NCBI GenBank assembly: GCA_009841235.1
Contig: VXMH01000033.1
Span: 1-64,000, forward strand
Length of the DNA stretch: 64,000 bases
Direction of reading: 5' to 3'
Origin: Caldilineaceae bacterium SB0661_bin_32
GTDB taxonomy: Bacteria; Chloroflexota; Anaerolineae; Caldilineales; Caldilineaceae
Positions 1 to 64,000 of this stretch are shown here, piece by piece. Each line of letters opens with the position of its first letter. Position 1 is the first letter of the stretch. Position numbers and translations under genes: made by a program. The notes beneath the pieces were generated by a model. That model did no database searches. It was not told the origin of the DNA and was given only the letters and a program-made list of their open reading frames with translations.

Positions 1-42
1 GAACTCGACCCTGAGTACGAAAAACTCTTGGTCTCAAATTGA
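1..42 (+). CDS. Possible 3' end of an upstream gene (window edge)
   Basis: The first frame is open from the window edge and ends in TGA at 40-42, giving a 13-residue charged tail (ELDPEYEKLLVSN). It would end exactly where the HicB-like reading frame begins, an arrangement common in two-gene toxin-antitoxin loci. Only 13 codons are visible, so the product cannot be named and the frame may be chance. Confidence 0.22.
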   Translation, partial: ELDPEYEKLLVSN

Positions 43-269
43 ACTTACATTAGTAAAAGTCATAGTCGAAAAGCATGAAGACGGCTATGTGGCCTATCCA
101 ATCAGGACTTAAGGGCACTGTTGTAGGAGAGGGGGATTCCTTTGAAGAGGCGGTGGCCGACATCACTTCTGCGATAAAATTTCACGTTGAGACTTTCGGC
201 AGTGAAGAGCTTGAAGCAGATGAACCGGTTCTGGATGTTTTCATTACTGAAGCGACCGTTGCTGTTTGA
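38..269 (+). pseudogene. HicB-family antitoxin, frameshifted
   Basis: HicB proteins are DNA-binding antitoxins with a partial RNase H-like fold; they neutralise HicA mRNA interferases and repress their own operon. The typical N-terminus (LVKVIVEKHEDGYVAYP) is read in one frame from about 50 to 100 and would stop at the TAA at 110. The typical continuation (GLKGTVVGEGDSFEEAV, then SAIKFHVETFG) is read from 105 to 266 in the next frame. One extra base near 100-105 separates the halves. The upstream half has no ATG, GTG or TTG; a lost start at 38 (ATT) is possible. A 64-residue ORF from ATG 75 is open but lacks the first strand, so it is probably a remnant. The family assignment rests on pattern recognition. 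No HicA partner is visible; it could lie beyond the left edge. Confidence 0.65.
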
Positions 270-425
270 TGGAGCGCTTTCCCGCCGATATTGCAATTAG
301 CAAAGGAAACAGAATTGTCATCTGAAGAATCCCTCGGGCACTGATCTTAGCCGCTCCGGTGGTACAGGTCATTCCATTGCTCGAGCCGAATTCAGCCTGG
401 AATCATTACAAACGAGGAAAACACT

Positions 426-1163
426 ATGCAAGAGAAGGGTCTCGTAAACAAGACACGTTCCACGGGGCGCGGGCCTACCATCTGGCTGGCCGGGCCGCCG
501 GCGGACCTGGAGGAGTTCATGCCATTGGGCATTGCCGGCATCGTCACGAATACTGTGGTGCTCAATCAGTACGCCAAGCCGTATGGCAGCGTCATTGCGC
601 TGATCGAGGCTTACCTGGAGATGACCGACAAGCCGGTCGTCATGGAGATTGACGGCCACTCGGTTGAGGAGCTGCTGGCGGTGGGGAAGGTCTTCACCGA
701 TATGTCGCCGCAGATCATCCTCAAGATCCCCTGCACGCTCAACGGGCTCAAGGCGTTCCGTATTCTCAGACAGGAGGGGGTCGAGACGTATTGTACGACG
801 GTCTTCTCACTGACGCAGGCTGCTGCGGTCGCCCAGGCCGGCGTCGACCATATACTGCCGTTCTGCGATCCGGTGCGCGAGATGGGCGGCGACCCGACCA
901 GGCTGATCCGCGAGTGTGCGGGCATGTTCAGCGGTTGGGACGACCGGCCTTACATCATGGCCGCGCTTGTGCGTTCGGTGGAGACTGCGTACGCGGCATT
1001 TCGCGACGGCGCCGATGAGCTGGTCACCATGTGGACGGTTTACCGCGATATGCTCGACCATCCATTGACCGACCACTGGAACAAGGTCTTTCTGGACGAG
1101 TGGATTGACATGCACAGTAGCGGACTGCTGGCCGGCGTACCCGTTGAGGAGCACCATAATTGA
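426..1163 (+). CDS. Transaldolase-family (fructose-6-phosphate-aldolase-like) protein
   Basis: A class I Schiff-base aldolase of the small transaldolase type, 245 residues, in the length range of FSA/TalC enzymes. The segment GIVTNTVVL (38-46) corresponds to the family's TTNPS-like strand. The lysine in IILKIPCT (K100) matches the catalytic Schiff-base lysine strand. The later segment HILPFCDPVREMGGD (142-156) corresponds to the phosphate-binding side of the barrel. The start ATG follows GAGGAAAACACT. The gene stands alone, with 155 nt before it and 132 nt after it. Family members transfer or cleave three-carbon ketol units in sugar-phosphate metabolism; the substrate here is unknown. The N-terminal 20 residues are longer than in FSA. 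Confidence 0.8.
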   Translation: MQEKGLVNKTRSTGRGPTIWLAGPPADLEEFMPLGIAGIVTNTVVLNQYAKPYGSVIALIEAYLEMTDKPVVMEIDGHSVEELLAVGKVFTDMSPQIILKIPCTLNGLKAFRILRQEGVETYCTTVFSLTQAAAVAQAGVDHILPFCDPVREMGGDPTRLIRECAGMFSGWDDRPYIMAALVRSVETAYAAFRDGADELVTMWTVYRDMLDHPLTDHWNKVFLDEWIDMHSSGLLAGVPVEEHHN

Positions 1164-1189
1164 GCGTGACGCTGGGCAGGAATGCACCG

Positions 1190-1217
1190 TTGCGGAAAAA
1201 CGATATTTCAGTACAAT
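1190..1217 (+). promoter_or_regulatory. Candidate sigma-70-type promoter
   Basis: TTGCGG (1190-1195), a 16-nt A/T-rich spacer and TACAAT (1212-1217) lie 78 nt before the GTG of the desaturase gene. The -10 matches well and the -35 poorly (3 of 6). The short AT-rich patch stands out in GC-rich surroundings. Confidence 0.35.
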
Positions 1218-1295
1218 TGTGCGTGACGACATGAATTGCAGTAGGAAGCTCTCAAAGAGGACGGACCCCGACGACTAGCAAAAAGGAGGAAAGTC

Positions 1296-2321
1296 GTGGC
1301 AGACATTAGCGCTGAACGAGAGGGCTTGATGGATGGCATGCCGCGCGACGAGCGCGGGTACTGGCAACCGGAGGGTCAGAAGTTGCCCAACCCGGTTTTT
1401 TCCTGGCCGCCCGAGCCGATGAAAGTGGCGAAGTGGCTCTGGAATTACCTGTTTCCCTGGCATCTGATCTACATGGTCCTGGCGGCTTTGACGGTCATCT
1501 ACCTGCAGCCGGAGATGTCGCGCATGACCACGTTCAAAGCGGACTGGATTGCATACATATTCGTGCGCAACCAGATCATGTTGATCGTATTTGTCAGCGC
1601 GTGGCACGTTTGGCTGTGGGCACGGAAGAAGCAGGGATTCCAGTACAAGTACACGCCGGACTGGATGGCGAAAGGTAAGAAGCAGTTCCTGGGCGGCAAC
1701 CAGCTGTTCGACAACATATTCTGGAGTTGCGTCAGCGGCGGCACGATTTGGACTGCTTACGAGGTGGTAACGCTCTGGCTATACGCCAACGAGTACATTC
1801 TCTATCTGGATCCGCGTGCGCATCCGGTCTGGTTTGCCCTCGTCATGCTGGCGATACCGATGTGGAGGCTGTTTCACTTCTACTGGGTACATCGCTTCCT
1901 GCACTGGCCGCCGCTCTACAAGGCAGGGCACTACCTGCATCACCGCAACATAAATGTCGGCCCGTGGTCGGGGTTGTCGATGCACCCGATCGAGCACATC
2001 CTCTACTTCAGCTGCGCTGCCATTCACTGGATCATCCCTTCGCATCCGATTCACGTGGTGTTCAACCTGCAGCACGCAGGGCTGACGCCGGCGCAAGGAC
2101 ATGCCGGTTTTGAGGCGGTCATCGTCAACGGCAAGTACAACCTGGCCGGGGCATCCTACTTCCACCAGTTGCACCACCGCTACTTCGAGTGCAATTACGG
2201 TGAGCCGGACATGCCTTTCGACTACTGGTTCGGCACCAGTCACGACGGCTCGGACGAGGCGCACGTGGCGATGCGCGAGAAGCGTTTCGCCCGCCACAAG
2301 ATTCGGACGTCTGAAGCCTAG
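1296..2321 (+). CDS. Sterol desaturase / fatty-acid hydroxylase superfamily membrane protein
   Basis: An integral-membrane di-iron enzyme family that hydroxylates or desaturates lipids using O2. The 341-residue protein has hydrophobic segments around 50-70, 88-108, 145-170 and 178-195. It carries the histidine clusters HRFLH (199-203), HYLHH (212-216), H230/H234 and HQLHH (290-294), which together can supply the eight or more metal ligands expected. The start is GTG at 1296, chosen because AAAAAGGAGGAAA ends a few bases upstream. Stop to next start is 91 nt. The substrate cannot be read from sequence; a membrane sterol, hopanoid or alkyl-chain lipid is the family norm. Confidence 0.88.
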   Translation: MADISAEREGLMDGMPRDERGYWQPEGQKLPNPVFSWPPEPMKVAKWLWNYLFPWHLIYMVLAALTVIYLQPEMSRMTTFKADWIAYIFVRNQIMLIVFVSAWHVWLWARKKQGFQYKYTPDWMAKGKKQFLGGNQLFDNIFWSCVSGGTIWTAYEVVTLWLYANEYILYLDPRAHPVWFALVMLAIPMWRLFHFYWVHRFLHWPPLYKAGHYLHHRNINVGPWSGLSMHPIEHILYFSCAAIHWIIPSHPIHVVFNLQHAGLTPAQGHAGFEAVIVNGKYNLAGASYFHQLHHRYFECNYGEPDMPFDYWFGTSHDGSDEAHVAMREKRFARHKIRTSEA

Positions 2322-2412
2322 TCGTTCAGTAGTCAGCCACAGTTCCCGAACAGCCTGCCGCGAGAAAATGATCGGGCAAACAGCTTGGGATGCCTAACAG
2401 GAGATGCTATCG

Positions 2413-3519
2413 ATGACAGAAACCACGCGCATCGGGATCGTTGGCTGCGGCAGCGTGATGCAACGCCCCTATATGAGGCTCATCCAACCGATGCGGGCAA
2501 CAGGCACGGTCGACGTTACCATCGCCTGCGACGTCAGGGAGGCTGTCCGGCCGGTTGTCCAGGATGTTTTGGGCATAGACCGTTTTACAACGGACTATGA
2601 GGAGGTGATCGATTCGGACGTCGACGTTGTGATGGTGCTGACGTCGATGCGAGAGCACGGGCCGATCACGCGTGCGGCGCTTGCGGCGGGAAAGCATGTC
2701 CTGGTGGAAAAACCGATGGCCGTGACTCTGGAGGAAGCGGCAGAGATCGTTGAAATGGCCCGGAGCAGTCCGGGCCTTCTCGTCTGCGCCCCCCATGTTG
2801 TCCTGAGTAACACCTACCAGACGATGTGGCATCACATTCACCGGGGAGATATTGGCAAGGTGTTAATGGCGCGCGCACGCTACGGTCATTCCGGGCCGGA
2901 CTGGAGACCGTGGTTTTACCTCGAAGGCGGCGGCGCGCTGTTTGACCTCGGTGTGTACAACATTACCTGCCTGACGGGCTGGCTGGGACCTGCCAAGCGC
3001 GTCATGGCGATGACCGGTGTGGCGATTCCCGAGCGGGTTGTCGGCGGTAAAATGATGCAGGTGGAGGCCGAAGATAACGCCCATGTGTTGATCGATTGGG
3101 GCGAGAATGTATTCGGGGTTGTGACGACAGGTTTCACGATGCAGAAGTACCGAAGCCCCGCACTCGAAATCTATGGCAGCCAGGGAACAATCCAGATGAC
3201 GGGCGACGACTGGGCGCCAACTGGATATGAACTGTGGCGCAACGACGTCGGCGCCTGGCAGATTCATGAAGGCACGGACCGGAACTGGACCTGGACGGAC
3301 GGCATACGTCATTTGATTGAGTGCATACAACAGGGCACGACGCCGATTGTGCAGCCGGAGCACGCCTACCATGTGTTGGAGATCATGCTCAAGGCGCAGG
3401 AGTCTGGCCGCGACGGGCAGTCCAAGGAGATCGAGAGTACGTTCACGCCGCCTACTTTCGAGGAGGAGGAGAAAGAGGAAATAGCGGAGCACCTTGTCCA
3501 CGACTGGACGCAGCGCTGA
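2413..3519 (+). CDS. Gfo/Idh/MocA-family oxidoreductase
   Basis: An NAD(P)-dependent sugar or cyclitol dehydrogenase of 368 residues. The Rossmann start IGIVGCGSV carries the dinucleotide-binding glycines. EKPMAVT holds the conserved EKP lysine that begins the catalytic domain. The GGGALFDLGVYNI segment matches the family's G(G)..D.G.H/Y region that binds substrate, with Tyr in place of the usual His. ATG 2413 is preferred over ATG 2404 because AGGAG (2399-2403) is 9 nt from the former and touches the latter. It overlaps the next gene by ATGA at 3519, so it starts a translationally coupled sugar operon. Members oxidise glucose, inositol or hexosaminide derivatives; the exact substrate is unknown. 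Confidence 0.9.
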   Translation: MTETTRIGIVGCGSVMQRPYMRLIQPMRATGTVDVTIACDVREAVRPVVQDVLGIDRFTTDYEEVIDSDVDVVMVLTSMREHGPITRAALAAGKHVLVEKPMAVTLEEAAEIVEMARSSPGLLVCAPHVVLSNTYQTMWHHIHRGDIGKVLMARARYGHSGPDWRPWFYLEGGGALFDLGVYNITCLTGWLGPAKRVMAMTGVAIPERVVGGKMMQVEAEDNAHVLIDWGENVFGVVTTGFTMQKYRSPALEIYGSQGTIQMTGDDWAPTGYELWRNDVGAWQIHEGTDRNWTWTDGIRHLIECIQQGTTPIVQPEHAYHVLEIMLKAQESGRDGQSKEIESTFTPPTFEEEEKEEIAEHLVHDWTQR

Positions 3520-4406
3520 TGAGCTATTCGGCCTCGCCGCGACCCACGTTCGACGGCCCGGCGCATATCCCCTATGAAACGGTAACGCGACACCTCTGGG
3601 GCGACGAGGCGTCGGGGGAGGTGGCCGATTGGATATACGTCTCCAGCAGTAAGATTCACCAGTTGGTTTTCGGTCTTCCTCCCGGGGGGGCCTTTCGGCA
3701 CTCGGACAACTATCGTACTGTCTTTGCGGCCGACGAGGTGTTGTACGTGCTCAGCGGGGTGATGGTGCTGAGCAACCCGGAGACAGGTGAAGTGCATCGC
3801 GTGCAGCCGGGAGAAGCGGCCTTCTTTCGCCGCGACACGTGGCATCACGCTTTCAATTTCAGCCCTGAACCGCTGCGCGTCATCGAATTCTTCGCGCCGC
3901 CGCCCTCTCAAGGCACGTCGGGGTCATACGCCCAGACGAAGCCGAATCTGACGTCGCCGAAGTATTCTCAGGACCAGTGGCTTGGCCGCTGGCCAAGGGC
4001 ACAAGCGCAAGCTACGGAGGATTTCACGATCCGGCCGGTACGCGACGGGGACCTACTGTGGCGGCTGGAGGGGACGGAGCAGCAGTTGCTGGTGGGAATC
4101 CTGGCGGCGACAGAGCATCTGACGGTGGGGAAGATGCAGTTGCTGGCGGGGCAGCGCAGCGATATCGAGGTGCATGCCGGCGATGAGAGTCTATATCTCT
4201 TGGAGGGCAGTCTAAACGTGCGTGTTCCCGAAAACGACGGGCCGCGCTGGTTTGAGCTCAACCCAGGCGATGGCTTTTTCGTCCCGGAAGGTGCGCCGCA
4301 CCAGTACTACAATATGTCGGACGCACCAGCGTCGTTTCTCTGCGGGATTGCTCCCAGGTATTCGCCTGACGTTCCGGAAGTGTTCTCTAATGGCCGAGAA
4401 CCCTGA
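3519..4406 (+). CDS. Double-cupin domain protein
   Basis: A bicupin of 295 residues. The N-terminal cupin includes PGGAFRHSDNYRT and LYVLSGVMVL followed by VQPGEAAFFRRDTWHHAFNF, the usual paired cupin motifs. The C-terminal cupin includes HAGDESLYLLEGSL and LNPGDGFFVPEGAPHQYYN. The histidines and glutamate needed for a metal site are present in the second domain (IEVHAGDE and APHQYYN); the first domain has lost part of its HxH. The start ATG overlaps the TGA of the preceding dehydrogenase (ATGA), and the stop overlaps the following ROK gene by 17 nt, so all three are coupled. A role as a sugar isomerase/epimerase or binding protein is plausible but not shown. Confidence 0.8.
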   Translation: MSYSASPRPTFDGPAHIPYETVTRHLWGDEASGEVADWIYVSSSKIHQLVFGLPPGGAFRHSDNYRTVFAADEVLYVLSGVMVLSNPETGEVHRVQPGEAAFFRRDTWHHAFNFSPEPLRVIEFFAPPPSQGTSGSYAQTKPNLTSPKYSQDQWLGRWPRAQAQATEDFTIRPVRDGDLLWRLEGTEQQLLVGILAATEHLTVGKMQLLAGQRSDIEVHAGDESLYLLEGSLNVRVPENDGPRWFELNPGDGFFVPEGAPHQYYNMSDAPASFLCGIAPRYSPDVPEVFSNGREP

Positions 4407-5391
4407 TCCCACAGAATGCGCAATTGGGTTGGACGTTGGAGGCACAAAGATCGCGGCTGGGCTTGTCGCTCACCCGTCCGGGGCAGTCATGGCAAAGCGT
4501 ACCCTTCCAACGCTGCCGCAGCGGGGAGGGGAGGCGGTCCTGAAGGATTCGCTTGCCCTGGTCGAGGATTTGATGGGGGAAGCGGAAAGGAGAAACCAGG
4601 AGTTGCTGGGCATCGGGGTCGGCGTGCCCGAGCTGGTCGATCCGGAAGGTAACATCACCAGTTCCCATTCGCTTGCCTGGCAAGGGAGGTCGGTTCAGAG
4701 AGAATTTTCTCGTCTTGCGCCTGCGATCGTCGAGTCGGACGTGCGGGCAGGGGCTCTGGCTGAGGCGATGTACGGCGCCGGAAGGGAGTACAGGCTCTTT
4801 GTCTACGTGACGGTGGGAACGGGCATTTCGAGTACCCTGGTCCAGGACGGACTCCCTTTCGCCGGCGCACGAGGCAACGCCCTGATAATGGCCAGCAGTC
4901 CATTCACGACGGAATGCAGCAGCTGCGGTACGGTTTTGAATCCTGTCCTGGAGGCGTTCGCCAGCGGGCCCGCCCTGGTGGCGAGATACAACCGGCACGG
5001 CTCACGGGCCGCGGAACGGGGCGAGGACGTAACAGCGGCCGCTGAGGAAGGCGACGATGCGGCCTTCAAGATTGTCAAGAGTGCAGGAGAAGCGCTCGGC
5101 AACAGCGTAGCTTTTCTCGTCAACGTAATGGATCCTGAAGCAGTTGTGGTGGGCGGCGGGCTTGGAACAGCGGGAGGGCTCTTTTGGGACAGCATCGTGG
5201 CGGGTACGCGGGCCCATATCTGGGCTGAAAACAGCCGTGGGCTGCCGATTGTGGCTGCCGCGATGGGGGTAGAATCCGGTCTTGTCGGCGCCGCGGCAAC
5301 AGTGTTTCGCAATCTGCCTGGCACGATGGTTGGGTCTGAAGCTGCTGATGCAGTCAGCCAGGTTGGCAGGAAACCCCGCCAACCGTTGTAA
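4390..5391 (+). CDS. ROK-family protein with a degenerate zinc motif
   Basis: A 333-residue ROK (repressor/ORF/kinase) protein without an N-terminal helix-turn-helix, so it has the layout of a sugar kinase. The ATP phosphate loop IGLDVGGTKIAAGL is at 12-25 and a catalytic-type aspartate sits in VESDVRAGAL (D117). The second phosphate loop VTVGTGISSTL is at 140-150. In ordinary ROK kinases the next element is E-I-G-H followed by CxCGxxGCxE. Here it reads ALIMASS then CSSCGTVLNPVLE, so the His and two of the zinc cysteines are missing. It may be a kinase with altered metal binding or may have lost catalysis. The start overlaps the cupin gene by 17 nt. Confidence 0.82.
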   Translation: MAENPDPTECAIGLDVGGTKIAAGLVAHPSGAVMAKRTLPTLPQRGGEAVLKDSLALVEDLMGEAERRNQELLGIGVGVPELVDPEGNITSSHSLAWQGRSVQREFSRLAPAIVESDVRAGALAEAMYGAGREYRLFVYVTVGTGISSTLVQDGLPFAGARGNALIMASSPFTTECSSCGTVLNPVLEAFASGPALVARYNRHGSRAAERGEDVTAAAEEGDDAAFKIVKSAGEALGNSVAFLVNVMDPEAVVVGGGLGTAGGLFWDSIVAGTRAHIWAENSRGLPIVAAAMGVESGLVGAAATVFRNLPGTMVGSEAADAVSQVGRKPRQPL

Positions 5392-5452
5392 ATCTATCAT
5401 CGTTATTCTTCACCGCCTTGAACGTGAGAGTCAACAAGAAAAGGAGAAAGTG

Positions 5453-6784
5453 ATGTCAAAGCGAATGAACCGACGAAGTTTTCTGCAGTTGTCGGCAACG
5501 GCGGCTGGAGGCGGGCTTCTCGCCGCCTGTGTCGCCCCTGCTCCCGCCGCGGACGAATCAGGGGCCTCGATGGCCGAAGAGCCGATCGAGATCCGACTGG
5601 CGGAGGGAAGTTGGGTCGGTCCTGAAGGGATCGCGTTCTGGACCGACGAGATAATCCCCGCTTTCGAAGAGGGGCACCCGGGAATCAACGTGACATTTGA
5701 GAACGCAGAGTCGCCCGACTACGCCGACAAGCTCTACACGCAGTCGGTCGCGGGTGACGCGCCGGACGTCATGTTCGTCTGGGGAGGTGTGAACTATAAC
5801 CTGATGCAAAAGGGGCAGTTCCTGCAGCTGGACGACTATTTCGACCCCGAAGAACTGGAGGACTTTTACCCGGCCAAACTCGATGCCCACCTGTTTGAAG
5901 GCAAGCTGTACGGCATGCCCAAGTATGTTTCTACAATTGCGATGGCCTACAACAAGGATATCCTGGACGAGGCCGGCGTCGAGTATCCGGATGGGACGTG
6001 GACCTGGGACGACTATCTGGTTGCCTACGAGGCCACGACCAAACACAATGACGATGGCGACATTGTCCAGTGGGGCAGATACGTAGCCCAGCAGTACATG
6101 GAACACTACGTCTGGATGAACGGCGGCGAATGGATGAATGCGCCCCTTTTCGGCACGAAGTGCCTCCTCGACGGCGAGGAAGCGATCGCGGCCCTCAAGT
6201 ACAACTACGATTTGATCTACGGCAGCAACCCGGTCGCTCCCATTGCAGGTTCAGTTCCGGAAGTCGGCTGGCACAACATCTTCTCGACCGGGAAGATCGC
6301 CTTTGCTGAATCCCACAGTTGGACTGTAACCAACTATGTACGCGAAAACGACTTCAACTGGGACTTCACCGATCTTCCGGTTTCACCGGACGGCGGAAAG
6401 GCCGGCCTGACCTTTGCGGACGGCTACGGTGTCGCCAAGTTGACGAAGGAGCCGGATGCGTCCGTTTCTATGGTGAAGTTCCTGACGGGTCCGGAAGCGC
6501 AGAAGGCCATGGCGATAAGTATTGTCGGCTTGCAGCCGACGAGACGGAGCGTGGCGGGCGATGTCTGGGACGTGGATTCGATGGGTGCGCAAGCGGGCTA
6601 TGATGTGGCCGCATTCTCTCGCATCATGGATCATGCGCGTCTCGACCCGGCCTTCCAGGAAAATGACAAGGTAAATTCAGAGGTATTCGGTCCAATCTGG
6701 GACCAGATTTGGGTGACTAATGAAATCGGCCTGGAGGAAGGCGTCAATCTGATCGTGGAGCGCATTGACGAGATTTTCGCCTGA
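5453..6784 (+). CDS. Sugar ABC transporter substrate-binding lipoprotein (family 1)
   Basis: A 443-residue periplasmic/extracytoplasmic sugar-binding protein. The leader has a twin-arginine motif (NRRSFLQ) and a lipobox (LLAAC), so it is probably Tat-exported and lipid-anchored. An Ala/Pro/Glu-rich linker follows. Typical family-1 segments include IIPAFEEGHPGI, DKLYTQSVAGDAPDV and MPKYVSTIAMAYNKDILDEAGV, and near the C-terminus LTGPEAQKAMA. ATG 5453 is chosen because AAGGAGAAAG lies just upstream and it begins the signal sequence. It lies 61 nt after the ROK gene and 139 nt before the first permease. A perfect stem-loop (6833-6860) lies in that gap. No ATPase gene is nearby. Confidence 0.93.
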   Translation: MSKRMNRRSFLQLSATAAGGGLLAACVAPAPAADESGASMAEEPIEIRLAEGSWVGPEGIAFWTDEIIPAFEEGHPGINVTFENAESPDYADKLYTQSVAGDAPDVMFVWGGVNYNLMQKGQFLQLDDYFDPEELEDFYPAKLDAHLFEGKLYGMPKYVSTIAMAYNKDILDEAGVEYPDGTWTWDDYLVAYEATTKHNDDGDIVQWGRYVAQQYMEHYVWMNGGEWMNAPLFGTKCLLDGEEAIAALKYNYDLIYGSNPVAPIAGSVPEVGWHNIFSTGKIAFAESHSWTVTNYVRENDFNWDFTDLPVSPDGGKAGLTFADGYGVAKLTKEPDASVSMVKFLTGPEAQKAMAISIVGLQPTRRSVAGDVWDVDSMGAQAGYDVAAFSRIMDHARLDPAFQENDKVNSEVFGPIWDQIWVTNEIGLEEGVNLIVERIDEIFA

Positions 6785-6832
6785 GGAAGTCAGAATGCAA
6801 GGAGGGAGGAGGAGTGGTTGAGGCCACAGACA

Positions 6833-6860
6833 AGGGAGAAGGATGCCTGTCCTTCTCCCT
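6833..6860 (+). other. Intercistronic stem-loop after a binding-protein gene
   Basis: AGGGAGAAGGA (6833-6843) and TCCTTCTCCCT (6850-6860) form a perfect 11-bp stem with a 6-nt loop (TGCCTG). No run of T follows, so it is unlikely to be a simple intrinsic terminator. It lies between the binding protein (ends 6784) and the permease and includes an upstream in-frame ATG at 6843, which argues against that start. It probably protects or attenuates the mRNA. Confidence 0.7.
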
Positions 6861-6923
6861 GTTCTCCTCTTCGTTTTGGCCCTTCCCTCTTTGCAGTTTG
6901 TATTCGGAAGGCAAAACCAAGAT

Positions 6924-7904
6924 ATGAGTGCCGAACTTCAGAGCAGCCAGACTCCATGGTCCAGATTGCTTTCATCTACTGCCTGGTCGCGCCGCACATT
7001 GCGGCAGAAGGAAGAGCTGATCGCGTATCTCCTGGTCTCACCGTGGGTGATAGGATTTCTGGCGTTTATACTCGGCCCCATGCTGACTTCGCTGGGCCTG
7101 AGCTTTACTGAGACCGACCTGTTCACGCTCGAGTTTGTGGGGATTGAGAACTACACAAAACTCCTCTCCTTCGACACGACGCGAACGCTTTTCTGGACCA
7201 CGCTCTACAACACGGCCTATTACGTCTTCCTCAGCATACCTCTGACGATCAGCGTTGGGTTCTTCATCGCGATGCTGCTCAACCAGAACATCTCCGGGCA
7301 GCCCACCTACCGTGTCGTTTACTATCTGCCTGCAGTAATTCCCGGCATCGCCACTTCGTTGCTGTGGCTGTGGCTGTTTCAGCCGGAATTTGGACTGATC
7401 AACTGGGCGCTGTCGCTGGTCGGAATCGAGGGTCCGCGCTGGTTGTTCGACAGGAGTACGGCCAAGATGGCCCTGGTCCTCATGAGCGTGTGGGGCGCGG
7501 GTTCCAACATGCTCATCTTCCTGGCCGGGCTACAGGGCATCCCGACCGAACTGTACGAAGCCGCGACTATTGACGGGGCCGGCATATGGCGACGCTTCCG
7601 CAGCATTACGATCCCGATGATCAGTCCCACTTTGTTCTTTGTGGTGGTCACGCAGATTATTTGGTCATCACAGGTATTCACCAACGTCTACGTGATGACC
7701 GAGGGCAAGGGCGGCCCTGCCAACGCCACGCTCATGATGGTGTTATATCTGTATCAGGTGGCTTTTCGGCAGTATCGTATGGGTTACGCCAGCGCTTATG
7801 CCTGGGTTTTCTTCCTGATTCTCCTTGTCTTCACGCTCATTCTCTTCCGATCGTCAAAGGCGTGGGTCTACTATGAGACCGAGATCGGAGGGCAGAGGTC
7901 ATGA
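6924..7904 (+). CDS. Sugar ABC transporter permease (MalF/UgpA-like)
   Basis: An inner-membrane permease of 326 residues with six hydrophobic segments. The EAA loop that docks on the ATPase reads ELYEAATIDGAGIWRRF and then ITIPMISPTLFF. The start is placed at ATG 6924 (MSAELQSS). An in-frame ATG at 6843 would add 27 mostly hydrophobic residues but falls inside the stem-loop at 6833-6860, so it is less likely. The stop overlaps the next permease by ATGA, so the two permeases are coupled and should be made in equal amounts, as expected for a heterodimeric channel. Confidence 0.9.
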   Translation: MSAELQSSQTPWSRLLSSTAWSRRTLRQKEELIAYLLVSPWVIGFLAFILGPMLTSLGLSFTETDLFTLEFVGIENYTKLLSFDTTRTLFWTTLYNTAYYVFLSIPLTISVGFFIAMLLNQNISGQPTYRVVYYLPAVIPGIATSLLWLWLFQPEFGLINWALSLVGIEGPRWLFDRSTAKMALVLMSVWGAGSNMLIFLAGLQGIPTELYEAATIDGAGIWRRFRSITIPMISPTLFFVVVTQIIWSSQVFTNVYVMTEGKGGPANATLMMVLYLYQVAFRQYRMGYASAYAWVFFLILLVFTLILFRSSKAWVYYETEIGGQRS

Positions 7905-8779
7905 GCGGAGCGGCAATCGGTATCGGGTCTGCGCGTGCGAGCGTAAAGCGAAGCCGTAGAACTCAGTCTGTCCTCATCCACGCGATACTCATCGCCGGAG
8001 GGATCATTGTCATGATTCCCTTGGCCTGGATGCTCTCCACATCGCTCAAGCCGCCGCACCAGATTACAAAGTTCCCGCCGATTTGGATTCCGGATCCGTT
8101 CGTGTGGTCGAACTATATTCGCGCGGTGACGATCTTCCCCGTGTCATTCCTGGTGTTTATCAAGAACTCGATGTACATGAGCCTGATGATCACGCTGGGG
8201 ACCGTACTCTCCAATGCCGTTGTTGCCTTCGCTTTTGCCCGATTGAGTTTTCGAGGAAGCCGGGTTCTGTTCATCATTGTGCTGAGTACGATGATGCTGC
8301 CTCAACAGGTAACGATGATCCCTCTCTTTATTCTGTTTTCCAAGTTCGGGTGGATCAACACATACAATCCCCTGATAGTCCCGCACTTTTTCGCCAATGC
8401 ATACTTTGTATTCCTGCTTCGCCAGTTCTACACCACGATCCCGCGGGAGCTGGACGACGCCGCGAGAATCGACGGTTGCGGCGTTATAGGGCTGTTCCTT
8501 CGCATCCTGCTGCCGCTGAGCAAACCGGCGCTGGGCATCACCGCCATCTTTGCCTTTACCTGGGCGTGGAACGAGTTTCTGGGGCCGCTGATCTACCTGA
8601 GCAGGATGGAGACCTATCCGCTGGCGATCGCGCTCTCGTTCCTGCGAGCTGCGCACGGCGTGTTGTGGTCCGAACTGATGGTCGTCTCCTTCATCGCGAT
8701 GCTGCCGCCGGTTCTCCTCTTCTTCGTTGCACAGAAGCATTATATCCAGGGCATCGTGATAACGGGCGTCAAAGGCTAG
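7901..8779 (+). CDS. Sugar ABC transporter permease (MalG/UgpE-like)
   Basis: The 292-residue partner permease of the same importer. It has an N-terminal membrane segment (about 28-48) and an EAA loop reading [17 protein letters not shown] with LLPLSKPALG. It ends in the usual KHYIQGIVITGVKG, as in most MalG-type proteins. ATGA overlap with the upstream permease at 7901-7904. The glycosidase-like gene starts 48 nt later with its own ribosome-binding site, so uptake and hydrolysis genes probably share a transcript. The ATPase would have to be supplied from elsewhere in the genome. Confidence 0.92.
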   Translation: MSGAAIGIGSARASVKRSRRTQSVLIHAILIAGGIIVMIPLAWMLSTSLKPPHQITKFPPIWIPDPFVWSNYIRAVTIFPVSFLVFIKNSMYMSLMITLGTVLSNAVVAFAFARLSFRGSRVLFIIVLSTMMLPQQVTMIPLFILFSKFGWINTYNPLIVPHFFANAYFVFLLRQFYTTIPRELDDAARIDGCGVIGLFLRILLPLSKPALGITAIFAFTWAWNEFLGPLIYLSRMETYPLAIALSFLRAAHGVLWSELMVVSFIAMLPPVLLFFVAQKHYIQGIVITGVKG

Positions 8780-8827
8780 TCCTCGAATCCTTCAACTCGC
8801 ATACCTCCGACCGGAAAGGAGCTGAAG

Positions 8828-10297
8828 ATGATCTTCAAACCCAGCATCGTCGCGCGAATGTGGGATACCTGGCTTTACTACCATGGGGGAAAGCACTACC
8901 TCTTCTACCTGAGCAACTCGCTCGCCGACGTACGCTGGGACGGCATGAGCGTGGCGGTTTCCGACGACGGCGTTCATTTTGACGACCACGGCCCCATCAT
9001 CCACAAGGCGGATGACGCGGTCTGGTTGGGGACCGGCATGGTCTGGCGCGCGGGTGAGAAGTTCATGCTCAACTTTTCCGAGGAACGGGCCGGCATACAG
9101 GAGATCTTTTTTGCCGAATCAGACGACCTGCTGCAGTGGACGCGCCTGCCGGACGAGGAGTACATTTGCCGGGCCGATTCTCGTTGGTACCACGACGACC
9201 CAACCTTTACCAGACCGCGCTGGGACTGTATCTGGGCGCTGCCGCGCGAGGAGGGCGACGGCTACATTGGCTTTCTGACGGCCGTGGCGCGGCACGGTCC
9301 GGCTGGGTTATGCGGGACGGCCGGCTGCGTCGTCTCTGATGACGGCCGGCACTTTCGGGCAGCGCCGCCGGTGATCGAGACCGGGGTGTGGGGGGACCGC
9401 GTTGAGGTCGGCGCGGTCGAGAAGTTCGGCGACCGCTATTACATGCTGCTGGGCGTAGGGTCCGCGCCGCTGGGCGCACGCCAGCGTTCGCGGCTGCCCG
9501 CTGGCGAGGGCGGTATGTTCGTGCTGAATTCGGAAAGTCAAGCGGGACCTTACGTTCTCGACACTGGGCAGGCCCCGTTTCTGAGCAGCAGCCCCATCCT
9601 TTACACATACTTTGCCCGCTTTTACCGCTGCGGCGACGAGCTGCTGCTTAATCACCACACGGTTCCGCGCAGTGGGCACGCCGGACCCGAGGACATCTAC
9701 TTTTCGCCCTTGAAATTGGTGCAGCGAGACGACGCCGGTATCCTGAGTCTGCACTGGTGGACGGGCAACGAGGCGCTGAAGGGGCGAGAAGGGCTTGTCG
9801 TCCTGGAAGGAAGCCACCTGTACGGCCTGAAGGAGGACGCATGTTCCCTGGAGGCCGGGCAGGCGCAGTTCAGCGCGGTATCAGGGGGCCTGGCCATCCT
9901 GCCGGCGAAGTATGACACCGCGCGCGGCGTCATACTGGAGGCGGAGGTGACCGTGCACGCTTCCGATGCCGCGATTTCCGGTGCGGGGCTGTTTGTGGAA
10001 GGTGAGGCTGTAAACGAGGGGACCCTGTTGTTCGCGCAGAGCGACGGGCGCTTGGGGGTCGGTCGCTACGACGGCTATGCGTTCAGGCCGCAGGATGGAA
10101 AACCGTACAGTTTCACGCCCGACGAACCGGCGCGCTGGCGGCTCCTGCTGCGCGATGCGCACGTGGAGCTTTACATCGACGACGAGCACATCCAGTGCTT
10201 CACGATGGACCACAGACCGGGGGGACGGCTGGGCTTCGCGGTCGAGGCCGGCAGCGCGACGGTCAGCAACGTTCGGGCCTGGGAGATGTCACTCTGA
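8828..10297 (+). CDS. GH32/GH43-like five-bladed propeller glycosidase
   Basis: A 489-residue protein without a clear signal peptide. The N-terminal part has propeller-type repeats (YYHGGKHYLFYLSN, VSDDGVHFDDHG, GTGMVWRAGEKFMLNFSEE, HDDPTFTRPRWD) typical of GH32/GH43/GH68 and the related GH130. The C-terminal part, from about 350, resembles the GH32 beta-sandwich, ending with VELYIDDEHIQCFTM and GRLGFAVEAGSATVSNVRAW. In GH32 enzymes the catalytic residues are an Asp nucleophile near the N-terminus, the RDP Asp and an EC Glu. I cannot map those with certainty, so the activity is a guess at family level. RBS AAAGGAG lies 7 nt upstream of the start. It is the last gene of the first sugar operon. 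Confidence 0.7.
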   Translation: MIFKPSIVARMWDTWLYYHGGKHYLFYLSNSLADVRWDGMSVAVSDDGVHFDDHGPIIHKADDAVWLGTGMVWRAGEKFMLNFSEERAGIQEIFFAESDDLLQWTRLPDEEYICRADSRWYHDDPTFTRPRWDCIWALPREEGDGYIGFLTAVARHGPAGLCGTAGCVVSDDGRHFRAAPPVIETGVWGDRVEVGAVEKFGDRYYMLLGVGSAPLGARQRSRLPAGEGGMFVLNSESQAGPYVLDTGQAPFLSSSPILYTYFARFYRCGDELLLNHHTVPRSGHAGPEDIYFSPLKLVQRDDAGILSLHWWTGNEALKGREGLVVLEGSHLYGLKEDACSLEAGQAQFSAVSGGLAILPAKYDTARGVILEAEVTVHASDAAISGAGLFVEGEAVNEGTLLFAQSDGRLGVGRYDGYAFRPQDGKPYSFTPDEPARWRLLLRDAHVELYIDDEHIQCFTMDHRPGGRLGFAVEAGSATVSNVRAWEMSL

Positions 10298-10322
10298 GGT
10301 GGACTAAAGATTAGACTTCGAG

Positions 10323-10746
10323 TTAGTCTGTCTTCAGAACTACACAGCTGAATGCCCAGCAGCGCCACTCGACGTTGTCGAAGTTGCTCAGTTTCAGCCG
10401 CAGCCTGTTCTCTCCGCGGCTGAGCTTGAGTCGCTCCCCGCTTCTTTGTAATAGTTCAGGACGCTTTCCATGTCGTTGGCGCGCGTGCCGAAGCGCAGCG
10501 ATAACGAAGAGCTGAAGGTTACGCTGTCCGCGCCGAAGAAGCGATAGGCGACAACCTCTGAACAGTCGGCGTTCAGGCCAACTACATGCGGCGCTCCCGC
10601 CCAATTGCTCATTTCCGGGTACATGCCGAAGGAGTGGCCGAAGACGTCCTCGCTGCCGAGTCCCTCAGGACGCGGGGAACGGTTTCGCCGTCGATCAGCC
10701 AGATGTCCCCGCCGGTATGCCAGATCATGTCCCGGTAGTCGCGGGG
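10323..10746 (-). pseudogene. DUF2961-family gene remnant, truncated and frameshifted
   Basis: Read on the minus strand, three pieces in different frames match consecutive parts of the C-terminal half of a DUF2961 protein. Piece one is YRDMIWHTGGDIWLIDGETVPRVL (about 10740 to 10665, given here with its normal order). Piece two begins GSEDVFGHSFGMYPEMSNWAG and runs to NDMESVLNYYKEAG (about 10660 to 10445). Piece three is GERLKLSRGENRLRLKLSNF, ending at the stop at 10323. Shifts occur near 10660, where the family's usual RVLGTGSED is broken, and near 10440. The N-terminal half is missing: the remnant starts directly after the stop of the DUF4058 gene. DUF2961 proteins include glycan-active enzymes, so this is probably a lost glycosidase. 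Confidence is good because all pieces are in the right order. Confidence 0.8.
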
Positions 10747-11544
10747 CTATTGTGGCGCCGGCGCCGTCCGCAAGCCTTTCTCCAAGAGCAGCGCTTTGAG
10801 CCACTCTTCTTCGGCCTTGCTCAACGAGACCGGCGGAGGCTTGCTATAGTCAAGCAGCAGGTCATAGCCACCTACTTCGTAACAACGAGCAAGAACCGCA
10901 TTAAGGTCCACTACAGCGTCATCATCTTCGGGCAACAATGGAATTTTGCAGCGCGGAAGTCGGTCCCTTAAAGGTATCGCGTAGACTTCCACGCTGGTAC
11001 GCCTTTGGGGACGACTGATGCATATGTTGTAGCGCCAATCGTGGGGGGAGTTCAGTTCGAAGCAGCGGGCATATGTTGCCGTGGGCCTCGACAGGAGATC
11101 GATTTCAACCAAGTTGACGGGCGTATCGAGAATCTTATCCTGCTTTTCAAAATACTGGTCTCGCCCGCGTCCAATCTTATTGGCAGGGCTCAGAGCTTCG
11201 ATCAGTGTTACAACCTCTCCTGACGCGACGTTGACAACCTGGATGTATGGAACACGTCGTTCGTCATCCAATAGTCTGATTGTTTGTGGCTCATCGGCTA
11301 CCTGCGAGTCGTAGGCAATCTGCGTCTCCGACAGTTGGCGCGGAGGCTCTACAACCAAGACATCGGGTATTAGCTCTTTGCCATAGGGCTTCAATTCGAT
11401 CCTTTCGTCAATGCGTGCAATGTATTTGGGGCGCAACTGCGGTTGAAGTATCTCAGATGAGTAAGCGATCAGGCGCTGGTGCAGATCCGGCCAGCGTGCG
11501 CCATGTTCAAGATATGGGTCCATGCCAGGGAATGGGCTGGGCAT
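10747..11544 (-). CDS. DUF4058 family protein
   Basis: A 265-residue cytoplasmic protein. Its N-terminus MPSPFPGMDPYLEH is the hallmark of DUF4058. The family is frequent in Cyanobacteria, Planctomycetes and Chloroflexota and has no established biochemical role, though a nuclease-like fold related to DUF4058/Uma2-type proteins has been suggested. It ends in a Pro/Ala-rich tail and its stop abuts the DUF2961 remnant. It is transcribed opposite to the neighbours on both sides and its base composition is slightly more AT-rich, which fits separate acquisition. Confidence 0.85.
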   Translation of the reverse strand: MPSPFPGMDPYLEHGARWPDLHQRLIAYSSEILQPQLRPKYIARIDERIELKPYGKELIPDVLVVEPPRQLSETQIAYDSQVADEPQTIRLLDDERRVPYIQVVNVASGEVVTLIEALSPANKIGRGRDQYFEKQDKILDTPVNLVEIDLLSRPTATYARCFELNSPHDWRYNICISRPQRRTSVEVYAIPLRDRLPRCKIPLLPEDDDAVVDLNAVLARCYEVGGYDLLLDYSKPPPVSLSKAEEEWLKALLLEKGLRTAPAPQ

Positions 11545-11800
11545 ACCGGTCTCCTTATCACAAGTGCAGGGAATGACCTCATTTATACCGCGTCAATCAG
11601 CTCTGGTCAATGAAACAGGCAAAACGCGTTTTTTCGATAATCTTTTCGGCGTTTTTGACATGCACGGCCCAACGTCCTTTCCTTGCTCCTGCCCGGCCTG
11701 TTCAACTCTATCTTCTTCAAGAAGATTTTTGCAGAGGGTTGTCATGAGCGGCATCAAGGGGTAGACTGTCCCTCACCTAACCATTCATTGGAATCCCAAC
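11545..11800 (+). other. Divergent intergenic region
   Basis: 256 nt between the divergent DUF4058 gene (-) and the esterase gene (+). It must hold both promoters, but I see no convincing -35/-10 pair, repeat or RNA gene in it. A TTTTTGACA box at about 11655 has no matching -10 at the right distance. Confidence 0.4.
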
Positions 11801-13729
11801 ATGTACAATAATCGCTACGGACATATGGTCCACGAATATACGGTCGGCCGCGTGCGCCGCATCCTGCAGGAACGGGCTGAGAGGCTGGACGCAGTTCAGA
11901 CGCGTGCGCAGGCCGAGGCATACGTGGACGACGTGCGCGCAAAGGCTGCGCGCTGTTTCCCTGCGCTTCCAGCAAGAACCGACCTGAACGCGCGGATTAC
12001 CGGCACGATGGATCTTGGCGATATCTGCCTGGAAAAGGTGGTCTACGAGAGCCGGCCCGGCTTCCTGGTCAGCGCCAACCTCTACCTGCCAAAGCAGTTC
12101 GATGCCGAGCTGCCGTGCGTCCTCGGGCTGTGCGGACACTCCGATACGGGCAAGGCCTATGGGCCTTATCAGTTTTTTGCACGCGGGCTGGCAAGCAAGG
12201 GTTTTGCCGTCCTGATTATGGACCCGGTTTCGCAGGGGGAGCGGCGCCAGTTTTACGCCGAGGAGGGCGTGCCTGAAGGGGAGACCGGGCCCAGATCGAC
12301 GGTGGCCCACAACATGATCGGGAACCGTATGCTGCTGACCGGGGACTTCGTCGGCAGCTGGTTCGCCTGGGACGCGATCCGCGGCCTCGACTATCTGCTG
12401 GCGCGACCGGAAACGGACGCGACCCGCGTCGGGGTTACCGGCTGCTCCGGCGGCGGGACACAGACGACGCAGGTGACAGCACTCGACCCGCGCGTCACGA
12501 TGGCCGCGCCCGACTGTTATATCACCAGCTGGCTCTGCAATCTGGAGAACGAGCTGCCCGCAGATGCCGAACAGAACCCGCCGCGCGCGCTGGAGTTCGG
12601 TCTGGACGAAGCCGACCTGCTACTGGCATATGCGCCGCGTCCAACCATGATCCTGGCCGAGGAAAACTGCTATTTTGATCTGCGCGGGGCGAGACAGGCG
12701 CACGCCGAGATGAAGAAGGTTCATACATTGCTCGGCTCACCTGACTCCACCGAAATCAGCGTGGGCCACTTGGATCACGGCTTCCATAAACATGCGCGCG
12801 AGGCGATGTACCGCTTCTTCATCAGGCATGCCTTGTTGGATGTCGAGTGCCAGGAACCGAAGATGGAGGAGATACCGGAGACACGGCTTAACGCGGCCGG
12901 GGGCGAGGTGGTCCCCTACGGCAGCAAGAAGATTTTCGGATTCACGCAGGCGCGGGCCAAAGAATTGGAGGCGCAGCGTCCTCGCCTCGAATACGCTGCG
13001 CTGCAGGACGCTGTAAGAGAGCGCTTGCAGATTGATTTGCCGGGTTCACCGCCCCACTATCGTTTCTTGCGCCGCAGCGGCGGGCAGGATGACGCAACCG
13101 GCAAGGGCTATCAGTTCGCGGTGGAGACCGAACCGGGCATCCAGGTCATTCTGACCATGTTCGGGGACCTGGAGAACCAGTGCCGCCGGCCCAAGGGTGA
13201 GGTCTCACTCTTCGTCGGCCATCTATCCAGCGAAGAGGACTGTGCCGCGCTTCCCTGGCTACAGAGACGTATCAACGAAGGCCAGCGCATCCTCGCTGCA
13301 GACCTGCGCGGAACCGGGCAGAGCTTCCCTACGACCTGCGGTTCCAGCGACCTGCTCGAGCCTTATGGCGCCGATTATCTCTACGCCAGTTTCGGCAGCA
13401 TGATGGGCGAGAGTTATCTGGGAAGGCGCGTATATGACCTGCTGCGTACGATAGATTGCCTCGAAGACGGCGGCGCGACGGTCCATCTGATCGGCCGCGG
13501 CTTGGGCTCGGCGCCTGTGGCGCTCGCCGCGCTTTTGCACGCTTCGCAACCCACTTGCGAGCTTGTGCACTACCTCCCCAGCTACCAGCTTCTGATCGAC
13601 AATCCCTTGCACAATTGGCCGTTTTCGTGTTTCATTGAAAACTGTCTCGAAATGTTTGACCTGCCCGACGTCTACTCGGCAATTGGCGACAGGTTGAAGA
13701 AGTGTGATCCCTGGGGGCCCTGGATCTGA
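11801..13729 (+). CDS. Two-domain alpha/beta-hydrolase (acetylxylan-esterase-like)
   Basis: A 642-residue protein without an obvious signal peptide. The N-terminal domain is an acetyl-esterase/dienelactone-hydrolase-type alpha/beta hydrolase. Oxyanion region LGLCGHSDTGK is at 109-118, DPVSQGERRQF at 141-151, and the nucleophile elbow GCSGGG puts the serine at 216. HLDHGFHKHA near 322-331 supplies a candidate catalytic His. From about 440 a second hydrolase-like region follows (ADLRGTGQS, then HLIGRGLGSAPVA). Its elbow is GRGLGS, with Gly where a Ser would be, so this half is probably not catalytic. It opens the 11801-23565 cluster. Likely role: removing acyl groups from plant or algal glycans. 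Confidence 0.75.
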   Translation: MYNNRYGHMVHEYTVGRVRRILQERAERLDAVQTRAQAEAYVDDVRAKAARCFPALPARTDLNARITGTMDLGDICLEKVVYESRPGFLVSANLYLPKQFDAELPCVLGLCGHSDTGKAYGPYQFFARGLASKGFAVLIMDPVSQGERRQFYAEEGVPEGETGPRSTVAHNMIGNRMLLTGDFVGSWFAWDAIRGLDYLLARPETDATRVGVTGCSGGGTQTTQVTALDPRVTMAAPDCYITSWLCNLENELPADAEQNPPRALEFGLDEADLLLAYAPRPTMILAEENCYFDLRGARQAHAEMKKVHTLLGSPDSTEISVGHLDHGFHKHAREAMYRFFIRHALLDVECQEPKMEEIPETRLNAAGGEVVPYGSKKIFGFTQARAKELEAQRPRLEYAALQDAVRERLQIDLPGSPPHYRFLRRSGGQDDATGKGYQFAVETEPGIQVILTMFGDLENQCRRPKGEVSLFVGHLSSEEDCAALPWLQRRINEGQRILAADLRGTGQSFPTTCGSSDLLEPYGADYLYASFGSMMGESYLGRRVYDLLRTIDCLEDGGATVHLIGRGLGSAPVALAALLHASQPTCELVHYLPSYQLLIDNPLHNWPFSCFIENCLEMFDLPDVYSAIGDRLKKCDPWGPWI

Positions 13730-13786
13730 CGGCGACGCCAAATGCAGGTCCATACGGCCACATACCAGACAAGCGGAGAACCGAAA

Positions 13787-14974
13787 ATGTCGTATCGCGA
13801 CCCTGATTTCCTGCGCGACCACATTCGCAGCATCATCTCCTTTTACCACCCGGAATGTATTGACAACGAATACGGGGGTTATATCAACCAGATGCGCGAT
13901 GACGGTTCGGTCTTCGACCGCATGACCAAGCACCTGGTGGGGACCTGCCGTTTTGTCTATTGCTACTCGGTGGCTTCGCTGGCGCTGAACGAGCCCACCT
14001 ACAGGGACGCTGCTGCGCACGGGCTGCGATGCCTCACGGATATGCACCGGCAGGCGGACGGTGGATTCGCCTGGGTGCTGAATGGCCGTGATGTCGAGGA
14101 CGGCGACCGTCACTGTTACGGGCACGCCTTCGTTCTGCTGGCCGCGGCCTGCGCGGCAAAGGCCGGCGTCGACGGGGGCGTTGAGCTTGCCGCCGAGACA
14201 TACGATCTTCTGGAGAGGCGCTTTTGGGAGCCGAACGCGCAACTTTACTCCGATTTAATCGCGGCGGGCGACTGGGACGCAGTTGATCCCTACCGCGGCC
14301 AGAACGCCAACATGCACATGTGTGAAGCGATGCTGTCCGCCTTCGAGGCCACCGGAGAGTCGCGCTACCTCGATCGCGCCCATCTTCTTGCGAAGCGCAT
14401 CTGCGTGGACCTGGCTGACAAGGCGGACGGGCTGGTCTGGGAACACTACCGCACAGACTGGACGCATGACTGGGACTATAACAAGGACGATCCTCAGAAC
14501 CTGTTCAAGCCATACGGCTACCTGCCCGGCCACTTCACGGAGTGGTCCAAGCTGCTTCTGATTCTGGAGCGCTACCGCCCAGAGGACTGGATGCTGCCGC
14601 GCGCACGACATCTTTTCGCCGTCGCGCTTGAGAAAAGCTGGGACGACGAGAACGGTGGCATGCACTACACCTTCACGCCCGACGGCGCCATCCTCGACCG
14701 TGACCGTTACTACTGGGTGTTGTCTGAGACGTTTGCTGCGGCGGCCGCGCTGGCTTTACGTACCGGCGACGACAGTTACTGGGACTGGTATGACAAGGCG
14801 TGGGCGTACTCGGACAAGCACTTCGTCGATCACGCGTACGGTGGATGGTACCGGATTCTGGATGCAAACAATCAGAAATACGACGACCTCAAGAGCCCGC
14901 CCTCCAAGACAGATTACCATCCCCTGGGCGCCTGCTTCGAGACACTGGAGGCGATGCGGCTGGCTGGCGGGTGA
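13787..14974 (+). CDS. AGE-family epimerase/isomerase
   Basis: An N-acylglucosamine 2-epimerase-type (alpha/alpha)6-barrel of 395 residues; family members epimerise or isomerise GlcNAc, mannose, cellobiose or sulfoquinovose. Landmarks in order are CYGHAFVLLAAACAA, NMHMCEAMLSAFEATGE, KPYGYLPGHFTEWSKLLL and DRYYWVLSETFAAAAAL, with the two general acid/base histidines in GHAF and GHFTEW. ATG 13787 is preferred over ATG 13742 because GCGGAG lies 8 nt upstream. It follows the esterase by 57 nt, suggesting co-transcription. The substrate cannot be decided from the sequence. Confidence 0.9.
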   Translation: MSYRDPDFLRDHIRSIISFYHPECIDNEYGGYINQMRDDGSVFDRMTKHLVGTCRFVYCYSVASLALNEPTYRDAAAHGLRCLTDMHRQADGGFAWVLNGRDVEDGDRHCYGHAFVLLAAACAAKAGVDGGVELAAETYDLLERRFWEPNAQLYSDLIAAGDWDAVDPYRGQNANMHMCEAMLSAFEATGESRYLDRAHLLAKRICVDLADKADGLVWEHYRTDWTHDWDYNKDDPQNLFKPYGYLPGHFTEWSKLLLILERYRPEDWMLPRARHLFAVALEKSWDDENGGMHYTFTPDGAILDRDRYYWVLSETFAAAAALALRTGDDSYWDWYDKAWAYSDKHFVDHAYGGWYRILDANNQKYDDLKSPPSKTDYHPLGACFETLEAMRLAGG

Positions 14975-15036
14975 GTTCGTCTTGTCCAGGCCGCGAGTGA
15001 GATTGGGCCATTGACAGCAGCAATAGGAGACCTGGT

Positions 15037-15852
15037 ATGCAGTCAGAAAAAGCAGTACTGGCACAGCAACTGTACCAAGAGGAAGGCTTTTTCATCTGCC
15101 CGGATATGCTGATCCCCGAGGATGTGGTGGAGCGGGCGGTTGCGGGCATGGACGCGGTGCGCGCCGGAGAATACGACACGGGGGTACCGCCGCGTCCTTC
15201 GCGCTGGAGTCCTGGTGACGATCCTAATGTTCTTTGCAAAATTGAGAAACCTCAGATTGCCAGCAAGGCCATTATGGATCTTGTGACACATCCAAAGTTG
15301 GGCGCCATGGCTGCTGAAGTTACTGGCGCCCGCGCAGTGCAGGTCTGGTGGGTGCAGTTGCTCTATAAACCGCCATCAAGCCCCGGCGAGCAGGCGCGGA
15401 CGAATGTAGGCTGGCACCAGGATTACAACTATTGGGGGGCCTGGGAGGAGGACAGCGAACTGTTCACAGCGTGGGTGGCGCTCAGCGACGTTACTGCGGA
15501 GGCCGGACCAATGAACTTTGTCGCTGGTTCTCACCGATGGGGCCTGTCGACCGAGAGCGACTTTCATTCGCAGGAGTACGAAGCCCTGCGAGAGACAATC
15601 CAGCAGGCGCACGGCCAGGCGTGGCGAGAGGTACCCGCTCTCCTGCCACCGGGCAGCGCCAGCTTCCACCACAAGCTGACTTTTCACGGCAGCGGTCCGA
15701 ACCTGTCGTCACTACCACGGCGCAGTTTTGCCGTCCACATGCGGACGGAAAAGTCTCGCCCGAAGGAGAACCTGCGCCAAGGGCTGACCGCTTTCATCGA
15801 CGATCCAACTTTCTGCCCAATCGTTTTCGGCGACCCCGCCGCGCTTTACTAA
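15037..15852 (+). CDS. Phytanoyl-CoA dioxygenase (PhyH) family protein
   Basis: A 271-residue Fe(II)/2-oxoglutarate-dependent dioxygenase. The iron facial triad is complete: HQD gives H127 and D129, and the distal His is H217 in TFHGSG. An Arg (RRSFAVH) follows at the usual distance to bind 2-oxoglutarate. The intact Asp argues for hydroxylation and against a halogenase. RBS AGGAGA ends about 6 nt before ATG. It begins a PhyH, aminotransferase, PhyH trio. PhyH relatives act on acyl-CoA, ectoine, quinolones or aminophosphonates; the substrate is unknown. Confidence 0.9.
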   Translation: MQSEKAVLAQQLYQEEGFFICPDMLIPEDVVERAVAGMDAVRAGEYDTGVPPRPSRWSPGDDPNVLCKIEKPQIASKAIMDLVTHPKLGAMAAEVTGARAVQVWWVQLLYKPPSSPGEQARTNVGWHQDYNYWGAWEEDSELFTAWVALSDVTAEAGPMNFVAGSHRWGLSTESDFHSQEYEALRETIQQAHGQAWREVPALLPPGSASFHHKLTFHGSGPNLSSLPRRSFAVHMRTEKSRPKENLRQGLTAFIDDPTFCPIVFGDPAALY

Positions 15853-15986
15853 CCAACCGAAAAAAGGCAGTGATTCTTCCCGATCTTCTTTCTCAGTCTC
15901 TTGCCAGCAGGCATTCAGAATCCGCCCTGCCCACTCCTTGATCATTTGCAGAGCGCGCTACACTTTACCCTACTGGAGCAACCCTC

Positions 15987-17195
15987 ATGCCTGTTAAACC
16001 ATACAACATCGAACAGTCCAAGGCCCTTCTCGACCGCTCCGATCAGTTGATTGTGCGCGGTTGCCAGGGGCACAAACGCAGCCACGACATGCTCGAGCTC
16101 GGCTATCCCGTCTTTACGCAGCGCGCATCCGGCGCCCGCTTCTGGGACGTGGACGGAAACGAGTACCTGGACTACCTGATGGGCTTCGGTCCAATCCTGC
16201 TCGGTTACAACGATCCTGTCATCAACGCGGCCGTGCAGGCGCAGATGGATGAGGGCACGATATACAGTACGGCGCACCCCAAAGAGCTTGAAGTCGCGGA
16301 GATGCTGATCGACCTGATTCCCGCTGTGGAGATGCTCGGCTTTCTTATCGGCGGCAGCGCGGCCACGTCGGCAGCGGTGCGGCTTGCGAGGGCATACACC
16401 GGCCGAGACAAGGTGATCCGCAGCGGGTACCACGGGTGGCACGACTGGTCGCGCACTGAAGACGAGGGTGCGCCGTCTGTGATCGCTCCGCTCACGATTG
16501 AAGCGCCCTACGGTGATCTCGATGCACTGGAGGACATCTTCAAGCAGAACGACAACGAGATCGCGTGCGTGATCATGGAGACGATCCGCGAGAGCGGGCC
16601 GCCGGAAGGATTCCTGCAAGGCTGCGTGGACATGGCCCATGAGTACGGCGCGCTGTGTATTTTCGACGAGGTCAAAGTCGGCTTTCGGGTGGCCTTCGGC
16701 GGCGCCGGTGAATACTATGGTGTTACGCCCGATCTGACGGCCTTTGCAAAGGCGTGCGCGAACGGATATCCCGGCAGTTTTGTCGGCGGCCGCAAGGATA
16801 TTCTCGGCTCGCCGCAGTGCCAGTCCAGCTGGATGGCGGCGACTTTTCACTGCGACCTGCCCAGCCTGGTCGCGATTGAGACGGTCATCAAAGAGGTCAA
16901 ACGGCGCGACGGCATTGCCTATCAGTGGAAGATCGGCAACCGGCTGATCGAAGGCATTAATGCGGCTTGTGAAGAGGGCGGCCTCGGCTACCGCCTGACC
17001 GGCACCGGCCCCATGCCCACGCCGGTCACGGAAGAGGAGGATAAGGACCGTTGCATCGCAATGCTTCAGGGGTGCCTGGCTCGCGGCTTCTACCTTCATC
17101 CCATGCACCCGATGTTTCTGACTCTCTCCCACAGCGAGCAGGATATCGAGGACACGATTACTGCTGTGCAGGAGTCGATTGCGGATCTGAATTGA
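15987..17195 (+). CDS. Class-III aminotransferase (glutamate-1-semialdehyde-aminomutase-like)
   Basis: A PLP-dependent fold-I enzyme of 402 residues. The PLP-contact aspartate is in IFDEV (D227) and the Schiff-base lysine in AFAKACANGYP (K255). YHGWHDW (148-154) is the GSA-type motif. The cofactor phosphate loop reads GGSAATSAA instead of the usual SGTEA, an unusual variation. It lies between two PhyH dioxygenase genes (134 nt and 88 nt gaps), so it may act on the same metabolite. A housekeeping haem role is unlikely in this setting; an omega-amino-acid or amino-sugar substrate is more plausible. Confidence 0.88.
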   Translation: MPVKPYNIEQSKALLDRSDQLIVRGCQGHKRSHDMLELGYPVFTQRASGARFWDVDGNEYLDYLMGFGPILLGYNDPVINAAVQAQMDEGTIYSTAHPKELEVAEMLIDLIPAVEMLGFLIGGSAATSAAVRLARAYTGRDKVIRSGYHGWHDWSRTEDEGAPSVIAPLTIEAPYGDLDALEDIFKQNDNEIACVIMETIRESGPPEGFLQGCVDMAHEYGALCIFDEVKVGFRVAFGGAGEYYGVTPDLTAFAKACANGYPGSFVGGRKDILGSPQCQSSWMAATFHCDLPSLVAIETVIKEVKRRDGIAYQWKIGNRLIEGINAACEEGGLGYRLTGTGPMPTPVTEEEDKDRCIAMLQGCLARGFYLHPMHPMFLTLSHSEQDIEDTITAVQESIADLN

Positions 17196-17283
17196 GGACT
17201 CAGGTGGTGCGGCAGTTTTATGGAAGCACAGGCTAAGGTTGAGAAGGGCCTTACTACATATTCCGACGGGAGCATCCTGATTG

Positions 17284-18201
17284 ATGACCAGTGAGCAGAT
17301 GAGCGAACGAATCGAAGTGCCAACTGTGGTGAATCAGGAGCAGGTCGAATTCTATGTGGACAACGGCTATCTTGCCGTGCCCAACCTGTTGGACGCGGCT
17401 GAATTGGTTGAGTTGAAGCAGGACATCGTCAAAGTCGCCCGCGGGGGATATCCCAATTTGACCATCGAACCGGTGCCGCCAGAGCTAAGCGATGAAGAGG
17501 TTCTCTCCAATATTCTGGCCATCCATCAGCCGCACTATGTCAGTCCGGTCATGGAGAAATACACGCGGCACCCGAAGATCAGCGGCGTACTGAGTCAGAT
17601 AACGGGCGCGCATCTGGCCCACTGGTCGGGAAATGTAAAGTGCATGCAGTCGATGCTTTTCATCAAGCCGCCCGGTTACCAGGGTCAGTCCTGGCACCAG
17701 GACGAAAACTACATCCCGACCCGCGACCGCTCGCTGATCGGCGCATGGATCGCGATCGACGATGCCTACGTCGAGAACGGCTGCATGTGGGTGATTCCGG
17801 GTTCGCAGCGGCCGGGCTATCTGTATCCGACTCGCAGACACGGCAACCCGGACGAATTCGATACGCACGATGATATGGCGACCGGGTTCGATGAGTCGCC
17901 CCAGATTCCGGTCGAGGTCAAGGCCGGCAGCGTCGTTTTCTTCAACGGCTACCTGCTCCATCAGTCGCTGCGCAACCGGACGGAGGACAGTTACCGGCGT
18001 GTGCTGGTCAACCACTATTTGAGCAGCGAATCGTTGCTGCCGTGGGTCAAGACGTCCGATGAGCAGCCGGTGGCTCGTGTCGACGTGCGCCGTGTCATTC
18101 CGGTGGCGGGCGTTGATCCATACGCCTGGAAGGGGTATGAAAAGAGTCCTGCGGAGGAGACCAGGCTTTATATCCGGAAAGCAACATTCGACGAGGAATG
18201 A
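17284..18201 (+). CDS. Phytanoyl-CoA dioxygenase (PhyH) family protein
   Basis: A 305-residue dioxygenase with a full iron triad: H138 and D140 in SWHQDENY and the distal His in GYLLHQSLRN, with the 2-oxoglutarate Arg shortly after. The sequence is well diverged from the PhyH at 15037, so the two are not a recent duplication. TTG 17281 and ATG 17284 are adjacent; ATG 17284 is taken, with GGGAG about 11 nt upstream. ATG 17299 is a third possibility. It completes the PhyH-aminotransferase-PhyH trio. Confidence 0.9.
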   Translation: MTSEQMSERIEVPTVVNQEQVEFYVDNGYLAVPNLLDAAELVELKQDIVKVARGGYPNLTIEPVPPELSDEEVLSNILAIHQPHYVSPVMEKYTRHPKISGVLSQITGAHLAHWSGNVKCMQSMLFIKPPGYQGQSWHQDENYIPTRDRSLIGAWIAIDDAYVENGCMWVIPGSQRPGYLYPTRRHGNPDEFDTHDDMATGFDESPQIPVEVKAGSVVFFNGYLLHQSLRNRTEDSYRRVLVNHYLSSESLLPWVKTSDEQPVARVDVRRVIPVAGVDPYAWKGYEKSPAEETRLYIRKATFDEE

Positions 18202-18279
18202 AGTAACCCAGAAAGATTAAGGGAACTCCTCGCCAGTTCTCCACTTAGTTCGCTCCAGAGGTTCGGAGGCAATATCTGT

Positions 18280-19590
18280 ATGGCTGATCAGGGCGCCGCG
18301 GCGTCAGATTGCCGCATCGAACATATCAGTTTTCATGGATGGGAGGCTGTCAGGCTGAGCAACGGCCTGGTGAGCCTGGTTGCGGTGCCGGACGTCGGCG
18401 GCCGCATAATGGCCTACAATCTGGGGGAATACCCCTATCTGTGGTTCGACCGCAACCTCGCGGGCAAGCTCTTTACCGCCGAGGAAAACATGGGCGACGG
18501 CAGCATCGTTGCGTGGAAGAATTACGGCGGCGACAAGACCTGGCCGGCGCCCCAGGGTTGGGACAGCCCGGACCAGTGGCACGGGCCGCCCGATCCGGTT
18601 CTGGATACCGGGCGCTACACGTTGGAGATCCTGGACTCGCCGGCGGCGGCGGCCGCGATCCGCATGGAGAGCCTGCCCGATCCCCGAACCGGCGTGCAGA
18701 TCTCCCGTCAGGTGACCCTGAATGCTGGCGGCGGGAACGTCCGCCTTCATTTGGAAATGACGAATGTCTCCGACCAGGTGCGATCCTGGGGCATATGGGA
18801 CATCGTCCAGGTGGATGCCACCAGCCATGACGACAGCGGCCAGGAGACCTACAACGAACAGGCTTGGCTCTACATTCCGACCAGCCCGGACAGCCGTTTT
18901 TCACGCGGATTCAACGTCATGTTCGGGGAGGAGGACAACCCTGAATGGCAGCCCGAAGTGCGGCCCGACCTCCTCGGCGCGCAGTACCTGTACCAGCTCG
19001 GCAAGATTGGCATTGATTCAACGGCCGGTTGGATCGCTTTCGTCAACCAGGCGACCGACTTCGTCTTCTGCCAGTGTTTTACCTATTTCCCCGGTGAAGA
19101 GTATCCCGATGGCGGCGCGTCGGTTGAATGCTGGACGACCGGGCACGGCGAGCCTGTCGGTGGTCTCGATTTCGGCAAACTCAATCTTTTCCATATGGAG
19201 GCCGAGATTCTGGGACCCTTGCGCAGTATGGCTCCCGGTGAAACGCAGAGTCTGGATATCGACTGGTACGTTGCCCGCTGTCCCGGTCCCATCGTCAACG
19301 TTACAGATGCCGGCTGTGCCAATCGACGATTAAAGGCCGAGTCAATCGACGCGGGAATCCGTCTTACGGGCGTATTCGGTCTCTTCCACCTGGGCAGCGT
19401 GCAACTGGTCTGGCTGGATGGAGATGAACGCACGGTGGCAGCCGAAACTCTGGCCCTTGTCAATCCGCTCAACGTGCTGCGAGTCGACTGCGTGCGCAGG
19501 CCGCCGTCCGGCGCGCAGGTCGCGCAACTGCTTCTGTGCGACGCACAGGGCCAACCCATCTCGCAACTGGACAGTTGCCCCACCCGTTAA
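18280..19590 (+). CDS. DUF4380-domain protein (galactose-mutarotase-like fold)
   Basis: A 436-residue protein with the DUF4380 signature: LSNGLVSLVAVPDVGGRIM near the N-terminus, LAGKLF, and then YGGDKTWPAPQ. These proteins are predicted beta-sandwich carbohydrate-active proteins related to aldose-1-epimerases. No signal peptide is evident. The GTA TGG CTG region at 18279-18282 supplies the ATG start; a weak GGAGG lies at 18265. It sits 11 nt before the GH5-like gene and they almost certainly form one transcript. The function has not been established for the family. Confidence 0.75.
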   Translation: MADQGAAASDCRIEHISFHGWEAVRLSNGLVSLVAVPDVGGRIMAYNLGEYPYLWFDRNLAGKLFTAEENMGDGSIVAWKNYGGDKTWPAPQGWDSPDQWHGPPDPVLDTGRYTLEILDSPAAAAAIRMESLPDPRTGVQISRQVTLNAGGGNVRLHLEMTNVSDQVRSWGIWDIVQVDATSHDDSGQETYNEQAWLYIPTSPDSRFSRGFNVMFGEEDNPEWQPEVRPDLLGAQYLYQLGKIGIDSTAGWIAFVNQATDFVFCQCFTYFPGEEYPDGGASVECWTTGHGEPVGGLDFGKLNLFHMEAEILGPLRSMAPGETQSLDIDWYVARCPGPIVNVTDAGCANRRLKAESIDAGIRLTGVFGLFHLGSVQLVWLDGDERTVAAETLALVNPLNVLRVDCVRRPPSGAQVAQLLLCDAQGQPISQLDSCPTR

Positions 19591-19600
19591 GACCGGGAGG

Positions 19601-20824
19601 ATGAAACAGGTGGAATTTCTCAGTCCTTATGGCCATCTGCGCGGTTTCAACTATGTGCCAAGCACGGCCGTCAACGATATTGCCTTCTGGCGCGACTACG
19701 ATGAGGCGCTGGTCGAGCGCGAACTGACCTATGCCCAGCGGCTGGGGCTGAACAGCGCCCGCCCATTCCTCGCCTACGTCGTCTACGAACACGATCCCAA
19801 GAGTTTCCTGGCCCGGCTCAGACACTTTGTGCGCACAGCCCACGACCGCGGCATCAGCGTCATGCCGGTGGTGTGGGACTCCTGCTTTGACGACACGCGT
19901 CCTACGATCGACTCGACAGAGAACAAGTGGATTCCCAATCCCGGCGTGCAGCGGCTGGGGCCTGAGTTCTGGCCGGCAGGCGAAGCCTACTGCGCCGATT
20001 TGGTGCAGTCCCTGGGTTCCGAGCCGGGTCTGGCCATGTGGGACATCATGAACGAACCGCTGATTACCAGCTGGGTGAGGGATGAGACGCCGGAGAGAGA
20101 GGAGCGCATGGGCACAATTTGGAGGTTTGTGCATCATTTTTGCGGTGTGATGAAGGAACTCGACAGCGCGCGTCCGATCACAGTCGGTGTGGCCAATGTG
20201 GCTACGCTGCCGAATGTCGAGGCGCATGTGGACGTGCTTTCCTATCATGATTATCTACCTACCCGCGCAGCCATTCGCGCCCAAATTGACGACGCAATCC
20301 ACGTGGCGAAAGCCAACCAGAAGCCGATCTTCATTTCGGAACTGGCCTGCCTGGCGCGAGCCAACCCGTACGACGTTACGCTGGAAATCTGCCAGGAGGC
20401 AGGGATTGGCTGGTATCTGTGGGAGTTGATGATAGGCAAGAGTCGCTGGCGGGACATTCACGGCGTGGTATACCCGGACGGCACCGTTCGCGACCCCAGC
20501 ATTGTGGCCGCCATCCGAGGCTTCTTCCGCCGTAGGGGCCCGGACATGATCCCGCCTGCGGTGGACAAGGAAGGAGCCGCCACACGGGCAGTTGGCCAGG
20601 CAAAGGCGTGGCTCGGCACTTCTGACGCTGACTACGTACAGGGCACAGCGCTGCTTGAGACAATCGCCAATCTTCTGGAGGCCGGCGAGCATGTGCCGAT
20701 GAGCAGTCCGCCCAGTGCCAAGGCGCTGGCGCTCGCCGAGGCTGAAGAAAACGAGCCCAATCGCGCTGAGCTTGTTCGCCTATTGGTTTTGTGGAGTCAA
20801 AAACTAACGGCTGCATGTTCTTGA
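19601..20824 (+). CDS. GH5-like (cellulase-family) glycoside hydrolase
   Basis: A (beta/alpha)8-barrel retaining glycosidase of 407 residues with no signal peptide. The acid/base Glu is in MWDIMNEP (E152) and the nucleophile Glu in PIFISELAC (E247). SYHDYL (215-220) is the expected barrel strand before the nucleophile. The ATG at 19601 touches the GGGAGG Shine-Dalgarno (19595-19600), so GTG 19610, nine bases from it, may be the real start. A 60-70-residue helical C-terminal extension follows the barrel. Cytoplasmic location suggests action on imported oligosaccharides. Confidence 0.82.
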   Translation: MKQVEFLSPYGHLRGFNYVPSTAVNDIAFWRDYDEALVERELTYAQRLGLNSARPFLAYVVYEHDPKSFLARLRHFVRTAHDRGISVMPVVWDSCFDDTRPTIDSTENKWIPNPGVQRLGPEFWPAGEAYCADLVQSLGSEPGLAMWDIMNEPLITSWVRDETPEREERMGTIWRFVHHFCGVMKELDSARPITVGVANVATLPNVEAHVDVLSYHDYLPTRAAIRAQIDDAIHVAKANQKPIFISELACLARANPYDVTLEICQEAGIGWYLWELMIGKSRWRDIHGVVYPDGTVRDPSIVAAIRGFFRRRGPDMIPPAVDKEGAATRAVGQAKAWLGTSDADYVQGTALLETIANLLEAGEHVPMSSPPSAKALALAEAEENEPNRAELVRLLVLWSQKLTAACS

Positions 20825-20916
20825 AGAAGGAATCTCCAGTTCGTCTCAGTCTGCCGATTGGAGGTTCAGGAATAGGCAGTACGCAAGTCAAGAAAGCGGC
20901 AGAAAGGAATCAACGA

Positions 20917-21567
20917 ATGCGAACCCTGGTCTTTTGCGACGACAGCGCTCATCCGGCCTCTCTGACGAGAGACGGGCTGGCTTCCCTGGAGGACTGCGGG
21001 CTCGAATTTGACTGGGTGGAGGATCCTTCCGAGTGGCGGATCGAGAGTCTGAATCAGTACCCGCTCGTCATTTTTTCCAAAGCCAACAACCGTTCGCGGG
21101 CGGACCATGAACCGTGGGCCACAGAGGAAACCGGGCAGGCATTTGTCGAATACGTAGCCGCCGGCAACGGTATTCTCATTCTGCATTCGGGAACGGCCCT
21201 CTACGACAATTCTCCCTCTCTTTGCCGCCTGATGGGTGGGGTTTTCACAGGCCACCCGGCGCAGTGCCCGGTGACAGTCGCGCCACTCGCCGCCCATCCG
21301 CTGACCGCCGGCTGTGCACCTTTTACGCTTATGGACGAACATTACATGATGGAGATGAACGATCCCGACGTGGATCTCTTCCTCCATTCGGAGTCTGAGC
21401 ATGGAAGACAGCCGGCCGGCTGGACCCGCAGGCAAGGCAAGGGAAGGGTGTGCGTCGTGACGCCCGGCCACAACCCGGAAGTCTGGCGCCACCCTTCTTT
21501 CCAGGCCTTGTTGCGCAACTGTTTGTCGTGGTGCACGCCGAAAGGCAAACGAGGAGAGGAGCAGTGA
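20917..21567 (+). CDS. ThuA domain protein
   Basis: A 216-residue glutamine-amidotransferase-like protein of the ThuA type, found in trehalose utilisation and other sugar loci. Landmarks are VIFSKANN, AAGNGILILHSG, LMGGVFTGHPA and TPGHNPEVWRHPSF. The nucleophilic Cys of true amidotransferases is absent, as usual for ThuA. ATG 20917 is used because AAAGGA lies 8 nt upstream. Its TGA overlaps the GTG start of the following reductase (GTGA), so translation is coupled. Confidence 0.85.
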   Translation: MRTLVFCDDSAHPASLTRDGLASLEDCGLEFDWVEDPSEWRIESLNQYPLVIFSKANNRSRADHEPWATEETGQAFVEYVAAGNGILILHSGTALYDNSPSLCRLMGGVFTGHPAQCPVTVAPLAAHPLTAGCAPFTLMDEHYMMEMNDPDVDLFLHSESEHGRQPAGWTRRQGKGRVCVVTPGHNPEVWRHPSFQALLRNCLSWCTPKGKRGEEQ

Positions 21568-22514
21568 CCAAGGAAGCCCCGACGTTACCCCGCAGGCGGC
21601 TCGGCCGCACTGAACTTGATATTCCGGTAGTTCCGTTTGGCACGCTAGGATTCAGCAACAGTTTCGGTTTTGTCAGGGATGAGGATGCCGTCGGTCTCAT
21701 AAGACATGCGATTTCGTTGGGGGCCAACCACTTTGACTGCTCCCGATGCTACGGGGATTCGATGCGCAAGCTGGGCCTGGCCCTGCGCGAGATCCCGCGT
21801 CAGGATATAATCATCACGGGGCGGCTTTGCTGTCACTCGGATGCGCCTTGGGGCGGCTATGGCGGTGCAGGAGAAGCCGATTACTCAGCAGAACGGGCGG
21901 TCCGCGATGTGGAGGACCAGCTGGTGCTGCTCGGGACGGATTACTTTGACGGGGTAATGATCCACGACCCCAATAGGATTGAGCCCACGCTGGCCAGAGC
22001 TGGTTCCCTTGCAGGTCTGTTGCAACTCAAGGCACGCGGCCTGGTGCGAAACGTTGGATATGGGATGGAACCGCACGACTTCCACTTACAAGCCATTGCA
22101 ACGGGAGACGTCGACTTGATCCTCTGCTTCAACGACTATAATCTCGTCCGCCAGACGGCCGCGGACACGATACTGCCTGCTGCTGCCGCCGCCGACGTAG
22201 GCGTCTTGAACGGTTGGTCGATCCTGCGCGGACTGCTGACCGGGGCCGACATTGACAAGGTGAAAACGCAAAGACGCCACCGGGGCAACGACGACGCGGA
22301 GGCCGCGCGCGCTTACTGGAACTGGTCCCGGGAGGAACAGATCGATCTACTGCAGCTGGCCATCCAGTTCTGCTTGCGAGAAAAGCGCATCCATGGTAAC
22401 CCGATCGGCAGCCTGAATAAAGAACAGTTGGAGGCCAACATTCGCGCCGCGTCGACGCCTCTGGACGAAAGCGTCTGGACCAGTTTTCAAGAGAGGTTCG
22501 GAATCGTAGTGTGA
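21564..22514 (+). CDS. Aldo/keto-reductase-fold protein lacking the catalytic lysine (copy 1)
   Basis: A 316-residue aldo/keto-reductase barrel protein. The catalytic Asp and Tyr are kept (FDCSRCYGDS: D58, Y63), and the His is kept in GVMIHDP (H134). Where the lysine of ATK is expected, the sequence reads IIITGRLCCH, with Gly/Arg instead of Lys, followed by an unusual Cys-Cys-His and a glycine-rich APWGGYGG. The start is GTG 21564, overlapping the ThuA stop, with GGAGAGGA upstream. The downstream copy (22615) has identical length and keeps all these features. It may be an oxidoreductase with altered chemistry or a binding protein. Confidence 0.83.
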   Translation: MTKEAPTLPRRRLGRTELDIPVVPFGTLGFSNSFGFVRDEDAVGLIRHAISLGANHFDCSRCYGDSMRKLGLALREIPRQDIIITGRLCCHSDAPWGGYGGAGEADYSAERAVRDVEDQLVLLGTDYFDGVMIHDPNRIEPTLARAGSLAGLLQLKARGLVRNVGYGMEPHDFHLQAIATGDVDLILCFNDYNLVRQTAADTILPAAAAADVGVLNGWSILRGLLTGADIDKVKTQRRHRGNDDAEAARAYWNWSREEQIDLLQLAIQFCLREKRIHGNPIGSLNKEQLEANIRAASTPLDESVWTSFQERFGIVV

Positions 22515-22614
22515 ACGTGAGGCGTCCTGCACAGTGCAGCTATCTCACAGGGCAAGTCGTGTTGCAGGACGATTCGAAAAAACGTGCTCGTGAAACCAGC
22601 TCAGGAGACAAGCC

Positions 22615-23565
22615 ATGACCCAAACACCACCGCCGGTGCCGCGCCGCCGGCTCGGCCGGACTGAACTTTCGGTCCCCGTCATTCCCTTCGGGACGCAGGG
22701 GTTCGGCAACCACTTCGGGTTTGTCAGCGACGAGGACGCGGTGGCCCTGATCAAACATGCGGTGTCGCTGGGCGTCAATCATTTTGACTGCGCTCGCTGT
22801 TACGGGGATTCTCTGCGCAAGTTGGGTCTGGCGCTGCGCGAGATCCCGCGCGAAGACGTCATTGTCACGGGGCGTCTCTGCTGCCACTCGAATGCGCCGT
22901 GGGGCGGCTACGGGGGTGACGGCGAGCCCGACTATTCAGCCGAACGAGTGATCCGGGACGTGGAGGACCAGCTGGAAATTCTGGGCACTGATTACTTCGA
23001 CGGCATGCTGATCCACGATCCTAAGCGCATCGAACCTACCCTGGCCAAAGACGGCACGCTGGCCGGCCTGCTGCAGTTGAAGGCGAAGGGGTTGGTCCGC
23101 AATGCGGGATACGGGATGCGTGAGCACCATTTTCACCAGGAGGCGATCGCGACCGGCGACGTCGATCTCATCCTATGCTTCAATGACTACAACCTTATCC
23201 GGCAGACTGCCGCCGGGACCGTTCTGCGTGCGGCGGCGGAGGCCGACGTCGGCGTGATGAACGGCTGGTCGATTCTGCGGGGGCTGCTGACCGGCGCCGA
23301 CATCGACAAGGCCAGGGAGCAGGGGCGTTACAGGAACGACGAGGACGTCGACGCGGCGCGGCGAATATGGCAGTGGTGCCGTGAAGAGGAGATTGATCTC
23401 TTACAGTTGGCGATCCAGTTCTGTCTGCGAGAAGATCGCATTCACGGCAACCCGATCGGCAGCTTGAACGCGGCGCAGCTGGAGGCGAATATCCGGGCCG
23501 CGGCCACGCCGGTGGACGAAAGCGTGTGGGCGAAGTTTCATGCGAAGTATGGCGTCGAAGCGTAG
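22615..23565 (+). CDS. Aldo/keto-reductase-fold protein lacking the catalytic lysine (copy 2)
   Basis: A 316-residue tandem paralogue of the preceding gene; long stretches are identical and there are no length differences. It retains Asp and Tyr in FDCARCYGDS and His in GMLIHDP, and again has VIVTGRLCCH in place of a Lys-containing strand, so the change is fixed in the family and not a copy error. A separate Shine-Dalgarno (AGGAGACAAGCC) precedes ATG 22615 after a 100-nt gap. It ends the 11801-23565 cluster. Retention of both copies suggests selection for two related substrates or for dosage. Confidence 0.83.
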   Translation: MTQTPPPVPRRRLGRTELSVPVIPFGTQGFGNHFGFVSDEDAVALIKHAVSLGVNHFDCARCYGDSLRKLGLALREIPREDVIVTGRLCCHSNAPWGGYGGDGEPDYSAERVIRDVEDQLEILGTDYFDGMLIHDPKRIEPTLAKDGTLAGLLQLKAKGLVRNAGYGMREHHFHQEAIATGDVDLILCFNDYNLIRQTAAGTVLRAAAEADVGVMNGWSILRGLLTGADIDKAREQGRYRNDEDVDAARRIWQWCREEEIDLLQLAIQFCLREDRIHGNPIGSLNAAQLEANIRAAATPVDESVWAKFHAKYGVEA

Positions 23566-24305
23566 TCACAGGGTAGCGTTCCCGCGTGCGCGGCGGTCTC
23601 AAAGAGGCAAAGGGGCTTGATGATTTCGATTGACATGAAAAAGAGCCCTAGTTAAAAATACCGCTGGCAGGGTTGGGAGAGAGATTTGCTGATACCATTG
23701 CCAGAGCCGCGCGCAAAGTCGTCGTGTCAAACAGGATTTTCATTGGGATTCAGTAGGAACCGGTGGTCAAAGCTCTGGTCCGGCATTGGCCACCGTGGTC
23801 TTATTGCCAAGGGACTTTCGGAACAGTTCAGGCAGTAGATGTTCAGTGCAACCTTCCTCTGGGGCGCTCAGTGCCATTTACAGGCTCCTTAGAATTCTCA
23901 GAACAGGTTATTGTTGACTTCGACATATTCGATCTGCGACTCGACCTACGCCCCTCAGTTAAGACCTCTTGTTTACGAATGAGTACCATTCCCTTCGGCT
24001 CTTGTTCCCCCTTCCACTGGGCCCCAAGCCGCTAGACTGGCCAGGTAAACGTAAAATCGATCCATTTTGGCAAGACGCCATGAATGTTCCTGTTTCACCC
24101 GAGGCAGCCTGGTGGGAAAGGTTTGACATGAGAGTGATCGTTGGTTTATCATTCGGCGAGCATGGCCGGGAGGGTGGGATTTCCCGGTACCTCTCATCGA
24201 ATCCGACGAAGGGCTCGACCACTCACGTACTCACCAACTTTGTTCTCGTAGGCCGCAAACGTGCAAACTTGTAGTTAAACCCTTTACCTAAGGAGAGTTA
24301 CGACC
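23566..24305 (+). other. Long intergenic region, 740 nt
   Basis: No convincing gene is seen. The only sizeable frame (23969-24274) has no family resemblance and no ribosome-binding site. The stretch contains copy A of a hairpin repeat (23748-23800) and is more AT-rich than the flanks. The promoter of the 24306 operon should lie in its 3' half, but I cannot pick a clear -35/-10 pair. AAGGAG at 24291-24296 is the ribosome-binding site of the next gene. Confidence 0.5.
23748..23800 (+). repeat. Dispersed hairpin repeat, copy A
   Basis: A 53-nt element matching 25867-25919 at 45 of 53 positions without gaps. Its arms GGTGGTCAAAG (23762-23772) and CATTGGCCACC (23784-23794) pair at 9 of 11 positions. 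Copies A and B flank the binding-protein gene at 24306 on both sides. Confidence 0.7.
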
Positions 24306-25865
24306 ATGCAGAAACGACAGTTCAGCAGGCGCGGATTCCTATCCTTGGCAGGTGCAACCGGTGGCGCCGCGTTACTCGCGGCCTGTGCTCCCGCGGAGGT
24401 TGAAGTCGACCAGTCGGCCGCAGCCGACGACTCGGGAGAGGCCATGCCCGACGTTGACCGCGTGCCGGTGCGCGTTTGGTTCGGAGGCAGTTATACGCCT
24501 ACAGAATGGACCAGCCGTTCGGCGGAAAATCCCATCGTCGTCAACGCGCCCCGCATCCTCGCCGAGCGCTACCACGAAGCGAACCCCGGCACAGAGATCG
24601 TGTACGAAGAGGGCCCTGGCGGCGAGGACTATTTCGCCTGGCTGACGGCCGGGGCGACGGCGGGCACGGCGCCCAACCTGGTTCGCAGCACGCACAATTT
24701 TGCCGTGCAGAACGGTTGGGCAGTACCGATTGACGACTACCTTGCCCAGCCCAACCGCTACGCGCCGGATTATGATAAGTGGAACGATATCTTCTATCCG
24801 ACCTTCATGAATTCGCTGATTCAACCGGACGGCAAGATTTACTGTGCACCTCTCGACAACATCTGGCCTAACATCGAAGTCGGGCTGGCCTACAACAAGG
24901 AAACGTTCGACAGCATGGGGCTGGAACCGCCATCGACGTGGAGCGCACAGATGGAGGTGTCCAGGGCGCTGAAAGAGGCTGGTGACGGCTTGGCACCCTG
25001 GCAGGTTGAGCAGGCGACCGGCAACCTTTGGCCTCTGGCGTTGCAGATCCTGCCTTCGATGATGCAACCGATCTGCCCGGATATGGACCTCAATGGGGAC
25101 AAATTCGTTGGCGTAGATGAGGCGCTTCCCGCCTACCGCGCCGGCATCATCGGGCCCAACACGCCGATTTACAAGCGCGCTTTTGAAGAGATGTACGAGC
25201 TGGCAACCTACTGGATCGACGCTTTTAACACGGTCGACATCGATCTGCTCTGGCGAGAGGGCAATGTGGGGCTGCGTTATTCGGGGTCGTGGGAGTTTTC
25301 GCGCATGGCCAATGACCCCAATGTAACTTTCGAGAGAGGCTTTCTGCCGCCGCCGCTCCCCAACAGCAGTGAAATCCCTGCGACGGACACTACGCCAGGC
25401 GCGACCGACCCGCCGCGCACGACTGCCGGTGACGGAACGGTGCCCGGCGATCTGCTGACCGCCATCCAGGGATCAGAGTATGTCGCGATGGCGTCCTCGA
25501 CGGAAAAGGACAGCAATCTGGAACAGTCGATCGATTTCTGGATGTTCCTCACCGAACCGCAGAACAACGCTTTCCTCGTCAATGAGAACCAGGCACGAAT
25601 CTCTTCGGCCGTGGACGCGCCGCTCGGATCGATTTGGCAGGAGATTGCCACCTTCAAGTTGCCCCTCTATGAGTATGCGATAGCGTGGTGGGGCCAAGGC
25701 TGGTACTGGGACAATGACAACTTCATGCGATGGCGGCCGGTATTCATCGAGTGGATTACGGGCCAGATCGATGAAGCAACCTTCTACGAGCGGCAGGAAG
25801 AGGAGTTTGCCGCCGGCGCGCAGCGCTATGAAGAGATTCTGCAAGAGCAGACCTCCGACAGCTAG
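24306..25865 (+). CDS. Sugar ABC transporter substrate-binding lipoprotein (family 1)
   Basis: A 519-residue exported binding protein. The leader has a twin-arginine motif (SRRGFLSL) and the lipobox LLAAC. Family features include LAERYHEANPGTEIVYEEG, AYNKETFDSMGLEPPSTW and SIDFWMFLTEPQNNAFL. Between about 355 and 385 there is a low-complexity Thr/Pro/Gly insert (TDTTPGATDPPRTTAGDG) which is unusual in the family and is likely a surface loop. AAGGAG precedes ATG 24306. Hairpin copy B begins two bases after its stop, then comes a small exported protein and two permeases. Confidence 0.9.
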   Translation: MQKRQFSRRGFLSLAGATGGAALLAACAPAEVEVDQSAAADDSGEAMPDVDRVPVRVWFGGSYTPTEWTSRSAENPIVVNAPRILAERYHEANPGTEIVYEEGPGGEDYFAWLTAGATAGTAPNLVRSTHNFAVQNGWAVPIDDYLAQPNRYAPDYDKWNDIFYPTFMNSLIQPDGKIYCAPLDNIWPNIEVGLAYNKETFDSMGLEPPSTWSAQMEVSRALKEAGDGLAPWQVEQATGNLWPLALQILPSMMQPICPDMDLNGDKFVGVDEALPAYRAGIIGPNTPIYKRAFEEMYELATYWIDAFNTVDIDLLWREGNVGLRYSGSWEFSRMANDPNVTFERGFLPPPLPNSSEIPATDTTPGATDPPRTTAGDGTVPGDLLTAIQGSEYVAMASSTEKDSNLEQSIDFWMFLTEPQNNAFLVNENQARISSAVDAPLGSIWQEIATFKLPLYEYAIAWWGQGWYWDNDNFMRWRPVFIEWITGQIDEATFYERQEEEFAAGAQRYEEILQEQTSDS

Positions 25866-25866
25866 G

Positions 25867-25919
25867 AATCAGTACGAACCGGTGGTCAATGCTCTAGTCT
25901 GGCATTGACCACCGTCCTC
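25867..25919 (+). repeat. Dispersed hairpin repeat, copy B, directly after a binding-protein gene
   Basis: Copy B of the 53-nt element. Arms GGTGGTCAATG (25881-25891) and CATTGACCACC (25903-25913) form a perfect 11-bp stem with an 11-nt loop. It starts 2 nt after the stop of the binding-protein gene and lies before the small Ig-like gene. No T-run follows. Confidence 0.75.
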
Positions 25920-25955
25920 GGACAACTGGCCGCTAATCACAGGTATTTGCCGACA

Positions 25956-26390
25956 ATGGGAAGAGGACGGCTGCTGGCATTCGCCGCTATCGGTTTGCTG
26001 CTGGCGGCTATCGCGGCGGACTACGCACAGGCACAGGTACGCCTGCGCAACATCTCCATCTCCGGAGAGTTTGATCAGCCCAAGGTCGTCGCCGACGGGA
26101 AGAGCTCGATCATTTTGACTGTGCGCGTGACTGAAAACGGTCAACCGCGCGGCAACGCGCTGCTACAGGCATGGCTTGAATCAGGAGGCGGTCTTCTCAT
26201 CCCGGAATGGAACTATACCGATGAAGATGGTTACGCCGAGTATACGTACACGCCGAACGCGGCGGGCCCCTATGATCTGCAGGAGGATACGATCGCGCAT
26301 GTGATCGATATCAACGTCGGCCGTCTGTTCGAAGTCGATAAGCATTACCGCATTCAGATTCCTATTGAAGCGCCTCTGACCACGGACTAA
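25956..26390 (+). CDS. Small exported Ig-like-fold protein, ABC importer accessory
   Basis: A 144-residue protein with an N-terminal hydrophobic leader (about 5-25, ending AQAQ) that looks like a Sec signal peptide with an AxA-type cleavage site. The rest resembles a bacterial Ig-like (Big_1/invasin-type) domain: KVVADGKSSIILTVRVTENGQPRGN, then TDEDGYAEYTYTP. ATG 25956 is preferred to the upstream TTG 25905, which lies inside the hairpin. It is wedged between a sugar-binding lipoprotein and its permeases, where such a gene is unexpected. It may tether, scaffold or bind glycan outside the cell. The function is unknown. Confidence 0.72.
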   Translation: MGRGRLLAFAAIGLLLAAIAADYAQAQVRLRNISISGEFDQPKVVADGKSSIILTVRVTENGQPRGNALLQAWLESGGGLLIPEWNYTDEDGYAEYTYTPNAAGPYDLQEDTIAHVIDINVGRLFEVDKHYRIQIPIEAPLTTD

Positions 26391-26407
26391 GGATAAGGGA
26401 CAGCTGC

Positions 26408-27385
26408 ATGAGCAGTGCCCAGTCAACGCAGACAGATTCAGCGGCGGGCGGCCGCCGGTTTTGGAGAAGAAGGACCGAAGCTACGCCTCTCAGCTGGAGG
26501 GCGTTCCGCCGGTCGTGGCAGGCCTACGCGCTCCTCAGCCCGATCTTCATTCTTCTAATCATATTCGTCTACTATCCTCCTATCCTGGGCCTCGTTCGCG
26601 CGTTTTTCCGCTGGCGCCCCGGCGTACCGGCTACGTTTGTCGGCCTCGACAACTTCGTCACATATTTCACGTACGCTGAGACCCCGCATGAACTGGTCAA
26701 CATCGTAAAGCTGTTGATATTCGGCCTCTTTGCCGGCATTGTGATGCCGTTCATCATGGCCGAGTTGATCTTCTTTGTGCGCTCAGCGGCCTTGAAGGAG
26801 CTATACCGTCTTCTGGTCATCATCCCTATGCTTGTGCCAGGCATCGTAACCGTGCTTCTGTGGCAGAAGCTCTACGATCCGTACCTCGGGCCGATCAATG
26901 ACTTGCTGCGGGCAATGGGCCTTGAGCATTTGGCGCTGAACTGGCTGGGCGAGCACCGGATCGCCATCTATGCGATCATGTTTGTCGGGTTCCCGTGGGT
27001 GTGGGGGGTGGGCACGCTGATTTATCTGGGCGGGCTGGGCCAGATTTCCGACTCGGTATATGAAGCCGCAGCATTGGACGGCTGCACAGGCGTGGGGCGG
27101 GTATTGCGCATCGATATTCCGCTGGTGCTGGGCCAGGTACGGCTGCTGGCGATCCTGGCCATCATCAACGCAATCACCGCGTTCCAGAACATTCTTGTTC
27201 TGACCGACGGGGGACCGGGGTTCTCGACGATGGTGCCTGGGCTGACGATGTTTCATTCGGCTTTCCGCGCCCAGAAGTTCGGCTACTCTTCGGCTATAGG
27301 CCTCCTACTGTTCATCATTGCCATGTCGGGAACACTGATCATTAACAGGGGCATCCGGCCCGCGAACGAAGAGCTAAGGCAGTAG
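26408..27385 (+). CDS. Sugar ABC transporter permease (MalF-like)
   Basis: A 325-residue inner-membrane permease with six predicted membrane segments. An unusually basic N-terminus (GRRFWRRRTEATPLSWRAF) precedes the first segment. The EAA loop reads SVYEAAALDGCTGVGRVLRIDIPLVLG. It begins 17 nt after the Ig-like gene and has GATAAGGGA upstream. It pairs with the permease at 27463 to form the channel of the importer whose binding protein is at 24306. Confidence 0.9.
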   Translation: MSSAQSTQTDSAAGGRRFWRRRTEATPLSWRAFRRSWQAYALLSPIFILLIIFVYYPPILGLVRAFFRWRPGVPATFVGLDNFVTYFTYAETPHELVNIVKLLIFGLFAGIVMPFIMAELIFFVRSAALKELYRLLVIIPMLVPGIVTVLLWQKLYDPYLGPINDLLRAMGLEHLALNWLGEHRIAIYAIMFVGFPWVWGVGTLIYLGGLGQISDSVYEAAALDGCTGVGRVLRIDIPLVLGQVRLLAILAIINAITAFQNILVLTDGGPGFSTMVPGLTMFHSAFRAQKFGYSSAIGLLLFIIAMSGTLIINRGIRPANEELRQ

Positions 27386-27462
27386 TGCATTTCAGTTTGA
27401 CGCTGAATGCCGGGCAAGGGAGCTAAGCGACGGCCGGCAGCATTTTTTTGCGGGAAACAGAC

Positions 27463-28329
27463 ATGACGACCGAACTACAGAGGAGCCCGAACCGGCGCCC
27501 GCTGCAGATTTCCCAATTGGGCCTCCATCTTCTGATCGCCTTCCTGCTGCTCCTCTCGCTGGTACCGACGGCGATCATGATCAACCTGTCGTTCAAGAAC
27601 GGGCTGCAGTACCGCTGGGAGCGCTGGACTCTGAGTCTGCCGTTGCGGGGCTCGAATTATTTGTCGGCCTGGGATGTAATCGACGCCTACATGATCAATA
27701 CAGTGCTTGTGGCCGTGGTCGGTCTTGCCGGCGTGCTGATTCTCTCGCTGATCGGCGGCTACGTTTTCGCGCGCATGCGCTTTCCCCTGCGAGAGCCGCT
27801 CTACTACGCTATTATCGCACTGCTGATGGTGCCGTGGGTGCTCTCGTTTATTCCCGCGTACATGCTCTACAACAATCTGGGCCTGCTCAATACGCGCTGG
27901 GCCTTGATCATCCCAAACGTCGCCGGGGGCCCGATATTCGGCATCTTTCTGATGCGGGCTTTCATCACCGGCATACCGGAGGAACTGTATGAGTCGGCGC
28001 GGTGCGACGGCGCCGGCGCGTGGTCGCTCATCTGGCGCATCACGTTCCCCCTGAGCCTGCCGGGGCTGGCCACGCTCTCCGTGCTCAATTTCGTGGCGGA
28101 GTGGAACTCGTTCCTGTGGCCGCTGGTGACGATCAGCGACATGAGCAAGCAGGTGATCTCGGTCGGCCTGTTCCGTCTGTCGCGGACGACGAATGACCTG
28201 GTCGATTTCGGATCGGGCGGTCCTCTCTTCGCCGGTTATGTGCTGGCATCGATACCCCTTGTCGTACTCTTTATTGTGCTGGGCAAGTTCTACGTTGAAG
28301 GGCTGGTTGAGTCCGGCATCAAGATGTAG
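27463..28329 (+). CDS. Sugar ABC transporter permease (MalG-like)
   Basis: A 288-residue permease with an EAA loop ELYESARCDGAGAWSLIWRITFPLSLPG and the C-terminal GKFYVEGLVESGIKM that marks MalG-type proteins. ATG 27463 is chosen; TTG 27448 in frame would add five residues. The Shine-Dalgarno is weak (GCGGGAAAC). The gap of 77 nt from the previous permease is longer than in the other two sugar importers, where permeases overlap or nearly so. It closes the second sugar importer. Confidence 0.9.
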   Translation: MTTELQRSPNRRPLQISQLGLHLLIAFLLLLSLVPTAIMINLSFKNGLQYRWERWTLSLPLRGSNYLSAWDVIDAYMINTVLVAVVGLAGVLILSLIGGYVFARMRFPLREPLYYAIIALLMVPWVLSFIPAYMLYNNLGLLNTRWALIIPNVAGGPIFGIFLMRAFITGIPEELYESARCDGAGAWSLIWRITFPLSLPGLATLSVLNFVAEWNSFLWPLVTISDMSKQVISVGLFRLSRTTNDLVDFGSGGPLFAGYVLASIPLVVLFIVLGKFYVEGLVESGIKM

Positions 28330-28482
28330 GCATCTCGAACAACTGCAACTGAACAATTGAAGATACCCTCACCCCGATTCGACACGGCTCTTGTGGCGTT
28401 TCAGTCGGCCAAACAGACAAGAAGATTCTGTAATTGGATTCGACGGACCGATCAGTTATTGAACCAAAAGGGGACGAAGACC

Positions 28483-29847
28483 ATGCGAAGAGTGCGAGTT
28501 AGCCGACGGGAATTCTTGACGGTGGCAGGCGCGACAGGCGGAGCCGCGTTGCTGGCAGCTTGTGCGCCCGCGCCTGCGGAAACAGAAGAAGGGCAGGCCG
28601 CTGCACCGGCAATGGAGGACGTGGAGCTCCAGCTGGCAGGATGGCCGGGCCAGGGGCCGGAGCTAATTGAAGGTCTGGAGACATTCGAGGAAGAGAATCC
28701 AGGAATCAAGGCCACTTGGTTAGAGACACCTGGAGATTACCGGGCGAAACTGCTTTCCATGATCGCGGCCGGCACGCCGCCCGATACTGCCTTCAGCACC
28801 GACTACTACACTTTCGCGCGCGACGGACTCCTGATTGATATCACAGACATGCTGATGGCCGATCCGTTGTTGGGCGCGGAAGACTACTTCATCCAGCCGC
28901 AGGAAGAGGAGCGCTGCACTTGGGAAGGACGCTGGTACGGCATCGGCTCATGTTGGGTCTGCCACCACGTTTATTTCAATCGCGCCATCTTCGAAGAGGA
29001 GGGCATCGACCCGCCGAGCAACGATCCTGACGAAATCTGGACGTGGGACCATTTCGTGGACGTTGCACGCCAGTTGACGGTGGACGCGAACGGCAATCAC
29101 CCCGGAGACAGTGGATTTGATATTGAGAACGTCGAACGCTGGGGCATGAACATCCCCTACTGGATGCACTGGTCATTCGTTCTTTCAAACGGCGGCTATG
29201 TGTGGCATCCGGATACGAGGCTTTACGGCTACGATCAGCCAGAAGCAATTGAGGCAGTGCAGAAGGTAGCTGACCTGGTGCTGGTAGACCAGGTAATGCC
29301 CAACTCTGCAACCTTCGAGGCGATCGGCATGGGCTTCGTGCAGCTGCTGGAGACGCGCACGATGGCAATGGTCATTGAAGGCTCATGGTCGATGGCCTAT
29401 ACACATGATATGCAGGAGCCATTGGGTACGGCGGTACTGCCTAAGATGAAAGTGCCCGCCACCTGGCTGTCGGCACATCTGCACACGATTATGCAGGGTA
29501 CGAAGCACGTAGACGAATCCTGGAAGCTGGTCCGCTTCCTCAGCAGCCCCTACTACCAGGAGCTGTTCCTGGTCTCCGGCCTATGGTTGCCCAGCCAGAC
29601 GGCGTTGATTACAGAAGAGGCGATGGACCGCTGGATGTCTCTTGAAGTACACCGGGAAGGTTACAGAAATATCGCTACCAAATGGGTGCCGGATTACGGG
29701 CACCCGATGTACGGGCCTCCAGGCGAAGGCGAGGCGAGCGGTTTCATCTGGCCTGCGCTGGACGCGGTCTGGATCGGCGACAAGACTGCCGAAGAGGCCC
29801 TGCTGGAGGCCACGCCAAAGGCGAACGAAGTACTGGAGAACGCGTAA
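28483..29847 (+). CDS. Sugar ABC transporter substrate-binding lipoprotein (family 1)
   Basis: A 454-residue exported binding protein with twin-arginine leader (SRREFLTV), lipobox LLAAC and an acidic/Ala linker. Typical segments are FEEENPGIKATWLETPGDYRAK, HHVYFNRAIFEEEGIDPP and SWKLVRFLSSPYYQELFL. ATG 28483 follows AAGGGGACGAAGACC and starts the leader; the same frame extends upstream without a signal sequence. A long stem-loop (29858-29905) follows the stop. It starts the third sugar importer of the window, immediately after the second, so two importers lie in tandem. Confidence 0.92.
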   Translation: MRRVRVSRREFLTVAGATGGAALLAACAPAPAETEEGQAAAPAMEDVELQLAGWPGQGPELIEGLETFEEENPGIKATWLETPGDYRAKLLSMIAAGTPPDTAFSTDYYTFARDGLLIDITDMLMADPLLGAEDYFIQPQEEERCTWEGRWYGIGSCWVCHHVYFNRAIFEEEGIDPPSNDPDEIWTWDHFVDVARQLTVDANGNHPGDSGFDIENVERWGMNIPYWMHWSFVLSNGGYVWHPDTRLYGYDQPEAIEAVQKVADLVLVDQVMPNSATFEAIGMGFVQLLETRTMAMVIEGSWSMAYTHDMQEPLGTAVLPKMKVPATWLSAHLHTIMQGTKHVDESWKLVRFLSSPYYQELFLVSGLWLPSQTALITEEAMDRWMSLEVHREGYRNIATKWVPDYGHPMYGPPGEGEASGFIWPALDAVWIGDKTAEEALLEATPKANEVLENA

Positions 29848-29857
29848 TCCGACTTTC

Positions 29858-29905
29858 CGCGGCGGGTGAATGAGGTCCGGTCAGGATCCTAGATCACGCG
29901 CCGCG
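29858..29905 (+). other. Intercistronic stem-loop after a binding-protein gene
   Basis: CGCGGCGGGTGA (29858-29869) and TCACGCGCCGCG (29894-29905) pair at 11 of 12 positions around a 24-nt loop that itself contains GGATCC. It begins 11 nt after the binding-protein stop and ends before the permease start at 29950. There is no T-run. Confidence 0.65.
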
Positions 29906-29949
29906 CCTTGCCGGCCCTTTCCCACCCAGCGTTGTACCCGGATGAAAGA

Positions 29950-30870
29950 ATGTCTGCGATAAACCAGAGGCTCAGCAGTTGGGGTCTGAATTCCCCCGCG
30001 GCCAGACGAAACATCACCGGTTACATCTTTATATCCCCCTTCATTCTTGGCGTCCTTATCTGGTTTCTTGTTCCGGCCGCCACCGCCGGCTGGCTGACAT
30101 TTCAGAAGTGGAATCTGATCACGGCGCCGCGTTTTGTCGGCCTGGACAACATCGAGAACCTGTTTGAGGACGAGCTCTTTCTGCAGTCTCTGAAAGTTAC
30201 CACCATGTACACCCTGGTGGCGGTCCCTCTCGGTCTGGTGCTGAGTTTCTTCATTGCGTTGCTGCTCAATACGAAGATACGCGGCATCAGCATCTATCGC
30301 ACCATCTACTATCTCCCCAGCATTGTTCCGGCAGTGGCCAGCGCCGTCCTCTGGGCCTTCATTCTGAACTCGGAGTTTGGGTTGCTGAACGCCGGTCTGC
30401 GCGCAGTCGGCCTGCCCAAAATCCTGTGGCTGCAGGAACCGGAATGGGCCTTGCCCGCTCTGATTCTGATGAGTCTGTGGGGACTGGGAGCCACCATGGT
30501 GATCTACCTGGCGGGACTGCAAGGTATACCGGAGGTGTACTATGAAGCTGCTGAGATCGACGGGGCCGGCGCCGGGAACAAGCTGATCCACGTAACCATC
30601 CCTCTCCTGTCCCCCGTCATTTTCTTCAACCTGGTCATGGGCATCATTGCCAGTTTCCAGATCTTTACCGCGGGATACCTTATTACCAGCGGCGGTCCGC
30701 AAAACGCCACGCTCTTCTACGTCCTGTACCTGTATCGGGCAGGATTTCTGCACCTAAAGATGGGGTATGCGGCTGCCCTCGCGTGGGTGCTTTTCATCAT
30801 TATCATGGGACTGACGGTGCTGATCTTCAAGTACGTGGGCAGCATGATTTACTACGAAGACACCCGTTGA
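29950..30870 (+). CDS. Sugar ABC transporter permease (MalF/UgpA-like)
   Basis: A 306-residue permease with six hydrophobic segments and the EAA loop [31 protein letters not shown] 29950 is chosen over an in-frame TTG at 29908 because the latter would add an implausible hydrophilic stretch. It lies 102 nt after the binding-protein gene, across the stem-loop. The protein is most like the permease at 6924 among the window's permeases. Confidence 0.9.
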
Positions 30871-30954
30871 CAGGAAGTTCCAGAGAGAAGCAGGTATCAG
30901 GCGGGCCTCCTTTCGGGGCACTGGCCGGGAAGCGAAGGGCTGTAGAACGAAGTG

Positions 30955-31815
30955 ATGAAGAATGTTGGGCAGCGGACTCTAATTCAACTGATCCTCCTGG
31001 TTGGAGCGATTCTTATGGCCCTGCCATTCCTTTGGATGGTAAGCAGTTCGTTGAAGCACGAACTTCACATATTTCAATTTCCGCCCCAGATAATCCCCAA
31101 CCCGATACGCTGGCTGAACTACCCTGAAGCGCTGGCGAACCCGAATGCGATGCCGTTCCACATATACGTCAAGAACACGGTGATTATTGTCATCGTGCGT
31201 GAGGCCGCGGTCTTACTTTCGGCCTCCTTCTGTGCCTATGGCTTTGCGCGGCTGCGCTTTGTGGGTCGCGACATCTGGTTTGGCATAGTTCTTGCGACGA
31301 TGATGGTGCCCTATATTGTTTTGATGGTGCCGACCTATGTACTCTTTGCCCGTCTCCAGTGGATCGATACGTTTCTTCCACTCACTGTACCGTGGTTCTT
31401 CGGAGGTGGCGCGTTTAACATTTTCCTGCTGCGCCAGTTCTTCCGCACGATTCCGGAAGAGCTGGCAGATGCGGCGCGAATCGACGGTTGCAATGAGTAT
31501 GCCATCTATGCGCGCATCCTGATGCCCCTTGCCAAACCCGGCCTGATAGCGGTGGCGATCTTTACTTTTATCGATGGCTGGAACGATTTCATGGGTCCGC
31601 TGCTCTACCTCAACTCGCCGGAAAACTACACGGTTGCCCTGGGGCTGGCGCTTTTCCGGGCGGCCGTTGGCGGGTTTGGCTCTGCAGGCGGGCGCTCGCG
31701 CTGGGACTGGCTAATGGCCGCTTCGACGGCCATGGTAATTCCGGTCATCCTTGTATTCTTTGCTTTGCAGCGGTACTTCGTCAAGGGAGTCGTTATGACC
31801 GGGCTAAAGGGCTAA
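30955..31815 (+). CDS. Sugar ABC transporter permease (MalG-like)
   Basis: A 286-residue permease with EAA loop [28 protein letters not shown] and the terminal [17 protein letters not shown] 30952 and ATG 30955 are adjacent; either may start it and the ribosome-binding site is weak. It completes the third sugar importer. None of the three importers has an ATPase gene nearby, so they probably share a MsmK/UgpC-type ATPase encoded elsewhere, which is common in this kind of organism. Confidence 0.9.
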
Positions 31816-31925
31816 GGTCGGGACAGGCGCAGGGGGCGCAGAGGCAATGCGGTCACAGCCGCTGCCAATGCCTAGCCGGTATAATTCAAGAGGCGCAGAG
31901 AAATTTACTTAAGGAGTGCAGACTA

Positions 31926-32876
31926 ATGTTCACGCAAGCTGAGATCGACCAGTTTCATCGCGACGGATTCATCGTGGCGAAGGGAGTGATACAGGGTGAG
32001 GAACTGGCGGCGCTGCGGGAGGCGGCGGACCGGGTGATGGAGGAGGGGATAGCGGGCGTCGATGAAAAAGGGCACCGGTACCGGCCGAACCCGGACGGCT
32101 CGCGCACGTATTTTCGCAGCGAGTTCATGTGGGACCGGGACCCGGTCTTTCAGGCGGTGACGGCTAATCCGTCGCTGCTGGCGCACTACGGTCAGCTGGT
32201 CGGACACCCGTTCATGCCGATCGTCGACTCTTTCGTCTGCAAGATTCCGGAAGGCGACGTGCCGGTCCATTGGCACCAGGACCCGCCGTTCGGCGACCCG
32301 GAGTGGCCCGATACACACCCGATCCCCAATATTGACGCCGACATCTACCTGGATCACTCGACGATCGAGAATGGCTGCGTCTGGGCGATACCGGGGCATC
32401 ACCTGGTGGGCCACGTTGAGGTGGAAAACTATTCGGAGGAGATGCTGTTCGATGAATTGGGCGCGGTGCCGATAGAGTTGGGGCCGGGCGATGTCAGTTT
32501 CCACTGCCTGTCGGCTCCGCACGGCTCTGCTGGGAACCGGACCGGCGACCTGCGCCGGACTTTTTACGTGCATTACATGAACTCCGAGGTGCAAAAGGAA
32601 TGCTACGGGCATCTTGGCTATGTCCAGCAGCTGGAGAAGGAACGCGGTCTGTTTGACGCGCGGGCATTGGCGGCGGCACAGAAGATGATCGATGCGCGGG
32701 TGGAGTTGGGCTATGGCGGTCTGGATGGAAGCGACGTGCGGCTGATGGAGGAAGGGTTCGAGTTCACGGGGCAACCCAGGACACCGCCTAGGCACTGGGG
32801 CCCGCTGATAGCCGCCATGTCAGAGGACGAGATCCGGCGTAAGAAGCGCCTGACCTTTTTGACGCCGGCAAAGTAA
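31926..32876 (+). CDS. PhyH-family dioxygenase, tandem copy 1
   Basis: A 316-residue Fe(II)/2-oxoglutarate dioxygenase. Iron ligands are H117 and D119 in VHWHQDPP and the distal His in SAPHGSAGNRTGD, where the Arg probably anchors 2-oxoglutarate. AAGGAG (31911-31916) lies 9 nt before ATG. A TATAAT box at 31880 is present, but no good -35 is seen. The downstream gene (33089) encodes a protein of exactly the same length and nearly the same motifs. Substrate unknown. Confidence 0.92.
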   Translation: MFTQAEIDQFHRDGFIVAKGVIQGEELAALREAADRVMEEGIAGVDEKGHRYRPNPDGSRTYFRSEFMWDRDPVFQAVTANPSLLAHYGQLVGHPFMPIVDSFVCKIPEGDVPVHWHQDPPFGDPEWPDTHPIPNIDADIYLDHSTIENGCVWAIPGHHLVGHVEVENYSEEMLFDELGAVPIELGPGDVSFHCLSAPHGSAGNRTGDLRRTFYVHYMNSEVQKECYGHLGYVQQLEKERGLFDARALAAAQKMIDARVELGYGGLDGSDVRLMEEGFEFTGQPRTPPRHWGPLIAAMSEDEIRRKKRLTFLTPAK

Positions 32877-33088
32877 CCCAGGCGACTTGCTCAAGTCCCG
32901 GCCGCGTTCTAATGTGTGACCGGCTTCTGTCGCGAAATTCCTCTTGCCTTCAGCAGGCTTCCCGCATGGCGTCCATTTCGCACGCTTGTGGTGGATAGGC
33001 AGGTGGGCCGCCGCTAACCTTGTTTCATTCCCGTTAGAGACAAAAGTGCAAAGGGAATGCAGTGCTTTCTTGAGTGGGAGGTAGGCGC

Positions 33089-34039
33089 GTGTTCACACAA
33101 GCAGAGATCGATCATTTTCACCGCGACGGTATCATCGTTGCCAGGGGTGTCATTCAGGGCGAAGAGCTGGCGGCTCTGCGCGCAGCAGCCGATCGCGTCG
33201 TAGAAGAAGGGATGGCGGACACTGCCCAAGCCGAGCATCGCTACCGCGCCAATAACCAGGGTGTCCCGACCTACTTCAGAAGCGAAAGAATGTGGGACCG
33301 CGACCCGGCATTCCAGGCGGTGACGGTTAACCCGACGCTGCTGACCTGTTTTGGTCAGTTGATCGGGCATCCCTTCATGCCGGTGGTAGACTCTTTTGTC
33401 TGCAAGATTCCCGAAGGGGATCTCCCTATTCACTGGCACCAGGACCCGCCGTACGGCGATCCGGAATGGACGACGACGCACCCCGTTCCCAACATTGATG
33501 CTGACATCTATTTGGACCATTCGACTGTCGAGAACGGGTGTGTGTGGGTGATCCCAGGACACCACCTGGTGGGCCACGTGGAGGTGGAGAACTTTTCCGA
33601 GCAGGCCCTGTTCGAGGAGCTGGGCGCGGTGCCGGTTGAGATGGAGCCGGGCGATGTCAGTTTTCACTGCATTTCGGCGCCGCACGGCTCGGCCGGCAAC
33701 CGCACAGGCGACCTGCGCCGCACATTCTACATACATTACCTGAACGCGGAAACGCAATACCAGTGCTACGGCCAAAAGGACAGGATTCAGAAACTGAAAG
33801 ACAGACAGGGCCTGTTCGACGCCCGCGCGCTGGCCGCGGTCCAAGAGATGATCGCCACACGCAGTGCGCTGGGTTATGGCGGCCTGGAAGGAAGCAGTTT
33901 ACGCCTGAATGAGGAAGGATTTGAATTCACTGGCGAACCAGGGACGCCGCCGCGATATTGGGGTACGTTGATCGCTGCCATGTCCGAAGACGAAATCAGG
34001 CGCAAGAAAAGCCTCGCCTATCTGACTGAATCCGAGTAA
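33089..34039 (+). CDS. PhyH-family dioxygenase, tandem copy 2
   Basis: A 316-residue paralogue of the preceding gene with the same iron triad (IHWHQDPP and SAPHGSAGNRTGD). The start is GTG 33089, chosen because GGGAGG ends 7 nt upstream and because the protein then aligns with copy 1 from its first residue; an ATG-less extension to 33074 is possible. The two copies diverge mainly in the loop after VEEG and at the C-terminus. They are separated by 212 nt, so each may have its own promoter. Confidence 0.9.
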   Translation: MFTQAEIDHFHRDGIIVARGVIQGEELAALRAAADRVVEEGMADTAQAEHRYRANNQGVPTYFRSERMWDRDPAFQAVTVNPTLLTCFGQLIGHPFMPVVDSFVCKIPEGDLPIHWHQDPPYGDPEWTTTHPVPNIDADIYLDHSTVENGCVWVIPGHHLVGHVEVENFSEQALFEELGAVPVEMEPGDVSFHCISAPHGSAGNRTGDLRRTFYIHYLNAETQYQCYGQKDRIQKLKDRQGLFDARALAAVQEMIATRSALGYGGLEGSSLRLNEEGFEFTGEPGTPPRYWGTLIAAMSEDEIRRKKSLAYLTESE

Positions 34040-34163
34040 TCGACGGCGCCTTGCGTTCCCCGACTGGATTTGAAAAGAGAGCGAGAAAGCAGTCGATTCC
34101 TTCTACTGTGTCGACGGCCGTCGCGCCTTAGCGGACTTTGCCGGATGAGTCACTTTTCTTGCC

Positions 34164-34901
34164 ATGTTCCCGTACGATAGCTGCGATCTGACACAAGACC
34201 TTCGACGCCTAGGTGTCGAAGCGGGCGATATCCTTTTTGTTCACTCCTCCTTTAAGTCGCTCGGGCCGGTCGAGGGTGGGGCTGAAAGCGTGATCCAGGC
34301 CATGGAAGACGCCATCGGGCCGGAAGGGCTGTTGCTGATGCCCTCATTCAACCTGATAAAGTGGGAGTTGCGGCCTGAGACGTGGGATATCAACAGCACA
34401 CCTTCTACGGTCGGATGGATAACTGAGCGGTTCCGACAGCTGCCGGGCGTCTACCGTTCAGACCACTACTCTCATTCGGTGGCGGCTCGGGGAAGAGGGG
34501 CGAAAGCGTTTGTCGGAGGGCATCTTCGTGATGAGGGGTATGGTTCCCATTGGGACCGCAAACCGTGGGGGAAGACTTTCGGCCTGCATTCACCCATGTA
34601 CAGAGCGTATCAGGCCGGTGGAAAGCTGCTGATGCTGGGCGTGGACTACTACACTTCGACCTACGTCCATCTGGTCGAAGCGATGTACTGGCACACGTTG
34701 CGGGCCCAAAGCCGGGACACGGAGCGGGAGCCTGCATTCCCAGCATTGGACCGTGTCAGGTTGGGCGCTTTCTGGGATCGTTTCGGGGGCCCGCAACACG
34801 GACGCGTTGGAGACGCAGACTGCCGGCTGTTTGGGATCCGAGGCTACGTCGACGCACTTCTGGCCGAGGTGGAAAAGGATCCGCGGCCCTACTTGCGCTG
34901 A
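34164..34901 (+). CDS. AAC(3)-fold N-acetyltransferase
   Basis: A 245-residue acetyl-CoA-dependent enzyme of the Antibiotic_NAT type. Landmarks are VHSSFKSLGPVEGGAESVI (25-43), LLMPSFN and DHYSHSVAARG, where the His of SHS is part of the active site. The family includes aminoglycoside 3-N-acetyltransferases, but many members act on sugar amines or other metabolites and do not confer resistance. Given the sugar-related neighbours, an amino-sugar role is at least as likely as a resistance role. It is convergent with the operon that ends at 34962. Confidence 0.85.
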   Translation: MFPYDSCDLTQDLRRLGVEAGDILFVHSSFKSLGPVEGGAESVIQAMEDAIGPEGLLLMPSFNLIKWELRPETWDINSTPSTVGWITERFRQLPGVYRSDHYSHSVAARGRGAKAFVGGHLRDEGYGSHWDRKPWGKTFGLHSPMYRAYQAGGKLLMLGVDYYTSTYVHLVEAMYWHTLRAQSRDTEREPAFPALDRVRLGAFWDRFGGPQHGRVGDADCRLFGIRGYVDALLAEVEKDPRPYLR

Positions 34902-34961
34902 AGGTTGACTCTACCGTCGACTAGCCCCTGAGCCTATGAGCCGGCAAGCGCACTTCCTCTC

Positions 34962-36050
34962 TCAATCAGCCGTATACTTTGGCAGTCTCGGGGTATGGTC
35001 ACGGACCATACGGGTCGTGCGCTTCTGCAGCGGCAGTTCGACGCGCGCGCCACCCAGGAGATGGGATTCGATGATGCCGAAGATGAGTTCGTTGCCGGCG
35101 CGGGCCGCGCGTACGCCGCCCCTGGGGGGTTGGCCGGTGTCGAGGGCATGGACAAGGTCCTGGACGGCCCGCAGCGTGGAACTGGTTGGGGGCGTCTGGG
35201 GAGCCTCCGCGATCCGGAGCTCGTTGCGCCCGCGCAGACCGACCGGCGCGGCTTTACGCACCTGCCAATCACTGCCGTCGCCGAAGGCGGTAATTGTGCC
35301 TTCGGAACAGATCGCTTCTGTTTCGGACGCGCGGGCGGTGAGAAGGACGTGGGCTTTTACCCCATTTTCAAACTGAATGGTCCCTTCCCCCTGCGGGTCG
35401 CCGGTCAGAACGTCTCCGTCGATCAGGCTGTCGCCTTCAGGAAGATGACCTTGCACCCATTCGGCCGGCGCGTCGTCGTTGAGCCTCAGAACCAGATCGA
35501 GAAAGTGGCTGCCTGTATTGAACAACGTGCCGACGTTATAGATGATAATGTGCTGCAGGTCGCCCAATTCTCCGCTGTCGATGATCTCCTTCATGCGGTC
35601 GTACTTGGTATCATAGCGCCGGTTGGTGCCGAGATTGAGTATGGCGCCGTTCCTCTCAACCGCCTCGACCATTGCATCGGCATCGGCCATTGAGGCGGCC
35701 ATTGCTTTTTCAGCATAGATTGCTTTGACGCCGCTGTCGGCGCAGGCGACGACGATCGCGGCGCGCGGCTCCGGCTGCGTGGCTACGCTGACGATGTCCA
35801 GGTCCTCTTTGGCGAGCATCTCGCGGTAGTCAGTGTACTGGCCAGCCGCGGGCACGCCGTGCAGTTTGCCGAACTCTGCCATGACGTCGGTACGCAGGTC
35901 GGCGCAGGCGACGAGGTCTGTGCGGTCGCAGGTTGTGTAGCCGGCGGCGTGTGAGTAGGGCAGCGCGATTCTGGCATAGCCGACCACTTCGTTGTCGATG
36001 AAGCCGCCCATGCGGCTGCAACCGATTACGGCGGCGCGGTAAGTTTTCAT
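34962..36050 (-). CDS. Gfo/Idh/MocA-family oxidoreductase
   Basis: A 362-residue NAD(P)-dependent dehydrogenase. The Rossmann motif is AAVIGCSRMGGF, and the strand equivalent to EKP reads AEKAMAAS, keeping the Lys. The DLVLRLNDD segment lies where the family's substrate-binding residues sit. ATG 36050 is chosen because AGGGGGAAC lies about 6 nt upstream on this strand; an upstream in-frame start would add 15 residues. It is the last of nine genes that run from 45057 to here. Its dissimilarity to the dehydrogenase at 2413 suggests a different substrate. Confidence 0.9.
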   Translation of the reverse strand: MKTYRAAVIGCSRMGGFIDNEVVGYARIALPYSHAAGYTTCDRTDLVACADLRTDVMAEFGKLHGVPAAGQYTDYREMLAKEDLDIVSVATQPEPRAAIVVACADSGVKAIYAEKAMAASMADADAMVEAVERNGAILNLGTNRRYDTKYDRMKEIIDSGELGDLQHIIIYNVGTLFNTGSHFLDLVLRLNDDAPAEWVQGHLPEGDSLIDGDVLTGDPQGEGTIQFENGVKAHVLLTARASETEAICSEGTITAFGDGSDWQVRKAAPVGLRGRNELRIAEAPQTPPTSSTLRAVQDLVHALDTGQPPRGGVRAARAGNELIFGIIESHLLGGARVELPLQKRTTRMVRDHTPRLPKYTAD

Positions 36051-36118
36051 TATTGTGTTCCCCCTGTGTGTTCCCGCTCGCGCAGGGTCTTGCATAGGAA
36101 TTCGGGAAATCCGCCCGG

Positions 36119-37030
36119 TCAGCCAAGCGCATTGATCCTGTCGCGCAGCTCCTGAGTCAGCCCCATTTCTTCGGCCTGGAAGGCCTGATCAACATGGGAC
36201 TTGCTGCGGCAGCCGATCAGGACCGAGGTGATTCCGGGTTGACCGATTACCCAGGCCAGCGCAAGCTGTACCATTGAGATGCCGGTATCAGCAGCCACTT
36301 CACGCAGGCCCTCCATGCGGCGCATGGAGGCGTCGTTTTCGTAGATATCCCAGTGGTCGGGCATGACGTCGAAGCGGGTCCCCTCGGGTGCTGTCCAGGT
36401 CTTGGTGTACTTGCCGGTGAGGAAGCCGGCGCCAAGCGGGCTGTATGAGATCACGCCGATGTTCTGGTCAGCACAGAATGGGAGGACTTCGGCCTCAATA
36501 TCACGGATGGCAACGTTGTAGTTTGGCTGAACAGATACCATGGGCGCCCAACCATTCACGTCGGCAATCCATAGCGCTTTACATAGCTGCCACGAGGCGA
36601 AATTGCTGCTTCCGACGTAGCGTATCTTGCCCTGCTCCACAAGCGTGTTGAGGGCATCCAGCGTTTCCTCGAAAGGTGTGCCGTCGTCGTAGGCATGGAG
36701 CTGGTATAGATCGATGACGTCGGTCTGCAGCCGGCGCAGGCTATCTTCGGCGAACTGCAGGACACGTTCCCGGCCCAATGGCGGCGCGATTTTTGTCGCC
36801 AGCACGACTTTCTGGCGGTTACTGCCGCGGGAGAGCCACTGGCCCAGTACCTTTTCGGAGCCGCCGGCGGAATAGACTTCGGCGGTGTCGATCAGGTTGA
36901 TATCCTTGTCCATGGCGTAGTCGAGAATCGAAAAGGACGTTTTGGCGTCGATTTCGCGGCCGAAGGTCACGCTGCCCAAGCCGATTGAACTGACGTTGAG
37001 TTCGGAGTTACCCAACTGGCGAAATTCCAT
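36119..37030 (-). CDS. Aldo/keto reductase
   Basis: A 303-residue (beta/alpha)8 NADPH-dependent reductase of the YajO/Tas type. The full tetrad is present: Asp48 in LIDTAEVY, Tyr53, Lys80 in VVLATK, and His in DLYQLHAYDDGTP. SLGAGFLTGKYT matches the family's cofactor loop. It sits 68 nt upstream of the Gfo/Idh gene in transcription order. This copy keeps the catalytic lysine that the pair at 21564/22615 has lost. Confidence 0.93.
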   Translation of the reverse strand: MEFRQLGNSELNVSSIGLGSVTFGREIDAKTSFSILDYAMDKDINLIDTAEVYSAGGSEKVLGQWLSRGSNRQKVVLATKIAPPLGRERVLQFAEDSLRRLQTDVIDLYQLHAYDDGTPFEETLDALNTLVEQGKIRYVGSSNFASWQLCKALWIADVNGWAPMVSVQPNYNVAIRDIEAEVLPFCADQNIGVISYSPLGAGFLTGKYTKTWTAPEGTRFDVMPDHWDIYENDASMRRMEGLREVAADTGISMVQLALAWVIGQPGITSVLIGCRSKSHVDQAFQAEEMGLTQELRDRINALG

Positions 37031-37151
37031 CTTCTAAACCTCCCTACATTCCTGAGTGGATACGTTCTGTCTCGGATTCGCTTGCTGCCGGTCCCGGACT
37101 GACGCGCTGGCCGCCCGAACTGTCTGCCATCAATCATGAAGCTTCCCGAGT

Positions 37152-38165
37152 TCAAATCTGTCGCATCCTTTTGGCTGCGGCCTCCAGGTCGGCTTGCCAG
37201 TAACTCGGATTGAGCAGCTCGGGATCGTCGATGCGCAGCTGGCGCAGTTCATGGAGCATGTCGGGCGAGAGCGTCGTGCTTGCCGCCTCCAGATTTTCTT
37301 CGAGCTCTGCCTCGGTGCGCATGCCGACGAGCACCGAGCCGATGCGCGGTTCGGCCAGTGCAAAGGCGATGGCCGCCTTCGCCGGCGTGAGGCCGCGGCC
37401 GGTTGCGTGCCGAGGAACTCTAACGGCGTCGGCAACCAGCTGGCGGAATCGCCTTGAGCGTGCTTTCAAGGGTTCAAGCCAGTCGGGCAGGTAGTCGGCG
37501 CGTTCGGTCAAGACCCCTTGCAGCAGGACCGACCGCACCATTACGCCAACTTGCCTCCTTCTGGCCGTAGGAAGGACTTTGTTCGCCAGGCGCTGGTCGA
37601 AGACCGAATAGGTGACCTGAATCGCGTCGAACAGTTCCAGATCAAGCGCGGCGAGGGGTAGATCCGGGCCGTAAAATGAGCCGCCGCGCCAGAGAGTCAT
37701 ACCGCTTGCGCGTGCTTCAGAGAAGACCTGGGCTACGAGCTCGGCCTGGTCCAGCAGATCGGCGTCGACATTGTGGATCTGCCAGATGTCAACGTAGTCG
37801 GTTTGCAGGGAACGGAGACTGTTCTCAAGTCCGGACAGCATGGCCCGGCGCAGGGCTTCGCCGCGCAACGTCTTTCCACCGGCTTGCACTGTCGCCTTTG
37901 TTGCCAGCACGACCCTCTTGCGTCGGCCGCGAAGGGCACGGCCGAGGACCGCTTCGCTGTTCCCATACGCCTGGGCCGTGTCAATGAAATTGATGCCGGC
38001 GTCCAGCGCCGCGCCGACCAGGCGTTCGGCGGCGGACGACGAAGGGCGGCCGTACTGGCCGGGGACGGGGATTCCGTAATCCATCCCCAGTTCGACTGTG
38101 CCCAAGGCGATTGGTGAAACGGAAAGACCAGTTTGTCCAAGTGTGCGATAGTGACTTCGGTTCAT
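37152..38165 (-). CDS. Aldo/keto reductase
   Basis: A 337-residue NADPH-dependent reductase with a complete tetrad: Asp62 in FIDTAQAYGNS, Tyr67, Lys90 in VVLATKATV and His in DIWQIHNVD. A longer loop after the first strand (GIPVPGQYGRPSS) distinguishes it from the AKR at 36119. It is less similar to that gene than a recent duplicate would be. It lies 121 nt upstream of the next AKR and 49 nt downstream of the ferritin-like gene. Confidence 0.92.
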   Translation of the reverse strand: MNRSHYRTLGQTGLSVSPIALGTVELGMDYGIPVPGQYGRPSSSAAERLVGAALDAGINFIDTAQAYGNSEAVLGRALRGRRKRVVLATKATVQAGGKTLRGEALRRAMLSGLENSLRSLQTDYVDIWQIHNVDADLLDQAELVAQVFSEARASGMTLWRGGSFYGPDLPLAALDLELFDAIQVTYSVFDQRLANKVLPTARRRQVGVMVRSVLLQGVLTERADYLPDWLEPLKARSRRFRQLVADAVRVPRHATGRGLTPAKAAIAFALAEPRIGSVLVGMRTEAELEENLEAASTTLSPDMLHELRQLRIDDPELLNPSYWQADLEAAAKRMRQI

Positions 38166-38214
38166 TGGCAGATGCGCGCGGCTCGAGGCCGGTGGGTGGT
38201 ACAGGTTCTGTTAG

Positions 38215-39423
38215 CTACTCTTCGGTCAAGGGTAGCTCGTGGATAGGTAGCGCGCCCGACATGTACTCCCGTTCCCACAGGGCTACGGTCTCCTTGACGA
38301 ATTCGTCCACCGGTGTGTCGATCCCATGTTGGGTCATCAGCTGCGGCAGCCATTTGTGGCCGAAGGCGACGTGCTGCCGTTCGTCGGCCATGTCGTAGCT
38401 GACGAACTGGGCGGAAAGACGGTCGCCGGTTTCGGCGTAGGCGGCCATCTGCTCGTGGCGGTGGGGGAAGGCGTGCGTCTCGTTGCCCATCGTCAGGAGA
38501 CAGTATTGGGTGGCGGCGTCGTACTGGCTGCGCCAGGTGTAGATGCGCGTGTTCTGGGGGACCTTGGTATAGTCGCGTCCGTGCTGGGCCAGCCACTCGA
38601 TGCCCAGCTTGCAGTGCCGGGTCTCGTCGTAGCAGTGGCGGGCGCTGTCGTAGGTGAAGGCCCAGGGCATGTCGGGTGACAGGTGGATGATGAGCGCGAC
38701 GGTTTCGGCGGCGAGCATCTCCTGGCTGTAGCTTTCGAAGTCCCGCAGACGCTGGGTTGCATGATCGACGTCCGTTATCCGTTTGCCGGCGTCGCGATTG
38801 ACCAGACTGAAGCGGCTGTCGCGGGCGGCGTCGCGGGGGCATTCGAAGGCCGTGCGGCATGCGGCCGGCGCCGGTCTTTCTTGCCGGTCTTCGCGGCCGG
38901 AGACTCCCCCGGCTGCGGCAAGCAGGTCGGCGATGTAGGTTTCCCATTCGTCTGGCGCATGGTCTGCCAGTGCCTCTTCTGCCCAGGTGAGTTGCAGCTC
39001 TTCATCAATCAGGATGTGTTTGAAGGCGTAGAGGGTCGGCGCGTCGGGATTGGCGAAGGTCTGATCGCAGTGCCAGCGGTAAGTTTCAACCAAGGCCGGT
39101 TTGATCACGCGAAAGAGGCCGGCCAGGAGGGCGGCTTCGTTGGGCGCATGAAGGGCTTCGGCCATCAGGTGTTCGAGCGCGTCGTCGCCTGGCGGGCGGA
39201 AGGCGGGCGTCTGGATCTCGCGCAGGCGCTGGTAGAGATGCTGAACGTGCTGGGCATCTTCCCAGAGCAGGCGGCCCATTGCCAGTTTCCAGTCCATGTT
39301 GGCGGTGCCGGGCAGCCAGGCGGCCAGTATGCGCAGGGTCTCGTATTCGATGAAGCGGTAGCGGTTTAGCAGTTGCTTGTTGTGAGCGAAGTCGATCTGC
39401 TCCGGCGGGGACAGTACCTGCAT
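38215..39423 (-). CDS. Ferritin-like di-metal protein, duplicated half-domains (DUF455-like)
   Basis: A 402-residue helical protein. The first half carries YETLRIL (E28) and WEDAQH (E55/H59). The second half carries AAETVALII (E239), YDETRH (E266/H269) and ADERQH (E347/H350), which are the ExxH motifs of a di-iron or di-manganese four-helix site. A charged linker of about 35 residues (175-210) joins the two. DUF455 proteins are described as ferritin-like but have no settled function. It is followed by an amidohydrolase only 11 nt upstream in the transcript, so the two are probably coupled. Confidence 0.75.
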   Translation of the reverse strand: MQVLSPPEQIDFAHNKQLLNRYRFIEYETLRILAAWLPGTANMDWKLAMGRLLWEDAQHVQHLYQRLREIQTPAFRPPGDDALEHLMAEALHAPNEAALLAGLFRVIKPALVETYRWHCDQTFANPDAPTLYAFKHILIDEELQLTWAEEALADHAPDEWETYIADLLAAAGGVSGREDRQERPAPAACRTAFECPRDAARDSRFSLVNRDAGKRITDVDHATQRLRDFESYSQEMLAAETVALIIHLSPDMPWAFTYDSARHCYDETRHCKLGIEWLAQHGRDYTKVPQNTRIYTWRSQYDAATQYCLLTMGNETHAFPHRHEQMAAYAETGDRLSAQFVSYDMADERQHVAFGHKWLPQLMTQHGIDTPVDEFVKETVALWEREYMSGALPIHELPLTEE

Positions 39424-39434
39424 TATCCTCCTCC

Positions 39435-40493
39435 TTACTCGATTTCCAGGAGCGCGGCGGCGTTGCCGTAAAAGATGTCCTCGACCTGGCGCTCGCTCAG
39501 CTTCAGCCGGTCGCAGGCGAGGCGGAGGCTGCGCAGCGATTCGAGGCCGATGAGGACAGGCTGCAAGGAGATGTGCTTCTCGTCCAGGTCCATTTCATCG
39601 GCGTAGAGCCAGTGGAAGGAGTCGCCGATGGCAACGCAGCGGCCGCGCGTGTGGCTGACGTGGAAGTCGGTGCCGTACATCAGCTTCTCATGGCCCATCG
39701 TCTCTACAATTGCCTCGAACGCGCCGGCCTCGGTCACCGCCGACGTGTCGAACCAGACGTTGTCCAGGCCGCGCAGGCTTTCGATGCCCTCGATGGTATG
39801 CCAGGGGTTGAAGCCGCGGGCGGCGTGGGCGAGGATCAGCCGCATGTTGGGATAGGACTCGCAGTAGCGCCGGATGGTGACCTGGTTGACCGGGTCGGCG
39901 AGGGCGCGATCGCGTACCATGTGCAGCGTGATGGTCAGCCCCAGCGTGTTGGCCGCGGCGACGTGCTCCTCGGGCAGATAGGCCTCAATGGGCGCGGTCC
40001 AGGTCGGATCGGCGGCGGTGTAGGCGCCGGCGCCGGATTCGGGCGTGCCCAGGAGCGGATTCAGCGGGGCCATGGTGTGGTAGCATTTCAGGCCGGTCAT
40101 GCCCAGGCGGCGGACTTCGTCCAGGATGGTCTCGGCGTCCATATCGGGCGAGATGATCAGCTGGCCGCGCGATTTGGCTGCCAGGGGCGAATCGCCTTGT
40201 ATTTCTGCGGCGATGAATTCATTGTTGGCCTGGCGGTCGCCGAGAAAGACGAGTCCAAAGAAGAGGCCGCCCACGACGCGTCCTCCCGGATGCAGCCACT
40301 CCGAGTACCGTTCAAACTCGGCGAGGCCCAGGCGGGGCGGCGTCGTTGCCAGCCCGGCGGGTGGGCCACCGTCCGGATAGTGCTCGTGGCAAAAGAGATG
40401 CGCGTGGGCATCGATGATGCGGTCAGGCAGGAAGGGGAGGATCTCCCTATGGAGAAATTGCCGATCTTCCTCTTTGAACTCGTGCGAAAACAT
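39435..40493 (-). CDS. Amidohydrolase-family (amidohydro_2-type) TIM-barrel protein
   Basis: A 352-residue metal-dependent hydrolase or decarboxylase. The metal motif is IDAHAHLF (H30 and H32). Later landmarks are GLKCYHTMAPLNPLLG, a His in ILAHAARGFNPWH, and MYGTDFHVSH, where the family's final Asp sits. Members hydrolyse lactones or decarboxylate aromatic or sugar acids. It lies 11 nt from the ferritin-like gene, so both are likely to be translated from one message. The substrate is unknown. Confidence 0.82.
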   Translation of the reverse strand: MFSHEFKEEDRQFLHREILPFLPDRIIDAHAHLFCHEHYPDGGPPAGLATTPPRLGLAEFERYSEWLHPGGRVVGGLFFGLVFLGDRQANNEFIAAEIQGDSPLAAKSRGQLIISPDMDAETILDEVRRLGMTGLKCYHTMAPLNPLLGTPESGAGAYTAADPTWTAPIEAYLPEEHVAAANTLGLTITLHMVRDRALADPVNQVTIRRYCESYPNMRLILAHAARGFNPWHTIEGIESLRGLDNVWFDTSAVTEAGAFEAIVETMGHEKLMYGTDFHVSHTRGRCVAIGDSFHWLYADEMDLDEKHISLQPVLIGLESLRSLRLACDRLKLSERQVEDIFYGNAAALLEIE

Positions 40494-40548
40494 GGCAGGT
40501 ATCCTGTGGCCTATTTCCTGTACAGGTCATCCCACTGGAGGCATGAAC

Positions 40549-41901
40549 TTATCGGACCTGGCGGCGGAACGGCTCCTTCTTGAGGTTGACGGTGAGCAGG
40601 TCGTCGAGATTGCCGTGCTCCAAACCGGCGCGAACGACCTGGAGGGCCTCAGCTGCCGCTTCACCGGTCAGGCGGATATCGTCATCGGTGTGGGCAAGCG
40701 TAGCCTTGAAGCTCATATAGGAATGCACCCCGCGTTTGGCCATCTCCTGGATGAAAAGAGTAGAGACCTTGCGGGGATCGACGTCGTCAGGCGTATTGAG
40801 GGTCACGGTCGGACCGGTATGCAGGCCGGTGCAGGCGCCGTCCAACCCCGATTCCTCTATAGCTTTATTCAGTGCAGTGCGCAGGTTCTCGCCAATCTCC
40901 TTGAAACGCCGGGGGGACTCGCGGCGCTTCAGCTCGCGAATCGTTGCGAGCGAGGCGGCCAGCCCGATGTTGTCGCTCCAGTACGAGCTGGAGATGAACA
41001 TGTGCCTGGCCGGTCCCATTACCTCTCGCGAGCCGACCACTGCGCCCATGGGGTAGCCATTGGACATCGACTTGGCGACTACTGTCATGTCGGGTGTTAC
41101 GCCGACGGCCTCCTGCACGCCGCCGACGGCGATGCGCCAGCCGCAGGAGACTTCGTCAAAGATGAGGACAACGTCATGGTCGGCAGCCAGCTGCTTTACC
41201 GCTTCCAGGTAACCAGGGGGCGGCAGCTCCGAGCGGGCCGGCTCCATCATGATGGCGGCGACCTCGCCGGCATGTTCTTCAAGCAGCGCGGCCAGCATCT
41301 CCAGGTCGCCGTAGATAAAGGGGACGACGGTGCCTTCGAGGGCCTTGGGCACGCCGATCGGCTCGATGCCGGCGAAGGGGTATTCCCCGCTCTCGGGATC
41401 GACGCCGAAGTTGGCGGCCTGGTACCAGTCGTGCCAGCCATGATAGCCGCAGAAAAGGATCTTGTCCTTGCCGGTGGTGCCGCGGGCGATGCGCACGGCC
41501 ATGGCGCAGGCATCGCCGCCGCCCTTGCAGTAGCGCACCATTTGCGAACTGGGAATCGTGTCGTTGAGCTCCTCGGCCAGCTCGATCTCGAGCGGGCTGT
41601 TGGCGGAGAAGAGGCTGCTGCGGTCGATCTGCTCCTTTACGGCCGCGTCAACGACTTCATCGGCGTGCCCCAGGATGATGGCGCCGACCGCGTTCATCCA
41701 GTCGATGTACTCATTTTCGTCGACGTCGATGAAGCGGGAGCCCTTGGCGCGCTGGGCGTATATGGGGCTGGCGCCGTGCGCGAACTGGTCGGCGCGGCGG
41801 CTGATCAGCTGCGTCCAGCCGGGGATCAGTTCGCCGGCCTGCTCGTAGAGGTCAAGCGATCGGGAGACGTCATGTTGGGCCGCATTTGGGAACGAGGTCA
41901 T
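40549..41901 (-). CDS. Class-III aminotransferase (glutamate-1-semialdehyde-aminomutase-like)
   Basis: A 450-residue PLP enzyme. The PLP Asp is in IFDEV (D249), the Schiff-base Lys in VVAKSMSNGYP (K277), and YHGWHDW (153-159) again marks the GSA-type group. The cofactor loop is CKGGGDACAMAVRIAR, in place of the common SGTEA version. It is not closely similar to the aminotransferase at 15987 outside these motifs. Its place in a sugar operon points to amino-sugar or aminocyclitol metabolism and not to haem synthesis. Confidence 0.88.
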   Translation of the reverse strand: MTSFPNAAQHDVSRSLDLYEQAGELIPGWTQLISRRADQFAHGASPIYAQRAKGSRFIDVDENEYIDWMNAVGAIILGHADEVVDAAVKEQIDRSSLFSANSPLEIELAEELNDTIPSSQMVRYCKGGGDACAMAVRIARGTTGKDKILFCGYHGWHDWYQAANFGVDPESGEYPFAGIEPIGVPKALEGTVVPFIYGDLEMLAALLEEHAGEVAAIMMEPARSELPPPGYLEAVKQLAADHDVVLIFDEVSCGWRIAVGGVQEAVGVTPDMTVVAKSMSNGYPMGAVVGSREVMGPARHMFISSSYWSDNIGLAASLATIRELKRRESPRRFKEIGENLRTALNKAIEESGLDGACTGLHTGPTVTLNTPDDVDPRKVSTLFIQEMAKRGVHSYMSFKATLAHTDDDIRLTGEAAAEALQVVRAGLEHGNLDDLLTVNLKKEPFRRQVR

Positions 41902-41957
41902 TTTGGCCTCCGCTTTTCATGTGAGTAGATGCTGTACCGGCGACTCGAGGACAGGTC

Positions 41958-42989
41958 TTACTCCTGCCAGTTGAAGATTACGCCCAGCATGTTTTTCTCG
42001 CGATGGTAGGCCATCTCGTAGGCTTCAACCATCTCGCTGTAGTGAAAACGGTGCGTGATCAGTCGGCTCGGTTCCAGTAGCCCATCGGCCATGAGGGAAA
42101 CGACGTGGTCGGCGATGTTGTCCCAGGCGTAACGGTCGGCTGTGTTGTAGGGGTCCGACCCGCCGTCGGGATAGAGATATCCTGCCCGCTGGGAAACGGC
42201 GATCAACGATGTTCCTTTGTTATAGAAAAGCTCCATGGCGAGCGGGTTGAAGTCCAGCGGCGGTTCGCCGCGGCCGAGCAGACTGACGACGGAGACGCGG
42301 CCGCCGGGACGGACGATCTCCATTGAGGTGCGGAAGGCGGGCCAAGGATTGGCTGTGAGAATGACGAGATCGATACCCTGGCCGCGGGTGAATTCGTCGA
42401 GTTTCTCGTCAAGCTGCGGATCATTGTAGAGGAAGTTGGCGTGCGCGCCCATTCGCTCCGACATTTCGATGCGGACGGGGCTGTTGGCGATGCCGACGAC
42501 GCGACCGCCGAAGAGCGGGCCGAGAGCGATGGCGCCCAGGCCCAGGACGCCTACTCCGACTACTGCCACATTTTCACCGGGCCGGAACTGGGCCTTGTGG
42601 TAGCAGTGGGCGCTGAGAGCATAGAGATGGGCATAGACGGCATCCTCGTCGGCGACGCCTTCGGGTATGGCGACCAGGCTCTCCGACTCGGACATTATGT
42701 ATTCGGACTGGTGGGGGGCGCGGGTGACGACGCGATCGCCGACTTTCACGCGGGTGACCTTACTGCCGGCGGCCTGCACGATGCCCAAGTTGCTGTCGCC
42801 GACCCAGCGCGGGTATCCGGGGGCGCCGGGGACCTGGTCTGCGCCTTCGTAGTTGCCGCGGTCGGTACCGATTTTGAGGGCGGAGATACGGGTCTTCACC
42901 CAGATCTCGTCGTCGGCGAGCTGGCTGGCGTCCAGATCCTGCTCTTCGATACGCAGATCACGCGGGCCATGCAGGATAGCTATTTTCAT
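41958..42989 (-). CDS. Medium-chain dehydrogenase/reductase without the catalytic zinc ligands
   Basis: A 343-residue MDR-fold protein with the Rossmann motif VVGVGVLGLGAIAL near 140-155. The catalytic-zinc site is broken: IGTD (40-43) replaces CGTD, and VGDSNLG (63-69) replaces the GHE motif. The structural-zinc four-cysteine loop is also absent. Such MDRs use other residues for catalysis, as in quinone reductase-like or threonine-dehydrogenase-unlike members. It lies 48 nt from the aldolase gene and 56 nt from the aminotransferase gene. Confidence 0.85.
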   Translation of the reverse strand: MKIAILHGPRDLRIEEQDLDASQLADDEIWVKTRISALKIGTDRGNYEGADQVPGAPGYPRWVGDSNLGIVQAAGSKVTRVKVGDRVVTRAPHQSEYIMSESESLVAIPEGVADEDAVYAHLYALSAHCYHKAQFRPGENVAVVGVGVLGLGAIALGPLFGGRVVGIANSPVRIEMSERMGAHANFLYNDPQLDEKLDEFTRGQGIDLVILTANPWPAFRTSMEIVRPGGRVSVVSLLGRGEPPLDFNPLAMELFYNKGTSLIAVSQRAGYLYPDGGSDPYNTADRYAWDNIADHVVSLMADGLLEPSRLITHRFHYSEMVEAYEMAYHREKNMLGVIFNWQE

Positions 42990-43037
42990 GCTCGGTTGCC
43001 TTTCACGAATGTCATCGGGAGCGCTTGGAGGGATAGC

Positions 43038-43817
43038 TCACGCGCCGGGCACGCCGTCCAAGTCTTCACTACAATCTTTCAGCACGTTCATCAGGCTGAA
43101 GTCCCCGCCCCAGGGGACCATCTGCGCGCCTTGATCGCGGAAACGCTTGATTTCGTCAACAGAGGCGGCGGTGATGCCCCAGATCTTGCCATGCTTTGCG
43201 GCCGCGGCGGCGACGGTATCAATGGCTTTTTCCATTGACATTTGACCATCACCCTGCGTTGCGATGCGGAGCGAAAGATCGGCGGGACCGATGAACAGGC
43301 CGTCGATACCATCGATGGAGGCGATCTCTTCGGCGTTGGCCACTGCCTGGAGGGTTTCGACCTGTGTGATGAGGAAGGTCTCCCGGTTGGCGTCGGCGTT
43401 GTAGTTGCTCTGAGGGTCCCAAGCCTCGATACCAAAATCAGCGTCAAGGCCGGCTCCGTCCATGCCTCGGTTGCCCAAGGGGGGAAACCTGACGGCCTGG
43501 ACCACGTCGGATGCTGTCTGAGGGTCGGAGATCAGGGGCATGAGGAAGCCGCTGGCGCCGTCCTCCAGGTACCGGTACAGTTTGGTTCTCTCCAGGGTGG
43601 GGGGCCGGACCATGCAGTCGATGTCGTTATGATAGCACATCATGATGATGGCCTGTACTTCGCGGGCGTCCATTGGGCGGTGTTCAAGGTCAAACCAGAT
43701 GCCGTCAAACTTGTAGTGGGCAGCGTAACGGATGTAGAAGGGCAGGTAGTGGCCGAGGCCGCAGACGCGGGCGAAGCCGTCATTGCGGAACTTCTGAAGC
43801 ATCTTGCTCTTGCGCAT
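43038..43817 (-). CDS. HpcH/HpaI-type aldolase
   Basis: A 259-residue class II (metal-dependent) aldolase related to 2-keto-3-deoxy acid aldolases. Landmarks are WFDLEHRPMD with the metal-site region, GASGFLMPLI, RFPPLGNRG and GLFIGPADLS. ATG 43817 follows AAAGGAATCGAC, so the start is clear; upstream in-frame codons would add a tail with no family match. Such enzymes split 2-keto-3-deoxy sugar acids into pyruvate and an aldehyde, which would fit a sugar-acid or ulosonate pathway with the neighbouring dehydrogenases. Confidence 0.88.
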   Translation of the reverse strand: MRKSKMLQKFRNDGFARVCGLGHYLPFYIRYAAHYKFDGIWFDLEHRPMDAREVQAIIMMCYHNDIDCMVRPPTLERTKLYRYLEDGASGFLMPLISDPQTASDVVQAVRFPPLGNRGMDGAGLDADFGIEAWDPQSNYNADANRETFLITQVETLQAVANAEEIASIDGIDGLFIGPADLSLRIATQGDGQMSMEKAIDTVAAAAAKHGKIWGITAASVDEIKRFRDQGAQMVPWGGDFSLMNVLKDCSEDLDGVPGA

Positions 43818-43884
43818 GTCGATTCCTTTGTGTGACAGCATGAATTGCGCCGCCGGATACGACGCAGATTGAAAGCAGGCCGGG

Positions 43885-45057
43885 TCAGACGAGACCGGGG
43901 TCGATTCTGGTCCAGTGTATGTCCATAGCTTCGTCAGAACCTGCATAATATACGACGAGAACGGTCCCGTCGGCCAGAGTCTCGGCATAGGGAAGGCCGA
44001 AGGTCCACAGGCTCATCTCGCTGAGCAGTTCGCTCGTGCTGTCGGTCTGGTCGCCGGGGTCCTGTTCCTGGCTGTAGATGACGACCTCGGATGCCGGATC
44101 AAAGGGGGCGTCGATCGCGGGGGCAAGCCGGGCGCGGATCGAGCGGCTGCCGAACCTGTCCACGTAGGGCAGGAGGACGCGGCCGTCGGCCAGCATGGCC
44201 GGGCGCGCGGCCTGGTCGGCGAAACCGAGGTCTTCGGCGTCGGTCCAGGTGCGGCCGCTGTCGGTGCTGATGCGGCGGTGGATGTTCAGGTAGCGGGCCG
44301 TTTCTGTGTCGTAGGTCCAGGAGAAGGTAGCGACGCGTCCGTCGGGGGCGACGCCGCAGCGCAGGTCCCAGTTGAAGATACGGCCGCCGCGGTCCTCGCC
44401 GGCTACGACCGGTTCTGCCCAGCCCGGGTCTACGGCCAGCTTGCCTGCGGGGCCCGGGCTTGAGGACGACGCTTGGTAATCATGGCGGTGCATGAAGACG
44501 ACCTTCTGCATCCAGGGTGAGGCGTCTTCGTAGTGTTTGTTTGTCTCGATGCTCAACGCCAGCGAGCCGTCGGCAAGCTGGAGGACGGGCGCGGTGAGGC
44601 TGGGGGGTCCGATCTCTTCAGGCATGGGAACGAGCCGCCAGGGAGACCAGCTTTCGCCGCCGTCGTTCGAGTCGGCCAGGAGGACCTGCATGGGCAGGCA
44701 GCCTTCGGTCTCCTCATTGAAGAGGCCGCCGCCGGGCCAGGTCGTGCGGTCGATCCACATGGTCGCGCCCAGCAGATGACCGGGAGAGAGCTCAGTCAGA
44801 TAGCAGACACGCAGGGAGCCGTGGAGGCCGTCCAGGGTCGGGTTTCCGAAGGGCTTCCAGGGTTCGCTCCAGGTGCGACCGCCGTCGGTCGAGCGGACGA
44901 ATTCGACGGTTTCGTCGTCGGCATCCTTAGTCGTTCCGGTACGGTAGGTCGCCAAAAAGATACCGCTGTCGAGGGAGATGATGGTGGGAAAGGTGAGGAT
45001 AGCGCGGGATGTACCGGGCTGGCCGCGGCTGAGAGTACCGCTGTCGGTGATCTGCAT
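43885..45057 (-). CDS. Exo-alpha-sialidase-like BNR-repeat protein
   Basis: A 390-residue six-bladed propeller protein with three Asp boxes: STDGGRTW (56-63), SNDGGESW (130-137) and STDSGRTW (264-271). It has no clear signal peptide, so it may act inside the cell. It is the first gene of the minus-strand operon. True sialidases need an Arg triad, Tyr/Glu and Asp; I cannot assign them all, so it may act on other sugars, including sulfated or ulosonic ones. A related gene at 51712-52286 is broken. Confidence 0.8.
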   Translation of the reverse strand: MQITDSGTLSRGQPGTSRAILTFPTIISLDSGIFLATYRTGTTKDADDETVEFVRSTDGGRTWSEPWKPFGNPTLDGLHGSLRVCYLTELSPGHLLGATMWIDRTTWPGGGLFNEETEGCLPMQVLLADSNDGGESWSPWRLVPMPEEIGPPSLTAPVLQLADGSLALSIETNKHYEDASPWMQKVVFMHRHDYQASSSSPGPAGKLAVDPGWAEPVVAGEDRGGRIFNWDLRCGVAPDGRVATFSWTYDTETARYLNIHRRISTDSGRTWTDAEDLGFADQAARPAMLADGRVLLPYVDRFGSRSIRARLAPAIDAPFDPASEVVIYSQEQDPGDQTDSTSELLSEMSLWTFGLPYAETLADGTVLVVYYAGSDEAMDIHWTRIDPGLV

Positions 45058-45527
45058 TATGTATTTCGCTCTTGGTTCGTTTGCGGATGGAACAGCGGCG
45101 TTTCCGCGCCCACTGGAAATCGTGGTGGATCGAATAGGGGTATCCTACACCAGTTTTGCGCGCAATGCACAACGCCAATTACCTTCTTGAGGGACAGCCG
45201 GCTTTCCCTCCTCAGGCGAAATCTGCTTTTTTCACGACTCGGTCTTTATGTTGGTCAGTTGGCACATCTGTTTTGGTTTTACCTAAGTGATCGCGCGCGT
45301 CGTCGAAATTGGCGTTTTGACATGGGACTAATGTGATGCTATAGTGCCGCCCAATCACATCGCCAAGCCACTTGTCCCAGACCGTTTTGCCATTACTTAA
45401 CACAGTACATAGCCCCTGTTACGCATTGGGTTTGGAGTCGGCCTGTACCCCACTGGTACAGTTCGTTAGCATTTGAAGCAATCCTACCTTTTTCTCATAA
45501 ACCAGCACATTCAAGGAGGAGACGTTG
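45058..45527 (+). other. Divergent intergenic region with a promoter
   Basis: 470 nt between the minus-strand operon and the plus-strand peptide importer. It contains the strong promoter at 45317-45345 and a moderate inverted repeat GAGGGA/TCCCTC at 45189-45210 enclosing AGCCGGCT. I see no coding sequence. AAGGAGGA (45513-45520) is the ribosome-binding site of the importer's first gene. The promoter of the minus-strand operon should lie in the first 100 nt but is not clear. Confidence 0.55.
45317..45345 (+). promoter_or_regulatory. Strong sigma-70-type promoter of the Dpp operon
   Basis: TTGACA (45317-45322), a 17-nt spacer and TATAGT (45340-45345). The -35 is perfect, the spacing is ideal and the -10 matches 5 of 6. 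The expected transcription start is near 45352, leaving a leader of about 175 nt before the binding-protein gene. This is the best promoter seen in the window. Confidence 0.8.
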
Positions 45528-47210
45528 ATGTTGTCGAAACACAAGATCCCCAAGACGTGGATCATTCTGATGGCGCTGATGGCGATGGTCCTTGCCGTCT
45601 CGGCTTGCGCAGCGCCGGCAGCGGCGCCGGCGGCCGATTCAGGAGAGATGGCCGCTGACAGCGATGACGAGATGATGGAGGAGATGCACTTCCGCGCGAC
45701 GATACCGTTCTTCGCGCAGGACTGGTCGCCGTTGCGAGGCGGCGGCTGGAATATGCACTACCTGGCATTCTGGAACGCCGGGCCGATGTATATTGACGAA
45801 CATGGCGAACTGCATGCGTATGTCTTTAACGAATGGACCCCGAACGAGGACATGTCGCAGTGGACCTTCAAGATCGACCCGGACGCGGTCTTTTCGGATG
45901 GCAGCTCAATAACTGCTCAGGACGTGGTGGCGACCTGGAATCTGATCGCGCATCCCGCTACCACGCACCAGCGCGTCACTTTGTTCATGACCGGTGTGGT
46001 TGGCTTTGAGGACGTGTTCAACGGCGAGGCGATGACGATGCCCGGTGTGGTCGCCCTGGACGACAGCACGGTGCAGGTGACGTTGGAAGGGCCTGACCCG
46101 CTGTTCCACAAGAAACTGGCCACCAACCTGATTGGCCCGGTCAAGGCTTCGGTTGCGATTGGCGAGGACGGCTTCGAGATTGCCGAATGGTGGCACCCGA
46201 AAAACAACCCCGTGACCAGCGGACCCTTCATGCCCGACGAGATGGACCTGAACAAGGGTGTGGTCACCTTCGTGAAGAATCCGAACTTCTGGGTGGCGGA
46301 ACCGATGTTGGACAGATTTACGGTTACGTCGATTGAAGACAGGACGATCGTGACGACAATGCTGGCCAATGGGGAACTGGACCAGGGTTGGCCGCCCAAT
46401 GACGCCGCATCACAGGCGCTGCTGGGAGCGGACTACTTTGAGTGCGGCCAGGCACCCGGCATCGGTGGATTCTTCTTGAATCCCACGATAGAACCGACCA
46501 GCGACCTCAACTTCCGCAAGGCGTTGGTCCTGGCGGTAGACAGGGAGCAGATCTTCAATCTTTCCAGCCCTGACGGCAGTGGCTGGGTACCGACAGGTGA
46601 GCCGCTGCGAGCATTGCCCGGTGCGGATCCCAACTTTGTACCGCATCCTTTCGATCCTGAGGCTGCCAAGGAAGCGTTGGCGGCGTCCGCATATGCTGAT
46701 GCGGCCGACGTACCCAAGATGATCATGGCCGGCGTGAGCAGCCCCGGGACGGAGGTTCTGGCGCAGTACATGGCGGAGCAGTGGCGCCAGCTGTTCGGCA
46801 TCACGGCGATCGAGATGAGCCCGCAGTTTGACAGCTGGGAAGGCCCCGGCGCGCCGGCGCTTTTCCGTGACGGCGCCGGCGTGCGTGTTCCCGATGCGGC
46901 GTTGATGCTGCTCGGTTCGCTGCACTCCTCTTCCAACCTGGCCCGCAACATCATGGGCGGCTACGCCGATCCTGAGGTGGATGCGCTGATCGAAGAGGCA
47001 GTCACCCTGGGAGCGGATGATCCGAACCGCATCGCGCTGTCACAGCAGGCGCAGCAGGTATTCCACGACCAGTATATGGTCATTCCGATCGGCACAGGTT
47101 GCGGCGGCTCGGTCAAGGGTGGCGCAATGCCTTGGGTACATGGCACGCGGCGCAACGCCGACGCCCAGTTCGTCGAGCCTTGGAAGATCTACATCGAGCA
47201 TATGGAGTAA
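45528..47210 (+). CDS. Dpp/Opp-type peptide (or oligosaccharide) substrate-binding lipoprotein
   Basis: A 560-residue family-5 binding protein. The leader is MLSKHK... with the lipobox AVSAC and then an Ala/Pro linker. The family core shows LAFWNAGPMYIDEHGELHAYVFNEW, WTFKIDPDAVFSDGSSITAQDVV and LNFRKALVLAVDREQIF. ATG 45528 is taken; TTG 45525 is directly before it and AAGGAGGA is 7 nt upstream. Family 5 proteins bind peptides, nickel or oligosaccharides; the ligand is not clear. Two stem-loops follow before the permease genes. Confidence 0.92.
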   Translation: MLSKHKIPKTWIILMALMAMVLAVSACAAPAAAPAADSGEMAADSDDEMMEEMHFRATIPFFAQDWSPLRGGGWNMHYLAFWNAGPMYIDEHGELHAYVFNEWTPNEDMSQWTFKIDPDAVFSDGSSITAQDVVATWNLIAHPATTHQRVTLFMTGVVGFEDVFNGEAMTMPGVVALDDSTVQVTLEGPDPLFHKKLATNLIGPVKASVAIGEDGFEIAEWWHPKNNPVTSGPFMPDEMDLNKGVVTFVKNPNFWVAEPMLDRFTVTSIEDRTIVTTMLANGELDQGWPPNDAASQALLGADYFECGQAPGIGGFFLNPTIEPTSDLNFRKALVLAVDREQIFNLSSPDGSGWVPTGEPLRALPGADPNFVPHPFDPEAAKEALAASAYADAADVPKMIMAGVSSPGTEVLAQYMAEQWRQLFGITAIEMSPQFDSWEGPGAPALFRDGAGVRVPDAALMLLGSLHSSSNLARNIMGGYADPEVDALIEEAVTLGADDPNRIALSQQAQQVFHDQYMVIPIGTGCGGSVKGGAMPWVHGTRRNADAQFVEPWKIYIEHME

Positions 47211-47211
47211 C

Positions 47212-47280
47212 TTTCAGCGAAGGCTGAAATCGTAGTATTGCAAGGGCAAGGGCGTCAAGCAGCCTATGGCGCCTTTGCCC
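47212..47280 (+). other. Two successive intercistronic stem-loops
   Basis: TTTCAGC (47212-47218), a 4-nt loop and GCTGAAA (47223-47229) form a perfect 7-bp hairpin starting 1 nt after the stop. A second hairpin pairs GGGCAAGGGCG (47244-47254) with CGCCTTTGCCC (47270-47280) at 10 of 11 positions. Neither has a T-run. They sit between the binding protein and the first permease gene (47388). Confidence 0.7.
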
Positions 47281-47387
47281 GCGTATTCCGGTCAAGCCCG
47301 CACCATTTCCCTTGAGGGCAGTTTCGCCTCACACCGGCACCAGGAATCCCGTTATAGTATCCCAGCTCCGGCATTGAAGGATTAGCA

Positions 47388-48353
47388 ATGGGTCAATACG
47401 TCCTGCGCCGCATTCTTTATTGGATCCCGGCACTTCTGCTGCTGGCGCTGTCCGTGTATGCGTTGGCCTTTTTCGGCGCGGGGGATCCGATCAAGTTGAT
47501 GTTCCTGCGGGAAGAGGGTGATGTGACCTATGACGCGCAGCGGTTGGATGCCATCCGCCGGGAGAAGGGCTTGGACCGCCCGTTCCTTGTGCAGTTCGGG
47601 GAGTACACCTGGCATCTTGTGCAGGGCGACCTGGGCATGTCGGTAATTTCGGGGCGTTCCGTCAATGACATGGTCGGAGCGACTGCGCCCGTCTCGTTTC
47701 AGATTGGGATCGCAACCGTGATCCTGGTCGCGATCCTTGGCATTCCATTAGGCATATTAGCCGGCCTCAACCACAACAATTGGATAGACAACTCGATACT
47801 TGGCTCCGCGCTCTTCATCAGCGGCGTACCCAGCTATGTAGTGGGGCCGATGCTGATGGTCTTTTTGGTATTGGGGTTGGGCATCATGAAGACGACGCCT
47901 TACGGGTGGGAAGGGCTGTTCAGCAAGAAGGCGATCCTGCCCATGTTCGTCATGGTCTTTGGCTCGATCGCGATCATCATTCGCCAGACCCGGTCAGGCG
48001 TGCTCGAAGTATTGTCGGAGGACTATGTGCGCACGGCGCGAGCCAAGGGCGTGCCGGAGTTCATGGTGATCGTCCGTCATATGTTGAGACCGGTTCTGAC
48101 GCCGGTCGTAACTGTTTTGGGGCAGATGTTGATCGGAATCGTAAACGGCGCAATCATCGTAGAGAAGATTTTCGGTATCCCGGGCTTGGGCCGTTTGACT
48201 ATCGACTTCACTTACGGGGTAGACTATCCCGTCATCGTGGCGATCACGTTGATCGGCGCCTTCCTGGTTATGGCGTTGAACTTGCTGGTGGACATCACTT
48301 ATCCTTTGCTGGATCCGCGGGCGGCCCAGGCCATGACCGGCGTAGAGGATTAG
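47388..48353 (+). CDS. Dpp/Opp-type permease (DppB-like)
   Basis: A 321-residue inner-membrane permease with six hydrophobic segments. N-terminal YVLRRILYWIPALLLLALSV is typical of DppB. EDYVRTARAKGVPEF is the EAA-type loop that meets the ATPases, and GIPGLGRLTIDFTYGVDYPVI the last-segment signature. It lies 177 nt after the binding-protein gene, across two stem-loops, and 104 nt before its partner permease. Confidence 0.93.
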   Translation: MGQYVLRRILYWIPALLLLALSVYALAFFGAGDPIKLMFLREEGDVTYDAQRLDAIRREKGLDRPFLVQFGEYTWHLVQGDLGMSVISGRSVNDMVGATAPVSFQIGIATVILVAILGIPLGILAGLNHNNWIDNSILGSALFISGVPSYVVGPMLMVFLVLGLGIMKTTPYGWEGLFSKKAILPMFVMVFGSIAIIIRQTRSGVLEVLSEDYVRTARAKGVPEFMVIVRHMLRPVLTPVVTVLGQMLIGIVNGAIIVEKIFGIPGLGRLTIDFTYGVDYPVIVAITLIGAFLVMALNLLVDITYPLLDPRAAQAMTGVED

Positions 48354-48457
48354 CGTTCACAGGGCAACATGTAGCAGTCAGGATTCTTAACCTGGACGAG
48401 TTCGCACTGATGCATTTTGGGGCAGTACAGGTACAGAAAACGAGCAAGCGGTGAGGA

Positions 48458-49429
48458 ATGACGACTCAGGAAATCACGGCAACCGGGGATATCGAAATAG
48501 CTGAGGCCAGCCGCACCAATCTGTGGCGGGATGCGGTGGCGCGATTGGCGGCGAACCGTCTGGCGGTCGTGGCCATTTTGCCAATTGTACTCCTGTTTTT
48601 CATCGCAGCTTTCGGCCCATACCTGACCCCTTATGATTTTCTGGCGCAGGATTTTACGGCACGGCTGGCTTCACCGTCAAGCGAACACTGGCTGGGTACC
48701 GACGAGTTGGGACGCGATGTTTTCAGCCGTATCCTCTACGGCGCGCGAACGGCTGTCTCAGTGGGCCTTGTGTCGACTGCGATCAGCTTGATCGTCGGGC
48801 TGGTGATGGGGTCGCTGGCAGGTTACCTGGGGGGACGGGTGGACATGTTGGTCGTCTGGCTGACCGACATGACGCGTTCGATGCCGGCGCTGCTGCTGGC
48901 AATCGTGATCAACCTGACGCTTAAGGTGCCGCTCGAAGCCTGGATGGAGCAGATGTATCTTGCGTCCAAGAACACTTTCTTCCGCCAGACGATGTGGGTG
49001 GACCTGGTGCTGGTCTTCGGCGCGCTGGCGCTGATTCAGTGGCCCGGCTACGCCCGCCTCATCCGAGGCCAGATCCTGTCTATACGCAGCCGCAACTACG
49101 TGCTGGCCGCGCGCGCCCTGGGAATGCCGACGGGGCGTATCCTCACTCGCTACGTAATCCCTAACGCGATGGGACCATTGATCGTTGCGGTCAGCGCCGG
49201 AATGGGGGGCGCCATGGTTCTCGAATCTGCATTCAGTTTCCTGGGCGTCGGTGTGCAGCTGCCTATCCCCAGTTGGGGGAAGATGATCAGCGACGGTCTG
49301 CGAATGTGGCAGACGCATCCTCACCTGCTGGTCGGTCCGGCGGTTATGATGGCGGTGATCACAGTCTCATTTGCCTGGCTGGGCGACGGCCTGAACGATG
49401 CGCTCAATCCCCGCCAGTGGGGTGGATAA
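48458..49429 (+). CDS. Dpp/Opp-type permease (DppC-like)
   Basis: A 323-residue permease with the DppC features: SEHWLGTDELGRDVFSRILYG, then the EAA-type RSRNYVLAARALGMPTG and SFLGVGVQLPIPSWGKM. The extra 25-residue segment EAWMEQMYLASKNTFFRQ in the middle is longer than in many homologues. Together with the gene at 47388 it forms the channel. The start follows GCGGTGAGGA. Confidence 0.92.
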   Translation: MTTQEITATGDIEIAEASRTNLWRDAVARLAANRLAVVAILPIVLLFFIAAFGPYLTPYDFLAQDFTARLASPSSEHWLGTDELGRDVFSRILYGARTAVSVGLVSTAISLIVGLVMGSLAGYLGGRVDMLVVWLTDMTRSMPALLLAIVINLTLKVPLEAWMEQMYLASKNTFFRQTMWVDLVLVFGALALIQWPGYARLIRGQILSIRSRNYVLAARALGMPTGRILTRYVIPNAMGPLIVAVSAGMGGAMVLESAFSFLGVGVQLPIPSWGKMISDGLRMWQTHPHLLVGPAVMMAVITVSFAWLGDGLNDALNPRQWGG

Positions 49430-49491
49430 CTTCACCGGTTGGAGGCCTGCACGGCCCCTGCCAGTTGTGTAACGGCCTCCGGCTACAGTAG

Positions 49492-50532
49492 ATGGAAGCG
49501 ACAACGGCTACTATGTCCGTCCTCCTTGACGTGCAAGAACTGCAGACCCGTTTTCAGGTGCGTAAAGGTTACGTGTACGCCGTCAACGGCGTCTCCTTCA
49601 AACTGGAAGAGGGGGAGACTCTAGCCGTGGTCGGCGAAAGCGGCTGCGGCAAGAGTGTCACGATGCTGAGCCTTGTCCGACTGTTGCCGCCTGCAGCCAG
49701 CATCGAGAACGGGAAGGTACTTCTGCGAGGTGATGATTTGCTGCAGATCGACCAGCGCCAGCTGCGTGACGTGCGCGGAGGCCAGATCGGCATGATCTTC
49801 CAGGACCCGATGACCTCGCTCAACCCGTTCATTAACATCGGCACGCAGATGTCCGAACCATTAATCTATCATCGGGGAATGAGCAAGAAGGAGGCGCTGG
49901 CCCGCAGTGCTGAACTCCTGGAGATGGTAGGGATTCCCGACGGTGAGGCGCGGCTGCGCGAGTATCCACACCAGTTCTCGGGCGGTATGCGCCAGCGGGT
50001 CATGATCGCCATGTCGATGTCGTGCGAGCCGGCGGTCCTGATCGCAGATGAGCCGACGACGGCGCTGGACGTCACGATTCAGGCGCAGATCGTCGAGCTG
50101 GTCAAGGAGTTGCGCGACCGGTCGGGCGTGGCAGTGATCTGGATTACGCACGACTTGAGCGTGGTGGCGGGCATCGCCGACAGGGTCATTGTCATGTATG
50201 CCGGCTACATCGTAGAGGAGGCGCCGGTTGACGCGCTGTTTGAAGATCCGCGCCATCCGTACACGGTCGGGCTGATGGGGGCGTTACCCAGTCTGGAGGG
50301 AGAGACGGGCACTCGCCTGACGACGATCGGCGGATCGCCGCCCGACCTGGAGGACCTTCCTGACTTTTGCCCCTTTCACACGCGCTGCCCGTATTCCATC
50401 GACCGCTGCCGGACGGAAAACCCGATGTTGGAACCGGTCGCCGATGCCAGTGACAGAGGTCACCGCGCGGCCTGTTGGGTTGATATCAGGGAGGTGGAGG
50501 TCCAGTCAAATGGAGCCGGCGCCAGCAGTTAG
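49492..50532 (+). CDS. Dpp/Opp-type ATPase (DppD-like)
   Basis: A 346-residue ABC ATPase. Walker A GESGCGKS, signature FSGGMRQRV and Walker [13 protein letters not shown] are complete. The C-terminal oligo_HPY zinc-type segment reads [17 protein letters not shown] 49492 and ATG 49513 both fit the frame; neither has a strong ribosome-binding site. It lies 62 nt after the DppC-like gene and makes one of two different ATPases of the importer. Confidence 0.93.
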
Positions 50533-50580
50533 GGGAATGCCATCTTCGGGCTGTTCAACACGTGACCGAAAGTCCTTGCC

Positions 50581-51573
50581 ATGAGCCAATCTGTAAACGG
50601 CAACAGCGAACCTCTTGTTCGGGTAGAGAATCTGACCAAGCATTTCTCCGTGCGCATCGGCGCGTATGGCGAGACAAAGGCGACGGTGCATGCGCTGGAC
50701 GACGTCTCCTTCGACGTGCAGAGGGGTGAGACCCTGGGTCTGGTGGGCGAGTCGGGCTGCGGCAAGTCGACCGCCGGCCTGACGTTGCTGCAATTGCATC
50801 GACCCACTTCGGGGAAGGTATTCTTTGACGAGACCGAAGTAACCGGGCTGCCGGACAAGGAGATGCGCCCCCTGCGCAGGCGGATGCAGATAATCTTCCA
50901 GGACCCCTATTCGACGCTCAGCCCGCGTATGACGATAGGGAACGCGATCGGCGAGCCGCTGTGGCTGCACGAGCTGGCAAGCGGGCAGGAGGTGCAGGAA
51001 CGGATCGCCGAGCTGCTCGACGACGTCGGCCTGAACCCGGCATTTGCCTTTCGCTACCCACACGAGTTTTCCGGCGGTCAGCGGCAGCGGGTGTGCATTG
51101 CCCGTGCGCTGGCGTGCGAACCGGAGTTTATCGTCTGCGACGAGCCGATCTCGGCGCTGGACGTGTCGATTCAGGCCCAGATCATCAATTTATTGCAGGA
51201 CCTACAAGAGGAGTATCATCTCACCTACCTCTTCATCGCGCACGATCTGGCCGTGGTGCGTCATATCAGCGACAGGGTGGCGGTGATGTACCTGGGCCGC
51301 GTCGTGGAGATGGCGCCCAAAGAGAAACTGTTTGACAACCCCCTGCATCCCTATACAAATGCGCTACTGCTGTCGGTGCCTGTGCCCAACCCTCGCCAGG
51401 AGCGGCAGCGCCAACACACTGTCATTCAAGGCAACGTGCCGAGCGCGATCAGTCCACCCAGCGGTTGCCGCTTCCATCCCCGCTGTCCACTTGCCTTTGA
51501 GCCGTGCGACCACGAGGTGCCCGAGTGGCGGGAGGTAGAGTCCGGCCACTGGGTCGCATGCCACGCCGTGTGA
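50581..51573 (+). CDS. Dpp/Opp-type ATPase (DppF-like)
   Basis: A 330-residue ABC ATPase with Walker A GESGCGKS, signature FSGGQRQRV and Walker B FIVCDEPISALD. The C-terminus has CRFHPRCPLAFEPC, the oligo_HPY motif. It lies 48 nt after the DppD-like gene. It completes the five-gene importer. Because the importer at 58172-61888 has no ATPase in this window, these two ATPases may serve both. Confidence 0.94.
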   Translation: MSQSVNGNSEPLVRVENLTKHFSVRIGAYGETKATVHALDDVSFDVQRGETLGLVGESGCGKSTAGLTLLQLHRPTSGKVFFDETEVTGLPDKEMRPLRRRMQIIFQDPYSTLSPRMTIGNAIGEPLWLHELASGQEVQERIAELLDDVGLNPAFAFRYPHEFSGGQRQRVCIARALACEPEFIVCDEPISALDVSIQAQIINLLQDLQEEYHLTYLFIAHDLAVVRHISDRVAVMYLGRVVEMAPKEKLFDNPLHPYTNALLLSVPVPNPRQERQRQHTVIQGNVPSAISPPSGCRFHPRCPLAFEPCDHEVPEWREVESGHWVACHAV

Positions 51574-51711
51574 AAAGACGGAGGCTGCCGTATGCGCGTG
51601 GCTACAGGTAACAAGACGTCGCATATCATGCCTGCTGGCAGCGGCGCACAGACTGGAAACCAGCGAATGATTGATTCCTCGCTTCCTTCACCAGATTGAA
51701 CAGGCTGTCAG

Positions 51712-52286
51712 ATGAATAAGGTACTTGCTGGCGACTATCAGATTCTGGCGCAGTCGCCCGACCCGGATACGGTGTATACCGGCTCGCCCTGCCTGGCGCA
51801 GTTGCCGTCGGGCCGGCTGATCGCCAGTATCGACGTGCGGGGGCAGATGCGTGTGCTGCTGCGCACGATCATTGACGGGCATACCACCGGGGAAGTCGCC
51901 TCGGTATGCAGCCTGGAGGACGATGGCGAGAGGCTGGACTACCGCTTCGTGCAGTTCTATCCGATGCCGGGCGCGCAATGCAAGTTCCATATCGTGCATG
52001 ACGAAGAGAGCGACCTGTTCTGGACGACGGTCTGCCTGCCGACGGACATGTGGCAGGCGCGGGAACCGCTGCGCGCTGTGTTGCGATGAGCCGCAGCATT
52101 TTTGAGGCGTTCAGCTATGCTTCGCAGCTGATCCGGGGCGAGGATCTGCTGGTGATAGCCCGCACGTCGCAGGGAGGGTTCAACCAGCATGACACGAACC
52201 TGGTGACTTTGCACCGCATCGAGAAGTTCAGAGAGCTGGCTCTCGATATAAAGCCAGTGTACAGCAGGGGCCCGCGGCTTCACTGA
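51712..52286 (+). pseudogene. Sialidase-like (BNR) gene with internal deletion and frameshift
   Basis: Two pieces match the start and end of one exo-sialidase-like family. The first runs 51712-52089 and begins VYTGSPCLAQLPSGRLIAS, continuing to KFHIVHDEESDLFWTTV and then DMWQAREPLR. The second runs about 52068-52286 in another frame, with CVAMSRSIFEAFSYASQLI, then LLVIARTSQGGFNQHDTNLV and ending at a stop at 52284. The middle of the family sequence, around GNERRILALY, is missing between them, so an out-of-frame deletion of several dozen codons lies near 52070. The gene sits between the importer ATPase gene and the flavin monooxygenase gene. The intact relative is at 43885. The family call rests on motif memory. 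Confidence 0.65.
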
Positions 52287-52317
52287 TAGATCACACTTGG
52301 TTATAGGGAGGAAGAAG

Positions 52318-53388
52318 ATGAAACTGGGCACTTTCATGATGCCGCTCCATCCGCCGGAGAAGGACTATACGCTGGGATTTGAAGAGGACATCGAGTTTGT
52401 CGTGCGTGCGGACGAGTTGGGCTTTACGGAGGCCTGGATTGGCCAGCACCACACGTTGGCGTGGGAACCGATCCCGTCGAACGACGTCTTCATCGCCAAT
52501 GTGCTGCCGCGCACGAAGAACATCCGACTCGGCAGCGGGGTCTCGATATTGCCGCAGCATCACCCGGTCAATGTGGCGGTGCGTTTGGCCTATCTGGACC
52601 ATCTGTCACGGGGACGCATAAACGCCGGTTTCGGCCAGGGGGGTGTGCCGACCGACTGGGAGCTTTTCGATCTGCCCGATCCGGGCACGCAGGGCCTTAT
52701 GACGGTCGAAAGCATCGACATGATCCTCAAACTGTGGCAGACCGATCCGCCGTTTAATTTTAAGGGCGACTTCTACCATATCAAGCTCGAAGGGGGAAAC
52801 CCGGAGTATGGTATCGGCGAGATTTTGCAGCCTTACCAGAAGCCGCATCCGCCGGTCGGGATGAGCATTATTCGCGGCCGGTCACGCGCCGCCAACATGG
52901 CGGGCGAGCGGGGCTACATTCCGATCAGCACGAACGTGGTATCCGGCTCGACACTCGCCGAACACTGGCAGACCTATTGCAACGGCGCTGCGAATGCCGG
53001 CCGACCAGAGCCGGACCGCGAGATTTGGCGTGTGGCGCGCAGCATCTTCATTGATGAGACGACCGAGGCTGCCTGGGAGCGGGCCAGCACCGGCGCGCTG
53101 GCAGGATCAATGGCCTATCTGCGCTGGCTGATCGGGTCGGCAGACATGGTCGAAGTTCTGAAGGACGACCCGGAGATGTCTGACGAAGATGTCACGGTAG
53201 AGTACATGCTGAGGAAGCTGTGCATCATCGGCGACAAGGATGAATGCCTGCGCCGGCTGCATGAACTGTATGAAGAGACGGGCGGCTGGGGCACGCTGCT
53301 CATGATCGCCCATGATTGGGACGACAAGGAGAGGTGGCTGGCCTGCATGGAGACACTGGCCAACGAGATTGTGCCTGCACTGCCCTAA
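52318..53388 (+). CDS. LLM-class flavin-dependent oxidoreductase
   Basis: A 356-residue luciferase-like monooxygenase-fold protein. Landmarks are MKLGTFMMPLHPP, ADELGFTEAWIGQHH, IRLGSGVSILPQHHPV and RGRINAGFGQGGVPTDW. ATG 52318 is chosen because AGGGAGGAAGAAG sits just upstream; the frame extends upstream with no family match. Members use FMN and O2 or F420; Chloroflexota have both types. The ThDP enzyme gene starts 77 nt later, so the two may act in sequence. Confidence 0.9.
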   Translation: MKLGTFMMPLHPPEKDYTLGFEEDIEFVVRADELGFTEAWIGQHHTLAWEPIPSNDVFIANVLPRTKNIRLGSGVSILPQHHPVNVAVRLAYLDHLSRGRINAGFGQGGVPTDWELFDLPDPGTQGLMTVESIDMILKLWQTDPPFNFKGDFYHIKLEGGNPEYGIGEILQPYQKPHPPVGMSIIRGRSRAANMAGERGYIPISTNVVSGSTLAEHWQTYCNGAANAGRPEPDREIWRVARSIFIDETTEAAWERASTGALAGSMAYLRWLIGSADMVEVLKDDPEMSDEDVTVEYMLRKLCIIGDKDECLRRLHELYEETGGWGTLLMIAHDWDDKERWLACMETLANEIVPALP

Positions 53389-53465
53389 GGATCTCCTGGT
53401 CAGGGCCAATTGCCGGCAGAATTACCACACTTGAATCGACAGGAAACTGTCAGGAAGCTTGCTAT

Positions 53466-55058
53466 ATGGCGAGAATGAATGGAGGGGAGGCCCTCGTGCG
53501 GTCTCTTGCCGCGGAAGGGCTGCGCGTCGTCTTTGGCGTGCCGGGCGCGGGGCAGTACGAGGCGATTGACGCGCTCTATACGACACCAAGCGTCCGCTAC
53601 ATCGCGGTGCGGCACGAACAGGCTGCCAGCTACATGGCGGACGGATATGCCCGAGCCAGCGGGGAGGTTGCCGCGGCGCTGGTGGTGGAAGGGCCGGGCC
53701 TCTTCAACGCCTTGTCGGGGGTTGCCACCGCGTACGCCACCTCGTCGCCGATTCTGGTGGTGACAGGGGGGCATCACCACCGCAAGAAGGGGCTGGAACT
53801 GAACGAAGAGGCATGGCTGGGGCCGCTGACGAAGTGGGTGGGCCGGGCAGGGCGTCCGGCGGAGATTCCCGGTTTGGTGCAAGAGGCGTTCCGGAAGCTG
53901 CGTTCGGGACGGCCGCGCCCGGTGGGCATAGAGGTGCCTCCTTCCGTGTTTGCGGCGACGGAGGAGGTCGGCCTTGTTCAGCCGGCAAACGGTTCGCCAG
54001 ATTCTGCCGGCCCCGACCCACAGGCGGTAAGGCGGGCGGCGGAGCTGCTATCTTCGGCGCGGCGACCCGTCATCTGGGCGGGCGGGGGCGTAATGCGCGC
54101 CAAGGCCGCGACCCTGGTTTCCGAGTTGGCCGACTATCTTCAGATCCCGGTGGTGACCACGAGACAGGGCAAGGGGACCATTTCAGAACTCCACCCGCTC
54201 TCCCTGGGTATGGCGGAGATGCGCTTTCAGCCGTTGCGCAACTGGCTGGCGGCGAGGGACCTGATCCTGGCGGTGGGGACGAGCCACTACTCCAGTGGGG
54301 ACGGCCAGCAGGTCATCCGCATCGACGTCGACGAGGAGGAGATCGGCGAAGGCGACTATACTTTGGCGCTCCAAGGCGATGCCTTTCCTGTCATGATGGC
54401 GCTCAACGGGGCGGTTGCGGCTGCCGGGCCGGCGCGTGAGGATAAAGCAGAGGCAGTTCAGGCCGAGGTCGCGGCCATTAACGGAAAACGCTTCGACCCG
54501 TCGAGGCAGTTGCATCCCCAGTGGGGTTTCATGGAAGCGATTCACGCGGCGCTGCCGGACGACGCGATCGTGATCCAGGGCATGAACCAGATGGGCTACT
54601 ACAGCCGCAACTATTTCAGAGCGAGGGGGCCGCACACCTATTTGACCAGCTCTTCACACGGCACGCTTGGATGCGCGTATCCGATCGCCCTGGGTGCTAA
54701 GGTGGGCTGCCCGGACCAGGTCGTCGTTTCGCTGTCGGGGGACGGCGGGTTTCTGTACAACGCGCAGGAGCTGTCCACGGCGGTACAGTACGGAATAAAC
54801 GCAATTGCCGTCGTATTCAACGACAACGCTTACGGGAATGTGCTGCGCGCGCAGATGGAGGAGTTCGACGGGCACGTGCTCGGCACCAGGTTGCACAATC
54901 CAGATTTCGCGGCGATGGCGCAGAGCTTCGGCGCGCACGGCGTGCTGGCAGAGGATGCGGATGCGCTGCAGGGGGCGCTGGAGGAAGCTGTTTCCGGGGA
55001 GAACGGTAAGCCGGTGCTGATCGAGGTCCCAGTAGGGATGCTGGACAGGGAGTTCTGA
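53466..55058 (+). CDS. Thiamine-diphosphate enzyme, acetolactate-synthase-like
   Basis: A 530-residue three-domain ThDP protein. The N-terminal Pyr domain keeps the catalytic Glu in AVRHEQAASYMADGYAR. The central domain contains VIWAGGGVMRAKAATLVSELADYLQ. The C-terminal PP domain has GDGGFLYNAQELSTAVQYGINAIAVVFNDNAYG, giving the GDG...N metal motif. ATG 53466 is used because AGGAA lies about 10 nt upstream and the protein begins at the family's usual place. Benzoylformate decarboxylase, glyoxylate carboligase and sulfoacetaldehyde acetyltransferase relatives remain possible. It is 13 nt from the HpaI aldolase gene. Confidence 0.9.
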   Translation: MARMNGGEALVRSLAAEGLRVVFGVPGAGQYEAIDALYTTPSVRYIAVRHEQAASYMADGYARASGEVAAALVVEGPGLFNALSGVATAYATSSPILVVTGGHHHRKKGLELNEEAWLGPLTKWVGRAGRPAEIPGLVQEAFRKLRSGRPRPVGIEVPPSVFAATEEVGLVQPANGSPDSAGPDPQAVRRAAELLSSARRPVIWAGGGVMRAKAATLVSELADYLQIPVVTTRQGKGTISELHPLSLGMAEMRFQPLRNWLAARDLILAVGTSHYSSGDGQQVIRIDVDEEEIGEGDYTLALQGDAFPVMMALNGAVAAAGPAREDKAEAVQAEVAAINGKRFDPSRQLHPQWGFMEAIHAALPDDAIVIQGMNQMGYYSRNYFRARGPHTYLTSSSHGTLGCAYPIALGAKVGCPDQVVVSLSGDGGFLYNAQELSTAVQYGINAIAVVFNDNAYGNVLRAQMEEFDGHVLGTRLHNPDFAAMAQSFGAHGVLAEDADALQGALEEAVSGENGKPVLIEVPVGMLDREF

Positions 55059-55071
55059 GGGAGGAGCAGGC

Positions 55072-55821
55072 ATGGCGGAAGTTTCCAATCTGAAAGAGCG
55101 CATACATCGCGGCGAACTGATCTTTGGCGTCGGCGCGCAGGTGTATTTCAACCGCACACAGCTTGAAGACCTGATGGCCCAGGGCGACTACAGCTTCGTC
55201 TATGTGGACAGCCAGCACACGGCGTTCTGCGAAATCGACCTGGAGAACTTTTGCGGTCACGCCGAACAGCTGGGAATTCCGGTGCAGTTTCGCATTCCGC
55301 ACACACGCCACACCTACCTGGTCGGGCGCTACCTCGACCTGGGACCGACGGGCATCATGGTGCCGGAGGTGGAGAATACGGCGGAAGTGGACGAGGCGAT
55401 CAACTATTTCTACTATGCCCAGGTAGGTCGGCGCAGCTCAGGCGGCGTGGCGCGGCGCAATCTGGCAGCATTTGGCGAGCCGACCAACCCGGGCTCAATC
55501 GACCGGCTGGCCTATGCCGACTGGTGGAACAGCAACGGCTTCCTGGCGATTCAGCTGGAGTCGGTCGAGGCGGTTATCAATGCGGGCAAGCTGGCCAAGC
55601 CGGGCGTCGACCTGCTGGCGTTCGGGCCGAACGACCTGCGCTTCAGCATGGAGAGCCTGCCGCACAGTCCGTTCAAGACGGTGGACGAGTGTATCCGGCA
55701 CGTGCTGGAGCAGATGAAGGACAGTACGGTGCAGGTGAGTTTGGGGGCGGCCACCGCGGAGGAGCGGGACAGACTGATTGAGATGGGGGTGACGGTGTTG
55801 CAGGTGGCGCCGGGGTTGTAG
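55072..55821 (+). CDS. HpcH/HpaI-type aldolase
   Basis: A 249-residue class II aldolase-fold protein. Landmarks are FVYVDSQHTAFCEIDLENF, FRIPHTRHTYLVGRYLDLGPTGIMVPEVE and LLAFGPNDLRFSM. It differs from ordinary HpaI enzymes by Q-H in place of E-H in the metal motif and by an N-D in place of A-D. GAGGAGCAGG precedes ATG 55072, and the ThDP gene stops 13 nt upstream. A near-identical 3' fragment of this gene lies at 56564-56929. Confidence 0.87.
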   Translation: MAEVSNLKERIHRGELIFGVGAQVYFNRTQLEDLMAQGDYSFVYVDSQHTAFCEIDLENFCGHAEQLGIPVQFRIPHTRHTYLVGRYLDLGPTGIMVPEVENTAEVDEAINYFYYAQVGRRSSGGVARRNLAAFGEPTNPGSIDRLAYADWWNSNGFLAIQLESVEAVINAGKLAKPGVDLLAFGPNDLRFSMESLPHSPFKTVDECIRHVLEQMKDSTVQVSLGAATAEERDRLIEMGVTVLQVAPGL

Positions 55822-55924
55822 AGGGAACTATACCCATTCTAACCATCGCCTCCGGTCCGAAGTAAACGGTCTGTACGGAGTATGATGCGGTAATAGTCTG
55901 GAATGAAGTAGGGAAATAAAATGG
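55822..55924 (+). other. Short AT-rich gap before the degraded island
   Basis: About 100 nt with no gene, marking a drop in GC content relative to the operon that ends at 55821. Nothing else is recognisable in it. Confidence 0.35.
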
Positions 55925-55943
55925 CCTGCCAGATCGTGGCAGG
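55925..55943 (-). terminator. Rho-independent terminator of the small membrane-protein gene
   Basis: CCTGCCA (55925-55931), loop GATCG and TGGCAGG (55937-55943) form a perfect 7-bp stem. Read on the minus strand the hairpin is followed by CCATTTTATTT, a T-rich tract. It lies 22 nt after the stop of the minus-strand gene at 55966-56139. Confidence 0.65.
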
Positions 55944-55965
55944 TCTATATTGGAAATGCTACGGT

Positions 55966-56139
55966 TTAATTGGGAAGTTTAGTTATGACGTAGAATAGTT
56001 GTGCAACAATAAATGGGATGCCGCAACCGATGACCCATTTTATCCATTTTAGATCTGTTTCGACGCGGGCAATCCTTTCGCCTAAATTTTGATTAGAGGA
56101 TGAGTTAGACTCTTGACGTTCCAACTGTTGAGTAGCCAT
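55966..56139 (-). CDS. Small single-pass membrane protein (57 aa)
   Basis: A short protein with a Gln/Ser/Asn-rich start, a short charged amphipathic stretch (RIARVETDLKWIKWV) and one hydrophobic C-terminal segment (VIGCGIPFIVAQLFYVI). This resembles the layout of XhlA-type or coiled-coil plus membrane-anchor proteins, but no homology can be claimed. ATG 56139 is chosen over TTG 56157. There is no ribosome-binding site, and a TACAAT box ends 6 nt before this ATG (56146-56151), so the message may be leaderless. A terminator follows at 55925-55943, which supports it as a real gene. Confidence 0.5.
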   Translation of the reverse strand: MATQQLERQESNSSSNQNLGERIARVETDLKWIKWVIGCGIPFIVAQLFYVITKLPN

Positions 56140-56145
56140 ACTGAA

Positions 56146-56184
56146 ATTGTACCGCAATTGTCTAAAATTTGACAGTTTTAGACA
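56146..56184 (-). promoter_or_regulatory. -10 box and palindromic operator-like site
   Basis: The minus strand reads TACAAT at 56151-56146, 6 nt before ATG 56139. Just upstream is a perfect palindrome, TGTCTAAAA (56159-56167) and TTTTAGACA (56176-56184), separated by 8 nt. The palindrome covers the -35 region, the usual place for a repressor site. A TTGACA on the plus strand (56169-56174) lies inside the spacer. Confidence 0.5.
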
Positions 56185-56447
56185 GGAGTTCTCATGACGA
56201 CAGGGAAGCTCTCATTTCTCAGATGTTGCTTCCAATGTTGAGGAAGGTAGTTTTGCCATTTCCCCACGATACTCCCATAACCCACGAGTACGCCTATTTC
56301 CAGAGCAGCGGGTTCTCCCCAAAGATGGCGCCGGTGATAGAGGAGACGAACCGCTGGGCGCAGTTCCAGAGCACCGGCGGGACCGCGCCCTTGACTCACG
56401 AAAAGATGCTGCAGGGACTTGAGGCGATACGCAAGAAAGTCGCGTAG
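56169..56447 (+). pseudogene. Unrecognised gene fragment
   Basis: An open stretch encoding SQMLLPMLRKVVLPFPHDTP, then THEYAYFQSSGFSPKM and NRWAQFQSTGGTAPLTHEKM, which reads like real protein. No start codon with a ribosome-binding site is in frame: AGGAG (56184-56188) and ATG 56194 point to a frame that stops after 15 codons. It therefore looks like the C-terminal part of a longer gene. I do not recognise the family. Its neighbours are a truncated aldolase copy and a small membrane-protein gene. Confidence 0.45.
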
Positions 56448-56509
56448 CTGATGAACGCCGACGAGTTTGTGCTGGGTGAGAACTCGACTGTTCGCAGGGG
56501 AACTTCGAT

Positions 56510-56929
56510 ATGGTGGGCGGCCTTACTCTGCTGGATGAAGCCAAGTACTTCGAATTCGGGACGCGCAATCTGGCTGCCTTTGGCGAGCCGGCCAACCCGG
56601 CCTCGATCGACCGGCTGGCCTATGCCGACTGGTGGAACAGCAACGGCTTTCTGGCGATTCAGCTGGAGTCGGTCGAGGCGGTTATCAACGCGGGCAAACT
56701 GGCCAAGCCGGGCGTCGACCTGCTGGCGTTCGGGCCGAACGACCTGCGCTTCAGCATGGAGAGCCTGCCGCACAGTCCGTTCAAGACGGTGGACGAGTGT
56801 ATCCGGCACGTGCTGGAGCAGATGAAGGACAGTACGGTGCAGGTGAGCTTGGGTGCGGCCACGGCGGAGGAGCGGGACAGGCTAATTGAGATGGGGGTGA
56901 CAGTGTTGCAGGTGGCACCGGGGATGTGA
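56510..56929 (+). pseudogene. Truncated duplicate of the HpaI aldolase gene
   Basis: The stretch 56564-56929 matches the last 366 nt of the aldolase gene (55456-55821) with about 18 differences and no gaps (about 95% identity), including roughly 140 identical bases in a row. The first half of the aldolase is missing. The preceding 54 nt (reading MVGGLTLLDEAKYFEFG) come from something else. The reading frame is intact to its own stop, so it could be translated, but the barrel would be incomplete. The substitutions are largely synonymous, so the copy was probably under selection for part of its history. Confidence 0.75.
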
Positions 56930-57056
56930 CAAGAACGTTATGTTGTGCCAATTCCAGGCCATCGTGGCTACGCTGGAAGCATTTCCCTTCAAATAGTGTA
57001 CGCAACATAGGGCATGGCTGAGAGAACCCCGGCTACAATTTTGCGACGATTACTTG

Positions 57057-57263
57057 TCAGTCTGCGAACATTTCCCCTGTTTCATGTCGTTCCGCAGCCA
57101 CAATTGCGCGCGTCTCGCGCAATCTAGCTAAGATTTCCTCCTCGCTCATCTTCGCGAAAGGATGGGTTGCGCGGACCTCCTCAATCAATTTGCTCATCTC
57201 TTCCGCGAACTCTTTTTCATGTCGTTTCGCCGCCGCATTTTCCCGAGTTTCTTGTAATTTCAC
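57057..57263 (-). CDS. Repeat-bearing tail of the antitoxin-like gene (frame-shifted second half)
   Basis: A 68-residue ORF from GTG 57263. It contains a helical, charged unit RATHPFAKMSEEEILARLRETR that repeats the end of the upstream ORF (RATHPFATMTEEEILS). It begins in the frame that continues that repeat after a single-base shift, so the two were probably one protein of two tandem repeats. If the shift is real and not a sequencing error, the second ORF could be translated from a coding-region Shine-Dalgarno (GAGGAGGA) or by ribosomal frameshifting. Confidence 0.5.
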   Translation of the reverse strand: MKLQETRENAAAKRHEKEFAEEMSKLIEEVRATHPFAKMSEEEILARLRETRAIVAAERHETGEMFAD

Positions 57264-57510
57264 TTAAGATTTCCTCCTCAGTCATTGTCGCAAAGGGGTG
57301 CGTTGCGCGAATTCTTTCCGTCAAAGAGCGCACCTCGTATGCGAACCATTTCTCCTTGCCATTAGGTCCAATGGCAAAAACCTGCACTTGTTCACTGGGA
57401 GGCAACCCGGAAACTGTGACCGGCCTGTCTGCCTCTACAACCTTTCCTACGTCGTGGCTGCGGACTTGGAATTCCCTCTGTCCAACATGATCTCTTATCC
57501 GCGAGTTCAT
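57217..57510 (-). CDS. Antitoxin-like protein paired with a PIN-domain toxin
   Basis: A 97-residue protein starting at ATG 57510, which overlaps the TGA of the PIN gene (ATGA), so the two are translationally coupled. The N-terminal half includes VTVSGLPPSEQVQVFAIGPNG; the C-terminal half is the charged helix RATHPFATMTEEEIL. Pairing with a PIN protein suggests an antitoxin, but the order (toxin first) is less common, and no ribbon-helix-helix or AbrB motif is recognised. The C-terminal repeat continues, one base out of frame, in the next ORF. Confidence 0.55.
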   Translation of the reverse strand: MNSRIRDHVGQREFQVRSHDVGKVVEADRPVTVSGLPPSEQVQVFAIGPNGKEKWFAYEVRSLTERIRATHPFATMTEEEILSEITRNSGKCGGETT

Positions 57511-57917
57511 TCCCGCAGACCGAATTCTTGACAGAATTTTTCAGGTGACAAGACATTGAAAGAATGCTCTCCTGTCATCCCTCGCAGAAAATCCCGGTTG
57601 TTGGAGACAAGCATAGCAATCTCGCGCCATGCACAGAAAGCGCCAATTTCAGCGTCGCCTTTCTTTAATCCCTTATCTTCAAAGGCAGCAACAAGATCAC
57701 CGGGAACTAACGCAAAATCCACTTTCGTATCAGATTGCAAAAGGAGGCGATAAAGCTGCTTCATAACACGATCCGACAGATTGCGCTCTAACTCTTCTCT
57801 TACTTGGTCAGGAACCACCACGTCAAATCCCTGCAAATTGACCAGAATCATCTGACAGAAAGGGTTCGTCCCAGTGAGACCAGAAATCCAGATATTCGTG
57901 TCCAAAACAACTCTCAT
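57507..57917 (-). CDS. PIN-domain protein, putative toxin (VapC-like ribonuclease)
   Basis: A 136-residue PIN-domain protein. The acidic metal-binding residues are visible: the Asp of VVLDTNIWISGL (D6), a Glu in VREELERNL, the Asp/Glu of KKGDAEIGAF and the Asp of SNNRDFL. PIN proteins are Mg-dependent ribonucleases; in toxin-antitoxin pairs they cleave tRNA or rRNA. ATG 57917 starts the domain at the usual place. A TATAAT box ends 6 nt before the start and no ribosome-binding site is seen, so the mRNA may be leaderless. Confidence 0.8.
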   Translation of the reverse strand: MRVVLDTNIWISGLTGTNPFCQMILVNLQGFDVVVPDQVREELERNLSDRVMKQLYRLLLQSDTKVDFALVPGDLVAAFEDKGLKKGDAEIGAFCAWREIAMLVSNNRDFLRGMTGEHSFNVLSPEKFCQEFGLRE

Positions 57918-57923
57918 ACTGGC

Positions 57924-57929
57924 ATTATA
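57924..57929 (-). promoter_or_regulatory. -10 box of the PIN operon
   Basis: On the minus strand this is a perfect TATAAT, 6 nt before ATG 57917. TTGGTC lies 17 nt further upstream (57947-57952) and is a weak -35 match. The close spacing implies transcription starting at or next to the start codon. Confidence 0.5.
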
Positions 57930-58171
57930 TTTTAGGATTTTTGACTGACCAAACGTTCTTGCGATGCCATGCACATGCTATCACAGCAGGCCATACGGCC
58001 TGATTTCTCCAGAAGCCCCTACCTGGGGTAGAATTCCTTTCGTTGCGCCTGCCTTCTTTCGCGACCCTCTTTCTCATGCCGAACGCCCCATGCGATCCTC
58101 CCACGGGGGCGCGTCAGTCGATATTCAACAGCTTCCCATTCATCACATCACTCTCAACAGGAGAACATCCC

Positions 58172-59848
58172 ATGAAACGCTACTCAGTTTGGATGGCCAT
58201 CCTCATCTTCAGCCTTGTCATCGTCGGCTGTGTCGCGGCAGCGCCTGCCGGCGAAATGATGGAAGATGAGGGCCCCAAAGTACTGGTCGTAGGCACCTCG
58301 CAGGAGCCGGAAAACGTGTTTGTCATGTGGGGTTCGACGCGCACGGGCTCGGACGTGATGTCCTTCATGTGGCGCAAGCCGATCTCTTTCGGCGGCGACA
58401 ACCAGCCCTTCGCCGAGATCCTGGAGTCGCTGCCCAGCCAGGCGGACGGCACCTGGGTGGTGGACGAAGAAGCGGGCACGATGCAGGTGACCTACAAGTT
58501 CAGGCAAGGGCTTAAATGGTCCGACGGCGAGGAGATCACCGTCCACGATCTTGCCATGGCTTTCGAGATCACCTCGGACCCCAACTACATCTACTATTCG
58601 GAGAGTTTCCCGGTCGAAAGCATCGAGGTCGTTGACGACTACACGGCGATTCTCCACTACAAGGGGATCAACCTGTTCCCCGATCAGGAAGTGCGCACGC
58701 ACGTGATTCCTGAGCATGTCTACCGGCCGCTGTGGGAAGAGGCCAAGGCCAAGGGCGGCAACGTATGGGAAAACTTCGGCAACATCGAGCAGGTTGCCAT
58801 CAAGCCGGTCGTAAATGGCCCTTACATGTTGGAAGAGTGGGTGCCGGGCAGCCATATCCGCCTGGTCCGCAACCCGCACTTCAACGTTGGTGAAGAGCCT
58901 TCCATCGATGAGGTCCTGTACCGCATCATCCCCGACCTGAACAGTCTGGCAGTGAGCGTCGCCAGCGGCCAGGTCCACTTGACCGACGGCTGGCTTTCGC
59001 TGGAGCAGGCCAACGCCATGGAATCGGCCCCCGAGGTCGACCCCATCTTTGTTCCGGCGCTGTGGCTGGAACATGCCACGATTCAGGTCAACCGCCCGCC
59101 CTTGAGTGACAAGCTGGTGCGCCAGGCCGTCCTGACCGCCATTGACCGCGACGGTATCAACGAAGCCCTGTTCAAAGGGCAGCAACCGCCGGCCCATTCG
59201 TGGATCAACTCGGCGCATCCCGCCTACAACCCGGACGTGCGCCAGTATAACTACGATCCTGACGAGGCCCTCAGGCTGCTGGCCGAGGCCGGTTACACGC
59301 CCAACGCCGACGGTCAGCTGGCCGACAGCGACGGCAACCTATTGGAAATCCCCATCATTACGATCTCCGGAGACCGCACGCGCGAGCAGGTTTCAGCGCT
59401 GGTCCAGGCGCAGTGGCAGGAAATTGGCATCACGACCGAGGTGAAACCGGTTTCGGCGCGGCTGCTCTTCTCCGAAACACTCTTTGATCCGCCCAACTTC
59501 GAGGGCATCGCGATCTGGCGCTGGGTCTTCAACGCCAGGGTCGAGCCCCGCGGGTTCTGGTACCCCGGCGAATCGGCTGCGCAGTTGGACCAGCTCTTCG
59601 CCGAGGGCAACACCTGGGCAGAGAATGAACGCAATAAGGAGTTGATCGACATGATCGACGCCGAACTGGACCAGGAAAAGCGCTACGCGCTGTTGCAGGA
59701 ACAGCAGGCGATTTGGGCGGAAGAGTTGCCCGTGTTGCCGATCTACTGGCATGTGCGCGTGGCGACCGTCAACACCGCACTGGAAGGCTACCAGCCTGCG
59801 GACCAGGCGATGGTCGGCTGGAACGTAGAGACCTGGGAACTGGAGTAA
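58172..59848 (+). CDS. Dpp/Opp-type substrate-binding lipoprotein
   Basis: A 558-residue family-5 binding protein with a short leader and lipobox VIVGC. Core segments are MQVTYKFRQGLKWSDGEEITVHD, HIRLVRNPHFNVG and LSDKLVRQAVLTAIDRDGINEALF. ATG 58172 is preferred because AGGAGA lies 7 nt upstream and it begins the leader; the frame extends upstream without a signal. It starts the second Dpp-type importer. A 15-bp stem-loop follows the stop. Confidence 0.93.
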   Translation: MKRYSVWMAILIFSLVIVGCVAAAPAGEMMEDEGPKVLVVGTSQEPENVFVMWGSTRTGSDVMSFMWRKPISFGGDNQPFAEILESLPSQADGTWVVDEEAGTMQVTYKFRQGLKWSDGEEITVHDLAMAFEITSDPNYIYYSESFPVESIEVVDDYTAILHYKGINLFPDQEVRTHVIPEHVYRPLWEEAKAKGGNVWENFGNIEQVAIKPVVNGPYMLEEWVPGSHIRLVRNPHFNVGEEPSIDEVLYRIIPDLNSLAVSVASGQVHLTDGWLSLEQANAMESAPEVDPIFVPALWLEHATIQVNRPPLSDKLVRQAVLTAIDRDGINEALFKGQQPPAHSWINSAHPAYNPDVRQYNYDPDEALRLLAEAGYTPNADGQLADSDGNLLEIPIITISGDRTREQVSALVQAQWQEIGITTEVKPVSARLLFSETLFDPPNFEGIAIWRWVFNARVEPRGFWYPGESAAQLDQLFAEGNTWAENERNKELIDMIDAELDQEKRYALLQEQQAIWAEELPVLPIYWHVRVATVNTALEGYQPADQAMVGWNVETWELE

Positions 59849-59862
59849 GACTCTTATCTCGC

Positions 59863-59899
59863 GAGCAGGGCAGGCGGTCCGGCGCCGCCTGCTCTGCTC
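59863..59899 (+). other. Intercistronic stem-loop after a binding-protein gene
   Basis: GAGCAGGGCAGGCGG (59863-59877) pairs with CCGCCTGCTCTGCTC (59885-59899) at 14 of 15 positions with a 7-nt loop. It is the strongest hairpin seen in the window. It starts 14 nt after the binding-protein stop and lies before the permease gene at 59969. There is no T-run. Confidence 0.78.
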
Positions 59900-59968
59900 C
59901 TGGCACTATACCGGCGGCCGCGAACTCATGCGTCTGTCAGGTGACGATGCCGCCACAATCTACCGCCC

Positions 59969-60925
59969 ATGAGCCAGTACATCCTGCGCCGTTTTCTTCA
60001 GATGATCCCCACAGTGTTGATCATCACGGTGGCCGTATTCTGGATGCTGAAACTGGCTCCGGGTGATCCTCTTGACCTACTCCTGGCCGGCAACCCGGAC
60101 ATATCGGCCGAGCACGTCGAACACATAAAGAAGCTGTACGGCTACGACCGGCCGATCTATGAGCAGTACGGAAGGTGGCTGTGGCAGGTGGTGCAGGGCA
60201 ATCTGGGCTACTCGCGCATCTATCACCGACCCGTTCTCTCGATCATACCGGACCGGCTACTGAACACGCTGGTGCTGACCGGTTCGAGCCTCTTGCTGAG
60301 CCTGCTGATTGCGATCCCCATCGGCGTCTACACCGCCCTGCGCCAGTATTCGTTATTGGACTACCTGTTCTCATTTCTGTCCTTCTTCGGGATCGCCATG
60401 CCGGTCTTCTGGTTTGGCTTGATCCTGATCCTGCTGTTATCCGTTCAATTGAAACTATTGCCGCCAGGGGGCCATTACTCGTTGGAACAGGATGTAGGTA
60501 TCTTTACCGTCCTGCGCTACTCCATCATGCCCGTTATTGTGCTCAGCCTGTTCAGCATGGCGAGCTGGATGCGCTATATGCGGTCCGGGATGCTGGAGGT
60601 GATCCACGAGGACTATGTGCGCACTGCCCGCGCCAAAGGTCTGGCGGAGGGCAGAGTGGTTGTCCGCCATGCACTCAAGAATGCACTGATTCCCATGGTG
60701 ACGCTGATTGCGTTGAGTATTCCCGGCCTCATCAGCGGCGCAGTGCTGACCGAGACGATCTTCTCGTGGCCGGGCATGGGGCGGCTGATCTACGACTCGC
60801 TCATCAACAATGATTTCAATATCGCGATGGCGGTCTTCCTGATCTTCGCCTTTCTCGTGGCTCTATTCAACCTCGCGGCCGACATTCTCTACGCCTTCAT
60901 CGATCCCAGAGTGGTCTACACATGA
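59969..60925 (+). CDS. Dpp/Opp-type permease (DppB-like)
   Basis: A 318-residue permease with N-terminal YILRRFLQMIPTVLIITVAVF. The EAA-type loop is EDYVRTARAKGLAEGRVVVRHALKNALIP, and SWPGMGRLIYDSLINNDFNI is the last signature. It lies 120 nt after the binding-protein gene, across the stem-loop. It is distinct from the DppB-like protein at 47388. Confidence 0.93.
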   Translation: MSQYILRRFLQMIPTVLIITVAVFWMLKLAPGDPLDLLLAGNPDISAEHVEHIKKLYGYDRPIYEQYGRWLWQVVQGNLGYSRIYHRPVLSIIPDRLLNTLVLTGSSLLLSLLIAIPIGVYTALRQYSLLDYLFSFLSFFGIAMPVFWFGLILILLLSVQLKLLPPGGHYSLEQDVGIFTVLRYSIMPVIVLSLFSMASWMRYMRSGMLEVIHEDYVRTARAKGLAEGRVVVRHALKNALIPMVTLIALSIPGLISGAVLTETIFSWPGMGRLIYDSLINNDFNIAMAVFLIFAFLVALFNLAADILYAFIDPRVVYT

Positions 60926-61009
60926 GCGATCACGGCTTGAATTCAGCGAAACGGCTCAGGGCCCCAGGGATGGATGGCCTCTTGAGAATTCTCGGATTTG
61001 GGGATTGAC

Positions 61010-61888
61010 ATGGCAAGCGAGCTTATCCAAGAACAACAGACACGTACATACTGGCAGGATGTCTGGCAGCGATTGCGCCGTCATCGCGTTGCGCTCGCGG
61101 CGCTCATCGTGTTCGGGCTGATCATTCTTTACTCGACGGCAGGCCCGTTGTTTTCCTCCTACTCTGTTTCGAAGACGGATCTGCGGTCGCGCCTTATTGC
61201 GCCGTCTTCGGAGCATTACTTCGGAACCGATGAACTGGGAAGGGATATCGCCTTACGCATCATGGTAGGCGGTCGCGTTTCGCTCTTTGTCGGATTCAGT
61301 GTTTCGCTGGTCAGCCTGTTGATCGGTGTGCTAATCGGCTCGACGTCTGGGTATTTTGGGGGCCATCTTGACAGCGTCCTTATGCGCTTTACCGATATTA
61401 TGCTGTCGATTCCCAGCCTGCCGCTATTGCTCATACTTTCCCGCTATGGAGGTGGGTCGGTGTTGAGCATTATCCTGATCCTCTCGGTATTTAGCTGGAT
61501 GGGGCTGGCGCGCATCGTGCGCGGCACGATACTTTCAATCAAGCAGCGCGACTTTGTGGAGGCGGCGCGCATGACCGGGGCCCGCAACGGGCGCATTGTG
61601 GTCCGCCACATCCTGCCCAGTACGCTGGCGCCAGTCATCGTCAATGCGACCCTGACGCTGGGCTTTGCCATTATCGCCGAGTCGAGTCTCAGCTATCTTG
61701 GACTCGGTGTGCAGCCGCCGACACCGACCTGGGGGCAGATGCTGATCGGCGCGCAGCAGTTCATGGAGACCGCGCCGTGGCTGGCTCTGATTCCTGGACT
61801 GTTTCTCTTCGTGACCTTGTTGTGCATTAACTTTCTTGGCGACGGGCTGCGCGACGCGCTCGACCCAAAGATGACGCTGCAGAACTGA
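61010..61888 (+). CDS. Dpp/Opp-type permease (DppC-like)
   Basis: A 292-residue permease with SEHYFGTDELGRDIALRIMVGG, the EAA-type QRDFVEAARMTGARNGRIVVRHILP and SYLGLGVQPPTPTWGQML. ATG 61010 is chosen; TTG 60998 in frame would add four residues, and the ribosome-binding site is weak (GGGGAT). No ATPase gene follows; the next gene is an unrelated large protein, so the ATPases may be those at 49492 and 50581 or lie beyond the window. Confidence 0.92.
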   Translation: MASELIQEQQTRTYWQDVWQRLRRHRVALAALIVFGLIILYSTAGPLFSSYSVSKTDLRSRLIAPSSEHYFGTDELGRDIALRIMVGGRVSLFVGFSVSLVSLLIGVLIGSTSGYFGGHLDSVLMRFTDIMLSIPSLPLLLILSRYGGGSVLSIILILSVFSWMGLARIVRGTILSIKQRDFVEAARMTGARNGRIVVRHILPSTLAPVIVNATLTLGFAIIAESSLSYLGLGVQPPTPTWGQMLIGAQQFMETAPWLALIPGLFLFVTLLCINFLGDGLRDALDPKMTLQN

Positions 61889-61974
61889 AACTCCTCTTAC
61901 TTGTCAGTATACAGTCATTTCGTCCATCGATCAGACGCTTCAGGGCGTCGAGTCCATAACAGGAGTTCCTCTCA

Positions 61975-64000
61975 GTGTCTACAGAACGACCCGAACTCAC
62001 CTCCAACATCGGAATCCTGTGGAGCGAACGCACGCGGCGCGCCAATGCCGAAGAGGCCATACGTGCAGGGGCTGTTTACACGTTTGAGGATGCCTGGGGG
62101 CAAGAGAAGAGCTGGCTCAAAGGGCAGTACGCCTATCTGGCGCCGAGCACGGTCTCGGCCTGCCTCAACCGCTTCAATCTCAAGCACAGTTTTATCGGGG
62201 ATGAAGGGCTTGCCGACCGCCTGGCAGAGGTTTCTCTCCTCTTTTTGCCCAGCGCGCACAGCCTGACGCGAGCGGCGATCGAAGCAATCAGTTCCTGGCT
62301 GGAGAGGGACGACACATTTCTGTGCGTGTCAGGACCCACCAATCTGCCGCCTGAACTGCTCGGTCTGAAAAGCCTGGAACTGGGACAGACGAAGGGCTAT
62401 ACAGCCTGGCAGTGGCGAAGCGGCAGCCCCTTCGGCGACCCCGCCAGGTGGGAAGAGTGGTACATTTCAAGCTTCAAGGGCTTCACTGCTTGCATTGCTG
62501 AACCAGCGGCGGACGCCGTGGTACTTGCCGATCTGCTGGAAGTCGGCGGGGACCTGTCAGGACCGGAAACCGCCCCCCGGCAACGAATTGGCGCCGGAAT
62601 GGTCCGGACGGAGAAGAGTCTCTTTGTCGCCAACGCACTTTTTGAATATATGGGTGGCGTTTGGCAGGCGCACCTGAATGCTGAGGAGGTGCGGCGCTGG
62701 TTCAACCCGTTCAACTGGGCTGAGACACTGCTTTACCAGCTACGCGGCGTACTCTGGGCTTGCGGCCAGGACCGCTGGTGGGATACGCGCCTGCGGACGT
62801 TTGGCAGCTACGACGGCGTCATGAACATCCGTCACGACCCGGACAAGTCATTGGACATGACGATGCTCCGTTACCAGGGAGAGCATCTGATTCCGGCCAC
62901 GCATACATTGCTTGACGCCAACATCTCACCTGAGGCGACCACAACGGAGATGGACCAGGAGTGGGTACGGGAGATTTCCAAGTACCCGTTCATCGAGATC
63001 GGTCTGCACAACGATGCTATCCAGGAGACTCCGCCAAAATGGATGATGGGGGCTAACCTCGCCCGGCACGTGATCGAGTCCGAGAAAAATCTGGGCGTTC
63101 GACTTTACACCGGCGGGCGCCACGGCGGTTACAGCGTCTATCCTGAAATGATCGACGCCATGGACTATCTCTATCAGAACGTGCCGCACTTCCTGGGGCT
63201 GGGCACCTTCCACTTTCACCTGATGGCCGAGTATGGAGACAGGACGCCCGATCCGGAGAAAGGTGACATGGTGGTCACCTACCAGACCCTGACCTCACCG
63301 ACGATTGCCAGCCCGGGATTCTGGTTTCCCTTTCATGGCGTGGTCAGTACGACTGAAGAGTGCCGACAGCTGCGCGGTTGGGACATGACCCACGAGTACG
63401 ACCCACCTCCAGAGGTGATCGACAAGGTTTACGAGCGACCGAACAGCAGGGACCAGGACCCCGATACAGCTCTGGCGGACGGAGTCTACCAGCTGCAATA
63501 TCACCCCTTATTCACAGTTGATCCCAGCTACAACAACGGCCGCGGCACCTTTGATTGGATGTGTTATGGCATCAGGCGGGCCGAGCGTATCAATCTCTGG
63601 CAGGCGACGCAGAGAGCAATCTATCAGCGTCTACAGGACTACGAGGACATCCAGTTCCGCGTGTCCGACGGAGGAAGAACTATTCAGGCGTACAATCCGA
63701 CCGGGCGCACGATCGAAGATCTCATGGTCGAAACGTCGGTCCTGCTGGGGGCGCCGGAGCAGGAGGGACCGGACGCGCTGGGAGCGGGCGCTGTTGCCGA
63801 TGAAATCGAGTTAACGCAGGAGGTGGAGTACTCCTCGCTGCGCCTTGAGGGGGGCGGAGGCTCGGAAAGTGAAACCTGCTACCTGGCGCACATTGTCAGG
63901 AACCGGTTCTTCACCTTGCCGCGGATGACGCCGGGAGCATCCTGTACGATCCGCTTAGAAAGCGGCGGCCTCCAACATCCATTCGTAGCCCAGGCCAATA
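61975..64000 (+). CDS. Large uncharacterised protein, amidotransferase-like N-terminus (partial at right edge)
   Basis: An open frame of 675 codons that runs off the window with no stop. The start is GTG 61975 with AGGAG 9 nt upstream. The N-terminal 100 residues (IGILWSERTRRANAEEA, then LLFLPSAHSLTRAAIEAI) look like the class-I glutamine-amidotransferase-like domain seen in beta-galactosidases and related glycan enzymes. A later stretch resembles a polysaccharide-deacetylase barrel: IRHDPD (285-290), GLHND (343-347) and GGRHGGY (380-386) sit in the order of that family's metal and catalytic motifs. I cannot name a family with confidence. It sits 86 nt after the permease genes, so it is likely to process the imported substrate. 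Confidence 0.6.
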   Translation, partial: MSTERPELTSNIGILWSERTRRANAEEAIRAGAVYTFEDAWGQEKSWLKGQYAYLAPSTVSACLNRFNLKHSFIGDEGLADRLAEVSLLFLPSAHSLTRAAIEAISSWLERDDTFLCVSGPTNLPPELLGLKSLELGQTKGYTAWQWRSGSPFGDPARWEEWYISSFKGFTACIAEPAADAVVLADLLEVGGDLSGPETAPRQRIGAGMVRTEKSLFVANALFEYMGGVWQAHLNAEEVRRWFNPFNWAETLLYQLRGVLWACGQDRWWDTRLRTFGSYDGVMNIRHDPDKSLDMTMLRYQGEHLIPATHTLLDANISPEATTTEMDQEWVREISKYPFIEIGLHNDAIQETPPKWMMGANLARHVIESEKNLGVRLYTGGRHGGYSVYPEMIDAMDYLYQNVPHFLGLGTFHFHLMAEYGDRTPDPEKGDMVVTYQTLTSPTIASPGFWFPFHGVVSTTEECRQLRGWDMTHEYDPPPEVIDKVYERPNSRDQDPDTALADGVYQLQYHPLFTVDPSYNNGRGTFDWMCYGIRRAERINLWQATQRAIYQRLQDYEDIQFRVSDGGRTIQAYNPTGRTIEDLMVETSVLLGAPEQEGPDALGAGAVADEIELTQEVEYSSLRLEGGGGSESETCYLAHIVRNRFFTLPRMTPGASCTIRLESGGLQHPFVAQAN

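Follow-up and report, generated by a model that had tools for sequence, protein, structure and literature searches.

The stretch of DNA analysed here (the window, 64,000 nt) carries nine neighbouring enzyme ORFs between positions 34962 and 45057, all on the minus strand and all found again in this analysis. They are numbered g1 to g9 from 45057 downwards, and are listed with the features on either side of them:

34164-34901, plus strand: AAC(3)-type N-acetyltransferase, a convergent conserved neighbour (PF02522)
34962-36050, minus strand: g9, Gfo/Idh/MocA dehydrogenase (PF01408)
36119-37030, minus strand: g8, aldo-keto reductase (AKR) 2 (PF00248)
37152-38165, minus strand: g7, aldo-keto reductase 1 (PF00248)
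38215-39423, minus strand: g6, DUF455 ferritin-like protein (PF04305)
39435-40493, minus strand: g5, amidohydrolase (Amidohydro_2) with an HxH, K, H, H, D set (PF04909)
40549-41901, minus strand: g4, class III aminotransferase, glutamate-1-semialdehyde type, not HemL (PF00202, 148 bits)
41958-42989, minus strand: g3, zinc-less medium-chain dehydrogenase (MDR; PF00107, zinc ligands absent)
43038-43817, minus strand: g2, HpaI-type class II aldolase (PF03328, E 1.4e-31)
43885-45057, minus strand: g1, cytosolic GH33-fold six-bladed propeller (BNR_2), not a canonical sialidase (Pfam, AF2, VIA, residue alignment)
45139-45171, minus strand: operator/promoter-like block TGTGCA-N10-AACTGGTGTAGGATACC, 82 nt upstream of g1 (alignment)
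45317-45345, plus strand: predicted consensus sigma-70-type promoter of the divergent ABC importer (11/12 consensus bases)
45525-51573, plus strand: divergent Opp/Dpp-type ABC importer, with SBP_bac_5, two permeases, and two ATPases (Pfam)
45525-47210: binding protein of this importer

Two of these starts are revised. As first listed (start 43988), the g2 ORF shares 104 nt with the propeller gene, and its conservation begins at Met58; g9 was first listed from 36095, with conservation beginning near Met16. Judged by conservation, the true starts are probably 43817 and 36050. From g1 to g9 the intergenic gaps are then 67, 48, 56, 55, 11, 49, 121, and 68 nt, and the preliminary description of the locus, as nine co-oriented genes separated by 11-121 nt, holds. 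It had set separate internal promoters against a single unit; a pattern scan of the putative operon gives no support, above shuffle expectation, for promoters (2 promoter-like sites vs. 2.4 expected) or terminators (10 terminator-like sites vs. 8.4) within it. The Pfam assignments, in gene order, are BNR_2, HpcH_HpaI, ADH_N plus ADH_zinc_N, Aminotran_3, Amidohydro_2, DUF455, Aldo_ket_red (twice), and GFO_IDH_MocA. There is no dehydratase, kinase, or isomerase among the nine, and without a dehydratase or kinase in the operon a standard sugar-acid route would be incomplete. All nine genes are under purifying selection (dN/dS 0.045-0.142, two comparisons), the catalytic residues checked are intact, and none of the products has a signal-peptide-like N-terminus, the propeller included.

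The product of g1 had been called sialidase-like, which is true of its fold but not of its catalytic residues. The AF2 model (pLDDT 82) is a six-bladed propeller with Asp boxes, as in GH33 sialidases, and compares well with 5hx0 (VIA Z 34.8), and with sialidases (Z about 33), among them Neu2 (Z 33.6, rmsd 3.0 over 326 residues). However, a HMMER alignment, which leaves the third Arg and the Tyr of sialidases unplaced, puts T22 next to the RIP arginine, and has Q282 and V299 where the catalytic Glu and the second Arg would be. We take the corresponding catalytic positions to be R68, E260, and R276 of the M. viridifaciens enzyme. The three replacements are invariant in 23/23 sequences, so that at the placed positions neither the arginine triad nor the catalytic Glu is present, and sialic-acid catabolism was rejected for g1 on these residues.

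The putative aldolase g2, whose nearest solved structure is 7v8t, has H103, R128, E211, and D237 (numbering of the longer ORF) in 16/16 sequences; these are presumably the active-site residues of HpcH/HpaI aldolases. In g3, I40 occupies the zinc-ligand Cys position and G64-D65-S66 the GHE motif (19/19), i.e., the ligands of zinc-dependent MDR alcohol dehydrogenases are missing and the earlier label "zinc-less" was correct. The Schiff-base lysine of class III aminotransferases is present in g4 (K277, 24/24); a role as HemL, in haem biosynthesis, was rejected on its hemL score (229.4 bits vs. a cut-off of 527.3). In g5, H30, H32, K136, H191, H223, and D276 are kept in 33/33, but a profile search gave only weak matches, at best to metal-dependent hydrolases that carry no annotation (E 0.0017) and then to ACMSD (E 0.098), and g5 is therefore not placed in a sub-family. 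Both AKRs have the catalytic D, Y, K, H set in 17/17 (D62, Y67, K90, and H131 in g7; D48, Y53, K80, and H112 in g8), and g9 has E129-K130 in 19/19.

The DUF455 match of g6 (53.6 bits) is above the gathering cut-off of 34.3. Its C-terminal half has a diiron-type E, ExxH, E, ExxH pattern, and E235, E240, E267, H270, E315, E348, and H351 are found in 23/23 sequences and are near-invariant in a wider set; the pattern is seen in sequence alone, the structure model having a pLDDT of 36 from a shallow alignment. A phmmer search of the PDB found no relatives of g5 or g6. No paper using DUF455 together with "ferritin-like" was found in a literature text search, and no function for it is given in the accessible part of PMC4520260.

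The genus is a Caldilineaceae genus with sponge symbionts among its members. The full set of nine recurs with its order unchanged in 15 of 16 further loci from it (L076 among the 15) and is not a product of chance; the sixteenth, L027, is cut by a contig end after six genes, and a synteny survey of the kind proposed earlier thus finds the order kept in every uncut locus. Orthologues of g6 are present in 17/17 genomes of the genus, these being largely the same MAGs as the synteny loci and not independent of them. In another genus, L070 has eight of the nine families, at 59-76% identity but in scrambled order. Added to them are a GntR regulator, a Gfo/Idh enzyme of a different kind, and a DAO-type FAD oxidase; retention despite scrambling suggests that the link is functional. 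Otherwise, the set breaks outside the genus into recurring pieces: g4 and g3 homologues (aminotransferase and zinc-less dehydrogenase) adjoin in L094 and L097, and amidohydrolase, Gfo/Idh, AKR, and AAC(3) genes recur together in Spirochaetia, where a 54% homologue of g9 adjoins one of g5 (L045). Against a single route, L095 and L096 have a g4 homologue without the other eight.

Relatives' clusters also contain genes for an M19 dipeptidase (L043, L077), MlrC/M81 (L039, L071), DAO-type oxidase (L042, L043, L070), threonine-dehydratase-like PALP (L043, L071), and BhcC-like aldolase (L043, L101); assignments in L039 and L042, and of second-copy genes, rest on visual inspection or on resemblance to a relative that was scanned. 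With the DAO-type flavoenzymes and K277 of g4, the amine removal envisaged earlier is plausible. In this survey of distant loci, which excluded L099, 11/11 g1-bearing loci examined outside the genus had an aldolase-family gene: HpaI in L042, L070, L100, and L102, DHDPS-type in L071, L077, and L078 (and as a 63-residue remnant in L070), RraA in L041 and L103, and BhcC-like in L043 and L101. Since unrelated families occupy the one slot, aldol chemistry probably belongs to the route, which gives indirect support to the aldol cleavage proposed in the preliminary description. Single co-occurrences are weak evidence, as aldolase genes are common in these genomes: for HpaI and DHDPS, the window's own genome has 15 and 8 matches (about 9% per 20 kb), and G362 is richer, with 31 in 2.1 Mb.

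Within the block upstream of g1, a 13-nt operator-like box is found in 17/17 genus loci (one mismatch in one; 0 expected by chance), in DNA that is otherwise unalignable and upstream of g1 only. It is the single exact site in its own genome, the next best having 2 mismatches. A wider regulon was considered and rejected, there being one exact genomic site; a reversed control pattern also gave 1 match, making weaker sites uninterpretable. The L070 GntR was likewise rejected as the operon's regulator in the genus, since neither the window's genome nor 15 others of the genus has a match to it at E 1e-20. Positions 45000-45600 gave no Rfam match with an E value of 1 or lower, and so no sign of a structured RNA leader.

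The predicted importer promoter has similar bases in L029, L032, and L033 (alignment). An importer of this peptide/opine type is divergent from the operon in 8/11 testable loci including the window (7/10 without it); its absence upstream in L034, L035, and L076 counts against an importer-fed operon. The AAC(3)-type gene is present in 14/14 testable genus loci of the main survey, and was not found in L076.

The conserved order, the scrambled L070 set, and the single operator-like box support well the earlier proposal of one functional unit. We put at about one half the probability that the nine genes form a single regulated operon for the catabolism of a small amine-bearing hydroxylated compound taken up from outside; they look like a single switchable pathway degrading something nitrogen-containing and rich in hydroxyls. 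The substrate would enter through the divergent importer; the Gfo/Idh enzyme, zinc-less MDR, and AKRs might oxidize or reduce hydroxyl or carbonyl groups; g4 might remove or transfer the amine, g5 open a ring, lactone, or amide, and g6 carry out an O2-dependent step; and g2 could cleave a 4-hydroxy-2-oxo acid to pyruvate and an aldehyde, which an AKR would then reduce. We infer a shared route for the nine enzymes, with its reaction directions and order and its substrate class. A more specific proposal is tentative: that this is an undescribed core route of the Caldilineaceae genus, in which a non-sialidase GH33-fold propeller is the standing partner of pyruvate-type aldolases, kept while the aldolase is swapped among unrelated families, with the putative diiron DUF455 protein adding an O2-dependent step and the substrate a polyhydroxy compound that bears an amine and comes from the sponge or its food.

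The amino sugar or acid sugar proposed in the preliminary description is not established here, g1 lacking the sialidase catalytic residues and relatives carrying peptide and amino-acid enzymes; an amino sugar is one substrate option among several. Strict catabolism of an amino sugar or aminocyclitol seems rather unlikely. Deamination of, e.g., a scyllo-inosamine-like ring, Gfo/Idh and MDR oxidation, ring opening by the amidohydrolase, and aldol cleavage would suit the AAC(3)-type neighbour, the Spirochaetia set, and the many carbohydrate-uptake and uronic-acid genes reported for sponge Caldilineae (PMC6306507). The best models for g9 and g3 are inositol 2-dehydrogenase and scyllo-inosose 3-dehydrogenase, but neither score reaches a quarter of its cut-off (78.6 of 450 and 69.2 of 355), and kinase, isomerase, and dehydratase are all missing. 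A hydroxy-amino acid, dipeptide, or opine-like compound of an unusual kind, taken up by the Opp/Dpp-type transporter, is an equally doubtful substrate: the M19, MlrC/M81, threonine-dehydratase-like, and BhcC-like genes of relatives fit it just as well, as do their DAO-type genes and the SBP_bac_5/OppC-type importer, but none of these peptide or amino-acid enzymes is encoded within the nine-gene operon. Moreover, importers of the Opp/Dpp type transport sugars and metals as well, and Gfo/Idh and AKR enzymes are commoner in sugar routes.

It is improbable that the aminotransferase, dehydrogenases, and putative diiron oxygenase make or tailor a small bioactive amine, with the AAC(3)-type gene at the operon's end, which is convergent, protecting the producer: g4 does match the model for GntE, the guanitoxin transaminase (232 of 525 bits), but genes for a carrier protein, a glycosyltransferase, a phosphatase, or an exporter are missing from the set, the divergent transporter is an importer, and the genes are retained genus-wide. 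Neutral synteny of unrelated enzymes is very improbable, for although these families are abundant in a genus rich in paralogues, and distant relatives keep only pieces, those pieces recur, the L070 content survives scrambling, the box is conserved amid unalignable DNA, and the genes are under purifying selection.

Chloroflexota of sponges are abundant and difficult to grow in culture, and most of what is said of their diet is guesswork based on annotation. An operon shared across a genus, having intact enzymes, an importer of its own, and one conserved operator-like box, would offer a concrete handle on that diet, and the ligand of the importer's binding protein would reveal the substrate. DUF455, which has no PDB relative by sequence search, gains a definable gene context. 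Counts of "GH33 sialidases" in sponge Caldilineae (PMC6306507) may include propellers without sialidase catalytic residues.

A limited literature search found no known pathway with the same gene set, and the earlier statement to this effect is uncontradicted. Several systems share parts of it. Like pyruvate aldolases of the HpaI/GarL type, which cleave 4-hydroxy-2-oxo acids, g2 retains the active-site residues and matches TIGR02311 HpaI (121.6 bits) and GarL (105 bits), though far under the equivalog cut-offs (368.8 and 406.8), and the operon has no adjacent 2-dehydro-3-deoxy-sugar-acid dehydratase. The three-gene azasugar clusters (GabT1, phosphatase, GutB1) also place a class III-type aminotransferase beside an MDR, as g4 adjoins g3, a resemblance that favours biosynthesis; however, none of the nine genes encodes a phosphatase, g3 lacks zinc ligands, and in g4 the start of the SGNxFR aminotransferase consensus published for these clusters (PMC8382821) is absent. 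The levoglucosan route (LgdA-LgdB1-LgdB2-LgdC), an oxidise-eliminate-hydrate-reduce scheme (PMC7676230), likewise uses Gfo/Idh oxidoreductases among several enzymes, whereas the operon has no sugar-phosphate-isomerase-like LgdB gene and has an aminotransferase and an aldolase in addition. Finally, the window's operon has neither BhcC-like nor PALP genes, and L043, the only locus scanned for the beta-hydroxyaspartate cycle (BhcB, BhcC), scores under the cut-offs (210 of 690 and 173 of 550); but in L043 and L101 BhcC-like genes do lie beside or near g1 homologues, and L043 has a PALP dehydratase as well.

Nine ORFs, all on the minus strand and bordered on either side by plus-strand genes, occupy 34962-45057. 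ORF calls and Pfam assignments confirm the co-oriented genes with gaps of 11-121 nt of the preliminary description, with two revised starts:

45057 to 34962, minus strand: propeller (BNR_2, g1), HpaI aldolase (HpcH_HpaI, g2), zinc-less MDR (ADH_N/ADH_zinc_N, g3), class III aminotransferase (Aminotran_3, g4), amidohydrolase (Amidohydro_2, g5), DUF455 protein (g6), AKR1 and AKR2 (Aldo_ket_red, g7 and g8), Gfo/Idh enzyme (GFO_IDH_MocA, g9)
34164 to 34901, plus strand: AAC(3)-type gene, convergent
45525 to 51573, plus strand: Opp/Dpp-type ABC importer (SBP_bac_5, two permeases, two ATPases), divergent

The longest g2 ORF runs into g1, with conservation among homologues only from Met58 (43817), and the true g9 start is probably 36050. 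With these starts the gaps are, from g1 to g9, 67, 48, 56, 55, 11, 49, 121, and 68 nt. Separate promoters inside the set had been named as an argument against an operon; pattern scans found no excess of promoter-like or terminator-like sites there over shuffled sequence.

The synteny survey proposed earlier shows the gene order to be kept. A scan of genome contigs with the amidohydrolase gave 28 loci, every one compared: 15 from Caldilineaceae of the same genus (L024-L038), five from other Chloroflexota (L039-L043), and eight from other phyla (L044-L051). All nine genes stand in identical order in 14 of the 15 same-genus loci, the exception being L027, whose contig ends after six genes; a further locus, L076, also has all nine. 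According to PMC5649159, the same-genus locus L032 (MPML) belongs to bin5 from the sponge Aplysina aerophoba. A search at E 1e-30 recovers a DUF455 orthologue from all 17 genomes of the genus and from 2 of 8 other genera of the family, whereas the 16 remaining genomes searched gave none. Since the genus genomes here are mostly the same MAGs as L024-L038, the counts are not independent. Across the nine genes dN/dS is 0.045-0.142 (against L035 and L031).

Against neutral synteny as an account of the gene set speaks L070, from another genus of the family, which retains eight of the nine families (59-76% identity) in a new order. There HpaI, AKR1, MDR, amidohydrolase, aminotransferase, a DAO-type FAD oxidase, propeller, and DUF455 run in one direction, and AKR2, a different Gfo/Idh, and a GntR-like regulator (assigned by eye) in the other. 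Content retained despite changed order is not what neutral synteny yields, and suggests that the nine genes are functionally linked. Directly after DUF455, this HpaI-containing cluster also preserves 63 residues of a DHDPS-type aldolase as a remnant (L070:14758-14946, minus strand). L071 has propeller (61%), amidohydrolase (65%), DUF455 (72%), and a weak Gfo/Idh match (32%).

Smaller pieces recur outside the genus. At all 11 g1-bearing loci examined there, the propeller has an aldolase-family gene within the retrieved stretch:

HpaI: L042, L070, L100, L102
DHDPS-superfamily gene: L071, L077, L078
RraA: L041, L103 (in L103 both genes overlap as called)
BhcC-like: L043, L101

The DHDPS-type proteins of L039, L071, L077, and L078 are 50-66% identical to one another. 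HpaI and DHDPS genes are so numerous (23 in the 5.2-Mb genome studied here, a chance of about 9% for any 20 kb; 31 in the 2.1-Mb G362) that a one-off co-occurrence carries little weight. The aminotransferase adjoins the zinc-less MDR in L094 (66% and 63%) and in L097 (57% and 53%, with an Opp/Dpp-type transporter alongside); its homologue stands alone in L095 and L096, which counts against the picture of recurring pieces. Homologues of g4 occur in 11 genomes, and the contexts covered are those of the home genome, G240, and four or five of G362, G117, G033, G098, and G252, omitting G077, G294, G308, and G157. Downstream of the operon, L034 and L035 have additional g4 homologues (34-35%), and in the window an aminotransferase-like ORF (15987-17195) lies beside a PhyH-type dioxygenase-like one (17281-18201; both by eye). 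A Spirochaetia locus (L045:8840-12610) has Gfo/Idh (54%), amidohydrolase (47%), an AKR, and an AAC(3)-type gene, all in one direction.

Past the window's AAC(3)-type gene are two tandem PhyH dioxygenase genes (31926-34039). One or both are found at that place in 11 of L024-L038; the stretches of L027 and L032 end early, L035 has none, and L034 only a 25% match.

Upstream of g1, alignment gives a single conserved block, TGTGCA-N10-AACTGGTGTAGGATACC in the window, within otherwise unalignable DNA. The window, L076, and 14 of the 15 loci L024-L038 match its core, GGTGTAGGATACC, without a mismatch; L034 has one change. Allowing up to three mismatches there is one site in the window (0 expected), and one exact site in the whole genome. 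The core is an imperfect palindrome spanning a TAGGAT hexamer, which makes it a candidate operator lying on the promoter. The importer, whose own promoter has 11 of 12 consensus bases, is divergent from the operon in the window and in seven of the ten further loci with enough upstream DNA (L029-L033, L036, L038), and is absent upstream in L034, L035, and L076. On its 3′ side (52297-55821) are genes for a luciferase-like monooxygenase, a TPP enzyme, and a second member of the HpaI family. In L048 the monooxygenase has a homologue (58%) at a distance of 9 kb from that of the amidohydrolase. Elsewhere in the genome, a second DUF455 paralogue adjoins a further, co-directional HpaI aldolase gene (L074:7683-9883, contig C26), and a third is directly followed on the same strand by a complete Opp/Dpp-type importer (L072:2569-10555, contig C102).

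The residues expected of their families are intact in g2, g4, g5, g7, g8, and g9 in every aligned sequence. Zinc ligands are missing from g3 in 19 of 19, bearing out its description as zinc-less. In g6 the pattern E, ExxH, E, ExxH is invariant in the C-terminal half and degenerate in the N-terminal half; a metal site is predicted from this sequence pattern. None of the nine enzymes has a signal-peptide-like start.

The sialidase-like label for g1 holds for the fold but not for the active site. The predicted structure is a GH33-type propeller (pLDDT 82) that matches 5hx0, whose function is unknown (Z 34.8), and sialidases (Z about 33). Yet T22, Q282, and V299, invariant in 23 of 23, stand at the positions of the sialidase first Arg, catalytic Glu, and second Arg, so that release of sialic acid by g1 is unlikely.

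A catabolic operon is the best-supported reading of the nine genes. The substrate would be imported, and in some order oxidation, removal or shift of an amine, hydrolytic opening, a step that uses O2, and an aldol cleavage would follow, the last giving pyruvate and an aldehyde that is reducible by an AKR. Relatives' clusters additionally hold M19 dipeptidase, MlrC, DAO-type oxidase, threonine-dehydratase-like, and BhcC-like genes. These peptide and amino-acid enzymes put a hydroxy-amino-acid or peptide-like substrate on a par with the amino sugar first proposed, which stays one option.

In line with the preliminary description's view that no known pathway has this set, no description of it was found in the protein models and open-licence literature searched. 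The operon combines known enzyme families in a new way and is not a new kind of system, its unusual members being the propeller and the uncharacterized DUF455 protein.
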